The position numbers and the translations under genes are program-made. 64,000 bases of DNA, taken from Chaetoderma sp. LZ-2023a. Its lineage: Eukaryota > Mollusca > Caudofoveata > Chaetodermatida > Chaetodermatidae. Location: assembly GCA_034401795.1 (NCBI GenBank), contig CM067366.1:81318891-81382890 (forward strand), written 5' to 3'. The number at the start of each line of letters is the position of its first letter. Positions within the stretch are counted from its first letter, which is position 1. The notes under the pieces are model-generated. The model was not told the DNA's origin. It saw only the letters and a program-made list of their open reading frames with translations, and ran no database searches. Shown here piece by piece: positions 1-64,000 of the stretch.

Positions 1-1080
1 CGGGCAAATTGCAACAGAATTTCTTTCAGTAGATTTATGGCGGAGAATCAATGGCATATGACTAAAAAGAATCTAGCCAATTCTGACAGCGGGAAATATC
101 AAATTGTGCTTTTAAAACCCGTTCTCTTTTGTGCCGCGCTTATTATTGATTTGATAAGTGCGTACATTGCCCATACACTCACTACTTCATAATTTAAATC
201 TCTTATTTTTCCTTTATTCCTCCATGTATCCTATTTTCAAACTGGCACGCGTGTTTGGTGCTTTGCTAAGTGTACATCTATGCTTTATGAACGGTCATTT
301 TAACAGCAGGTATTAAAATATCTGCCGTGTTGTAGGATTTCGAATTTATCGTTCATCATTCTTCTTACCCATTACTTGTCGTGTAGATCACGCGTCTCTG
401 GTCTAGACGAACCATCAGCGAACGCTCTAAAGGTGATACTGATGTACTGAGCTTAGATTTCTGTCATTTCCTCTTGACATTTCCTCATCCTCGGATATTC
501 CGCCGTTAGTAGGAGCATCGTGATCAAGTTATTAAATTATGTTATAATATATTAATCTATGATGAAATAAACCTAGCTTGGTGTGGTGGGTGATAATCCA
601 CACGTACTTTTGTTATATTATTCATTAATACATAGCACCCCTTGTTTGCCTGACTGCAAAGTATTTACATATACCAAGACATACAGTTTTCAAATAAAAG
701 TTGGCAATTTAGCGTGTACATGCGTGTGCCTGCTTTAAATGTTCCTTTCAATTATGATATTTGAGCAAAATGCATCACTTGTCATACTTTGACGCGTTTC
801 TGTTTGCGTTCCCTTTAACGTCAGCTTAGTTAACACAAGGATAGTTAAACTCTTAAATCTCACGGGTTTTTGTAAATTAGGTTACCTCGCGCTAGCTTAA
901 TTTAATCTACAGCTATACCAGTGTCACGTCCATGTATCCGGTCTGAAAGTATAGCATCATCTAAGGAAATGATGGCCGATGAAAACTGTCACATTATCAG
1001 AGGGTTGTCGCGAGTGTATGCTCCTCTATAACCAGGGATGAAACGACAAAAAAATGGATATTGCAGTTGTTCGATACAAA
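1..1080. other. non-coding sequence, nothing recognised
   Basis: This stretch is AT-rich with no open frame, repeat or RNA gene that I can support. It may be intergenic sequence downstream of the receptor gene. Confidence 0.4.
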
Positions 1081-1084
1081 TGTC

Positions 1085-1915
1085 TCCCGATAGGTGTGGA
1101 GTAATGGAGGAATCTAGTTCCTCAGTCAATCATATGACGTCATAATCAACAACGTCACATGTCGGCTGACGTCACAATCAATTGACCTTTCCAGCTATAC
1201 CTTGCCCATCTCTAGCTAAGCTCCATCTACATCTCGATCGCGTTGGGGTCGATCGATCCTTGAACTCCTTGCCTATCAATTTATAGAAAGCTGTACAGGT
1301 AAGCTGTTGCATATTTTGAAACTAAGTTGACTGGGTGCTGTTACTGCCAGGATGTTTAGTAAATGGTAAAGCCACAGAATTCGTACAGCAACGCATAGCC
1401 CGTCACCAATTATGCGTTCGTGACGTACTTATCTACGTCATTCATGACGTCATTAGTGATGGCGTCATCCTACACGTCATGTAGTTGATTATGACGTCAT
1501 ATGATGGATGGATAAAATGGAAGGGTCCATTACGTCATGAATCATGATGTATGAGGTGATTTAGTCCGTCCTAAATGCTTAATAGTCCCTCAAACGTGTA
1601 CGAATTGAATGTCTTCATTATTTAATATACATTCTGTTCAACATCTTGAAACAAATTTGACTGGGCACTGTTGCTGCCATAACCTCTGATAATGTGACGT
1701 TATTTTGATGGTTTTGGTCCAGCAAATTAATTCCAGAAAGCGTGCCGACAACTCCTAGTCAAATTAGTTTCAAAATATTCAACAGTTGACCTGTACAGTT
1801 TTCTGGAAATTGAGATACAGAGAGTGAAGGGATTGATCGATCCCAACCCGGTCAAAGCGTGGGTGCAGCTTAGCTAGAGATTGGCGGGAATAGTTAACAC
1901 TGGATCCCTCCATTG
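1085..1915. repeat. CRE-rich foldback MITE family A, two adjoining diverged copies
   Basis: This region contains the family A signature blocks: TATGACGTCAT-type motifs, a segment around CTAAGCTCCATC, a GATCGATC block, and palindrome arms of the type CAAATTAGTTTCAAAATATT. The first copy covers roughly 1085-1560 and the second roughly 1580-1915 in the opposite sense. Related copies are at 11100-11490, 12266-13425, 40863-41205, 42050-42365, 42600-42835, 42863-43255 and 44424-44527. No protein is encoded. The family looks like non-autonomous DNA transposons with long internal inverted repeats; boundaries are approximate. Confidence 0.6.
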
Positions 1916-3073
1916 ATGATTAACTCAGATATCACGTGATCAAATGTCACGCGAAAATGATATATTTAAGCAAATTATCAGGTTATTATTTTGTTTCCTG
2001 TTATGAAAGCCATTCGTCATATTTGTCCATTTTGATTTACGCAGATGTGTTTAATGACGAAACAGATGATGTAATTTAGATATAATTTGTCTTCTGGGTC
2101 TGATCGAGGAGTAGCGTGCCAATTGCTTTGCGATCGGCGCGCGAAGCCGACGGCGATGCGAACGGGAAGTTGCTGATCGCCTCTCCTTGTCACTTGTGAA
2201 TGAGCATGTTTTAACATTTGTGTGTTGTTCTCGATTCGTCGAAGACTGGACACAGGACTAACCAATGACAAAGGCATGCCCATTCCGTGTGATTTTGCAA
2301 GCCTAAACTCAGAAATGGATTCTGAGAAAATCGCAAGTTGACTTTTCAAAAAATACAATGATTAGTTGCTCTATGTCGCTATCAAGTCGGCTTAATATGC
2401 TAGGTTCAGCAAAGCGAAGGCGAAACGATGTTATCATGAAGTGATAGCGAGCAATCACCGTTGCCTCCCGGTTGTCTCGTGTATTACCCGCAATATTACA
2501 CGTTTAAGGGAAAGCATAAGTTAAACACAATTGCAGAACGACGACATGATTGTTTTGGTCAATGCAAATTAATTCCCGAAAGCATGCTGACAACTCCAGT
2601 CCAATCCCACCCACCCACCCCACCCCGCACCCCCAACTCACCCTCGTCTCACCCAGACTCTCCTGGGTGTGCAGTGCAGTGCCCTGTGCATACATTAAAA
2701 CCATTTTGTCATAGTTTGGAAACAAACTTTACTCAATAAAGCACAACTCCGGTCCAAGATGTAAATGTACGAAATAATTATTATTGAGATAAACTTTGAT
2801 CAGTCACCTTGTGTGCGTGACTGAATGGTGTGCGTGTGGGGAGGGGGTGGGGGGGGGGGGGTGCGTGGCATGTATGGTATTGCGTTTTTTGTATTTACGA
2901 GTTCATATCAGATGGCGAGGTTATAGACATCTCAGTAACAAGTCCTGCTAGTTGGATATGGCTCAAATTTCACAACACGAAAGGCTGTTACCGTAGATTA
3001 GTATTTCTCAAATTTGATCCGGATGAAGATCCGCAAGATCCATATTTTAACCCCGTAATGGAGCGGTGGTCTT
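1916..3073. other. non-coding sequence with fragments of family A
   Basis: No gene is recognised. A piece near 2543-2612 (TGCAAATTAATTCCCGAAAG) resembles 1712-1755 in the neighbouring MITE, so part of the stretch is old repeat. There is a C-rich run (CCCACC repeats) at about 2606-2640 and a G-run near 2839-2861. The open frames here have no recognisable domain. Confidence 0.35.
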
Positions 3074-3262
3074 AAGGAATGTCCATTTGCAGGCCGAGAG
3101 AAGACACTGTTTTTCTACTGAAATGACTGGGTCGATAATCGATCCACTTATTGCAGTGGTAAATTTTCAAAATATAGTCTGCTCTTGCCCTGCTTATTGT
3201 CATGTCCTTCAATAAGGAAATATTTGTATTTTCTTGACCCAATCTAGCCATTAAAGGGTTAA
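3074..3262. repeat. small foldback MITE family B copy
   Basis: A short element with the core palindrome ACTGGGTCGATAATCGATCC, flanked by AGAGAAGA...TTTTC arms and ending in ATTAAAGGGTTAA. Relatives lie near 13528-13660, 14545-14740, 15015-15235 and 43470-43640, where the core reads GACTGGCTCGGTAACCGAGC or similar. It encodes nothing. Confidence 0.5.
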
Positions 3263-3920
3263 AGTAATGCATTAGAAACGGGAGGGCGGGAGGGCCGGAA
3301 GGCGGGACGGCAACCTCTGCCTGCTGCTAGTGTTTGATGCTTAACAACCGTGCTACTGTCTGTTCCTAGTCTCTGACATCAGGTAGGTACATTGACCACA
3401 AATGCGTTAGCATGTTGTAACTATAGCACCTATCATGGTGAATATTTCGAAACTAATTTCACTGGAAATTATATCTGCCCATCAACACTGCCGCCACCAG
3501 TACCACCCCCAAACATCGTGTAAAGTAAGGTGGGCGCCCTACAAGATGGTCGAGCCGATTTACCGAAGCGCACGGCTGAGACTTTGTACTTGTGGTTGGA
3601 GAATAAATGTCAGTTTTCAGAGAGATGGAGATGGATGTTATCATAAAATGAATTCCGCAGCCTTAAATCTCGCCTGTACAACTCATTGTCGACCAGCAAC
3701 ACATCTCAGCGACCTTGACCTTTGACCTTGTAACATCAATGTCGTCACGCGTATTTCTCATAACATGCTAAACCATCTATGCAAGCTTAGTTCCAATAGG
3801 ATCAATCAATCTTGAAATATTAGATGAAAGGATTTGCTGAGCACAAAAACTCAATTTGATCTTTATTGATCCCGCTGGTGCCTTCCAAATGTACATATCT
3901 ATATGTGGATATGTAAGCGT

Positions 3921-4303
3921 CAGGGCCGTATTTAAGGGGGGGGGGAGCAAGCGGGGCAAAAGCCCCGGGGCCCCCACAAGCAAGGGGTCCCACAATTAAA
4001 AAAAATTATGCACTTTCTTGGAAGTTATAGGAATTTAAAGCACGCTTTATTAGTTTAGAACTGTTAATCATGCATTGTAATTCTATTCTAATATTTGTGG
4101 GGGCCCCAATTCTTGTTTGGTGTTCGACAACAATGTTAATTACGAAAATTTGCAAAATAAAATAATTTTACAACGAAAGAAAGCGCCATAAATCACCCTA
4201 AAAGTAGACTCTCTGGCCGTCTCAGAGCACCTAGATGTGAAATTTTTCAGACCCCCACCTCATTCTTCGCCCCAGGGCCACCACATATCTAAATACGGCC
4301 CTA
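3921..4303. mobile_element. non-autonomous hAT transposon (MITE)
   Basis: This 383-bp element has terminal inverted repeats CAGGGCCGTATTTA (left) and TAAATACGGCCCTA (right), the usual form of hAT ends. A perfect 8-bp target duplication, GTAAGCGT, lies at 3913-3920 and 4304-4311; 8 bp is the hAT hallmark. The homologous copy of repeat X near 34550-34580 (reverse strand) has the uninterrupted site with a single GTAAGCGT, which confirms the insertion. There is no transposase. The last base of the right end is A where a perfect mirror of the left would be G. Confidence 0.88.
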
Positions 4304-4361
4304 GTAAGCGTGCGTGCGTGTGTGTGCCTTTGTTGTGTGCGTGCGTGTGTGCGTGCGTGTG

Positions 4362-4397
<36 letters not shown>

Positions 4398-4845
4398 TTC
4401 GTACGTGCGTGCGTGCGTATGTGGATGACCACAAGAACGCGTGAGCGTATATGGACATGAGCATTAGTAAGTGGATAAGAGGAACCAAGAAAGTTATTTG
4501 TTAAAATAAATGCTAAACTAATGCCCTCATGCCATTGCATGAGAGAGTCAGTCAAACCATCCCCGCCACGTTGGAGAATGCGGTACTATTCTGATGGTTT
4601 ATCACTGGAAGGACTGACTCGATAACGAATCCAATGGTTGCAGTGGTGGAGTGTCAGAGTGGTCCTCTTTCGATGTGAAAGAAACGAATCAACGTTTCAA
4701 AAGTCAATTTTTTATTTCTAGGCATGACTTTGTGAAGGTGTATGCGCGCGAAAGTGATTGTGTGAGCGCGTGCAGTCTGATCTCACTCCTCGCTTTTCTT
4801 TCGACCCGCTATTTCGAAAGCGAGGAGTGTTGCCCTTAGTGGTTT
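4304..4845 (+). repeat. repeat X, plus-strand copy, first part
   Basis: This segment matches the reverse complement of about 34040-34560. It starts with a (GTGC)n microsatellite and runs through a region around GGATGACCACAAGAACGCGTG to a short palindrome (CTCCTCGCTTTTCTTTCGAC...CGAAAGCGAGGAG). It is interrupted at its left by the hAT MITE and at its right by the Academ element, and continues at 8025. No open frame of interest is present. The class is unknown. Confidence 0.7.
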
Positions 4846-5132
4846 TAGTCCAGGAGCTAAAGCTAGGTCAGAATCGTGACGTAGCACACCCAGTATTCGG
4901 AAGCTCTGACACTTGCTGTGGCTTGGGGGACATGTCCCACACATTTTAAGCCCTGTTGTACAAACAAATTGTGGTAGCACTAATTAGTTATCCTGATTTC
5001 TTTGCATAGGGGGTCTAGGCTTTGGCTGTATCCACAGTGCACAACGATATACGCATGATCGTGTCATAACTCAAAGTAATATCGTATTAGATTCACCATA
5101 TATGATATTTAGACGACGAAAATTTCAAAGAG

Positions 5133-7295
5133 GTGTGTATATACGTGAATAAATTGCAACAGCTGTTCAAATCCTTTAAAGTTGAGTCAAGCTCGAAATC
5201 ACACTTGTTCGCATTTTGGAACTCATATATTCATATGGTAGAGCTGCTGCTTGGATTCATAAGAGCTGAGAGAACTGGAGATTGGCAGGCACACCTATCT
5301 GCTACTGCTGCTATGGCGCCATATTTCTACAGCATGGACAGAACCAATTATGCAAGATGGCTGCCAATATATCTTGCGGACATGAAGATGCTTCCAAGTA
5401 CACATCCACATGTACATGAACAATTCTTGAATGGAAATCATTCCGTAAGTCGCTCAGACCATCCATTCAATCAAGTGTGGACAGATATGGCCTTAGAGCA
5501 ATCGATTAATTTGGATTCCAAAAAGCGAGGTGGTATTATTGGAATAACACAAAAGCCAGGAGCTCTGGAGAGATGGTTTTTAACTAGCCACGAGAGGGCA
5601 GCCATAACAACGGTCACAAAGCAAATGTCTGGGTTACAAGATAGTCACATGTTTGGAGTACATAAGGAAATGGGGACTAATCGAATGAACAGGGATGAAA
5701 CCGATGTGCAGAAGATACTTTCGATGTTCTCATCAGATATAATGACCAATCCCTTTAATATTGCGGAAAACGACGACAGCGAGTGTCTTCCGCTTGTAAA
5801 CATTGCAACTGGCGTGGTATTGCCTAGTGAAATCGCCAAGAGACTTGTTTCCGCCTGTGACATTGGTAAGGAGATTATGGAAAATTTTGTTCAGGAGCGG
5901 CTGGACACTAACACGAGAAGCTTTTGGGACACGTTGCCACACTTAAAACTTAAAACATTTGCCAGCCTAGCACAGAAGAAAAAACTCAAAACAAATGATG
6001 AAAAAATTCACAATGTGAGATCTGACCGCGAACTATTTGGTCGATTAATTATTGCCGCAAGGTCCAGAGATGTTGATTTAAAACTAGTGATGACGTATGA
6101 ACTGTCTGCTGTTCCACTATCATTGTCACATACGGATGGGACTCTAAGAAAGAATGTGAAAAGTGTTTTGTTAAGTGAACTAGAAAAGGAAGTAAATGTT
6201 GATGGACGGCTTCCACCTGTTGACAAGACAGGTGCAACAGCTTATGTAGTAGATGGCATGGCAATTGTGCAAATGGTTAAAACTGGAGGTACGTCTACAT
6301 TTGGAGAATTGGCTGATAAATACTGGCACATCTTTACAGTTCCACTGAATCAAGAAGACTGCAACAGAGTAGATATAGTTTTTGACAGATATGATAGACT
6401 CGAATCTCTCAAAGCGGAAGAGCGGCTAAAACGTGGGTCATCAACAGTATTGGAAGTAAAGATTTCTGGAGAAAATACTCCCGTTCCAAAGCAATGGGCG
6501 AAGTACATCAGCAATCCAAGCAACAAAAGTAACCTGGTTGCATTTCTCAGCAAGCGGTGGCGTGATACTGGTCCAAATATGCTATCTGCCGACAATTGCG
6601 TCATTCTTGCTGGTGGCTTTAACGATGGAATGGATGTTGTTGTCATTTCAGCGAACAATTCGTCGTATTTAGAAGAACTTCGATCAGATCACGAGGAAGC
6701 AGATACGCGTATGATGTTGCACGCTTCAAAAGACCACATGCGTGTTGTTATACAGTCTCCTGATACAGACGTGGCAGTACTTAGTATATATACGTATCGT
6801 TCGCTTCACTGTTCTGAACTATGGTTCCGTACGGGCACAAAAGACAAATTGCGATATATACCAATACATACAGTTGCTCAAGTACTGGGCCCAGCTATCT
6901 GTCTGTCTTTGCCTGGGTTTCATTCTCTTACAGGTTGTGATAGCACTAGTGCATTATTTGGAGTCGCTAAGAGAAAAGCATTCAATCTCTTAAAGTCATC
7001 TGAATGTCATCAGCTTAGCTTAGCCCAACTAGGCGAACATGTTGACTTATCACCGAATACTGCAATTCTATGTGAGAAATTTGTCTGTGAGTTGTATACC
7101 ACCAGGGATGTGGGAAAGACAGCTGATGAAACCCATTATTGGCTCTTTTGTCAAAAGAGACAAAGAAATGAAAATCTCCCACCTACATCGAATAGTCTAA
7201 AGCATCACACCGAAAGGGCCAATTTTCAAGCTCTTGTTTGGAGACGTTCATTGCAAGCTGTTCAGAATCTTCCATCTCCAAATGGACATGGCTGA
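5133..7295 (+). CDS. Academ transposase-like protein with XPG/FEN-type nuclease domain (N-terminally short, stop-interrupted)
   Basis: An open frame of 720 codons beginning at a GTG; the first in-frame ATG is at 5235. The C-terminal half shows three acidic clusters spaced as in XPG/FEN1 (PIN-like) nucleases: HEEADT at residues 520-525, SPDTD at 542-546 and TGCDST at 600-605. These are presumed to bind the catalytic metal ions. Academ transposons are known to pair such a nuclease with a Cys8 zinc finger. Here the Cys8 segment follows in the same frame after a single TGA at 7293-7295. The family protein is longer at the N-terminus: a relative of the missing part is seen at 46384-46698, and nothing like it precedes residue 1 here. 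The protein probably acted in the nucleus on the element ends; this copy is likely inactive. Assignment to Academ rests on motif order and the Cys8 count, not on a search. Confidence 0.78.
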   Translation: MCIYVNKLQQLFKSFKVESSSKSHLFAFWNSYIHMVELLLGFIRAERTGDWQAHLSATAAMAPYFYSMDRTNYARWLPIYLADMKMLPSTHPHVHEQFLNGNHSVSRSDHPFNQVWTDMALEQSINLDSKKRGGIIGITQKPGALERWFLTSHERAAITTVTKQMSGLQDSHMFGVHKEMGTNRMNRDETDVQKILSMFSSDIMTNPFNIAENDDSECLPLVNIATGVVLPSEIAKRLVSACDIGKEIMENFVQERLDTNTRSFWDTLPHLKLKTFASLAQKKKLKTNDEKIHNVRSDRELFGRLIIAARSRDVDLKLVMTYELSAVPLSLSHTDGTLRKNVKSVLLSELEKEVNVDGRLPPVDKTGATAYVVDGMAIVQMVKTGGTSTFGELADKYWHIFTVPLNQEDCNRVDIVFDRYDRLESLKAEERLKRGSSTVLEVKISGENTPVPKQWAKYISNPSNKSNLVAFLSKRWRDTGPNMLSADNCVILAGGFNDGMDVVVISANNSSYLEELRSDHEEADTRMMLHASKDHMRVVIQSPDTDVAVLSIYTYRSLHCSELWFRTGTKDKLRYIPIHTVAQVLGPAICLSLPGFHSLTGCDSTSALFGVAKRKAFNLLKSSECHQLSLAQLGEHVDLSPNTAILCEKFVCELYTTRDVGKTADETHYWLFCQKRQRNENLPPTSNSLKHHTERANFQALVWRRSLQAVQNLPSPNGHG

Positions 7296-7529
7296 AGTAT
7301 AGTGGATGGTCTACTCAAGCCTGTTCTAATGTCAAAGGATCCTGCTCCATTTGGATTAATTGAACTCACATCATCTAGATGTCAAAAGTCTGCCTGCAAA
7401 AGAACAGATCTCTGTCAATGCAAGGCTAACAATCTACTCTGCACTGAAGCATGCCTTTGTATGGGAGGTGAAATGTGTGACAATGTTCAGCATACAATTG
7501 TCGAAGATGACTCTGACACGGATGAGTAA
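7296..7529 (+). pseudogene. Academ protein C-terminus with Cys8 (CXC-like) zinc finger, after in-frame stop
   Basis: This is the direct continuation of the upstream frame after TGA. It starts with IVDGLLKPVLMSKDPAP and then carries eight cysteines in about 35 residues (pattern RC..AC..LCQC..LC..AC.C..MC), followed by an acidic tail (EDDSDTDE) and a stop. The eight-cysteine block is the expected Academ Cys8 finger and resembles tesmin/TSO1 CXC motifs. Because the frame is kept and only one codon is a stop, a recent nonsense change is the simplest reading. Translation of this part alone is unlikely. Confidence 0.72.
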
Positions 7530-8024
7530 CATTCTCTCATTTGCTCACGTGATAAATATGTCCTGCCAGCTTGTGTAGATATGCACTGCATGTCAGTTAA
7601 AAGTCTAATTATGAAAAATGTAGAAAACATGGGCGTTGTTGTAGCTAAAGTATTGCTAGTCACAAGAAGACCTAAGTGCCCCAATATGTACAAAGCAACA
7701 TACGGGTGTCTTAAACGAGGTTGATTATGTATAAATCTGCGATATACGATCACTCCTTTCCATTTTGGTTAAGATTGTATTGATATAACATGCGCTTAAG
7801 TTTGTGAAAAATTTACCATTGTGAAAATTGTTTGAGAGCTACATTCAACACCTATTGTAAATGGGCTTCTCACGGGTTAGTGATACCACAATTTTCTTGT
7901 ACAACACGGCTCAGAATATACCCAAGACATCGGTCTAGCATAATATAGAGACAAACCTTCTGAATACTGGGTGTGCTACGAAACCATTTTTCTAGACCCC
8001 TTTTGAAAATTGGCTCCCGGACTA

Positions 8025-8131
8025 TTTATATACTTAGACCGGATCCCACTCTTCGTTTCCCTTTCGACTTAATATATTTGGAAAGGAAGGGTAGTGATAT
8101 TGGAAATGGCATTGTACTTCTGTCTGAGTGT

Positions 8132-8181
<50 letters not shown>

Positions 8182-8639
8182 AAGAAGGAGAGACGAAGAG
8201 ATGTGTGTGCGAGCGCGCGTGCGTGTGTGTATGTGCGTGCGTGCGTGCGTTCGCGTGTGTGTGGTCGGGTTGTTTTCGTTTATCAGTGTTTTAGTTGCGA
8301 ACCGGGCTATCGTGTGACCACCCTCGGTCTGTTGATGGACTACGGTCGATTTCCGCGGACAGCACACCTGAGCATTTGATAATGTAGCCCCAAATACCTA
8401 GGTGTCCCTTTGTCTGCTAAGGAAATCGACCCGTGGGCCATTGATGGATCCGCGGCTGGCGCGGTGGTCAAGATCTATATGAATCAAATTAGCCTGCGAA
8501 CATTAGTGATTTAATAACATATAAAATATGAGACTGGATATGTTCTTGCAATTGTAATGCACTTAGTTGATTTGCCCGCCATATCACGTTACGTGTAACC
8601 ATTTGCACTCAAGGGTCAAATGGCCTATTGTGTGAATAA

Positions 8640-8681
<42 letters not shown>
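8025..8681 (+). repeat. repeat X, plus-strand copy, second part with (TCTA)n tail
   Basis: This is the continuation of repeat X beyond the Academ insertion. It matches the reverse complement of about 33397-34030, including a (GA)n run at about 8141-8175, a short GTGC-type run, a unique block around ACCTAGGTGTCCCTTTGTCT and the end TGTGTGAATAAATCTATC followed by a (TCTA)n tail to 8681. An AATAAA next to a simple-repeat tail suggests a retrotransposon 3' end (SINE or non-LTR type), but no coding part or polymerase III boxes were recognised. Confidence 0.65.
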
Positions 8682-8689
8682 GATTGGAT

Positions 8690-8975
8690 CGACTGCATTG
8701 CGCATACTCTAAGACAGTGAGCGATGCTAAATCCCGTTGTGGGTTAAAATGGACCATGTTTTGGAAACAGAATCGAAGCTGTATAATTGATGTCGCGTTG
8801 TCACTCTCTTCAAACATCCGGACATACCAGAGATAGGCACGGCAAATCTGTAAGTAGATTGTAATTTAGACGTCCAAACTTAGCATTTAGATTAATTTGT
8901 GTAGATTAGCTCCTCGGGTCGGGTAAGATATTAAAGGGACTATACCAGATAGAGCTATAAATTTAAACAGCAAGT

Positions 8976-9058
<83 letters not shown>

Positions 9059-11095
9059 GACTACGTACCGGTATGGTGATGTTCCATATTCTCGCGGTAG
9101 TTACGACAATAGGCATCACAATGAAAGAAATTAATCTTCCCTGTTTGAAATGTTGCTGGGACTTGAATGTCTGTCCTATTTCCCAAATTGTTCATAAAAT
9201 GTAATCCAATTTTGTGCAGAGGAAAGTTTTTATATCACCTCGGGAAAACGCCAGGGTAGGTGGTCGTATTTCAGAGAGGCTGACCATATTCTCGCGGTAA
9301 GCAAAGAACATTATCTAAGGTGGCCCAGGGTAGTCAAAACACAGATAAAATATCAGGATTGCTTTCCAGGTTAACAGTCTACAAAACCCTATTATTTATT
9401 AGAAAATCGGTCAAAATCTTGATTATATCATGCTGTATGCAGTAGGACCTGCTATGGTTTATTTGTAAGATGCGTGATTCGGGAAAACCCTGAAATTTGT
9501 ACACGATAACGTGTCATGAGATAGCGACTTTCCTAGCTTATTATCAATGGCGACCCTTATTTTTTCCATGCACTTTAATCGTCCAAAAATCGTCCATCCG
9601 GGGGTGCTAAGGCCGGATGGGGCTTCCCCCTCCCTAATATGGGGAGTCCGGAGGTCCTCCCCCTAGAAATTTGTGAACAGTAAATGCTCTGAGAAGCCAT
9701 CTCCTGCATTCTGAGTGATAATTCGAGGTTAAAAAATAAACACTAGGACGATTAAAAGGTGGGTGGGCGAAAGACATTATTAGCTCACCCCCAAATTATT
9801 GCTGCCACTGCTCAATATCCATTAAAGGGCAAATTATGAAATTCACAAATAGAAAAGATGTAAACACAAATCTGACCGTCGCCTGCATCTCCGTTTCGCG
9901 GAGAAACCTGAGTATTCCCTACTTATCGGTGGCTTGAGATTCATCCCCGGTCTTGTATAAACAAAAAATATTATTATGCAACTTGTTTGATGTCCCGATA
10001 GAATTGTTTGTTGTTTCAGTCCGGGCGCGTATCTCTTTGATGTTTCCGATCGCCGATCGTCGTGGCGCTTGTATTTTGTCCGTCACCGGCGGACTGTCTA
10101 GACATATTTAAGATTTTCTGACGTCTTTCAAACTGGATCGTTTCGTGAATATAATGCTTCCCCAAATTGAAAACTCATACGCGCACACGAGTCTCCAAAA
10201 AAACAAGAACTAACTAGAATGCGCACGAGGGAGATGCTGACTCGTGCCTTTTGCCTTACCATTACGCTTAGTGACATCCGTGGTCTAGATATTTGATTAG
10301 AAAATCGAACTGCAAACAATCATGAACTATCATAATATGAAGGTGTGTGCCAAATCTGGTGATTGTGCCTTCTTACACTGTAGAATTGTGGACAAAAATG
10401 TGTATTCCGGTGTGCACGTCGTGACCCTGTGACCTAGATATTTGATGCTTTGTCCTGAACCTCATAGAACTTCTACCCACCTATAATATGAGTGGATGTA
10501 CCAAATTTGGTGATTCTACCTAATTGCGTTCCAGACTGCAGGTAGGCAGGCAGGCAGGCAGGCAGACAGGCAGGCACCAACTGTAATACTTACACCAGCC
10601 TTTGGCGGCGTGAGGAATAACTGATGTGGGTGATGCGGTCAGAATGTGTGTACACAAATTAGTATATTTATTAACAATACACTGGGACAATTATATTACA
10701 GCAAAAACACTGAAAATTCCCAAATTTATTTATAGCTCGGAGGTAATGCATCTTTAAGACAAGGCGGCGAAGATGACGTCGGTGGTGGTCACTGTGGAGA
10801 TGACAGGGTGGGCCATGGTGCAGTTGTGCCATGGTGCTATAGACGCTGACATATGTATTCGTATCTCGCGAGATCTTTGATTCGAGATCGAGAAAAGTAT
10901 TCTCGTAGAAGCCGCGCCTCTATTTTTAGATTGCGACATGAAATAGTGAGAAAAGGGAAGTAACTCGATCCTTTGAGCATATCCGCGTTATATTTGATAA
11001 CGACGATAATCTCCCTTTAATTTTATTGATAAGACATGCATGTAATATGTCGAATGATGTGAACACGTATATTACTACAGTAAGAGTGATCACTA
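8690..11095. other. non-coding sequence with simple repeats
   Basis: No gene is recognised. It holds an (AT)n run at about 8978-9056, a 15-bp direct repeat CATATTCTCGCGGTA near 9087 and 9287, a GC-rich block near 9600-9665 and a (CAGG)n run at about 10540-10575 inside a stretch that looks like old dispersed repeat (two phrases of the type CCAAAT(C/T)TGGTGATT at about 10350 and 10510). Confidence 0.4.
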
Positions 11096-11099
11096 ACAA

Positions 11100-11490
11100 G
11101 CCAATGGATGAATCCAGATTTGGCTAAGCTCCACCCAAACTTCGCCGAGTTGGCAGCGATCCTTGAACGGCATAACTATCAACTTCCAGAAAAATTTACG
11201 GGTAAGTTGTTGAATATTTTGAAACTAATTTGACTGAGTGGTTTTGCTGCCTATGACCGCAACAGCGCCCAATCAAATTAGCTTCACAATATTCAACAAC
11301 ATCTTTATTAAATAGTAGAGACACAATTTGTACAGCAACGCTTAGTCTGTTATCAATCATTGCGTTCCTTACAAACTTATCTACGTCATTCTTGACGCCA
11401 TTGATTATGACGTCATCCTACACGTCACGTAGTTAATTATGCCGTCATATGATGAATGGAAAAACTCGGGAGGTCCATTGGAAGGACAAC
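11100..11490 (+). repeat. CRE-rich foldback MITE family A copy
   Basis: This copy of about 390 bp contains the block TGGCTAAGCTCCACCC, a near-palindrome centred at about 11255 (arms TTGAATATTTTGAAACTAAT and its complement), a CRE octamer TGACGTCA at about 11408 and an end related to GGAGGTCCATT. Non-coding. Confidence 0.62.
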
Positions 11491-12265
11491 CCCACTGTTA
11501 GCTTATAGTACCATGGATCTCAACGAAGGTAGCTATTTGACAATCCGTCATTAAAATAGTATATTGACTTATTTGAAATCCTAAAACTAAACTGCTAGTT
11601 TATAAATAATAATGGTATTTAATCTACGTGTCTATATTGTTACATCCAAGAAAAATAGGAAAGGCAATTTGAGAGTATCTCCTTTTTTTATTGTCTGATC
11701 TCCCACTGAAAGCTAGGAGCGGGTCCATCGTGGCGGACGTTGTGTACCCCTCCCCCACCCCACCCACCCCAGCAGTATGGCTGTCCTACCCTGCCTGATA
11801 TTTCCTTCCTCTTCCCAACACCTACATGTATTCCAATACAATTTCAAATGATAAACTCAATTGTTACTTCCATAGATGCAGGAGACACACTCTGAGAGTA
11901 GCTAAATTTCACAGATTTTTAAACATTTATATACGGCTGCCTTGGCTGATGAACGCTTTCTCCCCCTGCCACAGCCACCACCCCCCCCCCCTCCCACAAT
12001 AGCTACATATACTCATACAAGATTCCAACTGGTAGGCTCTATGTTGTTACCGCCAGCAGCACTTACTATGTTGGTCATTAGTGTCAGAGAAGTCTGCCTC
12101 ATTAGTCAATAATGACATGGAACATGCCCCGTTGGTCAATGACATCAACTATACTTGCCTTGGCAAGGGGTCTTGTGGTGCTTCTCAATAGTGTCAGTGT
12201 TACACGCCTTATTGGTCATTGGTGTAAAGGATGCAAGCAAATTATTCACTCTTTATGGTATCAGT
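11491..12265. other. non-coding sequence, nothing recognised
   Basis: AT-rich unique-looking sequence with C-rich runs near 11745-11772 and 11979-11993. I see no gene, repeat ends or RNA. Confidence 0.35.
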
Positions 12266-13425
<1,160 letters not shown>

Positions 13426-13527
13426 CTTTATTTCAGAGTCAAGTTTCTACTTCCTATCCATCCACTCCATAACACCACATGATTAGCCCAGCATTGCCTA
13501 AAGCAGTCAAAACCGTCAACCACAGAC

Positions 13528-13660
13528 CAAGAGAAGACTATTTGACCACTTGAATGATTGGCTCGAGGAACCAGCCAGTCAGTCCAGCGATGATTTTTTT
13601 TTAAATATTCTTCTCTTGTTCTGCAAATTTTCTTGACCAAATTTGGACATTAACCCCTCT
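13528..13660. repeat. small foldback MITE family B copy
   Basis: Arms AAGAGAAGACTATTT and AAATATTCTTCTCTT flank the core TGGCTCGAGGAACCAGCCA. The tail reads ACATTAACCCCTCTT. Non-coding. Confidence 0.5.
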
Positions 13661-13796
13661 TATGCCAGCACCGAATTAAAGAGCTCAAAACGCAATTTAT
13701 TTTAATTAACCATTTAATTGCCAATACTTTTCAAGGATATTTAGATTTTTTTCGCCCGAAAAGAGTACTTTCGTAAATTTCTAACGAAAATTTACA

Positions 13797-14440
<644 letters not shown>

Positions 14441-14544
14441 AGATTGGTATTCTTAGAAATGGGTTACAATAAAATTGAATTCTGTTATTTTTCTAACGGA
14501 CATTCATCGAAAGTGTAATGATCCAAAAAATCGTAATTTGTACT

Positions 14545-15320
14545 TAGCCAGTGTCCAACTACAGACCATGAAGAGTATTTTTGAAAATTTACCAATCAAA
14601 TGACTGCCTCGGTTACCGAGCCAGTCATTTCAGTGGTAAATTTTCCAAAATATTCTTCTCTTAGCATGCAAATTTATAGGCATTTCTCAAGATCACTGCA
14701 GATGTCGTTTTTTACCAAATTGACCATTAACGGGTTAAGTTGACCCACGAGGGGGGGGGGGTTAACGTATTAAAGCTTTAACCCTTATAACTGCCTCAAT
14801 TACCGGACAAATATATTGGAAACCTCTTAGGCATTTCGAGACGAATATCACTGGAACTTGTCATTTGCAGCAACAGCTTCCAGTCAAATTACTTTCAAAA
14901 TATTCAACAGAGCGCTCATTACACGTACATCAGAAAGAATCTGTTTGTTTCTTGGTTATGAGGGCTAACTGCAGCTAAAGTTTAACCACTCTTGTGTCAA
15001 CTTAACCATTTAATGGTAAAACTGACCAAAAACAACTTTGCAGTGGTTTTCAGTTATGCCATTTGAAAAAGGCATATAGAAGAGTATTTTTGAATATGTA
15101 TCACTAGAATGACTGGCTCGGTAACCGAGCTAGCCATTCCAGTTATAAATTTCCAAAAATACTCTTCTCTCGGCCTGCAGATAGAAACTGGCTAAGTAAA
15201 AACTGTAATTTTCTTTGTCATTACCCCTTTAATCGTCAACCTGGCGAAAAATATTCAGTGGTAAATTTACAAAAATAGTCTTGTCAAATTAAAATCATCA
15301 AAATGTTTAATTGATATATG
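14545..15320. repeat. two family B MITEs with a partial family A palindrome between
   Basis: Family B copies lie at about 14545-14740 (core CTCGGTTACCGAG) and 15015-15235 (core GGCTCGGTAACCGAGC). Each has AAGAGTATTTTTGAA arms and ends related to TTAATGGT(C/A)AA. Between them, 14815-14915 resembles the family A palindrome (CAGTCAAATTACTTTCAAAA). A G-run is at 14751-14761. Non-coding. Confidence 0.5.
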
Positions 15321-15437
15321 AGCATTTTGAGGCGCTGTTGACACAAGAGGAGGTGATAATATATTAATGTTCCTGAATACACCGTTACCGTGTTCCTGAA
15401 TACAGTTACCGTGTAGCGGTAAGCTATTAGTTATAGT

Positions 15438-16118
15438 TCATTGACTCTGGATAAGCCAATACCCTATATATCCTATCGTCATCACTGTAGCCAAAGAGCT
15501 GAGAAAAAATAAAAAACGATCCAATACAACGGATACAATCGACCATTCCTGGTCCGCGCTGAATTCCCGCTCATCTCCAGTGTATAAACATAACGCCTCG
15601 TCTTGCGTTTCCGCTGTTTCTTGGTTCTCAACCTGTGTTTCCATTTCCTGTTTTAGGAAGGGACTGGCGGGTGGTGAATCAGGAGGTTTATTCTGCTCAT
15701 TGAATCCATCGCGGCTTGACCAATCAGAATTCTGTAACATTTCCCCTTCAGTATCCGCATCAGGGAGATAGATGTATGTGTTAGTGCTGAAGCCGACATC
15801 TTGTTCACAGATATGGTCTATTTTCGGATTGTTGATGACAGGAAGTGATAAGCTGGCCTTTCGCTTTGTCCAGACAGCTGTTGCCCCTGGATGTTCTGGT
15901 ATTGTGGCGCAGGAACGTAAAACTATGCCGGTGCCGCCGACCCCCGATTCTGAGCCCATACTGAATCTACGGAGATCATCCACGCTATTCATACCACATG
16001 ACGAGTTTCGTCTAAGTCGTCCGAGATCGCGTGGTCTGCTCTGGGAATCAGACATGCGCCTCTCATTATTGCGCTCAAGAATGCTTCTTTCGATGTTTTT
16101 CCTCGCGATTTCTTTCAC
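15438..16118 (-). CDS. nicotinic acetylcholine receptor subunit, terminal exon (cytoplasmic loop and M4)
   Basis: This is the last coding exon, 681 bp including the TGA stop at 15438-15440. It begins in phase 0 after the acceptor TCATAG (16119-16120), so the first codon is GTG for valine and is not a start codon. It encodes a long, poorly conserved M3-M4 intracellular loop, rich in serine and arginine at first (RRNSS, RRFSMGS) and acidic and proline-rich later. An amphipathic pre-M4 segment follows (EWSIVSVVLDRFLFF), then helix M4 near the C-terminus (about SSLATVMTIGYIGYWLI). A VxDR-type motif before M4 is a family hallmark. An (AAT)n repeat starts about 10 bp upstream of the acceptor. With the other four exons it gives a continuous frame of 473 codons including the stop. 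Confidence 0.87.
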   Translation of the reverse strand: MKEIARKNIERSILERNNERRMSDSQSRPRDLGRLRRNSSCGMNSVDDLRRFSMGSESGVGGTGIVLRSCATIPEHPGATAVWTKRKASLSLPVINNPKIDHICEQDVGFSTNTYIYLPDADTEGEMLQNSDWSSRDGFNEQNKPPDSPPASPFLKQEMETQVENQETAETQDEALCLYTGDEREFSADQEWSIVSVVLDRFLFFLSSLATVMTIGYIGYWLIQSQ

Positions 16119-16128
16119 CTATGAATTG

Positions 16129-16129
16129 A

Positions 16130-16185
<56 letters not shown>

Positions 16186-16225
16186 GAAGAAGAAGAAGAA
16201 GAAGAAGAGGAAGAAAAAGAAGAAG
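16129..16225. repeat. (AAT)n followed by (AAG)n microsatellite
   Basis: AAT units to about 16185, then AAG/AGG units to about 16225. On the gene strand the tract is (TTA)n directly upstream of the last receptor exon, and it also marks the 3' end of the neighbouring LINE. Confidence 0.9.
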
Positions 16226-16535
16226 ATTTTTCATGATGTACTTTATTTTGGATTCATACAAAAACGCTTTAATTTAACACATCACTTATAAATTTTTTTT
16301 TAAAACGTTACAGACAATATAAATATAAATCAGTATGAGTATCATTTAAAAAGTAACATTGTATTTATGAAGAATAACACATATGTCAGTATATCACAGA
16401 TCTACGTCAATTTTGTAAAAACAACAATCCACTCCGTGTAAAAAAATCAATGGGAATTAGTCATCAAAATCATCAGTCATCAATCATTAAAATGTAAAAT
16501 GATGAAAGTGGACAAAATAATACTGAAAGGTATTA

Positions 16536-19500
16536 CTAAATACCATTGAATGTTAAAATACCGTCTTCAGTACTACAGACGAAGTGGTCAATTGCCCAAA
16601 GATTGTTAAAGTTTTCTAGTGACCCATTTTGCTGGTGGTATTTAAATTCAATAGTCACACGGGCTCGCATTCGAGAAATATATTCTCGAAGGGCGTCCGT
16701 CTGACCATTGCCATCCATTAGACGCTGTCGCGTTACATAGGTAGCCATTTTAGCGTTTGCCATGATCCAATTGCATATACGATGTTTAATTTTACATGCA
16801 GATTTAGACGAACAATGGGGGCATGGAAAGCCTTTGACATAATTCTCAGGCTTAAATTCATCAGCCAGTGTTAAAAATAGAACTGCTCGTCTAACAGCAC
16901 ACAAAAGTGGTTGGAGACGTGAACATGTTATAAAAAGATGTGCTAAATCTTCACGATCGCCACAGTAAACACATTTATCATTAATACAATATCCGGCTTT
17001 ATATAGCAAAACACCAGTGTTGAGTGCCCCATGGAAAACCTTCCATGGCAAATCTCCTTCGTAGTATGTACACGGATATTCATAAAAACAGATACACTTA
17101 TCTGTAAAATCAATATTTAGAGAAAGTAGATCTCTCCATATGTTACTTTTGGTATTATGGGAAATCGTTGAGTAACATTTTAACAAAGACATCTTGTACA
17201 GTTCCTTATTACAAAGAGATGGTATTGATACAGTAAAGACCGAGTCATCATTAATTTTGCATGATAATTCATAATTGTATACTGACCTGGGAATGTCAGT
17301 AGGTCGATCTAATAGTTCAAACCATTCATTGGGTATGCTATCCCATAGAGTGTTCAAGTTTATATGAAGCAACCGTCGTGACATGTTGCCAATTTTAAGG
17401 AGTAAGTCTTCAAGTGCAATTTATTTATCATTTACCAAAATATCAGCTAGAATGGTAGCATTCGCATTTATAAAATCTTCGTAGCAAAATGTAAATCCAG
17501 TGGAGATTTTCTTAATCAAAGGATTCAGAAACAGTGGTTCATTTAAAACATCGATTTTACAGCTTGGATGCGATGTTCTCATAACATTGAAGAAAAACCA
17601 AGAATTGAGCACACTCTTATAAAGGATAGGTTTATTACGAATCATCTTTACATCCAATTGAATAGAGAAAATCCGATAATCGTAATTTAGATTATGTATC
17701 TGTTTGAGAAGGTAGATGCTAAAGCTGAAACACGGATGAAAAGCGAAATAGTTCATAAAGGAGTGTGCATACTGAATACGGAATGTCCGCATCCGAGATT
17801 CTAAATGCATGAGTCCTTGCCCACCTTTGTCTAAAGGCAGAAACAGTAACTCTTTGGGAAGCCAGTGCTTTCCAGACCAGATGAAGTTAATTAACAGTTT
17901 TTGAATAGCATTTAAAATATTACCAGGGACATCGATAACAGCTAACCTATGCCAAAGCTTAGAAGCAGCAAGCAGATTAGTAATAGTGATCCTACCTCTA
18001 AACAATAGAGCTTTTGATAACGGGAGCCAGTTAAGAAGCTTTGTGCTGATTTCATTTTCAAGATTTTCCCAATTGTGTTTGCAAAAATCCAAAGAATTGC
18101 CAATATAAATACCGAGAATCTTTAATCCATTGCTATTCTATTTTAACCCCAGAAGGCTCGTCAATACGCCCTTTCCAGGAACCAACCCAAAAGCCTTCTA
18201 TCTTTGAGTGGTTAATTTTCGCGTTGGAAGCAGACTCATATACATGTATCAAACCTCGCAATTTAATAAAATCATCATTACACGTACACAAGGCAGTTAT
18301 ATCATCAGCATAAGCTGAGCAAGAAACCCTTTCACCAGAGATATCAGGCAGGGCCACCCCCTTCAGTCCGATATTTGAGCGCATCTTAGCTATCAATGGT
18401 TTGATACAGATACTGTACAACGCACCTGATAGGGAGCAACCCTCTCTGATACCACAGTTAAAAGAAACAGGCATAGATAACAAATTATTTATTTTCAGTA
18501 AACACGAAGTGTCATTATAAAGAAGCTGAATGCATTTAGCAAAAAATTTACCAAAGCCAAATGCTCGCAAGGTATTCAATAACTACTGGTGACTTCCCCT
18601 ATCAAACGCCTTCTCTTGATCAAGGCATACAACGCCAAGAGGTAAGGACAGGAAATTTGAATACTCGACGACGTCTGTTATCAACCTAATGTTATTGAAG
18701 ATCTTACGTCCTGGTACACAATAGCTTTGGTCTATGCGAATAATTTCTGCGAGTACTGTACGTATACGATCATACAAGACCTTGAAAAATATTTTCAAAT
18801 CTACACATAAAAGTGATACAGGTCTCCAGTTTTTTAAATTGGTTAAACCACCTTTCCTAGGTAATAATGTCACAACCGCTCGCCTACATGAATTAGGTAA
18901 TAACATGTCTTCAATTGATTCATTAAAACATCAAGAAGATCAGAACCGATAGTTTCCCAAAAGGTTTTGTAAAATTCCGATGGTAGTCCATTAATTCCAG
19001 GATCTTTGTTGTTATTGAGATTGTTAACAGCTTCAGTAAGCTCTGGTAAACTCAGGTCCCGATCTAACTCAATTCTGGAAAGCTCACTTAGATTAGGCAG
19101 ATCTAATAAAAGCAGGTTTTCAGAGACTGCATGAGCTGGACTTCGCATAAATGCACCATAGAAATCAGAGGCGTGACTCAGAATATCCGTATCAGAATTA
19201 TCCCTTTCACCGGTTGGGATTTTCAACTATGACATAGTTTTATTCATCACACGTTTATTCTCAAGATTCAAAAAATATATAGTAGGTCTATCCGATTCAT
19301 TTATAGCGATCAAATCCAAGCACCCCTATTTTGCTCTTTGAGGAGAGGTGTTAATTCAGATTGATTTAGTTAATTACCTCTAATAATTCATTTGTTTTTT
19401 TAATTTTTGCCGATAACTAATAAATTTCAGCTTGTTAAGTCTGATCGTCGCTTACGGAAAAGGACAGCTCGTTCTCGAGAATAACGCTGTGATAAAATAC

Positions 19501-20454
19501 ATATATGCTTTTTGGCCAATTCCCACCAATCCTGTAGACAATCAAAATCACATGTTTTTCCTTGCCAACCATGCCAGAAATCATTAATTAAAAGCACATA
19601 GTTTCTTTCACTCAGCACAGCGGTATTCATGCACCAATATGCACTATTCCGTTTTACACTTTTAAGCTGAAATATTGCTTTAACATAATCATGGTCAGAA
19701 TTGGAGCAGGGAATTATCGAACAACTGCTTAAAAACTGTCTAAAATTACTATGAATGTAAAAACGATCAAGTCTGGATGCAGTCCCATCGGACCTGTGCC
19801 AGGTGAAAATTTCAGATTGTGGATAGAGGCAGCGATATGCATCAGTAAGACTATTGCTTGTAGTTACAGATTTAAGTGCATCCGCAGCTGGAGGGTGTGG
19901 TTCTGTTGCTGATGTTCTATCTAACTCACAATCAAGTGTACAGTTAAAATCACCACGTAATACTATAGGATATGGTTCGGACAATGTGGAAATGTGAGTT
20001 TTTAGCGTATCTATGCATTTCAATTTGTCATGAGAATCTGTGGGATTGTAAACATTAATCAAATAAAAATAGATCTCATGTATGTTTGCTGTGACATATA
20101 AGATTCTTCCCTGCGCAACTGTGATCGTTTCAATGATATTTACATTTAACTTGCTGTATTTGTATTAAAATGTGAAAAGACAGCTTGACCTCTCCATATA
20201 AGTCACCATAGCGACTCATCGGGCTAAATTGTGTGAGTATCCTGGAGAAACACAATATCGGCAAATAAATCTTTGCAAAGTTCATTAAAAATACGAAATC
20301 TTTTAAAAGAGTCACGACAACCCCTCGTATTTAGTGTAACAATTGAGAGGGAAGTCATAATTAAAAATAATTGAATAAATCTTAGAACAAAGATACCCAT
20401 CATTGTTTGGTGTAGAAAAGAAACTGTATTCAAGTTCGTTACTAGATTGACCAT
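16536..20454 (-). pseudogene. Tx1 LINE ORF2: APE endonuclease and reverse transcriptase
   Basis: Decayed ORF2 read in pieces from 20454 down to 16536. The endonuclease begins with IVTLNTRGCRDSFKR and DIVFLQDTH (about 20345-20235) and continues with RGDFNCTLD and DRFYIHS (19427-20062). Reverse transcriptase follows: GLPSEFYKTFW (about 18960), WRPVSLLCVD and LDQEKAFDR (18583-18906), GIREGCSLS and the catalytic YADD (18133-18579). The thumb and C-terminal parts (16536-18092) include a zf-RVT type finger CVYCGDREDLAHLF..C near 16950. The enzyme of the family nicks DNA and primes cDNA synthesis on it. Several frameshifts and stops split the frame, and no single stretch keeps all domains. Confidence 0.85.
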
Positions 20455-20466
20455 AGGTGGATACGA

Positions 20467-21556
20467 TTAATTCCGTAAGCTACGGTGTAGCTTAGTGACT
20501 ATTTTGGTGACACGAGACTTGAACGCAGATTCTAAGCCAGATTGTTTCTTCAATCGTATCAGTAATTTTAAGTTGGGTTGAAAGGCTTTGCATTTATCTA
20601 TTACCTTTTTACTATATTTTACACTTTCTATGAATAGTTTCACGTCTTCAAGAGAGGGCATTACTCCGAAAAGTTCTGAACCAATAGACGTGCTGTCAGC
20701 GTCGCTGGTGTCCTCGTCCACCAGTTCACCATACGATAAAGGCGGCATGCCACCTGCTTCTATTCCAAGCCTGTCCGAATCACAAGGATCATGTCCAGGT
20801 TTGAAAATTATAGATGCATTGTTAACACTGGTTGCTTTCGCCAAGGAGATATTTACATCGAGTTCACTTAGGATTTCTTGTGTCGACATAACATGGTTTT
20901 TTTAGCTACACAACACTCGTCAGATAATAGAACAGGGTCGTGTAATTCCGATTCACGGTGACTTTGAATGACAGTGACAGCAGAGTCGCCATTGGCCGCC
21001 GTGTTGGAATTACCAGGTTCATCTGTGAACAGAGCTGAGTTTTGCTGAGTAGCCTGGTACATTGAGGTAGCATCATCTACAACAGTGGAATTATCCGACG
21101 GTGCACTGGTAATGTCCGCCTCATTATCGGTTTCAGGATCAGTGACAATTAAATCATCGCTCAAGACGCTATAGCGATTGGAAAACTGAGTCTTACCACG
21201 TTTATTCTGAGGTGATTTCTTAGGTGACTATTTACTGGCTTTATCAACTGGTTTATCGTTTCCTTGTGACAGTGTTGGTGGAAAATTGATATCATTTAGC
21301 ACAAGATTGGAATTCGGTATGACGTCACGATTTGTACTGTTGACCGGCTCGTCCGCAACATTGTTGTTAAAGTTATCATGACCCACCAAATTGTCGTGAA
21401 TGTCATTCAATGGGCAAAAGCGTAGAAGCTGTCCTTTCCGTGCACATTTAAAACAGACAATCCCGTCCGTACTTATAAATAGTCTATGGGACCTTCCTAT
21501 GTAAGGGATGTCCAGAAACTCCGGTAATGGGGACTTTTCCTTGTCTAAAACCTTTC
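20467..21556 (-). pseudogene. Tx1 LINE ORF1, 3' part (zinc knuckle and acidic tail)
   Basis: This is the C-terminal two thirds of a gag-like ORF1 in three overlapping or broken pieces (21228-21550, 20868-21164, 20467-20889). Near 21420-21465 a retroviral-type knuckle is visible as CFKCARKGQLLRFC. The spacing is CCHC, but glutamine stands at the histidine position. The remainder is serine-, aspartate- and asparagine-rich without a recognisable fold. ORF1 proteins of this group bind element RNA. The 5' part is found on the other side of the Gypsy element, beyond 32860. Confidence 0.72.
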
Positions 21557-22062
21557 ACATTGTAGATATGGGATTGTCTTGTGGGAAGTCATGACCCCGC
21601 TGGACATCTTATATGTACGAGTAAGTCCCGAGTAAAAACTCAAAATTCAGATGTGAATACCAGGCGAGCTAATAGACTATGTCACCATGTATATTAAGAT
21701 GTACCGATCAGCGGTTACTAGCAATGATCATCATCATCTATACTTAGATGCATTACCAGCATCTTATTATTTGGATATATATTTATTATTTGGATATATA
21801 TTATTAGCACTGGATAACTGGTACCGTCCATAGCGTCCTTGTAAGAGGAATACGTACATTATCAGCGTGGGATATGCATACATTGTCAGACGAGGTACAC
21901 ATTATCAAATTGGCAAGATGATTAGCGTCTAGCCGGAATCAGATGAAATATGACATACGGAAGCAGTTAGTTACAATGGCGATCTATATTCTCACGAAAG
22001 CTTGAGAAAATGAACCGAGAAGTAAACAATCAGGATAACGAGAATGGTAACTTGTTTACCGA

Positions 22063-22400
22063 TCATTCGTCATTTGGACAGATTCATAAGCAGTATCCGA
22101 AAAGTAATCACTCAAGACTAAGAAGAATGGTAACTTGTTTACCGGTCATTCGTCATTCTGACAGATTCATAGATGTTAGGTACACAAATCGAAACTTTTC
22201 ATCAAACCTATCATTCGTCACTCTGACAGATTCATGGATGTTGGGTACACAAATTAAAACTTGTCATCAAACCCATCATTCGTCATTCTGACAGATTCAT
22301 GGATGTTGGGTACACAAATCGATACTTGGTATCAAACCGACCATTCGTCATTCGGACAGATTCATAGGCGTAGATATCGAGACTTGTCGTCAAACAAGAT
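22063..22400 (+). repeat. about 65-bp tandem repeats in U3
   Basis: Five units, each beginning CATTCGTCAT(T/C)(C/T)(T/G)GACAG and, in the central three, continuing with ATGTT(A/G)GGTACACAAAT. Outer units are more diverged. The same block recurs in the 3' LTR at about 31711-32050. The position just upstream of the TATA box suggests enhancer repeats. Confidence 0.85.
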
Positions 22401-22466
22401 AAGTCATTCTGTCATAAAAGGCAGCTGGAATTTTAGAGAACAACAAGATATAAAAAACTAAGATTG

Positions 22467-22495
22467 TATATAAGCGGGACTTTAACTTTCAGTCG
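22467..22495 (+). promoter_or_regulatory. LTR core promoter
   Basis: TATATAAG at 22467-22474 with an initiator-like TCAGTC about 20 bp downstream. It is repeated in the 3' LTR at 32121. This is a prediction from spacing only. Confidence 0.6.
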
Positions 22496-23203
22496 GGGTT
22501 CAGTCCGGTCTCTAACGTTGAAGGTTCAGAAAAAGATTGGTCTGAAGAAAGCCTAGCCTCGAGTCCGCATAGTTCCGTGGAACTGATTTTGTCGAGATTC
22601 AAATGAATTCTTGGTGAATGGCTTTAAGTAGCCAAGAACAGTATTTGACGAAACTGCCTAGCGAATCATGAAACGCAACTTTTAAATGATAGAATAACCA
22701 GTATTCGTATCGCGTAGATATCGGTTGTTTCTGTAGTCATTGGTGGCAGTATAAGTCACCCAAAGTAGTCGGGCTAGTATAAGTACAATATTAATTATTT
22801 AACATCGCTGGTGGCAGTATAAGCCACTTATATTTACTTAGAGTTTTATTTTAACTTCTATCGTGACAGCATAAGTCACACATATTCATGGTCATATCAT
22901 ACAGTCAAACTTCAGAGAATATATTATCACTTCGATATCCTCGAAGCAAGAGTTTGGGTTATTTATTGTCCAGTCTGGAAGCGACGGAAGACCACCGTCC
23001 CGAGCCACCATCTTTTACCCGAGTCAGATCAGGCCCAGATTATCGAGTATAAATATCGTCACCATCACCGTCGACGAGGCGAGCAGATAATCGTGCTACT
23101 GCATCTTTGATAAGAGGTTGTCGCAGCAACCGTTACATCATATTCTCATCAGAGGTGTGGTAGATATATTTCTAAATTAGACCCGAAGATCGAAAATCTT
23201 CAG

Positions 23204-23221
23204 TGGCTTCGCCGTGCCAGG
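23204..23221 (+). other. presumed tRNA primer-binding site
   Basis: TGGCTTCGCCGTGCCAGG begins one base after the 5' LTR with the TGG expected to pair with a tRNA 3' CCA. I could not name the tRNA. Confidence 0.5.
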
Positions 23222-23399
23222 ATTTATATATTCCAGGATTGGACACTGTGTGAACCGTGAGTACAATATATCAAAGTAACGACTGAGATAGACTGCCCGG
23301 AATGGCCCAACCACAAAACCCTACCAACCCGGGACTACCGCCAACCGACCGACAATTGAGACCCGAAACAGTGGCAGCCATGCGGGAAATGGGACGGCA

Positions 23400-24590
23400 A
23401 TGGCGGGAGCCATAGTACAAGGCGGGGACCGACGCGAGACCGAGAGAATATACAGGCGAGAAATCTGGGACGCTATAGAACGCATCCAACCCTGTGATGG
23501 AGTGGTACCGGAAGAGGTACGAGAGCTTTTGGACGCCACAAGGAGGGCGTGGGCGGCCAACGAGGGGCGACTTGAAGGCGTACCTGTCTACGTCGTTACC
23601 CGAGCAGCCCGGGGACCATTAGCACGGGCACTGGACGGATTCCTTGCGGGGAAGGCGAGGGAGGACGTCACCTTCGAAGAGTTGCGGCAATACATCACAC
23701 TAAATTTTATATCCGCAAATGAAGGAGAGCGGATCAAATTCGATTTGGAGGGGACACATCAACGCCGAAACGAGACAGTGGTCACGTTTAACAGACGGTA
23801 TTTGGAGGCAAGCGTGCGCGCCTACCCTGAGGCGAACGCAGATAATCGCTGCACCGTCCTGGGCATTTATTTACGTGCCCTGAATGATAAAAACTTAAAC
23901 AAACGCATCGTCCGGGAAAGGACGACGACACTGGCGCGGGCCATCGAAATTGCCGAGGAGACCTGCAACGACCTGCTACGGGCAATGAAAATTGACGGCG
24001 GCAGGCGTGAAGAGCGGATGGAGATAGATATGTTGGAGCCAGCGGAGGAAAAAGAGTTGTGGAAAGTAGTGAGGGGGTTAAAAAGCCAAATGGCGCAGCA
24101 GGCTAAAATGATCGAGCAGCTGTGCGGGTTGGTGCAGGATTTGCAAGCAGCGCAAGAACGACCTAAACTGGCAGCCCAACACGCTGCACCCACGCAAAAA
24201 ACAGCAACCCCGCCACCCAAGCAACTTAATCCGGGAGCGGGACGCAGATCGCCGAGAAGCGCCGCAAATATTACCTGCTACAATTGTGGACTAATCGGTC
24301 ACTATAAAAGTGACTGCCGTCAGGCAGTGCAACCAACCACACGACGACTACAGCCGCGACCACAGCCCCGACCACAACGGCCACCCATGACCTGTTCCCA
24401 GTGCGGGAGAGAAGGACACATGGCCCAGAATTGTTTTGGGGTATACATGACCCGACAGACGACTCCGACCGTAACGACGAAATGTTTTGGGTGTAATCAG
24501 AATGGACACTTCGTTAAGGATTGTCCGCATGGCGTGCGCAGCCAGCGCAGAGAACCACCGACCGGACAGATAGATCGACCGTTGGAATGA
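23400..24590 (+). CDS. gag: Gypsy Gag with three CCHC zinc knuckles
   Basis: A 396-residue open frame. The first two thirds are helical and charged, as in Ty3/Gypsy capsid domains (for example the stretch around residues 60-130). The C-terminal part has three nucleocapsid knuckles: CYNCGLIGHYKSDC, CSQCGREGHMAQNC and CFGCNQNGHFVKDC, at about residues 293-375. Gag forms the particle and binds genomic RNA. A separate ATG at 23302 opens another frame that runs for about 37 codons to a stop overlapping this start, so the true N-terminus may lie there with a frame change, or the upstream frame may be a leader. The frame stops at two successive TGA codons (24588-24593). Confidence 0.88.
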   Translation: MAGAIVQGGDRRETERIYRREIWDAIERIQPCDGVVPEEVRELLDATRRAWAANEGRLEGVPVYVVTRAARGPLARALDGFLAGKAREDVTFEELRQYITLNFISANEGERIKFDLEGTHQRRNETVVTFNRRYLEASVRAYPEANADNRCTVLGIYLRALNDKNLNKRIVRERTTTLARAIEIAEETCNDLLRAMKIDGGRREERMEIDMLEPAEEKELWKVVRGLKSQMAQQAKMIEQLCGLVQDLQAAQERPKLAAQHAAPTQKTATPPPKQLNPGAGRRSPRSAANITCYNCGLIGHYKSDCRQAVQPTTRRLQPRPQPRPQRPPMTCSQCGREGHMAQNCFGVYMTRQTTPTVTTKCFGCNQNGHFVKDCPHGVRSQRREPPTGQIDRPLE

Positions 24591-24593
24591 TGA

Positions 24594-24905
24594 GTGGTGA
24601 AGCGTCCACGTGAAGAAGAGAATTGGAACATGGAAATCGACGCAATAAACGACCGACAGACGAACGTACGAACGACGCCACGAGAATGTTCCCACAACTA
24701 CAGAAAGGACATAAACAATCAGATGCGCGTGGGAGAAGATTATATTGATCGTGACAGTTTTATTTTAACGAGTGAAAATACCGATGCACATGGCCGTTAT
24801 TCAGATGGTATCAGAAATAATGCATCGAATCATAGGCACAGTTACGCCGAAGTGGTTAATGGACGAAGGAGCCCGGGAAACAACGACAGAGAGAGCCGTT
24901 GGTGA
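24594..24905 (+). CDS. Gag-Pol linker reading frame
   Basis: Open in the same frame as gag directly after its two TGA stops, and overlapping the first bases of the protease frame. It encodes about 100 polar residues (REEENWNMEID, YAEVVNGRRSPG) without a recognisable domain. It could be reached by stop readthrough, or it may simply be a spacer left open. A separate protein is unlikely because no good start is seen. Confidence 0.4.
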   Translation: MVKRPREEENWNMEIDAINDRQTNVRTTPRECSHNYRKDINNQMRVGEDYIDRDSFILTSENTDAHGRYSDGIRNNASNHRHSYAEVVNGRRSPGNNDRESRW

Positions 24906-25405
24906 GATCACCGACCGAGCGGTTCTTAATCCGTCTTCGTATAGATAAAAACGGTCCAACGGATCAGGGTGAGTACCTGCATGCCTTAGTGGATACTGGT
25001 GCTAGCACATCCTTGATTCGTAAAGATATATGGCGTAGCATGTTGGATGCTAGGCCATTGAAAAGAGCAAAAACGCTCTTAGCTGTAAATGGTTCCCCGA
25101 TAAAACTTTTGGGGGAAACACAAGTAAAATTCAAGAACGCCCGACCCATCCCTAGTACGATTGTGGCCAGAATGAGGCATGAATGTTTACTTGGAGCGGA
25201 CGCTTTGCACCTGGGAAATGCAAAGATTGACTATCAGGCCAAAATTGTAGTATGGTTTGGCCAGATATATCCCTTTAGATATCCCTATAGGGAACAGACA
25301 AATTACGTCCATGCAAGTTGTAAGGAAACGACCGGATATAAAGATATCGACAAAGTCATGGCAGACTTTGCGGATATTTTGATACGGCTCGTCCAAATAC
25401 TTTAG
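24899..25405 (+). CDS. pol: Gypsy retroviral-type aspartic protease (pol, first part)
   Basis: This frame shows the protease active-site triad as VDTGAST with flanking hydrophobic residues (about residues 31-37), then LLGADAL near residue 100, the usual second signature ahead of the C-terminal strand. It cleaves the Gag-Pol precursor in the particle. It lies in a different frame from gag, as is common for Gypsy elements. The frame closes at TAG (25403-25405) shortly before the RT region begins. The following codons resume pol in another frame, so a small indel near 25380 has separated protease from RT. Confidence 0.85.
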
Positions 25406-25407
25406 GA

Positions 25408-28400
25408 TTGGTTCCCAAAGTCAAGTGTACGGTACCGACAGGGGATGCCTATCCTATTAGGCAGAAAGCGTACCGTCTACCGCTAGCCAAGCAATATATA
25501 GTCAAGAATCAAGTGGCTGAGATGCTGGCAGCGGGCGTCATAAGACCGTCGTCATCCCCATGGGCGTCACCCATTACGTTGGTCCCTAAGAAGGACGGGG
25601 GGACGAGATTTTGCATTGACTATAGGAAATTGAACTCCGTTTGTCTTAAGGATAGCTATCCTTTGCCTTGCCGAATATATCAGACATTTTTGATTCTATG
25701 GGCGGCGCTACGATATTTTCGACTATGGACTTGAAGTCTGGCTATTGGCAGATACCAATGGACAGCCAAGACATAGCGAAAACAGCGTTCGTTTGCAGCC
25801 AAGGTTTGTTCGAATTTGTTCGGATGCCGTTCGGTTTTGCGTACTCAGGTGCCGTATTTCAGAGGGCAATGAACGATATTTTCCGAGAATTCGTGGGAAA
25901 ATATTTGCATGTTTTTGTCGATGATGTAGTCATATATTCAAGAAATCCGGCTGAGCATGCACAACATTTGCGTACGGTTATGCGTAGAATTCGAGAATAT
26001 AATTTGCAAGTGAAAAAATCTAAATGCGATTTCGCCCAACCATCAGTTGATTTGTTAGGATATCGTATTTCAGCACAGGGAGTGGCTCCTCAGTTCCAGA
26101 AGGTCAAGGTCATAAGAGAAATGTCACCGCCACGCGACGTGGGTGAGGTGAGAAGTTTCCTGGGCGCTACAGGGTATTACCGCTCTTGTGTGCAAGGCTA
26201 TGCCGAAATTGCTAAGCCTTTGATAGAATTGACTAAGAAATATAAACGTTTTGAATGGGGTCAGGAGGAACAGCAAGCGATTAAGAAATTGCAAAACTTG
26301 CTGTGTAGTGAGACGGTTCTCACATATCCAAATTTGAATGCTCCATATAAGTTATATACTGATGCGTCTAGCTATGCGATAGGTGCGATACTGGTACAGG
26401 TAGATGACAAGGGTATTGAGCGGGTAATTCAGTATGTTAGCTCTACTCTGAAAGACAGTCAGTTGAATTGGCCTGTGATAGAAAAGGAAGCTTATGCGGT
26501 AATATACTCGCTAAAGAAGCTTAGACCTTATCTATTTGGCGCGCAGTTTACCGTGTATACCGACCACAAACCCCTAAAGAGTTTGTTTGTGGGCGAAGTT
26601 AAAAACACGAAAGTGCAGCGCTGGGTGGTACTGATTGCCGAGTACGGATCTAAGATTGAATACATCCAAGGCTCAAAGAATATTCGAGCGGACATGTTGT
26701 CCAGATTACGTCGTCCGGTGGAAGTCGCGACGTTGGATACGGGCGACTTTGTAATACCAGACGTCGATGAGGGAGTATTACCTCACGTCCCTCTGGAAGC
26801 GTTCGACATACCATGTGACGAATTGTTAAAGGACACCCCGGAGGAGTACATGGTCACGAACGGTATTTTATATTCTTTAATTACGCCTTCAGCATTGGAC
26901 GCTGAGTACCCCACAATTGTCTTACCCACCCTGTTCCGTGAGAAAGTGCTCCGGATGGCTCATGAACGAGCTGGTCACCAAGGTCTGCAGAAGACCATCG
27001 GCATGGTAAGAGATTCGTTTGTATGGACGTCTTTAAGAAAAGACATAATTCGTATGCTTGAAACGTGTACGAAGTGCCAGGTCAACCGACCTGTCACTAC
27101 CCGACCCAGGTATAGTGAAATGCCCATGGCCAATTATCCGGGTCAGATAATTGGAATGGATTTGATCGGTCCACTATTAGAATCGGATATGGGTAACGTA
27201 TATATCATGACGGTGATTGATCACTGTTCTGCGTGGGCAGAAGCATATCCAATCGCTGCGAAAACATCTCAAAATGTGGAAGAAAAATTCTTCAACGAGT
27301 ATATCGCGCGTCATGGCGTCCCTGAGATTGTAATAACCGATCAGGGTAAAGAATTTTGTTCCCATTCTCTGGAGGAGCGGTTTAAGGAACACGGTATCGA
27401 CCATAGACGGTCTAGCCCATACCATCCGCAGACCAATGGACGTACCGAGAGATTCAACCGCACTCTTAAGGAGTTGATCCAGAAAGGGGTGAACAACGCC
27501 TTGCGGGCGTGGGAAGATGAGTTGGGAGCAGCTTTGACAGCGTACCGCAGTACTCGTCATGCGACGACCGGATATACGCCATTTTATTTGACGTATGGGC
27601 GACGGGCGAGATTGCCAATGGCCGTTCCAATCGATGCGTCGCAAGACCTTGGTGAGAGACTAACGTATCTCAACAACGCCTTGCTACGTGCTCGGGAGGG
27701 AACAGCTAGATCTCGAGAGATTCACAGGGAACAGGTTAATAAGCGTGCGAACGCTGGTGAGTTTAAAGTGGGGGATTCGGTGGTCGTCAAAGCTGAAGAG
27801 AGGATGAAATTGACCTCTCGCAGTGACCCCGAGTATGAGATCTTCAAAATTAACGGACCTGTGGCCCATGTCCGCCATCAAAGGTCCGGGAGAATGCGTG
27901 TGCTTAATATATGTAAGCTGCGCGTAGTCGACTCGGAAATGTGCTGGGACGGGGTGCGACCACGCCCCATTCGTAACCCTACCAAGGGGACGAAAGCTGG
28001 CCATCACCCCAGGGCGATGTTGCCCGAGCCAGAACCAATGGTCACCGACGCCGATACGACACCCCAGACTCGTAAGAAGCGGCCAGCTTCGGATATAGAG
28101 CCAGAGGTGCGTACAGGGGGTAAGAGGGTTGACCGGAAAAGGGTGCAACCCAGTACGAATCGCAGTCGAAACCATGAGTCACCAAGTGACGTCATCGAAA
28201 CTCCTAGGCCCATGGTGATTGATGCTCCGGAGGCGGCACCAGAGCCGCCCCCTGAACCAATGGAGATGCTTCCATCACATCCTTATATGCTGCGCAAGCA
28301 CAGACATACACAGGATGACGATTTTGACAGCAAGCAACTCCGGCTGGATATGAAGCGGAAACACGGGCATAGGCAGGAGGACGAAGAGGGTAACAAGCGA

Positions 28401-28502
28401 CTCCGTATTGGCATAGTAGACTCTGCCCTTTACGATGACGTGCTATATGCTGATTTCATCAGTCGTATAAATGCCGTTATTCGGCAGCACAGCCGCCAGT
28501 AG
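25408..28502 (+). pseudogene. pol: Gypsy reverse transcriptase, RNase H and integrase (pol, frameshifted)
   Basis: RT starts in the frame 25408-25734 (PVKKDGG-type motif [19 protein letters not shown]). It changes frame near 25668-25700 and continues to 28502. The main frame holds the RT finger-palm motifs DLKSGYWQI and MPFGFAYSGAVFQR and the catalytic FVDDVVIYS (about 25916). RNase H follows with YTDASSYAIGAIL. Integrase follows with an HHCC zinc domain (HERAGH...CTKCQ, about 26960-27080) and a DDE core (GMDLIGPL, ITDQGKEF and the glutamate after HPQTNGRTER). The C-terminal 200 residues are basic and proline-rich. The domain order RT-RH-IN is diagnostic for Gypsy. With frameshifts on both sides of the RT N-terminus the copy cannot make a normal Pol. 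Confidence 0.9.
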
Positions 28503-28656
28503 TGTGTATGGTATCGCTATACTATAACATCGCGAATAGCCGATACGTAAAGTATCATAACAATTAAAACTAAATTCGTTCGCAAGATACAAAAATTTAT
28601 TCGTTTAAATTGTGAGTTTTAGCTTTGTACCAGTAAGCATCACAGAGCGTGGAATC

Positions 28657-30291
28657 ATGTATATTTTACGATTAAGTATGGTGGTAACCCTAGTATGTTT
28701 AATAAACGGATTGTGTAAGACGTCTAGTGTACATAGATTACCAAACGGGGTAATGACAACTAAACCAGAGGATATATCCATTATCCGGGCTGAATGGACC
28801 GTAGTGGTATCTATTGACCACCCTTATTTACCTCCCCAATTTCTTGAACGGTTAGCGCAGTTTCGTGTTCTGATTGTGAACATCGGTCAAAAGACTTCGT
28901 TAAGCAGTCAAGACATTTTTGGTTTACAACATCATGTTAACAACATTAAGAAAACCGCTGTTGAGACACAACAAACTATGGTGCGCAAGGACAGTATACG
29001 ACGCAAACGTGGTTTGTTTAACTTTGTCAGGGATATCGCCTCGTCTCTATTTGGTACCGCTACCTCTGGTGATATAGATGCAATTAAGGAGGTGGTTGAG
29101 GTTGCTTCAAGGAACGTAAATCGTTTGGTACATTTCTCCAACAAACTAGCCTCTCACGTGAAACTGGCATTCGTAGGCATCAATAACAACGTTAACCGTA
29201 TCAACGAAATTACCACCGACCTAGTGGAATTAACTAGGAATGTGAGCAATATATTTAAAGCGCACGCCGCCCGACAAACCGATTTGTACGCTTTAGTACG
29301 GCTTGGGCATATTATTGACTCTGCCGAGAGTGTGGTATATAGTTACCAGAAGGCAGCAGCACGATTTCATAGACAAACTGCGTCCCTAGAGTTAGGAAGA
29401 CTAACCGAGGAAATATTCGGTCCCGCCGATCTGACATCAGTATCAGAACACGTCAAAGTAGGGAACCAGCTGATACGTCCGTACCAGTGTTACTACCGGA
29501 ATGTGATAGTTTACCCATGGTGGGAGAATGACAATATGTTACACTACGTGGCGACGTTGCCGTTGATCGACGATGGCAATTATATAGAGTACGGTTTGCA
29601 TTCATGGCCCGAACCGTTAGCTACCGTGGAGTATTACGTGCAAATAGTGGTAGGCCGGACTAGCATTGGTCTTGATACAAAGACTGGATGGTACTTCACG
29701 ACGTCTGGGTGTCGCGGTACCGGTCCTAGGGTATGTCAGGGACAGTTAGAGGTCGATAAGACCCACGTGCCCTGCATAGTGAGCCTGTTAACAAACACCA
29801 CCGATGGTATGTGTAGCGTGCATCTTTCGGAATCCAACGTAACCACTAGCAAATTATTCGCCCATAAGAAAGTAGGCGTTGTGTTGCAAACGTTCGGTGA
29901 AACAATGGATGTACACTGCGACGGACGACTGACCGACCAGTGTGTGGTGAGTAATGGAGTGTATGCACTAATGTTGGGTGAATGTGGTTATAGTGGAAAG
30001 GGCTGGCGATTCGAGCCTGTTGCGTCTTACAGTCGGACGTACACTCGAGTTAGCCTGGCCATCGACATGCCCCAATTGGATGTGACCAGAATTCTTAACC
30101 AGTCCGTGATTGTGAATCATTTGAAAATGCAACCATGGAACCATTTACAAAAGTCCAAGTATGTGCCGCTAGCACCGTTATCCATGATCGACCCAGTGGC
30201 GATCGATGGCATTGGGGTACGCACTTTTGTATCATATTCAACGAGTTCCTTTGTAGTTGTGTTAGTAATTGTGCTTATATTATACAAATGA
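28657..30291 (+). CDS. env: Gypsy envelope glycoprotein, F-type (errantivirus-like)
   Basis: An uninterrupted frame of 544 codons from the ATG at 28657; an in-frame GTG lies 15 codons upstream. I prefer the ATG because it starts a hydrophobic signal-peptide-like segment. A furin-type site RRKR at 28999-29010 (residues 115-118) is followed by GLFNF, the presumed fusion peptide region, and then a long helical stretch (residues about 140-220). Cysteine-rich ectodomain follows, and a C-terminal hydrophobic anchor occupies about the last 22 residues. This architecture is that of baculovirus F-like envelope proteins of insect errantiviruses. In those the protein sits in the membrane and mediates fusion. 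Whether this one works is not shown. It is intact although pol is broken. Confidence 0.85.
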   Translation: MYILRLSMVVTLVCLINGLCKTSSVHRLPNGVMTTKPEDISIIRAEWTVVVSIDHPYLPPQFLERLAQFRVLIVNIGQKTSLSSQDIFGLQHHVNNIKKTAVETQQTMVRKDSIRRKRGLFNFVRDIASSLFGTATSGDIDAIKEVVEVASRNVNRLVHFSNKLASHVKLAFVGINNNVNRINEITTDLVELTRNVSNIFKAHAARQTDLYALVRLGHIIDSAESVVYSYQKAAARFHRQTASLELGRLTEEIFGPADLTSVSEHVKVGNQLIRPYQCYYRNVIVYPWWENDNMLHYVATLPLIDDGNYIEYGLHSWPEPLATVEYYVQIVVGRTSIGLDTKTGWYFTTSGCRGTGPRVCQGQLEVDKTHVPCIVSLLTNTTDGMCSVHLSESNVTTSKLFAHKKVGVVLQTFGETMDVHCDGRLTDQCVVSNGVYALMLGECGYSGKGWRFEPVASYSRTYTRVSLAIDMPQLDVTRILNQSVIVNHLKMQPWNHLQKSKYVPLAPLSMIDPVAIDGIGVRTFVSYSTSSFVVVLVIVLILYK

Positions 30292-31208
30292 GGCATGTTA
30301 TCACGCATGTGGAATGCGCTTAAATGCAAGCCACGTGCGGCCCATAAATGCAAGCCACATGCGGCCCATAGTAGTGAATCGCATAGCATTGCATCAACTG
30401 TTCAGACCCAGCAGCCCCGGAGACCTGCAGCTCTACTGGAGCCGCTACTGCTGGCAGCCGGGTCGTCGCCTAATGCTAATGCCAGGACTGAGATCGACCC
30501 GATGGCTGCCGACTGGATAGAAATGGAAAACGTACGTTGACATGGTGGATCCTAACGTGAGCATAGACCGCTTGGAGGTATCACCGTGACATTTTGGCAC
30601 CAACTTTATGTGTTTCTACTGGAACAGTAATTGGTGACTATTAATAATTGTGGCACGAACTTTATCATGATACCATACTGTGTACTGTTTTGTTTAAATA
30701 GGAAAAATTCACATGATCTGTAATGATATTTGCACTGTAGGATTAAGGAGTGACATTTATGGTGATGTCGTCACGATTAGATGGCGTCATTAGAACAATT
30801 GATTGTGGTGTATTATACTATTGTATTGCTTGATTGATCGTATTGTTTTCTATGTTAAGTTACGCGTGGATCGAGGTTATCGACCATGGTTTAATGATGC
30901 TATTAATGTGTTTCCGGGGCGGTCTTTTGTGCACGATATTCTGCTACCCGGACATGTATGTTTGTATAATTATCAACCATACACTAACGAATACTACTAA
31001 TGTATTTCCGAGCATTCCGCTACTCGGACAAGTATTGGTGTATAGTATATTGACCTGTATTATTGATTTCTTGACAATTGGAAAAATATCGGGTGGTATC
31101 CGTTCAGGCTGCTAGTATAGATTTGGGTTGTTGATAGTCCACAACGAGTTAATTATCACTCTCTTTAGGCCTCAAGAGACGGCTAATTAACTTCGGTTGA
31201 GGGGCATG
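30292..31208 (+). other. Gypsy 3' non-coding region and polypurine tract
   Basis: No domain-bearing frame is present. A short direct repeat (CATAAATGCAAGCCAC type) lies at about 30320-30370. The purine-rich GGTTGAGGGGCATG at 31195-31208 directly precedes the 3' LTR and is the presumed plus-strand primer. Confidence 0.6.
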
Positions 31209-32856
31209 TGTAGATATGGGATTGTCTTGTGGGAAGTCATAACCCCGCTGGACATCTTATATGTACGAGTAAGTCCCCAGTAAAAACTCAAAATTCAGAT
31301 GTGAATACCAGGCGAGCTAATAGACTATGTCACCATGTATATTAAGATGTACCGATCAGTGGTTACTAGCAATGATCATCATCATCTATACTTAGATGCA
31401 TTACCAGCATCTTATTATTTGGATATATATTTATTATTTGGATATATATTATTAACACTGGATAACTGGTACCGTCCATAGCGTCCTTGTAAGAGGAATA
31501 CGTACATTATCAGCGTGGGATATGCATACATTGTCAGACGAGGTACACATTATCAAATTGGCAAGATGATTAGCGTCTAGCCGGAATCAGATGAAATATG
31601 ACATACGGAAGCAGTTAGTTACAATGGCGATCTATATTCTCACGAAAGCTTGAGAAAATGAACCGAGAAGTAAACAATCAGGATAACGAGAATGGTAACT
31701 TGTTTACCGATCATTCGTCATTTGGACAGATTCATAAGCAGTAGCCGAAAAGTAATCACTCAAGACTAAGAAGAATGGTAACTTGTTTACCGGTCATTCA
31801 TCATTCTGACAGATTCATAGATGTTAGGTACACAAATCGAAACTTGTCATCAAACCTATCATTCGTCACTCTGACAGATTCATGGATGTTGGGTACACAA
31901 ATCAAACCTTGTCATCAAACCCATCATTCGTCATTCTGACAGATTCATGGATGTTGGGTACACAAATCGATACTTGGTATCAAACCGACCATTCGTCATT
32001 CGGACAGATTCATAGGTGTAGATACACAAATCGAGACTTGTCGTCAAACAAGATAAGTCATTCTGTCATAAAAGGCAGCTGGAATTTTAGAGAACAACAA
32101 GATATAAAAAACTAAGATTGTATATAAGCGGGACTTTAACTTTCAGTCGGGGTTCGGTCCGGTCTCTAACGTTGAAGGTTCAGAAAAAGATTGGTCTGAA
32201 GAAAGCCTAGCCTCGAGTCCGCATAGTTCCGTGGAACTGATTTTGTCGAGATTCAAATGAATTCTTGGTGAATGGCTTTAAGTAGCCAAGAACAGTATTT
32301 GACGAAACTGCCTAGCGAATTGTGAAACGCAACTTTTAAATGATAGAATAACCAGTATTCGTATCGCGTAGATATCGGTTGTTTCTGTAGTCATTGGTGG
32401 CAGTATAAGTCACCCAAAGTAGTCGGGCTAGTATAAGTACAATATTAATTATTTAACATCGCTGGTGGCAGTATAAGCCACTTATATTTACTTAGAGTTT
32501 TATTTTAACTTCTATCGTGACATCATAAGTCACACATATTCATGGTCATATCAGACAGTCAAACTTCAGAGAATATATTATCACTTCGATATCCTCGAAG
32601 CAAGAGTTTGGGTTATTTATTGTCCAGTCTGGAAGCGACGGAAGACCACCGTCCCGAGCCACCATCTTTTACCCGAGTCAGATCAGGCCCAGATTATCGA
32701 GTATAAATATCGTCACCATCACCGTCGACGAGGCGAGCAGATAATCGTGCTACTGCATCTTTGATAAGAGGTTGTCGCAGCAACCGTTACATCATATTCT
32801 TATCAGAGGTGTGGTAGATATATTTCTAAATTAGACCCGAAGATCGAAAATCTTCA
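31209..32856 (+). repeat. 3' LTR of the Gypsy element
   Basis: 1648 bp, about 99 percent identical to the 5' LTR by hand comparison. It has the same U3 repeats and TATA box (32121-32128) and a 6-bp insertion (about 32021-32030) relative to the 5' copy. It ends ...ATCTTCA, followed by the target duplicate ACAT. Confidence 0.93.
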
Positions 32857-32860
32857 ACAT

Positions 32861-33268
32861 GACTTAACTCTAGTGACTTGCAGCCTAAAGGTATTGGCCG
32901 CCATTTCCGAGCACATTTCATTGGCTTTCCAACGCTTGTTTAATAACAAAGTTCGGGATGTAGGGTGGGACATTAGATATAATTAATCCCGTCGGCTCAT
33001 TCTCCAAGGAATACACATTGTGGTAGCAGCCACCTACGTTTTTACCGTCAAGACACAGTCTATTGACTTGGTGCTCCGTTTTGACATAAACCGCGATTCC
33101 TCCTTTAATTCGCGAAGCAGCTACAATATTCTCCGGCTTTACGACGGCGGCGGCGCCTTTCACGTAGGCCTCTACCGCCACACCAGCTAGACTATCAACG
33201 CGTACGCCGTGTTTCCTATCAATAACCGCGAATGGTTTGTAATCTAAAGCAGGGGTGGTGACGGTCAC
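32861..33268 (-). pseudogene. Tx1 LINE ORF1, 5' part
   Basis: The N-terminal part of the same ORF1. It contains the segment VVKPENIVAASRIKGGIAVY and then PTGLIISNVPPYIPN, wording typical of Tx1 ORF1, where an RNA-recognition-like domain precedes the CCHC knuckle. The initiator ATG is at 33266-33268. The main frame stops at 32918, and an alternative frame stays open to about the Gypsy border, so there is at least one frameshift besides the insertion. The base order across the Gypsy target site (ACAT on each side) shows that this piece and 21556 were once adjacent. Confidence 0.75.
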
Positions 33269-33396
33269 CTCGAGTCTCTCTCAGGCGCTCCGCATAACTA
33301 ACCTGGCCATTGTCCAAACACAATAGCCTAATCAAGCGTCCACTTCGGCCAACAGGCCGACTACCCTAAGCTAATGGCTATAAGTCTTACAAGTAT

Positions 33397-33854
33397 ATAG
33401 ATAGATAGATTTATTCACACAATAGCCCATTTGACCCTTGAGTGCAAATGGTTACACATAACGTAATATGGCGGACAGATCAACTAAGTTCATTACAATT
33501 GCAAGAACATATTCAGTCTCATATTTTATATGTTATTAAATCAGTAATGTTCGCGGGCTAATTTGATTCATATATATCTGGACCACCGCGCCAGCCGCGG
33601 ATCGATCAATGAACCACGGGTCGATCTCCTTAGCAGACAAAGGGACACCTAGGTATTTGGGGCTACATTATCAAATGCTCAGGTGTGCTGTCCGCGGAAA
33701 TCGACCGTAGTCCATCAACAGACCGAGGGTCGTCACATGATAGCCCAGTTTGCAACTAAGATACTGATACACGAAAACAACCCCACACACGCACGCGCAC
33801 GCACGCACATACACACACGCACGCACGCACGCCCGCACACACATATACACACAC

Positions 33855-33885
<31 letters not shown>

Positions 33886-33899
33886 GTCTCTCCGTCTAT

Positions 33900-33934
<35 letters not shown>

Positions 33935-34495
33935 ACACTCAGACAGAAGTATAATTCCATTTCCAATATCACCACCCTTCGTTTCCAAATATATTAAGTC
34001 GAAAGGGAAACGAAGCGTGGGATCCGGTCTAAGTATATAAACCACTCAAGGTCAACACTCCTCGCTTTCGAAATAGTGGGTCGAAAGAAAAGCGAGGAGC
34101 GAGACCAGGCTGCACGCGCTCACGCAATCACTTTTGCACGCACACTTTCACAAAGTCATGCCTAGAAATTAAAAATTGAGTTTTGAAACGTTGATTCTTT
34201 TCTTTCACATCGAAAGAGGACCACTCTGATACTCCATCACTGGAACCACTGGATTGGTTATCGAGCCAGTCCTTCCAGTGATAAACCATCAGAATAGTAC
34301 CGCATTCTCCAACGTGACGGGGATGGTTTGACTGACTCCCCCATGTAATGGCATGAGGGCATTAGTTTAGCATTTATTTTAATAAATAACTTTCTTGGGT
34401 CCTCTAATCCACTTACTAATGCACATGTCCATATACGCTCACGCGTTCTTGTGGTCATCCACATACACACGCACGCACGCACACGCACGCACGTA

Positions 34496-34543
<48 letters not shown>

Positions 34544-34560
34544 CACAAAACAAAGGCACC
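33397..34560 (-). repeat. repeat X, minus-strand copy without insertions
   Basis: The reverse complement matches 4304-4845 joined to 8025-8681. The (TAGA)n tail is at 33397-33410, a (CT)n tract at about 33852-33931, an ACGC-type run at 33783-33850 and a longer one at about 34466-34545. It contains the uninterrupted target sites of both the hAT MITE and the Academ element. It lies directly upstream of the Tx1 LINE 5' end. Confidence 0.72.
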
Positions 34561-34640
34561 CACGCTTACATACCCACTTCCCATGCATACAGACGCGCAT
34601 CCACACCCTCATACACCCGTATGCACACACAATCGTACCG

Positions 34641-37600
34641 AATTGTTGAAAATTGAAAACTGTAATGTATAACTTTTACAATGGAGGCGAAATAGCCACT
34701 GGTTTAGACTAGTAAAGATTTGTATATTCAGAGCTGAAATTGTGCCTGTGATGAGAAAATGCATTCTGTTAAAAGTAAGAATTATCCTCCAAAATTGGCA
34801 TAGAAGAAAATACGATGACTTATAGTGGAGAAAAACGCAATTACGTGCGTTCGTCACGTAATAGAAAAGCAATGTAAGCAAAAGCCGCTAACTTCTTTAA
34901 ACTACTTTCGCTGGTACACATCAATAATTCTGATGCGTTGTGAACGTTCGGTCGTTTCCAGTAATATGGTTTTATATATTTCCTGCGCAAATCATTATAG
35001 ACAGGACATAAAATTAAAAAATGATATTCATCCTCTACATCATCACAAAAAGGGCATGTTCGCTCAGCGCGTGGTATTGGTATTGGTTTGTGCCATCTGC
35101 CTAATTCAATATTTAGTTTATGAGACCCCGTTCTTAGTCTACATAATGAATCACGGTGCATTTTCGTTTTTACTTTATTTAAATAGCATTTATATGTTAG
35201 ATCAGTTGAAATGTTTTTGTAGAGCCATGTTTTATTGCTGGCTTCCAATTGCCCCCTCTACTCCTGATAAAAATTGTCACTTATTCTCTGCTTGTATTCG
35301 GGGATAAACTGATCTTTGCTTACTATTGTTCCCTGTGACTCTCATACATCCACAAACCCACTGGTATAGAGCTTATCTCTAAACGATTTGACCCAATTCT
35401 TAATTTTTTTTATCCCTATGCCAGTCTTGATATAAGGTATTATATACATGTTTAGCAATTCTATTTGGTTTCATATCTAATATTTTGAACCAATATTTTA
35501 TCAACTTGATTTCTCTCCCTAATCGCAGAAGCATCCTCCCTAACTTTCCAGAAACAACAGAATTTGACGTACTTTGTTTTACATTAAGCAGTTGCTTACA
35601 GAAGCGAAGGTGGCATTTTTCAACATCATCCGCTGAGTGAAAACCCCAGACTCCGCTCCCGTAGCAGAGGATAGGTAGAACTAGCTTGTCAAATAGTTTG
35701 CAATAGTGGTCTATTGATAGGCCTATAAATTTATTGTAATATTTTTGTAAAGCGAATACGGCTTTCTGCGCTTGACCCGCTAAACATTTTTGTGCTTCGG
35801 TGAACGACCCTGAAGTTGTAAAAACGATGCCCAAATACTTGAAGTTATTTACAATTTCTACTTCAGTATTACCATACCACCATTTGTCATTTACCATTAA
35901 GCGCCCACCCCGTCTGAAAACCATTGCTTTAGCTTTATCAATATTAACTGTCAATCGCCACCTGTTGCAATACTCGTGTAAAATATGTAACCCTTTTTGT
36001 AGTCCAGTTCTACTTTCGGCTAATAAAATTATGTCATCAGCATATAAAATTAATAATAATTTAAGAAATTTTAAGCCCACACCCTCCCCACCCTTTCTAA
36101 AAAATTCGTCTTCTAAGTCGTACATAGCGAAGAGAAAAGGCGATAAGCTTTCCCCTTGACGTACACCAGTAGTACATTCGAAACAGTCTGATACGTTAGA
36201 GTTTAATCTAACTCTAGTTTTTACCTCTTTGTACATTGACATGATAATATTAATAACATTTCCTCTAACACCCGCTTTTAAAAGCTTGTACCATAAACAA
36301 TCATGTCGAAAACTTTATTGAAATCTATAAAAGCACAGAACAACCTCCCTCCTTTATTTAGTATATGTGATATTAACCCGTTCATAACAAATATATTATC
36401 CACAGTACTCAGACCGGCCCTAAAACCAGCTAGAGCGTCTATATAAACAGCATTGGATTCTGCCCAATCATTTAATCTATTATTAAGAACGTTAGTAAAT
36501 AATTTACCCAATGTACTAAGAAGTGTAATGCCCCAGTAATTATGCACGTCGTTAACACTGCCCTTCTTGTAGAGGTACGATGATGCCTTCTGACCAAATT
36601 CGTGAGAAAATACCACTTTTAAAGACACAGTTGAAAAGCGCTGTAATGTGCGGGAGTAATATATCACTCGCTTTTAAATAAAACTCATTTATTAATAAAT
36701 CTGGGCCAGCGCTTTTACAGTTGTTTAGTTGTTTTATTGCTTTCATTACTTCCGTTTCAGATATTTCTTTGTTTAGGTCATCAAAGTCGTCCTTTAGGTA
36801 GTCATCTACGTAATCCTTTATGTCATTATCTGCCTGGTAAAAATCGGTATCAGGGTTGCTAACGGACTTAAAAAATCTCCTTGAATTCGCTGAGAGCAAT
36901 ATCTATATTTTGCTTTGTATCGACTTTTTTTTAACATTTTCCAATACAACTTTGTGTTCGTATATTGAGCTTCTAATAGTGATTCTGTCATTGCGACGCA
37001 TTTCCCTCTACGGTGGAGCTGTACTGACTTTTTTAAATCGGTCCGTGCAGCGACCATGTTAATCCTAGATATATCAGATCTATCTCTTCCATACCAATTA
37101 AGAGATTTGAAAAACTGTTTTCGTTTAATTTCACGATCATTTGAATAGTGAGGGATGCTATGTCTTTTACGTTTGTGTTCGCTGCTAGGTGTAATAGTTT
37201 TCAAAAATAAATTATCTGCAGCTTTCTTTATGGCTATAGTAAACAATTCGACTACTTCATTTACACTCGCTTCATCCATCAGATTCGCCTCATTTATAAC
37301 GTCATTCATACCATTTAAAACACACTGCACTTCATCACACGTTAAATTCCCTCTGTATTCATTCATAAGTTCTGAATTTCAATTATATTTGTAAACCATT
37401 GCTTGCCCAGGATTATCAGGCATTGTATTTTCTGGCTTAGTATTGACTAATAGATCACACTGTATGACCTTGTGATCAGAGAGTTCGTTTGCCTCCCCAA
37501 TTTCAAAATGTTTTATTAAATTAACTTTGTCCTAGGAACACAAAATGTAATCGACTTTGACTGCGACCATTAGCTGTTATGCAGGTAATTTCTCCCACCT

Positions 37601-38570
37601 CACGGTCGCTGCCAAATCTACTGTTCAGAATCATGATCCCGGTACTTTTACAAAAATTTAGTAGTTTGTGACCATTTTCATTAACCTTTCCGGAAACGTG
37701 TGAGAATCTGGGTGTGCTAACATCTTCTACATAGCCTTCGTAAGCTGGTATATGTCTTATATTATCATCTTCAACATAGTCTGGCAGGGTTTTGGTTCTG
37801 ACATTAAGGTCACCACAAATTATAAAAGTAGGGTTAGCATCATCATTCGATTTGTTCGTTACAAACGTATTTAGTCGGTCAAAGGCATCTACTTCCACTT
37901 GACCGACCATGGGTGAACCTGACGGTAACACATAGCACAGACATATGTATAGATTAATCTCTAAACTAAAGAATATTTTATCTAATTTGATCGATATTAT
38001 ATCATCTTGATCTTTGTTTTCTAAAGATATGCCACTGGCTATGTCATTTTAAAAATAAATAAGTAAACCCCCAGAATCACGCTTTGCCCTTTTATGTCTT
38101 TTCCTATTAAGAACAATGTAATCGTAATCATTTATTTCAATATTGGATAAGTCTGAGCCCCATGTTTCAGTTAAAAATATGATGTCACATGTATTTTTTA
38201 AATTGTCAAAAACGTGCGAACGGATTTTATTCTGCATCTTTGTTACAAATCCGTTTGCAGCTATTTTAAGCGTTTTCTCCACCCACCCCTAGTGGTTTGT
38301 GATATTGGTGGGGGGGGGGGGGTCGGTCACAGGTTGAGACACAATGTCATTGACGGTTGTAACTGATTGGTTCTGATCATTGCGCGAATCGTCATATTGA
38401 TTGTCATTTATCACAGCTAATAAGGTTACAACTGCGGATTGTACTGAGTCAGTGATGTTCGTGGTTGTGCTCCTTACATCCTTAGCAGCATTCGTATTAG
38501 GCTGTCTCACTACACTACCCGGTGCTGTGGTTGTCACATTACTGTGTTGTGGCACTGCTGGCATCGTCAC
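34641..38570 (-). mobile_element. APE-type LINE, degenerate, clade not assigned
   Basis: A minus-strand non-LTR element of about 3.9 kb broken into at least eight frames. Reading from 38570 down: a short polar ORF of unknown role; an APE endonuclease (DIIFLTETWGS near 38180, ICGDLNVRT near 37810 and SRLHFVF near 37540); an RT (PVSLL-region equivalents near 36500, GVRQGESLSPFLF near 36165 and catalytic YADD near 36040); and a C-terminal CPFCDDVEDEYHFLILC finger near 35040. The 3' end is near 34640-34680. It sits tail-to-head beside repeat X in the same intron and orientation. Confidence 0.75.
34841..38282 (-). pseudogene. LINE ORF2 remnant: endonuclease and reverse transcriptase
   Basis: This is the coding core of the degenerate LINE. 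The longest intact piece (35400-36242) carries RT motifs from GVRQGESL through LYADDIILLAES to NFKYLGIVFTTSGSF and the thumb. Pieces at 36278-36899 carry palm motifs before the catalytic site. Pieces at 37521-38282 carry the endonuclease. The last piece (34841-35248) carries the zinc-finger-like C-terminus. In the family the protein nicks the target and reverse transcribes its own RNA. Numerous stops and frameshifts make this copy inactive. The wording suggests the I/CR1/RTE side of LINE diversity rather than L1/Tx1, but I cannot place it more closely. Confidence 0.75.
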
Positions 38571-38805
38571 GCGTGTAACCGGTGAGTTTTATACATATAG
38601 AGTTACGAAAACCAGTGAAAAATCAAATTATGGATGAAATAATAGAAATAAAACACAAAGTTATTAACACAAACATAAGCACATATGCGTTAGCGCATAC
38701 GAAAGACAAAAAGTAAACACAACTGACAACTATAAACAGTCAACAAACGGACTAAACTGAGAGCTCTTCTAAAACACGTCTTTTCTCAAAGAAAAACAAG
38801 AAGAA

Positions 38806-39300
38806 GAAGAAGAAGAAGAAGAAGAAGAAGAAGAAGAAGAAGAAAAAGAAAAAGAAGATGAATTACGAATTATTACAGCTGTGCATGAATATACATATTT
38901 AAACACGCAGTCGCAAAAATATCAGTCCAAAATAATATCACAAATACTTTGAGAACAATTTGGAAAAGAATAATAACTTACTGCCAATAAAATCAGTTAA
39001 TGTGGGTGATGAAATAAATATACAGCATAAAATCCATTCCAAAACGGCAAATATATATTTTAAAATGTAAGAAAATGTAAACTTTAAGCAAACATTCACT
39101 AGTGTCAAGAAGAAGAAGAAGAAGAAGAAGAAGAAGAAGAAGAAGAAGGAGGAGGAGGAGGAGGAGGGGGAAGGAGAAGAAAAAGAAGAAGAAGAAGTAG
39201 AAGAAGAAGAAGAAGAAGAAGAAGAAGGAGGAGGAGGAGGAGGAGGGGGAATGAGAAGAAAAAGAAGAAGAAGAAGTAGAAGAAGAAGAAGAAGAAGAAT
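38806..39300. repeat. (AAG)n / (AGG)n microsatellites
   Basis: AAG runs at about 38806-38853 and 39111-39150, followed by AGG and AAG blocks to about 39300. The block GGAGGAGGAGGAGG plus AAGAAGAAG is duplicated in tandem (about 39149-39230 and 39226-39300). These runs explain the long serine, leucine and phenylalanine frames here. Confidence 0.9.
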
Positions 39301-39512
39301 GCGGCGGATGAGGAGGATGAGGAGGAGGATATATTGTAATAAACCTTTCAAAGTTGAAGTTTCACACCGAAGAGAAAATAAAATTATGTTATGATTATGA
39401 CGATGACAATGCTGATGAGGCCGGTGCTGGTCCTGTTACTATTGCTGGTGGTGGGGATGGTGGTGGTTATGATGATGATGATGATGATTGAAATACTTAA
39501 GTAATTGTTCAC

Positions 39513-39712
39513 CTTATATCTCCGGTTTGCCGCCCTTGTATGTTGTATCATATCCGTATAGCACATGACAGGAGCGAGATACATGATGATCATATGTAGC
39601 ATCCATGAGGGAACGTGCTCCCCACGCTTACCCCGGAAGTGAAGGTGAATTATGAATACGCTGAGCAATGTGGAACAGGTGAGGATGATTAAACTGGCAC
39701 TGAAGTATTGAG
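39513..39712 (-). CDS. nicotinic acetylcholine receptor subunit, M3 exon
   Basis: This 200-bp exon encodes transmembrane helix M3 (about TQYFSASLIILTCSTLLSVF) and the first part of the M3-M4 cytoplasmic loop, including the conserved HFRGKRGEHVPSW segment that corresponds to the post-M3 MX region. The acceptor is TACAG ending at 39713 and the donor is AAG followed by GTGAAC, so the exon ends in phase 0. An (ATT)n tract of about 60 bp directly precedes the acceptor on the sense strand. The intron downstream is 23.4 kb and is almost wholly filled by retrotransposons, the largest expansion in the visible gene. Confidence 0.88.
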
Positions 39713-39714
39713 CT

Positions 39715-39716
<2 letters not shown>

Positions 39717-39776
<60 letters not shown>
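39717..39776. repeat. (AAT)n microsatellite at exon acceptor
   Basis: About 20 AAT units. On the receptor gene strand it is (ATT)n ending 3 bp before the acceptor AG of the M3 exon. Confidence 0.95.
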
Positions 39777-39779
39777 TAG

Positions 39780-40767
39780 AGAACATTTACTGAAGTAACT
39801 GTAAATCTGCGTTGTATGGCCATGAAGAGATAGTATAAGGCCTCTTCTAATAAAGAGATGAAATAAGGCATATCTTCGAACATGATCTTTGAAGAAGCAT
39901 GATGAAAGGCAGGTACCTTAAAACTGGAAAGCTTTCCACGTGAATGACCTTGACCACAAGGGAGATATTTAAATTTTCATCAGAAATTATTTAGATCTCT
40001 TCAGGCTTTAGAATCTGGCCAGGTTTGAAGAGAATCGGAAGAAAACTATAGGAGATAACACTTTACAGGAGATACAGGTAACTGTAAATCTGTGATTGAC
40101 TGGGTATTAAGGATTATTATAAGCCCTCTTCTCATATGATCATTGAACATGTTTGATGCTGATCTGATAAAAGGTCTAAGTGTTGTCACAGTTCAAAGAT
40201 CCATAGTTGAAATTCCCAGACTTTTACACAGGGTATTGAAAAGCTGATTTCTTGAAAACCGTAGCCTTGACCCTAAAGTATAAAATAATGTGTCCTGATT
40301 TGCTGTAGTAAAACCTTTACCAAAATCAAGGAAAATGTCATTAAATGTCAAATAAAGGACAGATTAATGAATTAAAGGTAAAGGGGAGGCAATTCATGCA
40401 AAAACCCAATATTTTTTGTCATGAATTACCTCCCTTTACCTGTTGAAGATGAAGTGCAGGTAACTTATGCCAAACATGAAAACTGGAAAGCTTTACTCAT
40501 GTATTGACCCCAACGGCGATATTAAAAATTTTATTGGAAACTTTTTAGATCTCTCAATGTTCTAGAATCTGGCCAGGTTTGACGAGAATCAGAAGAAAAC
40601 TATAGGCGATAACACTGTACCAATAGTGCTCCCATAGGTTTACTATGGGGATATGTGGCACCTAAAAGCTGATTTTCTAAAAAACTGTTGGTCGGATCAA
40701 CGTTAAATTTGATACCAAATCAAGTCAGTATGAGAGCTAGAAGTTTCAACTTTCAGGCCAGGTGAGC

Positions 40768-40770
<3 letters not shown>
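39780..40770. other. intron sequence with an imperfect internal duplication
   Basis: No gene is recognised. Two related blocks (about 39900-40080 and 40465-40620) share phrases such as GAATCTGGCCAGGTTTGA and GAAAACTATAGG(A/C)GATAACACT, so an old tandem or dispersed repeat is present. A short palindrome-like pair surrounds GGTAAAGGGGAGGCAATTCATG (40378-40445). Confidence 0.45.
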
Positions 40771-40818
<48 letters not shown>

Positions 40819-40861
40819 GAGGAAGAAGAAGAAGAAGAAGAAGAAGAAGAAGAAGAAGAAG
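40771..40861. repeat. (AAT)n-(AAG)n microsatellite
   Basis: AAT units to about 40817, followed by AAG units to about 40861, directly abutting a family A MITE. Confidence 0.92.
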
Positions 40862-40862
40862 A

Positions 40863-41205
40863 ATGGACCTTTCCAGTTTATCCATCAATCATATGACGTC
40901 ATAATCAACTACGTGACATGTAGGATGACGTTATAATTAATGACGTCATGAATGACGTAGATATGTTCGTCACGAACGCTTAATTGATGACTATGTGTTG
41001 TTGTACGAATTGTATGTCTTTACAACTTAATAAACATGCTGTTGATTAGGCCGCAAAATATTCAACTGCTTACCTGTATACTTTTCTGAAAATTGCAAGG
41101 CGATGAGTTCTGGGATCAGTCGATCTAAACAAGAGTGAGGTGTGGGTGGAGCTTGCCTAGAGATGGGCTGGGCATAGCTAAAACTGGATTCCTCACTTGA
41201 ATGGA
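40863..41205 (-). repeat. CRE-rich foldback MITE family A copy
   Basis: Starts ATGGACCTTTCCAGTTT and has TGACGTCA at about 40896 and 40943. It ends GGCATAGCTAAAACTGGA near 41190. One palindrome arm has been lost compared with the copy at 42863. Non-coding. Confidence 0.65.
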
Positions 41206-42049
41206 AGTTAGTTTGATGGATATAATTGTTGAAAGGGTGGTGTTTTAAGTTTTGACAGCTTCGCGTAAAAGATCACAAATACGTCAATATTCCAGAAAAT
41301 AACTAACGATTCGTTTGATTTGTGCTCAGTTAATAACAAAACTCTTTTACTCAATACATTCTGACAGCCTGCCATCAACACGACGATCGGTTTCCACATT
41401 TAGCACCTATATGAAAGGTAATAAATAGCCAATTTATGCGCACGAATGATGTCTTATAAGCCAACATGATCTCCCTCCCATCATATTTCCAATGAAAGCA
41501 GGACAAAGCTATGGGATTCGACACCCATACGGTTGATTCGATTGGTTCTCGGTTAATGACAAAAAATCATTTAGCTCAATGCATTCTGACAGCCTGCCAA
41601 AACACAACGATAAGAGAAAAATCCACACTCGGACCAATTTGAAATGCCACTTTCTGATAATAAAGCAAATTTCGGCGACACCGCCGCCAGTTTCCTCATA
41701 GGCATGACTGTGTCGACCATAACTCTAATAGCGTTGATGCCGACAGGTCATCAGTTGTCGGAATTGAAAATGGTGAAATCAAAATTCCCATTTTGTGCAT
41801 TTTCAAATTTGCATTTCTCACTTACTTCTTGTTGTATACACGCACTATTTAAAAGTGTGGTGCGGATTCTGATTGTATTTCAGCTACATAGTGTAAGTGA
41901 TGGTTAAGGTCGTGTTGCTATGCGCTACAGGTCGGTTGAAAGGTTATTCCATTCGGTAGCATTGGCAATACATGTTAAATTGTCATGACCACGAGGTTCT
42001 GTTCTGACTTTATGACGTTTTAGCACACGTTGATCAGCAAATCTGCCGG
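41206..42049. other. intron sequence with a diverged direct repeat
   Basis: Two blocks at about 41300-41400 and 41535-41630 share CATTCTGACAGCCTGCCA and surrounding phrases. No gene is recognised. Confidence 0.4.
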
Positions 42050-42365
42050 GTCGACTTGGAGTGTAACTCCATAACTATCAATTTCCAGAAATATATACAG
42101 GTAAGCTGTTGAATATTTTAAAACTAATTTGACTGGGTGCTGTTGCTGAATGGCAGCAACAGCGCCCAGTCAAATTAGTTTCAAAAGATTCGACAGAATG
42201 TTTGTTAAATAGTAAAGACATACAATTCGTACAACGTGTCGGATTGTTAAGCGTTTAAGACCGACTAAATCGAGTCATTCATGCTGTGATTATGACGTCA
42301 TCTTACGCGTCAGCGCGTCACGTAGTTGTTTATGACGTCATATGATGGATGGATAAAATAATAGA
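42050..42365 (+). repeat. CRE-rich foldback MITE family A copy
   Basis: A strong palindrome at about 42098-42200 with arms TTGACTGGGTGCTGTTGCTG and its complement around a short loop. TGACGTCA at about 42294 and 42332. Ends TCATATGATGGATGGATAAA. Confidence 0.68.
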
Positions 42366-42599
42366 ACATTCCAGTGTTGCAGATTCTCAAATACGTGTGC
42401 GGCTGTGCGTCATTGTTATCGAGAAAAACGTGGCGTTCTGTGCGTCATTGTTCTCTAGAATGCGGTTGCCCCTGTGCGCCATTGTTCTCCAAACAATAGC
42501 GACTATAATGGAGCGTTTTGATTGGTTAAAACCACATTCCAACGAAAAGAACAATAGCGACTATAACCACCCTTAACTACTCCCCAGTACTCATCTTAA

Positions 42600-43255
42600 T
42601 TATATATCTGGTGAATTTGCAATTTAATAATTTCTTGAATGTTTTGTAACTAATTTAACTAGGGGCTGTTTTTGTCAGCTCTCAGTTAAATTAGTTTCAA
42701 ACTATTCAACGGCTTACCTGGACAGTTATCTTGAAATTAAGATTCTGGGAGTCCAGTACTCCGTGTTAAATCGATGCAGATGCATGTACAACGTAGGCGG
42801 GGATTCGCTAGAAGTGGATCCCTCTAATGTACATCCATAGGGAAAATAAACAATACCTCAAATTCACCTTTCCAGAGTACCCACCCATCATATGACGTCA
42901 TAATGAACTTCGTGATGTATGGAATGACATCATAATGAATGACGTCGATAAGTACGTCACGCACGCATATTTGAAGACGGTCTACGCGTTGTTGTACAAA
43001 TTGTTTGCTTTTGCTTTTTAATAAATATTCGGTTGAATATTTCGAAACTAATTTGACTGGGCGCTGTTGCTGCCATAGGCGGAAACAGCACCCAGTCAAA
43101 TTAGTTACAAAATATTCAACCGCTTCCCTGTATAGTTTTCAGGAAATTGATAGCTAGGGCATTTGGGATCGATCAATCCCAACACGGCGAGGTGTGGGTG
43201 GAGCTTAGCTAGTGATGGACGGGGCATAGCTAAAAATGGAAAGGTTCATTAATCC
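42600..43255 (-). repeat. two family A foldback MITEs
   Basis: A shorter copy lies at about 42600-42835 with palindrome arms around TTTTGTCAGC. A full copy of about 393 bp lies at 42863-43255. The full copy begins TTCACCTTTCCAGAG and ends ATGGAAAGGTTCATT, which are inverted repeats, has CRE motifs near 42893 and 42942, and has a hairpin at 43032-43121 with arms of about 40 bp. It is the best copy for defining the family. Confidence 0.7.
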
Positions 43256-43645
43256 CTCTCGTGTCAACAGCGCCTTAACGCGATTAAAATTCTACTTACA
43301 TCAATTAACTCTTTAATGGTCAAGATTTTAAAAGAAAATAATAAAAAATAACTTTCTGTTGTCGTGAAAATAGACATTACTCAATACCACTACAGGTGCT
43401 GTTTATTGGCCGGCTTGGTCATGAAAATGGTTTAGAGAATCCAGAGTTTTTTAGCTAGTATCTATTTGATCTATTTGGCGGATGAGAGAAGGCTATTTTT
43501 GAAAATTTACCACTGGAGTGACTGGCTCGGTTAGCAGTGGTAAATTCTAAAAAATTATATTCTCTTGGATGAAAAAATGGACATTCCTCAATACCACCAC
43601 ATAGTCCATTTGGGCTGTCTTGAACTTAACACAAGAGGGGTTAAT
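43256..43645. repeat. foldback MITE family B copy with flanking repeat
   Basis: Contains GAAGGCTATTTTTGAAAATTT, the half core TGACTGGCTCGGTTAGCAG and the ends CTCTTTAATGGTCAAG and AAGAGGGGTTAA. Non-coding. Confidence 0.45.
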
Positions 43646-43890
43646 GTTTAAAATCTGCACTACTGCACTCTGAGTCTGTTTGATGCAATTTAAATGTGCA
43701 CATATGATATAAAAAGCTGTGCTATACACAGTTGGTGGTGCCACCATTAACCTAACACGCTTCATTTTTCTACAGTCCACACATATTTTCAGTTACTTTG
43801 CTAAAAAGTGTCCAATTGATAATTGTATAGATATGATATTTATGCACACTTATATATGCCATTGTATGAATGACGTATCTGAAAACTTAC

Positions 43891-44109
43891 TAAGGATGGG
43901 CACGACCTCTGATTGAGACGGCATGTATTCACCAACCATAATCAGAAATACAACCATACTCAGTAGTGACGTCACAGACAGCGAAACCTTCTCACCAGAT
44001 TCAACCGGAAGTAGGAAGGTAAAAAGGTTGATACACGTGATCAGAACTGATGGACCAATGATACTCCATATGTAATGCCATGGGCGGCGCCTCAACATAA
44101 TCGTCGCAT
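43891..44109 (-). CDS. nicotinic acetylcholine receptor subunit, M1-M2 exon
   Basis: This 219-bp exon encodes the pre-M1 segment (TIMLRRRPWHY), transmembrane helix M1 (about IWSIIGPSVLITCINLFTFL) and the pore-lining helix M2. In M2 the GEK motif supplies the -1' glutamate typical of cation-selective channels. Leucine is kept at the 9' gate position and glutamate at 20'. The following M2-M3 loop reads MPSQSEVVPIL. The acceptor is CACCAG ending at 44110 and the donor GTAAGT begins at 43890. The phases match both neighbours: the preceding exon leaves G and AT completes the codon for aspartate. The intron before it is only 724 bp and contains a foldback MITE. Cation selectivity is inferred from family knowledge of the M2 ring residues. 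Confidence 0.92.
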
Positions 44110-44423
44110 CTGGTGAGTAGAGGGCATAGTGATATTAGGAAGAGCATACAACGAGTAACACAACCTACTGAAACATATACTTAAGATGTTACAATATAGC
44201 GAAAATAATATTGCATAATGTCAACATGCATAAAATAATTAATAATTATGTGTTGTATACGTTTTGATAATGTCATTGCAAATATTATGATATATTTCAT
44301 TAACTGTCAAATCAAACTAACACCATGCTGTATGTCATTAGATTATTACACCAATTGTCGCAAGAGCTTTACAACAGTGTTAGAAACATAAGAGAAAGTT
44401 GTAAATCAGGCAGTCCTAACATC

Positions 44424-44768
44424 AATGGACCTTTCAAGTTATCTCTACGCTCCGCCCATCACTAGCTATGCTCCACCCACGCTTTGCCGTGTTGTGAGTG
44501 ACCGATCCCCGAATGCCCTGACTATCGTAATGAAACGAAATAAATCTTAGCATATGATGATATCATTAGGCATAAATGTACATAATTGACTCGTGTCTCT
44601 AAATTCTATAGCTTAAAAAATTATATTAATTTATATTTAATTAAATCATCAGATGTTAAGATTTAGTTCGTTTCAATAAGTTGAAGTACACAATTTAAGC
44701 CTCTAAAAGTATTTAAAAATTTTAAATTTTATTCTCAAACATTTCATTGTGAATATGCACCTTTAATT
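44424..44768. repeat. truncated family A MITE abutting a TTAA-type foldback MITE (copy 1)
   Basis: 44424-44527 is a half copy of family A (ATGGACCTTTCAAGTT, GCTCCACCCACGCTTTGCC). It stops where a second element begins. 44528-44768 contains TAATGAAACGAAATAAATCT, its diverged inverse at about 44646-44680 and an end GTGAATATGCACCTTTAA. The latter family has a fuller relative at 47333-47646. Both lie in the intron just downstream (gene sense) of the loop C exon. Confidence 0.6.
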
Positions 44769-44833
44769 GTTCATTAATGATGCATAGATTGGTATGTATG
44801 TGTTATCGGATTTAGAATGACTTACAGACATAC

Positions 44834-44979
44834 CTAAATGAGCAAATGGATGTTGACAGCACTCATAAGTCTCACTACCTGACATCATAGGCACGCCTAG
44901 AAGATCCCACTCACCATTGTCCATATATGTTGATGTGTCAGCACTGGTATTTAATGAGCCTATCTCCAAGAAATGTTCA
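44834..44979 (-). CDS. nicotinic acetylcholine receptor subunit, loop C exon
   Basis: This 146-bp exon carries the agonist-binding loop C. The translation contains NGEWDLLGVP and then YECC, the adjacent cysteine pair that defines alpha-type nicotinic subunits. The acceptor is CTATAG, ending at 44980, and the donor is GTATGT starting at 44833. It takes over in phase from the Cys-loop exon: the split codon AG+T gives serine in SWGYSEHFLEIGS. It ends one base into a codon. The upstream intron (44980-48850, 3.9 kb) holds a decayed Academ-like fragment and a TTAA-ended MITE. The pair CC argues for an alpha subunit, but the sequence is too divergent to name a vertebrate orthologue. Confidence 0.9.
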
Positions 44980-45054
44980 CTATAGGGGAAACACAGAGAG
45001 GCAGGCATATTGATATTTAACTCTTATGGCAACAGCGCATTAAGGTTCTCGAAA

Positions 45055-46760
45055 TACTATTTATTTCAATTTATAGTGGCGTTGAACCATTTAGTAGAGT
45101 TTGTTCTGGAGACACTTAGTTGAAGTGCCGATCAGCATCTTTGACCACAATATTACCTTGTTGGAAGTCATTAGGGACGTCTTGTGAGAGTCTCTTTATC
45201 TCTTTATCAGATAGACTGTACCCAACCTGGCATAATTGGCATGGTCATATCTGAAGAAGTAAGGTAGCATACGTCTGAATGCATAGAGGTGGAGATCCCA
45301 TAAACCATCATGTTGTGCTCTGGTAAAGCGGAGTAAGCTGCCGGCTATAGGCATGTATTGCCACCAGAGGAACTCTGCATTTGGATGCTCAACTGTCAGC
45401 AGTTTAGCAAATTCCACCATGCGCTGTTTATCCTCTCAGAAGTCAGTTTAACTACTATGAGTGCAATGTGCTCAGTCTCAAAGCACGTTCCCTCACAAGT
45501 CAGATCTGCTCTTAATGCCAGATCAACACTATCCAGATGCTCATACAGCCGTGGAAGCAATATTTGCCACAGAGCCGGAAATGTGAGTTTATGTATTTTA
45601 ATAAAGCGTGCATAACCTTTTGCAGCTACAACTTTCTGAGCAGCATTTGGACCCAAATTGTGATATTCCACCCACAGCTGACACAGTCCTCTATGTATCT
45701 CCCAGAGCACCACATTTGGAAGTTGATAGGAAGTCACCAAGTCTGGGAATTAGTACATCCGTATACTCATCCACTGCCCATTTGACTTCCATCAGCTTTG
45801 GATAAAGAGCCTCCTCCACTGTTAGAACAACATGCTGCTGTTCCATTGTTTGTGCTACATGTAATACTTGCTGTAGCACTCTGTTCAGTGTATTGAGATC
45901 ATATGCGGGAGTTTGTCTTACAGGTAGGTGCCCTACTGAAGTTTGTGCTGGACTGGTTGTGCTAGCCTTTTGGTTAAATGAAGTTCAGGTGGTCTTTAAT
46001 TTTCTTGAGATTATTGACCCATTATAAATGCCATGTCTGTTTCTTAAGGTTTGACTGTTGATGGGCATTCATCAATTGGCTGTGTGAACCATTCCACTGT
46101 AAAATCATGTGTAGATAAGTGTTCTGTGATTCCACTATTACGTGCACGTATTCATCACTTGTCATTCATCACTTCTGGAATATGAAATGTTGATACCAGA
46201 AGGTAGATTTCCATTTGGTAGACCTCTTTGATATACTGTAACTTGAGCGGCATGAAAAGTTCATTTTCCATCCAGCGTGTTCTCATTAATTTCCAAATTG
46301 TCTTTTAAAAAATGAACAAAATGTCCCGTGACCAGGTTTCGTAGAATGACAGCAACGTGATTATCCATTGTTTTCAAATTTTTTTAACATGTCCCTTGGC
46401 GGCGAATGCTTCCCATCCCGACATGTTTTGGAGTATGATATGTGTCACCACTAGCCGTGTATATTATATCCTGCGCAATGCTAAGTAATTTAGTGGGTGT
46501 GATAGTCTCACGCTTGTCATCATCCACACTATGTGCATCATGCTGTAGTAGTCGTTGGCCTCCTAACAACAGTTTTAGGCACATGTGTAGAGTGTTATGT
46601 GCACACTCTATCGCTTTATCCACACATATATCGATCTTATCAGTCTTGGCAACGAAACATACGTTTTTACCCATGTCTCTTTGGCATATGATGTGCACAT
46701 TTCAATGGCATCCACCATCACAGCTCGTTTTCCCGTCGTTATGTGACTGATTTTTGTATC
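45055..46760 (-). pseudogene. decayed Academ-like transposase fragment
   Basis: Minus-strand remnants related to the Academ protein at 5133-7295. The piece 45196-45420 contains DGLWDLHLYAFRRMLPYFF and ANYAR, which aligns with GDWQAHLSATAAMAPYFY and TNYAR of the other copy. It continues at 45060-45195 in a shifted frame with a FNQV match. The piece 45396-45740 lies just upstream of it. The piece 46384-46698 carries LLSIAQDIIYTASG and TPKHVGM, a part of the family N-terminus that the other copy lacks. The nuclease and Cys8 parts are absent: the receptor loop C exon lies where they would be. Several stops and frameshifts show an old insertion. No terminal repeats can be assigned to it. Confidence 0.62.
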
Positions 46761-47332
46761 CATAGTAGCCTAGCAAGCCAAGTTATATTACATGTGTATA
46801 TACCTGGGTAGACCCTGTCTATAACGGTACGAGTGAGATATACGTCTATCAGACACATGGACCATTTGACGACAACTTGTCGAAAGGAACACAAATCGTG
46901 TGAACCAAAATACAGGTGGGCATTATAGACAGGCTTAATTGAATTCAGCGATCACTGTTTATTCACTACAAAAGTTGCCAGTCACAAATTATCTGCTAGT
47001 TAACAATTAATTATGAGATAAATTATTAGTTTATTTTAGCAAAACATGTAGTAACATATGTTGATTATTTAATCAATTATATATTTCATTTATTTGGGGG
47101 TTTTACCGTAATTTTTTCGGGAATTATAAGGCATGATACATTTGATCGTATAGATTAGCTGAAAGTATAGACATATTTATACACCTGTATAAGATATCAT
47201 AGCAGACGACCGTGAGATAATTGTTCGACATTGATGTCAGGAATAAAAAATGCATTTTCAATAAAATTGTCACCTTCTGAAATTACCCCGGCCCATGCAT
47301 TATTATAAAAATAAATATAATGGCTATGTATT
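46761..47332. other. intron sequence, nothing recognised
   Basis: AT-rich sequence without genes or repeat ends that I can support. Confidence 0.35.
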
Positions 47333-47646
47333 AAAGGTGCATATTCACAGTAAAATTTCTAAAAATAAAATTGTTTAAACTATACAATTTTAGAGGCTTA
47401 AACTGTGAGCCTATATGTAATGAAACGAAATAAATCTTAGCATATGATGATTCCATCCCATATAAATTAATACAATTTTTTACGTTGCGAAATTGACATA
47501 GAGGCCCGTGCCTCTATTTCAATTTCTCAACTTAAAAAATTATTCCTAATATTAATACATAGGCACATAATTTAAGCTTATAAAAGTATGCAATTTTAAC
47601 AATTTTATTTTCAATCATTCTGGTGTGAATACGCACCTTTAAACTT
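47333..47646. repeat. TTAA-type foldback MITE (copy 2)
   Basis: About 315 bp with ends TTAAAGGTGCATATTCAC (about 47330) and GTGAATACGCACCTTTAA (about 47629), which are inverted repeats carrying TTAA at the outer edges. Inside it holds TAATGAAACGAAATAAATCT at 47419 and a palindromic GAGGCCCGTGCCTC near 47502. The TTAA edge resembles piggyBac-type target sites, but class assignment is open. Confidence 0.65.
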
Positions 47647-48560
47647 TTTCGATTTGAGGAATTTATTTGATTTTTCTCGGATAATATACATATAGTTCCA
47701 TTTCTTGAGTCCAACTTCCACTAAAATGTATAGTTTAAGGCTTTTAGTATTCACAAAAAATACCTTTAGACACGTAATACGCGCTAAATATAATCGCCAT
47801 TTTGAATTACGGGTTATCGGGTTAATGAGTCAAAATCGAAGCCGGCATACAGCAGACATGGATTTATCACACCTTAGTACCCCTAGTAAGCATGTATACC
47901 AGCCGTTGACACGATTTGCATCTATGGTTAACTTTTTCTGAAAACTGACCTAGTCTAGTGTTATGTACTTCTCTACTTCATACTGGGATCACGTAGTGCA
48001 CTGTATCGGTATCTTCACTCATCAGTGGCCATATTCACACATTTTGTGTGTCGCATTTCGCACATTTGTGCCATCACTAGTAGCCTACATTGGTGACGAT
48101 CGCGTCATATTGCTGGCGCATTTAACACGTGTTGCCCACCTGGCGTACTGTTGGAGCCCATCGACCGTTGGCGTCGCCCCCTTCCGCATTGGTGATATTC
48201 TTCAGGCACTGGGGCTAGTGGGTTTCTGTAGTATCTAGAGGTGCTTTGGCGTGACGGGTGGTGTCCTGGTATGATTGGTGGCGTTTCAAACATTTCTTAC
48301 ACCAAGCTTGTGGTGGCAAGTGATTTTATTATATAGACTATTGGGGTGCACACATTCATCATTTACTTATAATTTGCATATGTAAATTAATAAATGTATT
48401 AATTGTTTGATATATCTTGAGCAGTAGCATGGTCATACTTTCAAATAACGATCTGGCAGATATTTATCATTATTGTTAAGTAGTTTAGATATTATAGTTC
48501 TGGTTTGTTGGATATTGGTCCTATTTTGATTGTTGGGTTAGGAGGGTTAAGTCTAATGGC
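47647..48560. other. intron sequence, nothing recognised
   Basis: No gene, RNA or repeat end recognised. The short open frames lack domains. Confidence 0.35.
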
Positions 48561-48588
48561 GTGGCATATGACCCTTTGCCACGTGACA

Positions 48589-48589
<1 letters not shown>

Positions 48590-48620
<31 letters not shown>

Positions 48621-48634
48621 CGAATGTTGTTGTT

Positions 48635-48665
<31 letters not shown>

Positions 48666-48835
48666 TCGTTGTTGTTGTTGTTGTTGGCATCACTGTAATT
48701 CCATTTTGCTACTGCTGCAGTAGCTTCTGTCATCGTCGTCGTAGCCGCCGTTGTCGTCGTCGTTGTCGTCGTCACTGTCGTTACTGCTGTTGTTACTGTT
48801 GATGCTGCTAATGTTGTAAGCTATGATGCTGACAT
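48590..48835. repeat. (ATC)n, (GTC)n and (GTT)n trinucleotide tracts
   Basis: ATC units at 48591-48620, GTC units at about 48636-48665, and imperfect GTC/GTT units to about 48820. They give spurious poly-His, poly-Arg, poly-Asp and poly-Thr frames. Confidence 0.9.
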
Positions 48836-48850
48836 CTGTCACTTGCTCAC

Positions 48851-49024
48851 CTATATCCCCATGACCCAAATCTAAGTCTGCATTTCTGTTTGTCAAACGG
48901 AAACAGTTTTACATCCATCTTACACATTATCTCCATGAAAGCAGGGAAAAGCCAGACAATCCTGCCGTCACTGGCTACATTGACAAGATAGTGCGATTGC
49001 CGGGCATTATCATGGAACGAAATA
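48851..49024 (-). CDS. nicotinic acetylcholine receptor subunit, Cys-loop exon
   Basis: This is an internal exon of a Cys-loop ligand-gated ion channel, a pentameric plasma-membrane receptor. It encodes about 58 residues of the extracellular ligand-binding domain. They include the diagnostic loop of two cysteines 13 residues apart around a FPFD motif (CKMDVKLFPFDKQKC), preceded by IVWLFPA and followed by FGSWGY, all typical positions of acetylcholine receptor subunits. The acceptor is CAG at 49025-49027 and the donor is GTGAGC directly after 48851. The exon enters with one base completing a codon and leaves with two bases (AG). An (ATT)n run lies directly upstream of the acceptor. Earlier exons (signal peptide, N-terminal helix, loops A and D) are not seen. 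If the gene is intact they lie above 64000, which would place the Penelope array in an intron. Confidence 0.88.

Positions 49025-49027
<3 letters not shown>

Positions 49028-49070
<43 letters not shown>
49028..49070. repeat. (AAT)n microsatellite at exon acceptor
   Basis: About 14 AAT units. On the gene strand this is (ATT)n joined directly to the CAG acceptor of the Cys-loop exon. Confidence 0.95.
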
Positions 49071-49073
<3 letters not shown>

Positions 49074-49404
49074 GCACCATAGAAGTGTGATAACATAACT
49101 CACCTTACAATAATGGTAACGGTTGTGGTGTAGATGATGTTGCGTTTATTGATGCCGCTGTTGGTGGTTGTGGCGTTTGTGCTGGTGGCGGCCGTGGTGA
49201 TGGTGATGGCCGTGGTGGCCGTGGTTATATGATTAAACGCACTGGCTTAGGATCTCCCAAGGTTGGGAGATATTTTTTATTTATTTTATTGTCTGAGATT
49301 TGATATGTTTGTTTGATAGAGGCGGTATGGCCTATAAAATTTGAATAATATATATCATTCATTCTGAAGGTTTTTGAAGAGTTAATTTCGAATTAACCAA
49401 GATG

Positions 49405-51609
49405 TCACGTAGATTGGAGTTTTTTCTTAAAGGCTATCACTGGACGCAAATTGAGAGGTTTTTTCATTTTATCCTGCAATTTATGATATTCATCTTTCAA
49501 AATTTCAGAAATTTCAACATTTTTTCGATTGTATGTTAAACTGAATGGAATAATTTCACGTTGATCAGCAAGACCAGGGTCCACGTTTATGCCACTCGGC
49601 CATTTTGTTTTCAGTTGCTTAATCCAAAATGATTCTCGAAGTTTTCTTTGTTTATCAGTTTCTTCGGCCGTAGCAGAAAGAGGCAGTTGCTCAATAGGCA
49701 TAATTTCAAAGTGTCTATCGACAGAATGACCAGGAAGATTGAAATGTTGAGCTACGTTGGTGTCCTCGTCGTGTCTAATATCGCAAAGGTGTCTAGTTGC
49801 ACGCCATCTGAAAGGGCATTTTGTTTCACCGACATACTGCTTTTGGCATAATTTGCAAGATATTAAATAGATAACATTTTTAGAATCGCAATCTAAATTA
49901 GACTGAAGTTGGAATTTGCTTTTGTTCTGATAACTGACAAATGTTTTCTGATTAAGTAGATAGAGGTCTAATTTACACCTCTTCTTTCCACATTTCTGAG
50001 ATTGTCCTACGCCTATAATCGGACGATTGTGACGAATTTTGGTAGGCTTTTGATCGGCAGCCTTATCAGTAATAGTTTCCAAATCATGTAAAGTTTCGGA
50101 TTTTATTTTGCGCAAAAATCGTGTTGAATATCCCCTCGGTTTGAGGGCTTTAAATAAGGTGGAACACGCAGATTCAAAATTCTTTCTATCACTAGAATTT
50201 CGGTGAAATCGGATAATCTGTGATTTGATAATACCTTTAAAAGTATGAGGTGGATGGAAAGATTTCTTATGCAGTAGTTGATGGGAATATGTGGGCTTAA
50301 AGAATACTTTGTAATCAAGAAAGCCACTGGTGTTATAATTTACACCTTTGTAGAGAGTAACGTCCAAAAAGTCTACGGACGACTGGTCGATGTTGGCTTT
50401 AAGTCTGATGTTAGGATCGTGATTGTTCAAAATAGTGAAAAATTCATCAAACTCTTCCCTCGAATGATTCCAGATCATAAAAATATCATCGAGGTAACGG
50501 CGGTAAAATAAGGGCTGCTTAGGACATTTGTTAAGCGCATCTTCTTCCCACTCAGCTACATAGATGTTGGCAAAACTAGGACTAAAACGTTTACCCATAG
50601 CGCATCCACAGATTTGTTGGTAGATTTCGCCAGCGAATTCGAAATCATTGCCCTTTAAACTCAGCTCCAGGAGAGCTAATATTTCGCTAGTGGGCCTATT
50701 GTTATCAGGATATTTATCAAATGCTCTGCGAACAGAAGACAAACCCCTTTCGATGTCAATGTTTGTGTACATAGGATCGATGTCGAGGGTTATCAAGAGT
50801 GAGTTTGGAGGAACAGAAATTTTGGAGACCTCGGATAGGAAATCCTCAGTGTTGTTCAAAAAGCTGAAATGTCTATTCGCAATTGGTTGTAGGTGGTAAT
50901 CAATAATTTCACTAATTCGATAAGATTCAGAGCCGCAATCAGAGATAATAGGTCGACCCGGTGGTATCATAGGGTCGGACCATGACTCAATAGGTTTATG
51001 AATTTTTGGCAAAAGGTAAAACGTACGTGGATTTGAATCTCGTTTAGCAGTAAGGTATTTAAACTGCTTTTTCGTTATGGCCTTTTTGTCAGCCATTTCT
51101 TGAATGATTCCATTAAATTTATCACAATTATTTTGCCAACGTGGTTCGTCTAATTTGCGGTAGTGTTTCAGATTACTGAGTTGCCGATGTGCTTCACGAA
51201 TATAATTATCCTTACGCATTAATACAGTAGCAGATCCCTTGTCAGCAGGCTTTATAACGATGTCATTGTTTTTACGCAAACCTGTTAAGGCTAAACGTTC
51301 TTGATATGACAAATTTTGATGATTTTTAGGAAATTCTAAATTTTCAACACGCTCCTTGATAGCTTTTATACTATCAAGGATCGCAGGGTCAACCAACTTC
51401 GAGTTAGGTGCCCAGCCAGTTTTTTCAACAAAAGATAGAAAGTTGTTTTTCTTGGAATTTCGAAAAAAGTCTGCTAATTTTACACGGTGAGAAAATTCTT
51501 CAATTTCCCATAAGCCATTATCTAAAAGAGCATCTATGTCGACTTTGGGCCGTGGTGTTGGTACATATGTTAGACCAAGATTTAGCAACGATCTTTCTGC
51601 TTCAGACAA
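49405..51609 (-). CDS. Penelope-like reverse transcriptase with GIY-YIG endonuclease (unit 1)
   Basis: A 734-codon frame counted from TTG at 51609. No ATG starts it: the frame is open without a stop back to the frameshift site at 51684-51690. N-terminal signatures typical of Penelope RTs are GLTYVPTP and KPADKGSATVLM. RT motifs follow: YLLPKIHKP, GRPIISDCGS, TLDIDPMYTNI (catalytic Asp), GCAMGKRFSPSFANIY and YLDD at residues 372-375. The C-terminal GIY-YIG nuclease starts at VIYLISC (579-585), with YVGET and the arginine of FRWRATRH. Family members reverse transcribe their RNA at DNA ends or nicks made by the nuclease. In the motif-A block this copy has Pro where the other two have Ala. A sixth T near 49430 shifts the frame and replaces the last 29 residues by a shorter tail. 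Confidence 0.92.
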   Translation of the reverse strand: MSEAERSLLNLGLTYVPTPRPKVDIDALLDNGLWEIEEFSHRVKLADFFRNSKKNNFLSFVEKTGWAPNSKLVDPAILDSIKAIKERVENLEFPKNHQNLSYQERLALTGLRKNNDIVIKPADKGSATVLMRKDNYIREAHRQLSNLKHYRKLDEPRWQNNCDKFNGIIQEMADKKAITKKQFKYLTAKRDSNPRTFYLLPKIHKPIESWSDPMIPPGRPIISDCGSESYRISEIIDYHLQPIANRHFSFLNNTEDFLSEVSKISVPPNSLLITLDIDPMYTNIDIERGLSSVRRAFDKYPDNNRPTSEILALLELSLKGNDFEFAGEIYQQICGCAMGKRFSPSFANIYVAEWEEDALNKCPKQPLFYRRYLDDIFMIWNHSREEFDEFFTILNNHDPNIRLKANIDQSSVDFLDVTLYKGVNYNTSGFLDYKVFFKPTYSHQLLHKKSFHPPHTFKGIIKSQIIRFHRNSSDRKNFESACSTLFKALKPRGYSTRFLRKIKSETLHDLETITDKAADQKPTKIRHNRPIIGVGQSQKCGKKRCKLDLYLLNQKTFVSYQNKSKFQLQSNLDCDSKNVIYLISCKLCQKQYVGETKCPFRWRATRHLCDIRHDEDTNVAQHFNLPGHSVDRHFEIMPIEQLPLSATAEETDKQRKLRESFWIKQLKTKWPSGINVDPGLADQREIIPFSLTYNRKNVEISEILKDEYHKLQDKMKKPLNLRPVIAFKKKLQST

Positions 51610-51680
51610 TGTAGAACCAGTTAGGTTAATGATATTACCACCTAGGCCAATTTCTGGGTGGTTAGTACCCTGACCCGTAG

Positions 51681-52868
51681 TTAGTTTAAATTAAGGTGCG
51701 ATAACCAACTATTATACATCCTATTTGCAGTGCACTCAGTCCAGTGGATGTTGTCCTCAACCACCTGAAATTCAGACACGGGGAGGCTGGGCAGGATAGG
51801 GACCTTGGCCCTTATGGCCTCTACACGGCTGTTAACGAATTGTATGTTTCGTTTCTGGGTTGTAGTCAGGTGCTTCGAATAATTTAGTTTGGCAAAGTGA
51901 ACTTTAGCCTTTGGAAATTTTGAACGCATGGTACTAAACAGATTCTCAATTCTTTGGGAGGTGTCATGCTGAAGTTCGTCCTTATCATTAATTCCGATGT
52001 TAAGGATGATACGCTGAGGTTGGAAGACCTCATTGTGTTTTCTAACCATATTCCTAATGTGGTTTATCTTAGCACCTGGATAGATTGCTACCTGCATATC
52101 TGGATGAGGTGTCTGATTGATATGAGCTAAATTTGAAGACCCAATCAGCAGAATCTTCTTGTTCAGAGTAGGAAGGCGCCATTCATTCTTATTATCCACC
52201 ACGAACCGAAACTTGTAGAAAGACCTATGCTCTTTGGGTGTATCCCTAGGCGTAGGTTTGGGCTTAGGTGTGGGCGTAAATTTAGGTTGTGGTGGCTTGG
52301 ACCTCGGCGTCGACGATCTGGTCTTTTGACCAGGTCGGTCAGTAGCTGCTCTCTGTGGAAGGGGAGGAAACTCGACTGGGGACAGTGGCGAGACCGGAAG
52401 AGGGATCTGACTAGGATCCACATGAGCGGACACTGACGGTGACCATGCTGGCAGTGGAATCAGGAGCGGATCCACCACAGGAGACTGCAGGGGGAACACT
52501 GGTGAGCTCTGGTTATTCACCCGCTTAACTACTGGGGGAAGCTCAGTGGGTGACCTATTCCGTTTCCGATTTGATTGTGGGATGACTGGTACGGTCAAGG
52601 CTCACCGTGCAGTCGGTGTGCCTGGTAGGGCCACAGAGGGCCCTGCAGTTGATGTTCCTGGTAAGGTCACAGGTGACCCTACAGGGGGTGTTGTACTATG
52701 GTAGGTTCTAAAATGTGGATCAAAAGGTCTGATGAAATCATAAAACTGATCAATTGATGAAGAATGAAACTTCCTGCCATAGTTATTTCGGGCCCAATTT
52801 ATTGCTGTGGTCTTCGCTCTACCTAATTCTAAATTTGGTTTGGACTGAGCCTCGATGAGGAGCGACAT
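51681..52868 (-). pseudogene. SGNH-hydrolase-like ORF, unit 1 (one nonsense codon)
   Basis: The same 396-codon frame as in unit 2, but with TGA at 52602-52604 where unit 2 has TCA; the internal ATG after it leaves 305 codons. The N-terminus (SIDQFYDFIRPFDPHFR) is followed by a proline-rich linker and then the SGNH fold: IGSSNL (nucleophile Ser block), NIGINDKDE (GxND block) and EDNIHWTE (DxxH block), here with the histidine kept. Similar esterase-like domains occur in ORF1 of CR1-type LINEs. It ends LSHLNLN with the stop at 51681-51683. Confidence 0.8.
51684..51690 (-). promoter_or_regulatory. -1 ribosomal frameshift heptamer TTTAAAC, unit 1
   Basis: In the SGNH frame the last codons are AAT TTA AAC TAA, so T TTA AAC stands exactly in the X XXY YYZ phase, with the stop codon next. 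The -1 frame continues TTT AAA CTA ACT and is open into the RT. A possible downstream stem is ACCACC with GGTGGT, about 20 nt away. Confidence 0.7.
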
Positions 52869-52902
52869 AAGATGACCAAGCTGGAAATTATAGTGACTAA
52901 TG

Positions 52903-53193
52903 TTAACCTGGAGATATGGCCCATTTCAAATTTGCTGCTAAGATGTCCTTACGGACCTCGGCGTTTGGCATCGCTGGTTTACAGAAGAAATTCTGTCTCT
53001 CTAACTCTGACACTTTCCAGCTCAATCCAGGAGGCAAACTGCCCCTACGTACATGAGCATTCAAGATGCCAAGGTGGTGAAAGCATTGTATAATCATGTA
53101 GTAACACTTGGTTAGTGCAGGCTGGGCAGAAGGCGGGCGACTGTCGTTAGACCTCCTGTCATCCCGTCTTCTACTCTTGCTAACTCCAGCCAT
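52903..53193 (-). CDS. small basic ORF upstream of SGNH, unit 1
   Basis: 97 codons including the stop, from the ATG at 53193 (an in-frame GTG lies 12 codons upstream). The N-terminus is arginine- and serine-rich (KSRRRDDRRSNDSRP). A part with HVRRGSLPPGLSWKVSELER follows. The frame ends 34 nt before the SGNH ATG. The identical organisation in unit 2 (59053-59343), with only one residue changed, suggests it is coding rather than chance. I do not recognise a domain. An RNA-binding role would fit the charge but is only a guess. Confidence 0.5.
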   Translation of the reverse strand: MAGVSKSRRRDDRRSNDSRPPSAQPALTKCYYMIIQCFHHLGILNAHVRRGSLPPGLSWKVSELERQNFFCKPAMPNAEVRKDILAANLKWAISPG

Positions 53194-53449
53194 AATGTTA
53201 CTAGTTAGATAATTCAATGTTTCTGCCACTAAAATCTACAAGAATACCAAAAAATTGAGGGGACCTAATGGAATCGTGAACCTAGGGAAGTCTATCGAAT
53301 TACAAGCCTAACAAAATCTACAAGCGCATCAAAAATCTATCGCTGAAAAAAGAAGGTTATGATTAAGCATGTTAATATTTCAATAATTCATATAAACTAT
53401 CAAAGGATAATTGTGTATATTACCAATAATCCTATGCACCGTCGTGAAG

Positions 53450-53490
53450 TGGGCGACCGGTTTCGACAAGGTTTGTCAGCTTCAGGCCAC
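53450..53490 (-). ncRNA. hammerhead-ribozyme-like motif, unit 1
   Basis: The minus strand reads GTGGC, CTGAAG, a stem GACAA-ACC-TTGTC, GAAAC, a short CGG loop and GTC, then GCCCAC, which can pair with GTGGC. This is the order of a type I hammerhead with a minimal stem III, a motif known from Penelope-like elements. The core CTGANGA is imperfect: CT replaces the AA after CTGAAG. Confidence 0.45.
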
Positions 53491-54035
53491 AGAACAAATC
53501 TGCCTGTCCACCAAAAATCTGTCTATTTATTAGAATTGATGGCCTTATGGATGTGGCTTAGATTAGTATTCAATTGTACTTTGAAAATTTTTAATTGTAT
53601 TCACATTAAAGAGTTGGACTGCCACAGATGTTTAAAAACTATTGTCTAAATCCATTGACGTTGATTGAGTTCTCTAAGGTTTCTGAGTGGGCTTCCAGTA
53701 ATACTCTCATGAATGAGTGGCGGTTGATCAAAGAGATCAAGCCATGCATATTAACCCAGTGAGCTCGATTCTGTTTGTTCAGAAGGTATCCCTTTCTGAA
53801 CGAGGTTCTATTATCGGTCTGTTGATTGATCAAAGGGATCACTCAACGGTCATTAATCATTTGAACAGTGAACTCTATTTCAAAAGGTGTTGTTGGACTT
53901 TGTTTTCAAGTCTGTTGAAGTCGAATTTAGGAAAGAATATTTTTTAATTTCCAACAATTAAATAATTGTCTATAGAATTTAGACTAGTAGGATTCAAGTG
54001 TATTTGAAAGATTTAATGAGCAATATGAATTTCGA

Positions 54036-55230
54036 GTTCCTTCCATCCATCCATCCACCCACCCACCCATCCACCCACCCATCCATCGACCCACCCATCC
54101 ATCAATCCATCCATCCATCAATCCATTCAGTTAATGAAGGAAGGAGTGACAGAAGGAAGACAAATGAAGAAAGGATGGATGAAGTAAGGAAGGAAGAAAG
54201 GAAGAATGGAGGGAGGGAGGGAGGGATGGCGGGAAGGAATGAGGGTGGGACGGGGTGGGGGGCGAGGATCGATGAAGGAGGGAGGAAGGAAGGAAGGAAG
54301 GATGGATGGAAGGATGGATGGAAGGGAGTGAGGGTGGGACAGATGGTGCGAGGATCGAGGCAGGAGGGAGGGAGGGAGGAAGGAAGGAAGGAAGGAAGGA
54401 ATGAAGCAGAATGGAGGGAGGGAGGAGGGAGGGAGGGAGAAGGGAGGAAGGAAGGACAGAATGAAGGAAGGATAGACGGATGGACGGAAGGGCGGGGATG
54501 AGGGAGGGAGGAAGGATGGATGGATTGAGGAAGGAAGGAGGAAGGAAGAATGGAGGGAGGGATGGAGGGCGGGAGGAGGAAGGAAGGAATGGAGGGAGGG
54601 GGAGGGAGGGAAAGAGCGAGGAAGGAAGGAAGGAGGAAGGAAGGAAGGAAGGAAGGACGGACGGACGGACGGACGGACGGACGGGCGGCGGGCGGGCGGG
54701 AGGGAGGGAGGGAGGGAGGGAGGGAGGGATGGAGGGAAGGAGGGAAGGAGGGAGGGAGGGAGGGATGAAAGAAGGAAGGAAGGAAAGAAGGAAAGAAGGA
54801 AGGAAGGAATGTAGGACGGGTGGGAATGGGGGTGGGAATGAGGGAAGGAGTGAGGGAGGGAAGGAAGGTGGGAAGGAAGGAAGGAAGGAAGGAAGGAAGG
54901 AGGGAGGAGGGAGGAGGGAGGAGGGAGGAGGGAGGAGGGGAGGGAGGGAGGAAGGAAGGAAGGAAGGGAGGAAGGGGGTGAAGGAAGGAAGGAAGGGAGG
55001 AAGGGGGTGAAGGAAGGAAGGAAGGAAGGAATGAAGGAAGGGAGGGAGGGAGGGAGGGAGGGAATGGCGGGAATGAAGGAGGGAAGGAGGGATGGAAGGA
55101 AGGAAGGAAAGAAGGAAGGGAGGGAGGGAGGGAGCGAGGGAGGGAGGGAGCGCGCGAGCGAGCGAGGGAGGGCGGGAAGGAGGGATGGAGGGAGGGATGG
55201 AGGGAGGAAGGAAGGAGGGAAGGAAATGAT
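54036..55230. repeat. 1.2-kb purine/pyrimidine tract of unit 1
   Basis: Starts with CATC/CACC units, then GGAA, GGGA and GGAC units almost without interruption on the plus strand. The Arg/Gly/Glu-rich and Pro/Ser-rich frames over it are artefacts of the repeat. Confidence 0.93.
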
Positions 55231-55509
55231 GAACGTATCAAAACTATTGTTAAGAAGACAGACTAAATTGATGGAATGATGGTATGCCAGACAGATTTGC
55301 CACGACGGTATGGTGCAATAATTAGTGTGTTAGTAAGACAATAAAACAATAGAACTGGCACTCGCTTGTAGGTGGTTATATGATTAAACGCACTGGCTCA
55401 GGATCTCCCAAGGTTGGGAGATATTTTTTATTTATTTTATTGTCTGAGATTTGATATGTTTGTTTGATAGAGGCGGTATGGCCTATAAAATATGAATAAT
55501 ATATATCAT

Positions 55510-57759
55510 TCATTCTGAAGGTTTTTGAAGAGTTAATTTCGAATTAACCAAGATGTCACGTAGATTGGAGTTTTTCGTAAAGGCTATCACTGGACGCAAA
55601 TTGAGAGGTTTTTTCATTTTATCCTGCAATTTATGATATTCATCTTTCAAAATTTCAGAAATTTCAACATTTTTTCGATTGTATGTTAAACTGAATGGAA
55701 TAATTTCACGTTGATCAGCAAGACCAGGGTCCACGTTTATGCCACTCGGCCATTTTGTTTTCAGTTGCTTAATCCAAAATGATTCTCGAAGTTTTCTTTG
55801 TTTATCAGTTTCTTCGGCCGTAGCAGAAAGAGGCAGTTGCTCAATAGGCATAATTTCAAAGTGTCTATCGACAGAATGACCAGGAAGATTGAAATGTTGA
55901 GCTACGTTGGTGTCCTCGTCGTGTCTAATATCGCAAAGGTGTCTAGTTGCACGCCATCTGAAAGGGCATTTTGTTTCACCGACATACTGCTTTTGGCATA
56001 ATTTGCAAGATATTAAATAGATAACATTTTTAGAATCGCAATCTAAATTAGACTGAAGTTGGAATTTGCTTTTGTTCTGATAACTGACAAATGTTTTCTG
56101 ATTAGGTAGATAGAGGTCTAATTTACACCTCTTCTTTCCACATTTCTGAGATTGTCCTACGCCTATAATCGGACGATTGTGACGAATTTTGGTAGGCTTT
56201 TGATCGGCAGCCTTATCAGTAATAGTTTCCAAATCATGTAAAGTTTCGGATTTTATTTTGCGCAAAAATCGTGTTGAATATCCCCTCGGTTTGAGGGCTT
56301 TAAATAAGGTGGAACACGCAGATTCAAAATTCTTTCTATCACTAGAATTTCGGTGAAATCGGATAATCTGTGATTTGATAATACCTTTAAAAGTATGAGG
56401 TGGATGGAAAGATTTGTTATGCAGTAGTTGATGGGAATATGTGGGCTTAAAGAATACTTTGTAATCAAGAAAGCCACTGGTGTTATAATTTACACCTTTG
56501 TAGAGAGTAACGTCCAAAAAGTCTACGGACGACTGGTCGATGTTGGCTTTAAGTCTGATGTTAGGATCGTGATTGTTCAAAATAGTGAAAAATTCATCAA
56601 ACTCTTCCCTCGAATGATTCCAGATCATAAAAATATCATCGAGGTAACGGCGGTAAAATAAGGGCTGCTTAGGACATTTGTTAAGCGCATCTTCTTCCCA
56701 CTCAGCTACATAGATGTTGGCAAAACTAGGACTAAAACGTTTACCCATAGCGCATCCATAGATTTGTTGGTAGATTTCGCCAGCGAATTCGAAATCATTG
56801 CCCTTTAAACTCAGCTCCAGGAGAGCTAATATTTCGCTAGTGGGTCTATTGTTATCAGGATATTTATCAAATGCTCTGCGAACAGAAGACAAACCCCTTT
56901 CGATGTCAATGTTTGTGTACATAGCATCGATGTCGAGGGTTATCAAGAGTGAGTTTGGGGGAACAGAAATTTTGGAGACCTCGGATAGGAAATCCTCAGT
57001 GTTGTTCAAAAAGCTGAAATGTCTATTCGCAATTGGTTGTAGGTGATAATCAATAATTTCACTAATTCGATAAGATTCAGAGCCGCAATCAGAGATAATC
57101 GGTCGACCCGGTGGTATCATAGGGTCGGACCATGACTCAATAGGTTTATGAATTTTTGGCAAAAGGTAAAACGTACGTGGATTTGAATCTCGTTTAGCAG
57201 TAAGGTATTTAAACTGCTTTTTCGTTATGGCCTTTTTGTCAGCCATTTCTTGAATGAGCCCATTAAATTTATCACAATTATTTTGCCAGAGTGGTTCGTC
57301 TAATTTGCGGTAGTGTTTCAGATTACTGAGTTGCCGATGTGCTTCAGGAATATAATTATCCTTACGCATTAATACAGTAGCAGATCCCTTGTCAGCAGGC
57401 TTTATAACGATGTCATTGTTTTTACGCAAACCTGTTAAGGCTAAACGTTCTTGATATGACAAATTTTGATGATTTTTAGGAAATTCTAAATTTTCAACAC
57501 GCTCCTTGATAGCTTTTATACTATCAAGGATCGCAGGGTCAACCAACTTCGAGTTAGGTGCCCAGCCAGTTTTTTCAACAAAAAGTAGAAAGTTGTTTTT
57601 CTTGGAATTTCGAAAAAAGTCTGCTAATTTTACACGGTGAGAAAATTCTTCAATTTCCCATAAGCCATTATCTAAAAGAGCATCTATGTCGACTTTGGGC
57701 CGTGGTGTTGGTACATATGTTAGACCAAGATTTAGCAACGATCTTTCTGCTTCAGACAA
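55510..57759 (-). CDS. Penelope-like reverse transcriptase with GIY-YIG endonuclease (unit 2)
   Basis: 749 codons counted from TTG (57759), the full-length form, with the C-terminus NSNLRDILVNSKLTLQ that unit 1 has lost. RT motif A reads TLDIDAMYTNI and the catalytic motif YLDD is kept. One block differs from the others: QQIYGCAMG instead of QQICGCAMG. The GIY-YIG part (VIYLISC, YVGET, RWRATRH) and the preceding cysteine pair KCGKKRC are intact. The frame has no ATG near its start and is contiguous in the -1 frame with the SGNH ORF, so expression as a fusion is likely. Confidence 0.93.
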   Translation of the reverse strand: MSEAERSLLNLGLTYVPTPRPKVDIDALLDNGLWEIEEFSHRVKLADFFRNSKKNNFLLFVEKTGWAPNSKLVDPAILDSIKAIKERVENLEFPKNHQNLSYQERLALTGLRKNNDIVIKPADKGSATVLMRKDNYIPEAHRQLSNLKHYRKLDEPLWQNNCDKFNGLIQEMADKKAITKKQFKYLTAKRDSNPRTFYLLPKIHKPIESWSDPMIPPGRPIISDCGSESYRISEIIDYHLQPIANRHFSFLNNTEDFLSEVSKISVPPNSLLITLDIDAMYTNIDIERGLSSVRRAFDKYPDNNRPTSEILALLELSLKGNDFEFAGEIYQQIYGCAMGKRFSPSFANIYVAEWEEDALNKCPKQPLFYRRYLDDIFMIWNHSREEFDEFFTILNNHDPNIRLKANIDQSSVDFLDVTLYKGVNYNTSGFLDYKVFFKPTYSHQLLHNKSFHPPHTFKGIIKSQIIRFHRNSSDRKNFESACSTLFKALKPRGYSTRFLRKIKSETLHDLETITDKAADQKPTKIRHNRPIIGVGQSQKCGKKRCKLDLYLPNQKTFVSYQNKSKFQLQSNLDCDSKNVIYLISCKLCQKQYVGETKCPFRWRATRHLCDIRHDEDTNVAQHFNLPGHSVDRHFEIMPIEQLPLSATAEETDKQRKLRESFWIKQLKTKWPSGINVDPGLADQREIIPFSLTYNRKNVEISEILKDEYHKLQDKMKKPLNLRPVIAFTKNSNLRDILVNSKLTLQKPSE

Positions 57760-57830
57760 TGTAGAACCAGTTAGGTTAATGATATTACCACCTAGGCCAA
57801 TTTCTGGGTGGTTAGTACCCTGACCCGTAG

Positions 57831-59018
57831 TTAGTTTAAATTAAGGTGCGATAACCAACTATTATACATCCTATTTGCAGTGCACTCAGTCCAGCGGATG
57901 TTGTCCTCAACCACCTGAAATTCAGACACGGGGAGGCTGGGCAGGATAGGGACCTTGGCCCTTAAGGCCTCTACACGGCTGTTAACGAATTGTATGTTTC
58001 GTTTCTGGGTTGTAGTCAGGTGCTTCGAATAATTTAGTTTGGCAAAGTGAACTTTAGCCTTTGGAAATTTTGAACGCATGGTACTAAACAGATTCTCAAT
58101 TCTTTGGGAGGTGTCATGCTGAAGTTCGTCCTTATCATTAATTCCGATGTTAAGGATGATACGCTGAGGTTGGAAGACCTCATTGTGTTTTCTAACCATA
58201 TTCCTAATGTGGTTTATCTTAGCACCTGGATAGATTGCTACCTGCATATCTGGATGAGGTGTCTGATTGATACGAGCTAAATTTGAAGACCCAATCAGCA
58301 GAATCTCCTTGTTCAGTGTAGGAAGGCGCCATTCATTCTTATTATCCACCACGAACCGAAACTTGTAGAAAGACCTATGCTCTTTGGGTGTATCCCTAGG
58401 CGTAGGTTTGGGCTTAGGTGTGGGCGTAAATTTAGGTTGTGGTGGCTTGGACCTCGGCGTCGACGATCTGGTCTTTTGACCAGGTCGGTCAGTAGCTGCT
58501 CTCTGTGGAAGGGGAGGAAACTCGACTGGGGACAGTGGCGAGACCGGAAGAGGGATCTGACTAGGATCCACATGAGCGGACACTGACGGTGGCCATGCTG
58601 GCAGTGGAATCAGGAGCGGATCCACCACAGGAGACTGCAGGGGGAACACTGGTGAGCTCTGGTTATTCACCCGCTTAACTACTGGGGGACTCTCAGTGGG
58701 TGACCTATTCCGTTTCCAATTTGATTGTGGGATGACTGGTACGGTCAAGGCTGACCGTGCAGTCGGTGTGCCTGGTAGGGCCACAGAGGGCCCTGCAGTT
58801 GATGTTCCTGGTAAGGTCACAGGTGACCCTACAGGGGGTGTTGTACTATGGCAGGTTCTAAAATGTGGATCAAAAGGTCTGATGAAATCATAAAACTGAT
58901 CAATTGATGAAGAATGAAACTTCCTGCCATAGTTATTTCGGGCCCAATTTATTGCTGTGGTCTTCACTCTACCTAATTCAAAATTTGGTTTGGACTGAGC
59001 TTCGATGAGGAGCGACAT
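57831..59018 (-). CDS. SGNH-hydrolase-like protein (unit 2, uninterrupted)
   Basis: 395 residues from the ATG at 59018. Residues 1-60 form a conserved-looking N-terminal part. Residues 60-200 are proline- and threonine-rich, with near repeats such as GTSTAGPSVALPGTPTA. Residues 235-390 are the SGNH-type domain: GSSN at 243-246, GIND at 292-295, and DNIR at 372-375. In the last block Arg replaces the catalytic His seen in unit 1, so this copy should lack hydrolase activity. The fold is recognised by block order and spacing, as in esterase domains of CR1-like LINE ORF1. Its role in transposition is unknown even there. The stop TAA (57831-57833) follows the slippery heptamer. Confidence 0.8.
   Translation of the reverse strand: MSLLIEAQSKPNFELGRVKTTAINWARNNYGRKFHSSSIDQFYDFIRPFDPHFRTCHSTTPPVGSPVTLPGTSTAGPSVALPGTPTARSALTVPVIPQSNWKRNRSPTESPPVVKRVNNQSSPVFPLQSPVVDPLLIPLPAWPPSVSAHVDPSQIPLPVSPLSPVEFPPLPQRAATDRPGQKTRSSTPRSKPPQPKFTPTPKPKPTPRDTPKEHRSFYKFRFVVDNKNEWRLPTLNKEILLIGSSNLARINQTPHPDMQVAIYPGAKINHIRNMVRKHNEVFQPQRIILNIGINDKDELQHDTSQRIENLFSTMRSKFPKAKVHFAKLNYSKHLTTTQKRNIQFVNSRVEALRAKVPILPSLPVSEFQVVEDNIRWTECTANRMYNSWLSHLNLN
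57834..57840 (-). promoter_or_regulatory. -1 ribosomal frameshift heptamer TTTAAAC, unit 2
   Basis: Same base order and phase as in unit 1, directly before the SGNH stop. The -1 frame has no stop from here to the RT. Confidence 0.7.
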
Positions 59019-59052
59019 AAGATGACCAAGCTGGAAATTATAGTGACTAATG

Positions 59053-59343
59053 TTAACCTGGAGATATGGCCCATTTCAAATTTGCTGCTAAGATGTCCTT
59101 ACGGACCTCGGCGTTTGGCATCCCTGGTTTACAGAAGAAATTCTGTCTCTCTAACTCTGACACTTTCCAGCTCAATCCAGGAGGCAAACTGCCCCTACGT
59201 ACATGAGCATTCAAGATGCCAAGGTGGTGAAAGCATTGTATAATCATGTAGTAACACTTGGTTAGTGCAGGCTGGGCAGAAGGCGGGCGACTGTCGTTAG
59301 ACCTCCTGTCATCCCGTCTTCTACTCTTGCTAACTCCAGCCAT
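59053..59343 (-). CDS. small basic ORF upstream of SGNH, unit 2
   Basis: The counterpart of 52903-53193, with a single visible residue change (FCKPGMP for FCKPAMP). The ATG is at 59343 and the stop lies 34 nt before the SGNH ATG. No domain is recognised. Confidence 0.5.
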   Translation of the reverse strand: MAGVSKSRRRDDRRSNDSRPPSAQPALTKCYYMIIQCFHHLGILNAHVRRGSLPPGLSWKVSELERQNFFCKPGMPNAEVRKDILAANLKWAISPG

Positions 59344-59599
59344 AATGTTACTAGTTAGATAATTCAATGTTTCTGCCACTAAAATCTACAAGAATACCAA
59401 AAAATTGAGGGGACCTAATGGAATCGTGAACCTAGGGAAGTCTATCGAATTACAAGCCTAACAAAATCTACAAGCGCATCAAAAATCTATCGCTGAAAAA
59501 AGAAGGTTATGATTAAGCATGTTAATATTTCAATAATTCATATAAACTATCAAAGGATAATTGTGTATATTACCAATAATCCTATGCACCGTCGTGAAG

Positions 59600-59640
59600 T
59601 GGGCGACCGGTTTCGACAAGGTTTGTCAGCTTCAGGCCAC
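59600..59640 (-). ncRNA. hammerhead-ribozyme-like motif, unit 2
   Basis: Identical in sequence to the motif of unit 1, including stem GACAA/TTGTC and GAAAC, with the same departure from the core consensus. Confidence 0.45.
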
Positions 59641-60185
59641 AGAACAAATCTGCCTGTCCACCAAAAATCTGTCTATTTATTAGAATTGATGGCCTTATGG
59701 ATGTGGCTTAGATTAGTATTCAATTGTACCTTGAAAATTTTAAATTGTATTCACATTAAAGAGTTGGACTGCCACAGATGTTTAAAAACTATTGTCTAAA
59801 TCCATTGACGTTGATTGAGTTCTCTAAGGTTTCTGAGTGGGCTTCCAGTAATACTCTCATGAATGAGTGGCGGTTGATCAAAGAGATCAAGCCATGCATA
59901 TTAACCCAGTGAGCTCGATTCTGTTTGTTCAGAAGGTATCCCTTTCTGAACGAGGTTCTATTATCGGTCTGTTGATTGATCAAAGGGATCACTCAACGGT
60001 CATTAATCATTTGAACAGTGAACTCTATTTCGAAAGGTGTTGTTGGACTTTGTTTTCAAGTCTTTTGAAGTCGAATTTAGGAAAGAACATTTTTTAATTT
60101 CCAACAATTAAATAATTGTCTATAGAATTTAGACTAGTAGGATTCAAGTGTATTTGAAAGATTTAATGAGCAATATGAATTTCGG

Positions 60186-61415
60186 GTTCCTTCCATCCAT
60201 CCATCCACCCACCCACCCATCCACCCACCCATCCATCGACCCACCCATCCATCAATCCATCCATCCATCAATCCATTCAGTTAATGAAGGAAGGAGTGAC
60301 AGAAGGAAGACAAATGAAGAAAGGATGGATGAAGTAAGGAAGGAAGAAAGGAAGAATGGAGGGAGGGAGGGAGGGATGGCGGGAGGGAATGAGGGTGGGA
60401 CGGGGTGGGGGGCGAGGATCGATGAAGGAGGGAGGAAGGAAGGAAGGAAGGATGGATGGAAGGATGGATGGAAGGGAGTGAGGGTGGGACAGATGGTGCG
60501 AGGATCGAGGCAGGAGGGAGGGAGGGAGGGAGGGAGGGAGGGAGCGAGGAAGGAAGGAAGGAAGGAATGAAGAAGAATGGAAGGAGGGAGGGAGGGAGAA
60601 GGGAGGAAGGAAGGACAGAATGAAGGAAGGACAGACGGATGGACGGAAGGGCGGGGATGAGGGAGGGAGGAAGGATGGATGGATTGAGGAAGGAAGGAAG
60701 GAAGGAGGAAGGAAGAATGGAGGGAGGGAGGGATGGAGGGAGGGATAGAGGGCGGGAGGGAGGGAGGGAGAAGGAAGGAAGGAATGGAGGGAGGGGGAGG
60801 AGGGAAAGAGCGAGGAAGGAAGGAAGGAGGAAGGAAGGAAGGAAGGACAGACGCACGGACGGACGGGCGGGCGGGCGGGCGGGTGGGTGGGTGGGCGGGT
60901 GGGAGGGAGGGAGGGAGGGAGGGAGGGATGGAGGGATGGAGGGATGGAGGGAAGGAGGGAGGGAGGGAGGGATGCAAGAAGGAAGGAAGGAAAGAAGGAA
61001 AGAAGGAAGGAAGGAATGTAGGACCGGTGGGAATGGGGGTGGAAATGAGGGAGGGTGTGAGGGAGGGAAGGAAGGTGGGAAGGAAGGAAGGAAGGAAGGA
61101 AGGAGGGAGGAGGGAGGAGGGGAGGGAGGGAGGGAGGGAGGAAGGAAGGAAGGGAGGTAGGGAGTGAAGGAAGCAAGGAAGGAAGGGAGGGAGGGAGGGA
61201 GGGAGGGAGGGAGGGAGGGAGGGAGGGAGGGAATGGCGGGAATGAAGGAGGGAAGGAGGGATGGAGGGAGGGAAGGAAGGAAGGAAAGAAGGAAGGGAGG
61301 GAGGGAGGGAGGGAGCGAGGGAGGGAGGGAGGGAGCGCGCGAGCGAGCGAGGGCGGGCGGGAGGGAGGGAGGGATGGAGGGAGGGAGGGAGGAAGGAAGG
61401 AGGGAAGGAAGGAAA
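60186..61415. repeat. 1.2-kb purine/pyrimidine tract of unit 2
   Basis: The same unit types as 54036-55230, but with different numbers of GGAC/GGGC and GGGA units, for example a longer GGGA run at about 61180-61230. Coding frames over it are artefacts. Confidence 0.93.
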
Positions 61416-61560
61416 TGATGAACGTATCAAAACTATTGTTAAGAAGACAGACTAAATTGATGGAATGATGGTATGCCAGACAGATTTGCCACGACGGTAT
61501 GGTGCAATAATTAGTGTGTTAGTAAGACAATAAAACAATAGAACTGGCACTCGCTAGTAG

Positions 61561-64000
61561 GTGGTTATATGATTAAACGCACTGGCTCAGGATCTCCCAA
61601 GGTTGGGAAATATTTTGTATTTATTTTATTGTCTGAAATTTGATATGTTTGTTTGATAGAGGCGGTATGGCCTATAAAATATGAATAATATATATCATTC
61701 ATTCTGAAGGTGTTTGAAGAGTTAATTTCGAATTAACCAAGATGTCACGTAGATTGGAGTTTTTCTTAAAGGTTATCACTGGACGCAAATTGAGAAGTTT
61801 TTTCATTTTATCCTGCAATTTATGATATTCATCTTTCAAAATTTCAGAAATTTCAACATTTTTTCGATTGTATGTTAAACTGAATGGAATAATTTCACGT
61901 TGATCAGCAAGACCAGGGTCCACGTTTATGCCACTCGGCCATTTTGTTTTCAGTTGGTTAATCCAAAATGATTCTCGAAGTTTTCTTTGTTTATCAGTTT
62001 CTTCGGCCGTAGCAGAAAGAGGCAGTTGCTCAATAGGCATAATTTCAAAGTGTCTATCGACAGAATGACCAGGAAGATTGAAATGTTGAGCTACGTTGGT
62101 GTCCTCGTCGTGTCTAATATCGCAAAGGTGTCTAGTTGCGCGCCATCTGAAAGGGCATTTTGTTTCACCGACATACTGCTTTTGGCATAATTTGCAAGAT
62201 ATTAAATAGATAACATTTTTAGAATCGCAATCTAAATTAGACTGAAGTTGGAATTTGCTTTTGTTCTGATAACTGACAAATGTTTTCTGATTAGGTAGAT
62301 AGAGGTCTAATTTACACCTCTTCTTTCCACATTTCTGAGATTGTCCTACGCCTATAATCGGACGATTGTGACGAATTTTGGTAGGCTTTTGATCGGCAGC
62401 CTTATCAGTAATAGTTTCCAAATCATGTAAAGTTTCGGATTTTATTTTGCGCAAAAATCGTGTTGAATATCCCCTCGGTTTGAGGGCTTTAAATAAGGTG
62501 GAACACGCAGATTCAAAATTCTTTCTATCACCAGAATCTCGGTGAAATCGGATAATCTGTGATTTGATAATACCTTTAAAAGTATGAGGTGGATGGAAAG
62601 ATTTCTTATGCAGTAGTTGATGGGAATATATGGGCTTAAAGAATACTTTGTAATCACGAAACCCACTGGTGTTATAATTTACACCTTTGTAGAGAGTAAT
62701 GTCCAAAAAGTCTACGGACGACTGGTCGATGTTGGCTTTAAGTTTGCTGTTAGGATCGTGATTGTTCAAAATAGTGAAAAATTCATCAAACTCTTCCCTC
62801 GAATGATTCCAGATCATAAAAATATCATCGAGGTAACGGCGGTAAAATAAGGGCTGCTTAGGACATTTGTTAAGCGCATCTTCTTCCCACTCAGCTACAT
62901 AGATGTTGGCAAAACTAGGACTAAAACGTTTACCCATAGCGCATCCACAGATTTGTTGGTAGATTTCGCCAGCGAATTCGAAATCATTGCCCTTTAAACT
63001 CAGCTCCAGGAGAGCTAATATTTCGCTAGTGGGCCTATTGTTATCAGGATATTTATCAAATGCTCTGCGAACAGAAGACAAACCCCTTTCGATGTCAATG
63101 TTTGTGTACATAGCATCGATGTCGAGGGTTATCAAGAGTGAGTTTGGAGGAACAGAAATTTTGGAGACCTCGGATAGGAAATCCTCAGTGTTGTTCAAAA
63201 AGCTGAAATGTCTATTCGCAATTGGTTGTAGGTGGTAATCAATAATTTCACTAATTCGATAAGATTCAGAGCCGCAATCAGAGATAATAGGTCGACCCGG
63301 TGGTATCATAGGGTCGGACCATGACTCAATAGGTTTATGAATTTTTGGCAAAAGGTAAAACGTACGTGGATTTGAATCTCGTTTAGCAGTAAGGTATTTA
63401 AACTGCTTTTTCGTTATGGCCTTTTTGTCAGCCATTTCTTGAAGGATTCCATTAAATTTATCACAATTATTTTGCCAGTGTGGTTCGTCTAATTTGCGGT
63501 AGTGTTTCAGATTACTGAGTTGCCGATGTGCTTCACGAATATAATTATCCTTACGCATTAATACAGTAGCAGATCCCTTGTCAGCAGACTTTATAACGAT
63601 GTCATTGTTTTTACGCAAACCTGTTAAGGCTAAACGTTCTTGATATGACAAATTTTGATGATTTTTAGGAAATTCTAAATTTTCAACACGCTCCTTGATA
63701 GCTTTTATGCTATCAAGGATCGCAGGGTCAACCAACTTCGAGTTATGTGCCCAGCCAGTTTTTTCAACAAAAGGTAGAAAGTTGTTTTTCTTGGAATTTC
63801 GAAAAAAGTCTGCTAATTTTACACGGTGAGAAAATTCTTCAATTTCCAATAAGCCATTATCTAAAAGAGCATCTATGTCGACTTTGGGCCGTGGTGTTGG
63901 TACATATGTTAGACCAAGATTTAGCAACGATCTTTCTGCTTCAGACAATGTAGAACCAGTTAGGTTAATGATATTACCACCTAGGCCAATTTCTGGGTGG
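61561..64000 (-). mobile_element. Penelope-like element, tandem unit 3 (cut by window end)
   Basis: The 3' part of a third unit. It covers the 3' end, the whole RT/GIY-YIG frame and about 50 bp upstream of its TTG. The SGNH part and the heptamer would lie beyond 64000. It has more substitutions than units 1 and 2 have between each other. Confidence 0.88.
61699..63948 (-). CDS. Penelope-like reverse transcriptase with GIY-YIG endonuclease (unit 3)
   Basis: 749 codons from TTG (63948) with no stop. RT and nuclease motifs are kept (TLDIDAMYTNI, GCAMGKRFSPSFANIY, YLDD, VIYLISC). Differences from unit 2 include GLLEIEEFSH for GLWEIEEFSH, AHNSKLVD for APNSKLVD, VIKSADKGS for VIKPADKGS and FRDYKVFFKPIYS for FLDYKVFFKPTYS. 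The Pro to Ser change falls in the conserved KPADKGS motif of the RT N-terminus and may weaken the enzyme. The open frame across three copies suggests all stem from a recently active source. Confidence 0.92.
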   Translation of the reverse strand: MSEAERSLLNLGLTYVPTPRPKVDIDALLDNGLLEIEEFSHRVKLADFFRNSKKNNFLPFVEKTGWAHNSKLVDPAILDSIKAIKERVENLEFPKNHQNLSYQERLALTGLRKNNDIVIKSADKGSATVLMRKDNYIREAHRQLSNLKHYRKLDEPHWQNNCDKFNGILQEMADKKAITKKQFKYLTAKRDSNPRTFYLLPKIHKPIESWSDPMIPPGRPIISDCGSESYRISEIIDYHLQPIANRHFSFLNNTEDFLSEVSKISVPPNSLLITLDIDAMYTNIDIERGLSSVRRAFDKYPDNNRPTSEILALLELSLKGNDFEFAGEIYQQICGCAMGKRFSPSFANIYVAEWEEDALNKCPKQPLFYRRYLDDIFMIWNHSREEFDEFFTILNNHDPNSKLKANIDQSSVDFLDITLYKGVNYNTSGFRDYKVFFKPIYSHQLLHKKSFHPPHTFKGIIKSQIIRFHRDSGDRKNFESACSTLFKALKPRGYSTRFLRKIKSETLHDLETITDKAADQKPTKIRHNRPIIGVGQSQKCGKKRCKLDLYLPNQKTFVSYQNKSKFQLQSNLDCDSKNVIYLISCKLCQKQYVGETKCPFRWRATRHLCDIRHDEDTNVAQHFNLPGHSVDRHFEIMPIEQLPLSATAEETDKQRKLRESFWINQLKTKWPSGINVDPGLADQREIIPFSLTYNRKNVEISEILKDEYHKLQDKMKKLLNLRPVITFKKNSNLRDILVNSKLTLQTPSE

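Follow-up and report, generated by a model that had tools for sequence, protein, structure and literature searches.

Conserved in-phase slippery heptamer at the junction of the SGNH and RT–GIY-YIG frames of a Penelope-like element suggests programmed −1 frameshifting

How an RT frame without a start codon of its own might be translated is the question raised by a retroelement in the 64,000-nucleotide stretch of Chaetoderma sp. LZ-2023a DNA analyzed here (the window). On the minus strand, an SGNH ORF (ORF1) ends with AAT TTA AAC TAA, and in the −1 frame an RT–GIY-YIG ORF (ORF2) runs open from TTT AAA onward. In both copies the ORF1 phase is T TTA AAC, a canonical X_XXY_YYZ heptamer (copy 1, 51684–51690; copy 2, 57834–57840), followed directly by the ORF1 stop TAA (51681–51683 and 57831–57833, respectively), as the original prediction had read it. 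It had also described the −1 frame as open into the RT with no nearby ATG; here, a TAA just 5′ of TTT is followed by 761 (copy 1) or 776 (copy 2) open codons, and the first ATG of the RT frame in copy 2 is codon 158. Under tandem slippage the heptamer is read as Leu-Asn, not as Phe-Lys, which corrects the earlier reading. The open frames overlap by approximately 10 nt, filled by the in-phase heptamer, hence there is essentially a single possible place for a phase-correct site; the chance of any canonical X_XXY_YYZ heptamer at one site is 0.0028, given the window base composition.

ORF1 is broken upstream in both window copies; its open parts, stop to stop, comprise 306 amino acids in copy 1 (51681–52601, minus strand; Pfam Lipase_GDSL_2, E 0.0022, below its cut-off) and 414 amino acids in copy 2 (57831–59075, minus strand). 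Among 30 fetched copies of this family (family A; one is from the window), ORF1 is open from MAGVSK to the heptamer in 22, being 505 amino acids long in 21 and 501 in one. The SGNH domain of copy 2 (57834–58376, minus strand) was delimited by a structure model (pLDDT 86.5), fold matches, a family profile, and an alignment. The model matches the PAF acetylhydrolase fold (E about 1e-8), and the catalytic blocks align as GSSN/GASN/GDSN, GIN, and D..H, the exceptions being Arg in copy 2 in place of the block V His of copy 1, and N..Q in the relative P0101; all Pfam matches of this part are below cut-off. By fold and catalytic blocks, the C-terminal domain of ORF1 is a predicted SGNH hydrolase. ORF2 occupies 49405–51690 in copy 1 (761 amino acids stop to stop) and 55510–57840 in copy 2 (776 amino acids; 1290 relatives at E ≤ 0.001), both on the minus strand. 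The GIY-YIG domain of copy 2 (residues 605–695; 55756–56028, minus strand) lies just under the Pfam cut-off (E 0.00029; 21.5 bits against 22.6); the window ORF2 has no RVT_1 match in Pfam and weak RT matches in NCBIfam, while the relatives P0003 (RVT_1) and P0097 (RVT_1 and GIY-YIG) are above the Pfam cut-offs.

The heptamer followed immediately by TAA or TAG is present in all 81 fetched copies of families A–F of the host genome, these being the best-scoring, young copies. In the SGNH frame, synonymous sites have reached saturation between families A–E (pS 0.76–0.89). TTA accounts there for 6 of 44 Leu codons and AAC for 23 of 47 Asn codons, and the chance of TTA AAC in four further families is about 2e-5 if they are independent, as the P-values for recurrence assume for sequences that are in fact related. 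Between families, pN of ORF1 is 0.22–0.44 up to the junction, and pN of ORF2 is lower than pS in 10/10 family pairs from just past the heptamer; judged by these values, both frames are under purifying selection up to the junction. No RT-frame ATG is conserved: the first Met is codon 158 in family A, 47 in B, and 61 in C; the 80 codons covered in D and the 62 in E contain none. Of the checks proposed with the original prediction, the one on genomic copies and related families came out in its favor, the heptamer, its phase, and the −1 arrangement being kept across the diverged families A–F, while the expected synonymous-site constraint is not consistently raised downstream of the heptamer. Nor was the anticipated conserved stem or pseudoknot established. 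Structure 3′ of the heptamer is not strong (z-scores from −1.95 to +1.10). A candidate helix in copy 2, with the 5′ arm GGGTCA starting 7 nt past the heptamer (57821–57826, minus strand) and the 3′ arm at 57764–57769 (minus strand), pairs in 29/30 cells in families A–E, mostly without variation; its covariation does not exceed that of shuffles, 77/500 of which reach the same level.

Relatives outside the host genome provide a comparison at the level of the −1-frame peptide, their codons being deduced from protein. At the junction, 25 of 33 metagenomic relatives have FKL, KKL, or GKL. These peptides are compatible with UUUAAAC, AAAAAAC, and GGGAAAC, all of which belong to the four heptamers that PMC5009743 lists as among the most slippery in mammalian systems. 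The null expectation for [FKGP]KL at this site is 3.3%, to be read with the composition of the sample: 26 rows came from the search for ORF2 relatives (18 with the peptide), and seven (all with it) only from a search with an alignment, A2, that had been chosen for FKL. Twenty-one of 175 RT proteins were dropped for a missing anchor; FKL occurs in 37 of the 64 in which 34 residues or more precede the anchor, and many of the other 27 end short of the site. In the tree, an FKL row and a GKL row (P0039/P0058) pair as sisters, and four KKL rows group in one clade. A stop directly after the heptamer is possible in 36/38 FKL rows (null 65%). Any canonical-heptamer peptide within a 22-residue window is found in 30/33 rows against a null of 35%, and hence is weak evidence. 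In all nine longer N-terminal extensions, the +1 frame is compatible with the SGNH C-terminus (W, T, A, and W of the SGNH end), and P0121, an SGNH relative, ends in LN. Trp is possible at position −4 in 29/34 rows (null 4.3%), a count partly fixed by start choice, as many predicted starts fall on that codon; P0012, P0026, P0089, and P0140 have FKL without this Trp. In P0108, FKL lies inside the RT and not at the site; this protein counts as a miss in the 29/34 and does not figure among the nine extensions.

The device is not universal. Five of the 33 relatives (P0015, P0021, P0114, P0117, and P0120) have no fitting peptide at the site, P0021 being so counted since its KKL is later and unrelated. 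Scans of viral contigs yielded no relative, and two contigs, both probably fish DNA, came from a scan of prokaryote genomes: L009, with the heptamer in phase and the ORF1 stop four codons later, and L010, with no heptamer and with a −1-frame ATG that overlaps the stop of ORF1. Copies without the heptamer, named at the outset as evidence against frameshifting, are absent from the 81 fetched copies of families A–F. One further sequence, P0101 (951 amino acids), has SGNH and RT in one frame. Searched against the genome it gives one-frame SGNH–RT matches, and each listed match starting before query residue 190 has at least one stop; a fused family was accordingly rejected, and the match read through, L091, is a copy in which an additional base follows the heptamer.

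Taken together, the conservation between families and the fit of the relatives' peptides to other canonical slippery heptamers support the original proposal, and programmed −1 frameshifting very probably joins SGNH to RT-EN in the manner of gag-pol. The element would be a two-ORF Penelope-like retroelement, with a C-terminal SGNH domain in ORF1 and with RT and GIY-YIG in an ORF2 that has no start codon of its own. In some ribosomes that have decoded UUA AAC, the last sense codons of ORF1, the two tRNAs would shift back onto UUU AAA, and CUA would then be read in place of the stop. The majority of ribosomes would stop and release the ORF1 protein, the remaining ones making an SGNH-RT-EN fusion of approximately 1279 residues; this length is calculated from a copy with both ORFs open and replaces the earlier estimate of about 1170, the window ORF1s being broken. 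The occurrence of frameshifting, its rate, and the role of the fusion are what we infer.

Separate translation of ORF2, by termination–reinitiation or by internal initiation close to the ORF1 stop, is very unlikely. Coupling of the termination–reinitiation type is known in non-LTR elements, and the ATG of L010 is placed as this reading would have it; however, families A–E have no RT-frame ATG within 60 nt of the heptamer, and neither the heptamer itself nor the changes from FKL to KKL or GKL would be explained. It is scarcely credible that a spliced mRNA links the two ORFs with no recoding. Introns in Penelope elements are on record (PMC3846280), and family A has a branch-point-like TACTAAC and a CAG just downstream, but TACTAAC is missing in families C, D, and E, protein constraint on ORF2 begins just past the heptamer, and the conserved heptamer is again left unexplained.

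The conserved nucleotides might instead serve RNA recognition or templating where the RT ORF begins. The initial 172 nt of the ORF belong to the RNA that the Anolis Poseidon element needs in vitro (PMC11167929), and such a reading may fit the GGGYCA stretch downstream; as an account of the heptamer it is extremely improbable, since the phase relative to ORF1, the −1 arrangement, and the changes fitting TTT, AAA, and GGG triplets would remain unexplained. There is equally almost no likelihood that the heptamer arose by chance in decayed copies of two abutting genes: the broken ORF1 of both window copies would agree with it, but ORF1 is open to the heptamer in 22 of the 30 fetched family A copies, and other families as well as relatives have the site too.

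Within the frameshifting interpretation, a large Penelope-like clade might use a compact −1 signal, in which the abutting stop, not a strong pseudoknot, helps to set the pause; with the stop in the A site, termination and slippage would compete directly, which would determine how much ORF1 protein is made relative to fusion. The immediate stop in families A–F, its feasibility in nearly all FKL relatives, and the lack of strong 3′ structure favor this model, while the later stop of L009 and the possible helix 7 nt downstream speak against it, and we consider it rather doubtful.

The arrangement resembles −1 frameshifting in retroviruses, coronaviruses, and LTR retrotransposons (gag-pol; U_UUA_AAC of IBV) in its in-phase canonical heptamer, the RT ORF in −1, and an upstream ORF presumably in excess (PMC5009743), and differs in the Penelope-like element that hosts it, the stop abutting the heptamer, the overlap of about 10 nt in the window, and the lack of a demonstrated pseudoknot. 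HeT-A of Drosophila is a non-LTR element said to require frameshifting (PMC5009743); there, however, the shift serves a gag-like gene, and no RT is encoded. SGNH ORF1s are shared with the esterase ORF1p of CR1/L2/RTEX non-LTR retrotransposons (ZfL2-1), the family profile matching 4c1b (E 1.9e-6), whereas the fold match of the model to 4c1b_B is poor (TM-score 0.47–0.50), and no frameshift is reported for these elements in the available part of PMC3905857, which already records esterases in Penelope-like elements. Bdelloid rotifer Athena elements (Terminons) also associate an SGNH-type ORF (GDSL/SGNH ORF3s) with Penelope-like RTs, but are endonuclease-deficient, telomere-associated, and carry several extra ORFs (PMC5408684). 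A limited literature search turned up no account of frameshifting in Penelope-like elements. Canonical members of this group, which is related to telomerase, are described as having a single ORF (PMC11167929), unlike the element here, with its ATG-less RT in −1 to a preceding SGNH ORF. If the interpretation is correct, one Penelope-like branch has a gag-pol-like strategy, with ORF1 protein in excess and the ORF1-RT-EN fusion rarer; this would account for the production of an RT without a start codon, help annotators to recover complete elements that at present are divided or truncated, and point to a fusion protein open to direct detection.

The putative assignment of the element as Penelope-like is based on the order of RT and C-terminal GIY-YIG and on motifs known from such elements. 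No hammerhead ribozyme was found by Rfam over 46000–64000 or by a loose core pattern over the whole window; this ribozyme of the pLTR, common but not universal in Penelope-like elements, is treated as non-defining. RT with C-terminal GIY-YIG in one ORF and tandem copies are shared with Penelope-, Poseidon-, and Neptune-type elements (PMC11167929). Three tandem units lie in the window; the third (61745–64000, minus strand) leaves it before the junction, so that its ORF2 part alone is included, and is 99.0% identical to copy 1; elsewhere in the host genome, pairs occur 6–7 kb apart.

On the minus strand, the window carries three tandem units of a single retroelement at a spacing of ~6.15 kb: unit 1 at 49405–53400, unit 2 at 55556–59550 (99.2% identical), and unit 3 at 61745–64000 (99.0% identical; cut by the window end). 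In units 1 and 2, ORF1, bearing the SGNH domain, ends with ..CTT AAT TTA AAC TAA, and ORF2, bearing the reverse transcriptase (RT) and the GIY-YIG endonuclease (EN), is open in the −1 frame, TAA/TTT AAA CTA ACT. The slippery heptamer TTTAAAC at the junction (51684–51690 and 57834–57840), proposed in the original prediction, is confirmed in both. The open frames share about 10 nt; the first ATG of ORF2 in the second copy is codon 158; and base composition gives a probability of 0.0028 for a canonical heptamer at a single in-phase site.

The window ORF2 has no RVT_1 match in Pfam and weak RT matches in NCBIfam; it is an RT as judged by its relatives P0003 and P0097, which pass the RVT_1 cut-off. 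Its C-terminal GIY-YIG domain scores 21.5 bits, slightly under the Pfam cut-off. The C-terminal SGNH domain of ORF1 also matches Pfam under the cut-off; a profile built from five relatives hits 4c1b, the esterase of ZfL2-1 ORF1 (E 1.9e-6), and the domain model (pLDDT 86.5) matches PAF acetylhydrolases (E about 1e-8, TM-score 0.7). In the SGNH domain of copy 2 (57834–58376), Arg replaces the block V His (DNIRW; DNIHW in copy 1). The probable assignment of the element as Penelope-like is based on its domain order, its occurrence in tandem, and motifs that we take to mark this class. Each unit contains an extended GGAA/CCTT-type microsatellite, about 1.2 kb in length (53300–55700, 59450–61889); these inter-ORF stretches are 93.4% identical, so the microsatellite seems to be part of the tandem unit. 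A hammerhead ribozyme, reported for other Penelope-like elements (PMC11167929), was found neither by Rfam (46000–64000) nor by a loose core pattern (whole window).

ORF1 is broken in both window copies, where its open part spans 306 and 414 aa between stops. In family A, to which they belong, it is open from MAGVSK.. to the heptamer in 22 of 30 fetched copies (the 30 include one from the window), with a length of 505 aa in 21 and 501 in one. The expected SGNH–RT–EN fusion by −1 frameshifting is supported as a reading; its size, previously put at ~1170 residues, is corrected, an open-ORF copy being predicted to yield about 1279. Tandem slippage would occur with the heptamer read as Leu-Asn and −1 reading beginning at CTA, hence the predicted junction peptide ..LNLN-LTTGQG...

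A DNA search of the host genome gave 1534 first-look candidates, and the 40 that were scored are all about 100% identical; protein queries yielded families B, C, D, E, and one decayed copy of subfamily F. All 81 fetched copies (A, 35; B, 26; C, 9; D, 1; E, 9; F, 1) have TTTAAAC, with TAA or TAG directly after it, at a constant distance from the SGNH tryptophan; as the best-scoring copies were fetched, the number of families, not of copies, carries weight. We also compared single copies of A–E over the last ~110 SGNH codons. Here, pS is 0.76–0.89 and pN 0.22–0.44, while in the RT frame, from just past the heptamer, pN is lower than pS in 10/10 pairs. TTA AAC is kept despite saturated synonymous sites, with TTA used in 6/44 Leu and AAC in 23/47 Asn codons among the last SGNH codons; the chance of keeping it in four further families is about 2e-5, if independent.

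RT relatives (120 listed of 1290 and 120 listed of 4197) comprise 175 proteins, with the anchor present in 154; 33 with the N-terminus 42 to 90 residues ahead of it were counted. Among the matches listed, [FKGP]KL stands at the heptamer position in 25/33 (FKL, 19; KKL, 4; GKL, 2), against a null of 3.3%. Inspection by eye shows FKR in P0082 and FF in both P0033 and P0086, potentially slippery as well; P0015, P0021, P0114, P0117, and P0120 show no fitting peptide. In a tree of 56 RT cores, P0039 (FKL) and P0058 (GKL) are sisters (support 100), the four KKL rows form one clade (100), and P0020 (GKL) falls in a clade with P0032 and P0046, both FKL (98). The F to K to G change, in which codons deduced from the peptide may stay TTT, AAA, or GGG, suggests that it is the nucleotide sequence that is conserved.

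Possible traces of ORF1 were counted in these relatives. A stop directly after the heptamer is possible in 36/38 FKL rows (null 65%; about 2e-5 if independent), and a +1-frame tryptophan codon four codons before it in 29/34 (null 4.3%), a count partly set by start choice, since many predicted starts lie on that codon. Nine rows with 16 upstream residues have no such bias at −4, and W, T, A, and W of the SGNH C-terminus fit in all nine. W at −4 is absent in P0012, P0026, P0089, and P0140, although FKL is present. The SGNH relative P0121, of family C type, ends in ..FLNLN. A single metagenomic protein, P0101 (951 aa), has SGNH and RT in one frame, an example of the fused order within a continuous ORF.

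These patterns are best read as programmed −1 frameshifting, which would yield ORF1 protein together with a lesser share of ORF1–RT–EN fusion; they are less well accounted for by reinitiation, by splicing, by an RNA-binding site, or by chance. Relatives are encoded on two contigs, L009 and L010, that lie within bacterial assemblies; these eukaryote-like retroelement contigs, from Epulopiscium single-cell and Enterovibrio MAG assemblies, are probably fish DNA, present there probably as host contamination. L010 (about 1040–1140) has the −1 arrangement without the heptamer (T TTA TGT instead), and its ORF1 stop is overlapped by an ATG (ATGTTAG), making a switch to reinitiation possible there. In L009, an in-phase T TTA AAC lies at 3119, followed by four sense codons and a stop. 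The immediate stop in A–F suggests a bolder reading, with the stop codon itself as the pause; the stop four codons on in L009 argues against this as a rule.

A downstream stimulator of frameshifting is possible. GGGY begins 7 nt 3′ of the heptamer in A–E, and a candidate six-pair helix, GGGYCA/UGRYUC, is paired in 29/30 cells, mostly unchanged, with 75.6% of cells paired in the inner hairpin. Among 500 shuffles, 77 reach the covariation score obtained for the complete structure; folding z-scores of six sequences are −0.47, −1.05, −1.95, +0.62, +1.10, and −0.88; and synonymous change just 3′ of the heptamer is down in some pairs and up in others. An RNA requirement as in the Anolis Poseidon element, in which the opening 172 nt of the ORF belong to the RNA needed in vitro (PMC11167929), could be another constraint on this region.

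Esterase ORF1s have been reported in Penelope-like elements (PMC3905857), as have GDSL ORFs in Athena elements (PMC5408684), and canonical Penelope-like elements are described with RT and endonuclease together in a single ORF (PMC11167929). LTR elements and HeT-A are known to use frameshifting (PMC5009743); the 300,000 of 475,107 characters covered in that text do not contain the word Penelope. A literature search on Penelope and frameshifting, with likely relevant papers beyond its reach, turned up a review on retrotransposon targeting and papers whose titles do not report such a case; within the literature searched, this recoding device, itself standard, is not known from this class of retroelements.

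Elsewhere in the window, the stretch 23292–30291 reads as a Gypsy-like element: its gag-like ORF contains zinc knuckles, and it also has pol-like ORFs plus an env-like ORF that includes an RRKR/GLFNF stretch; open stretches at 16536–20164 and 35400–38048 (minus strand) resemble pieces of LINE-type elements.
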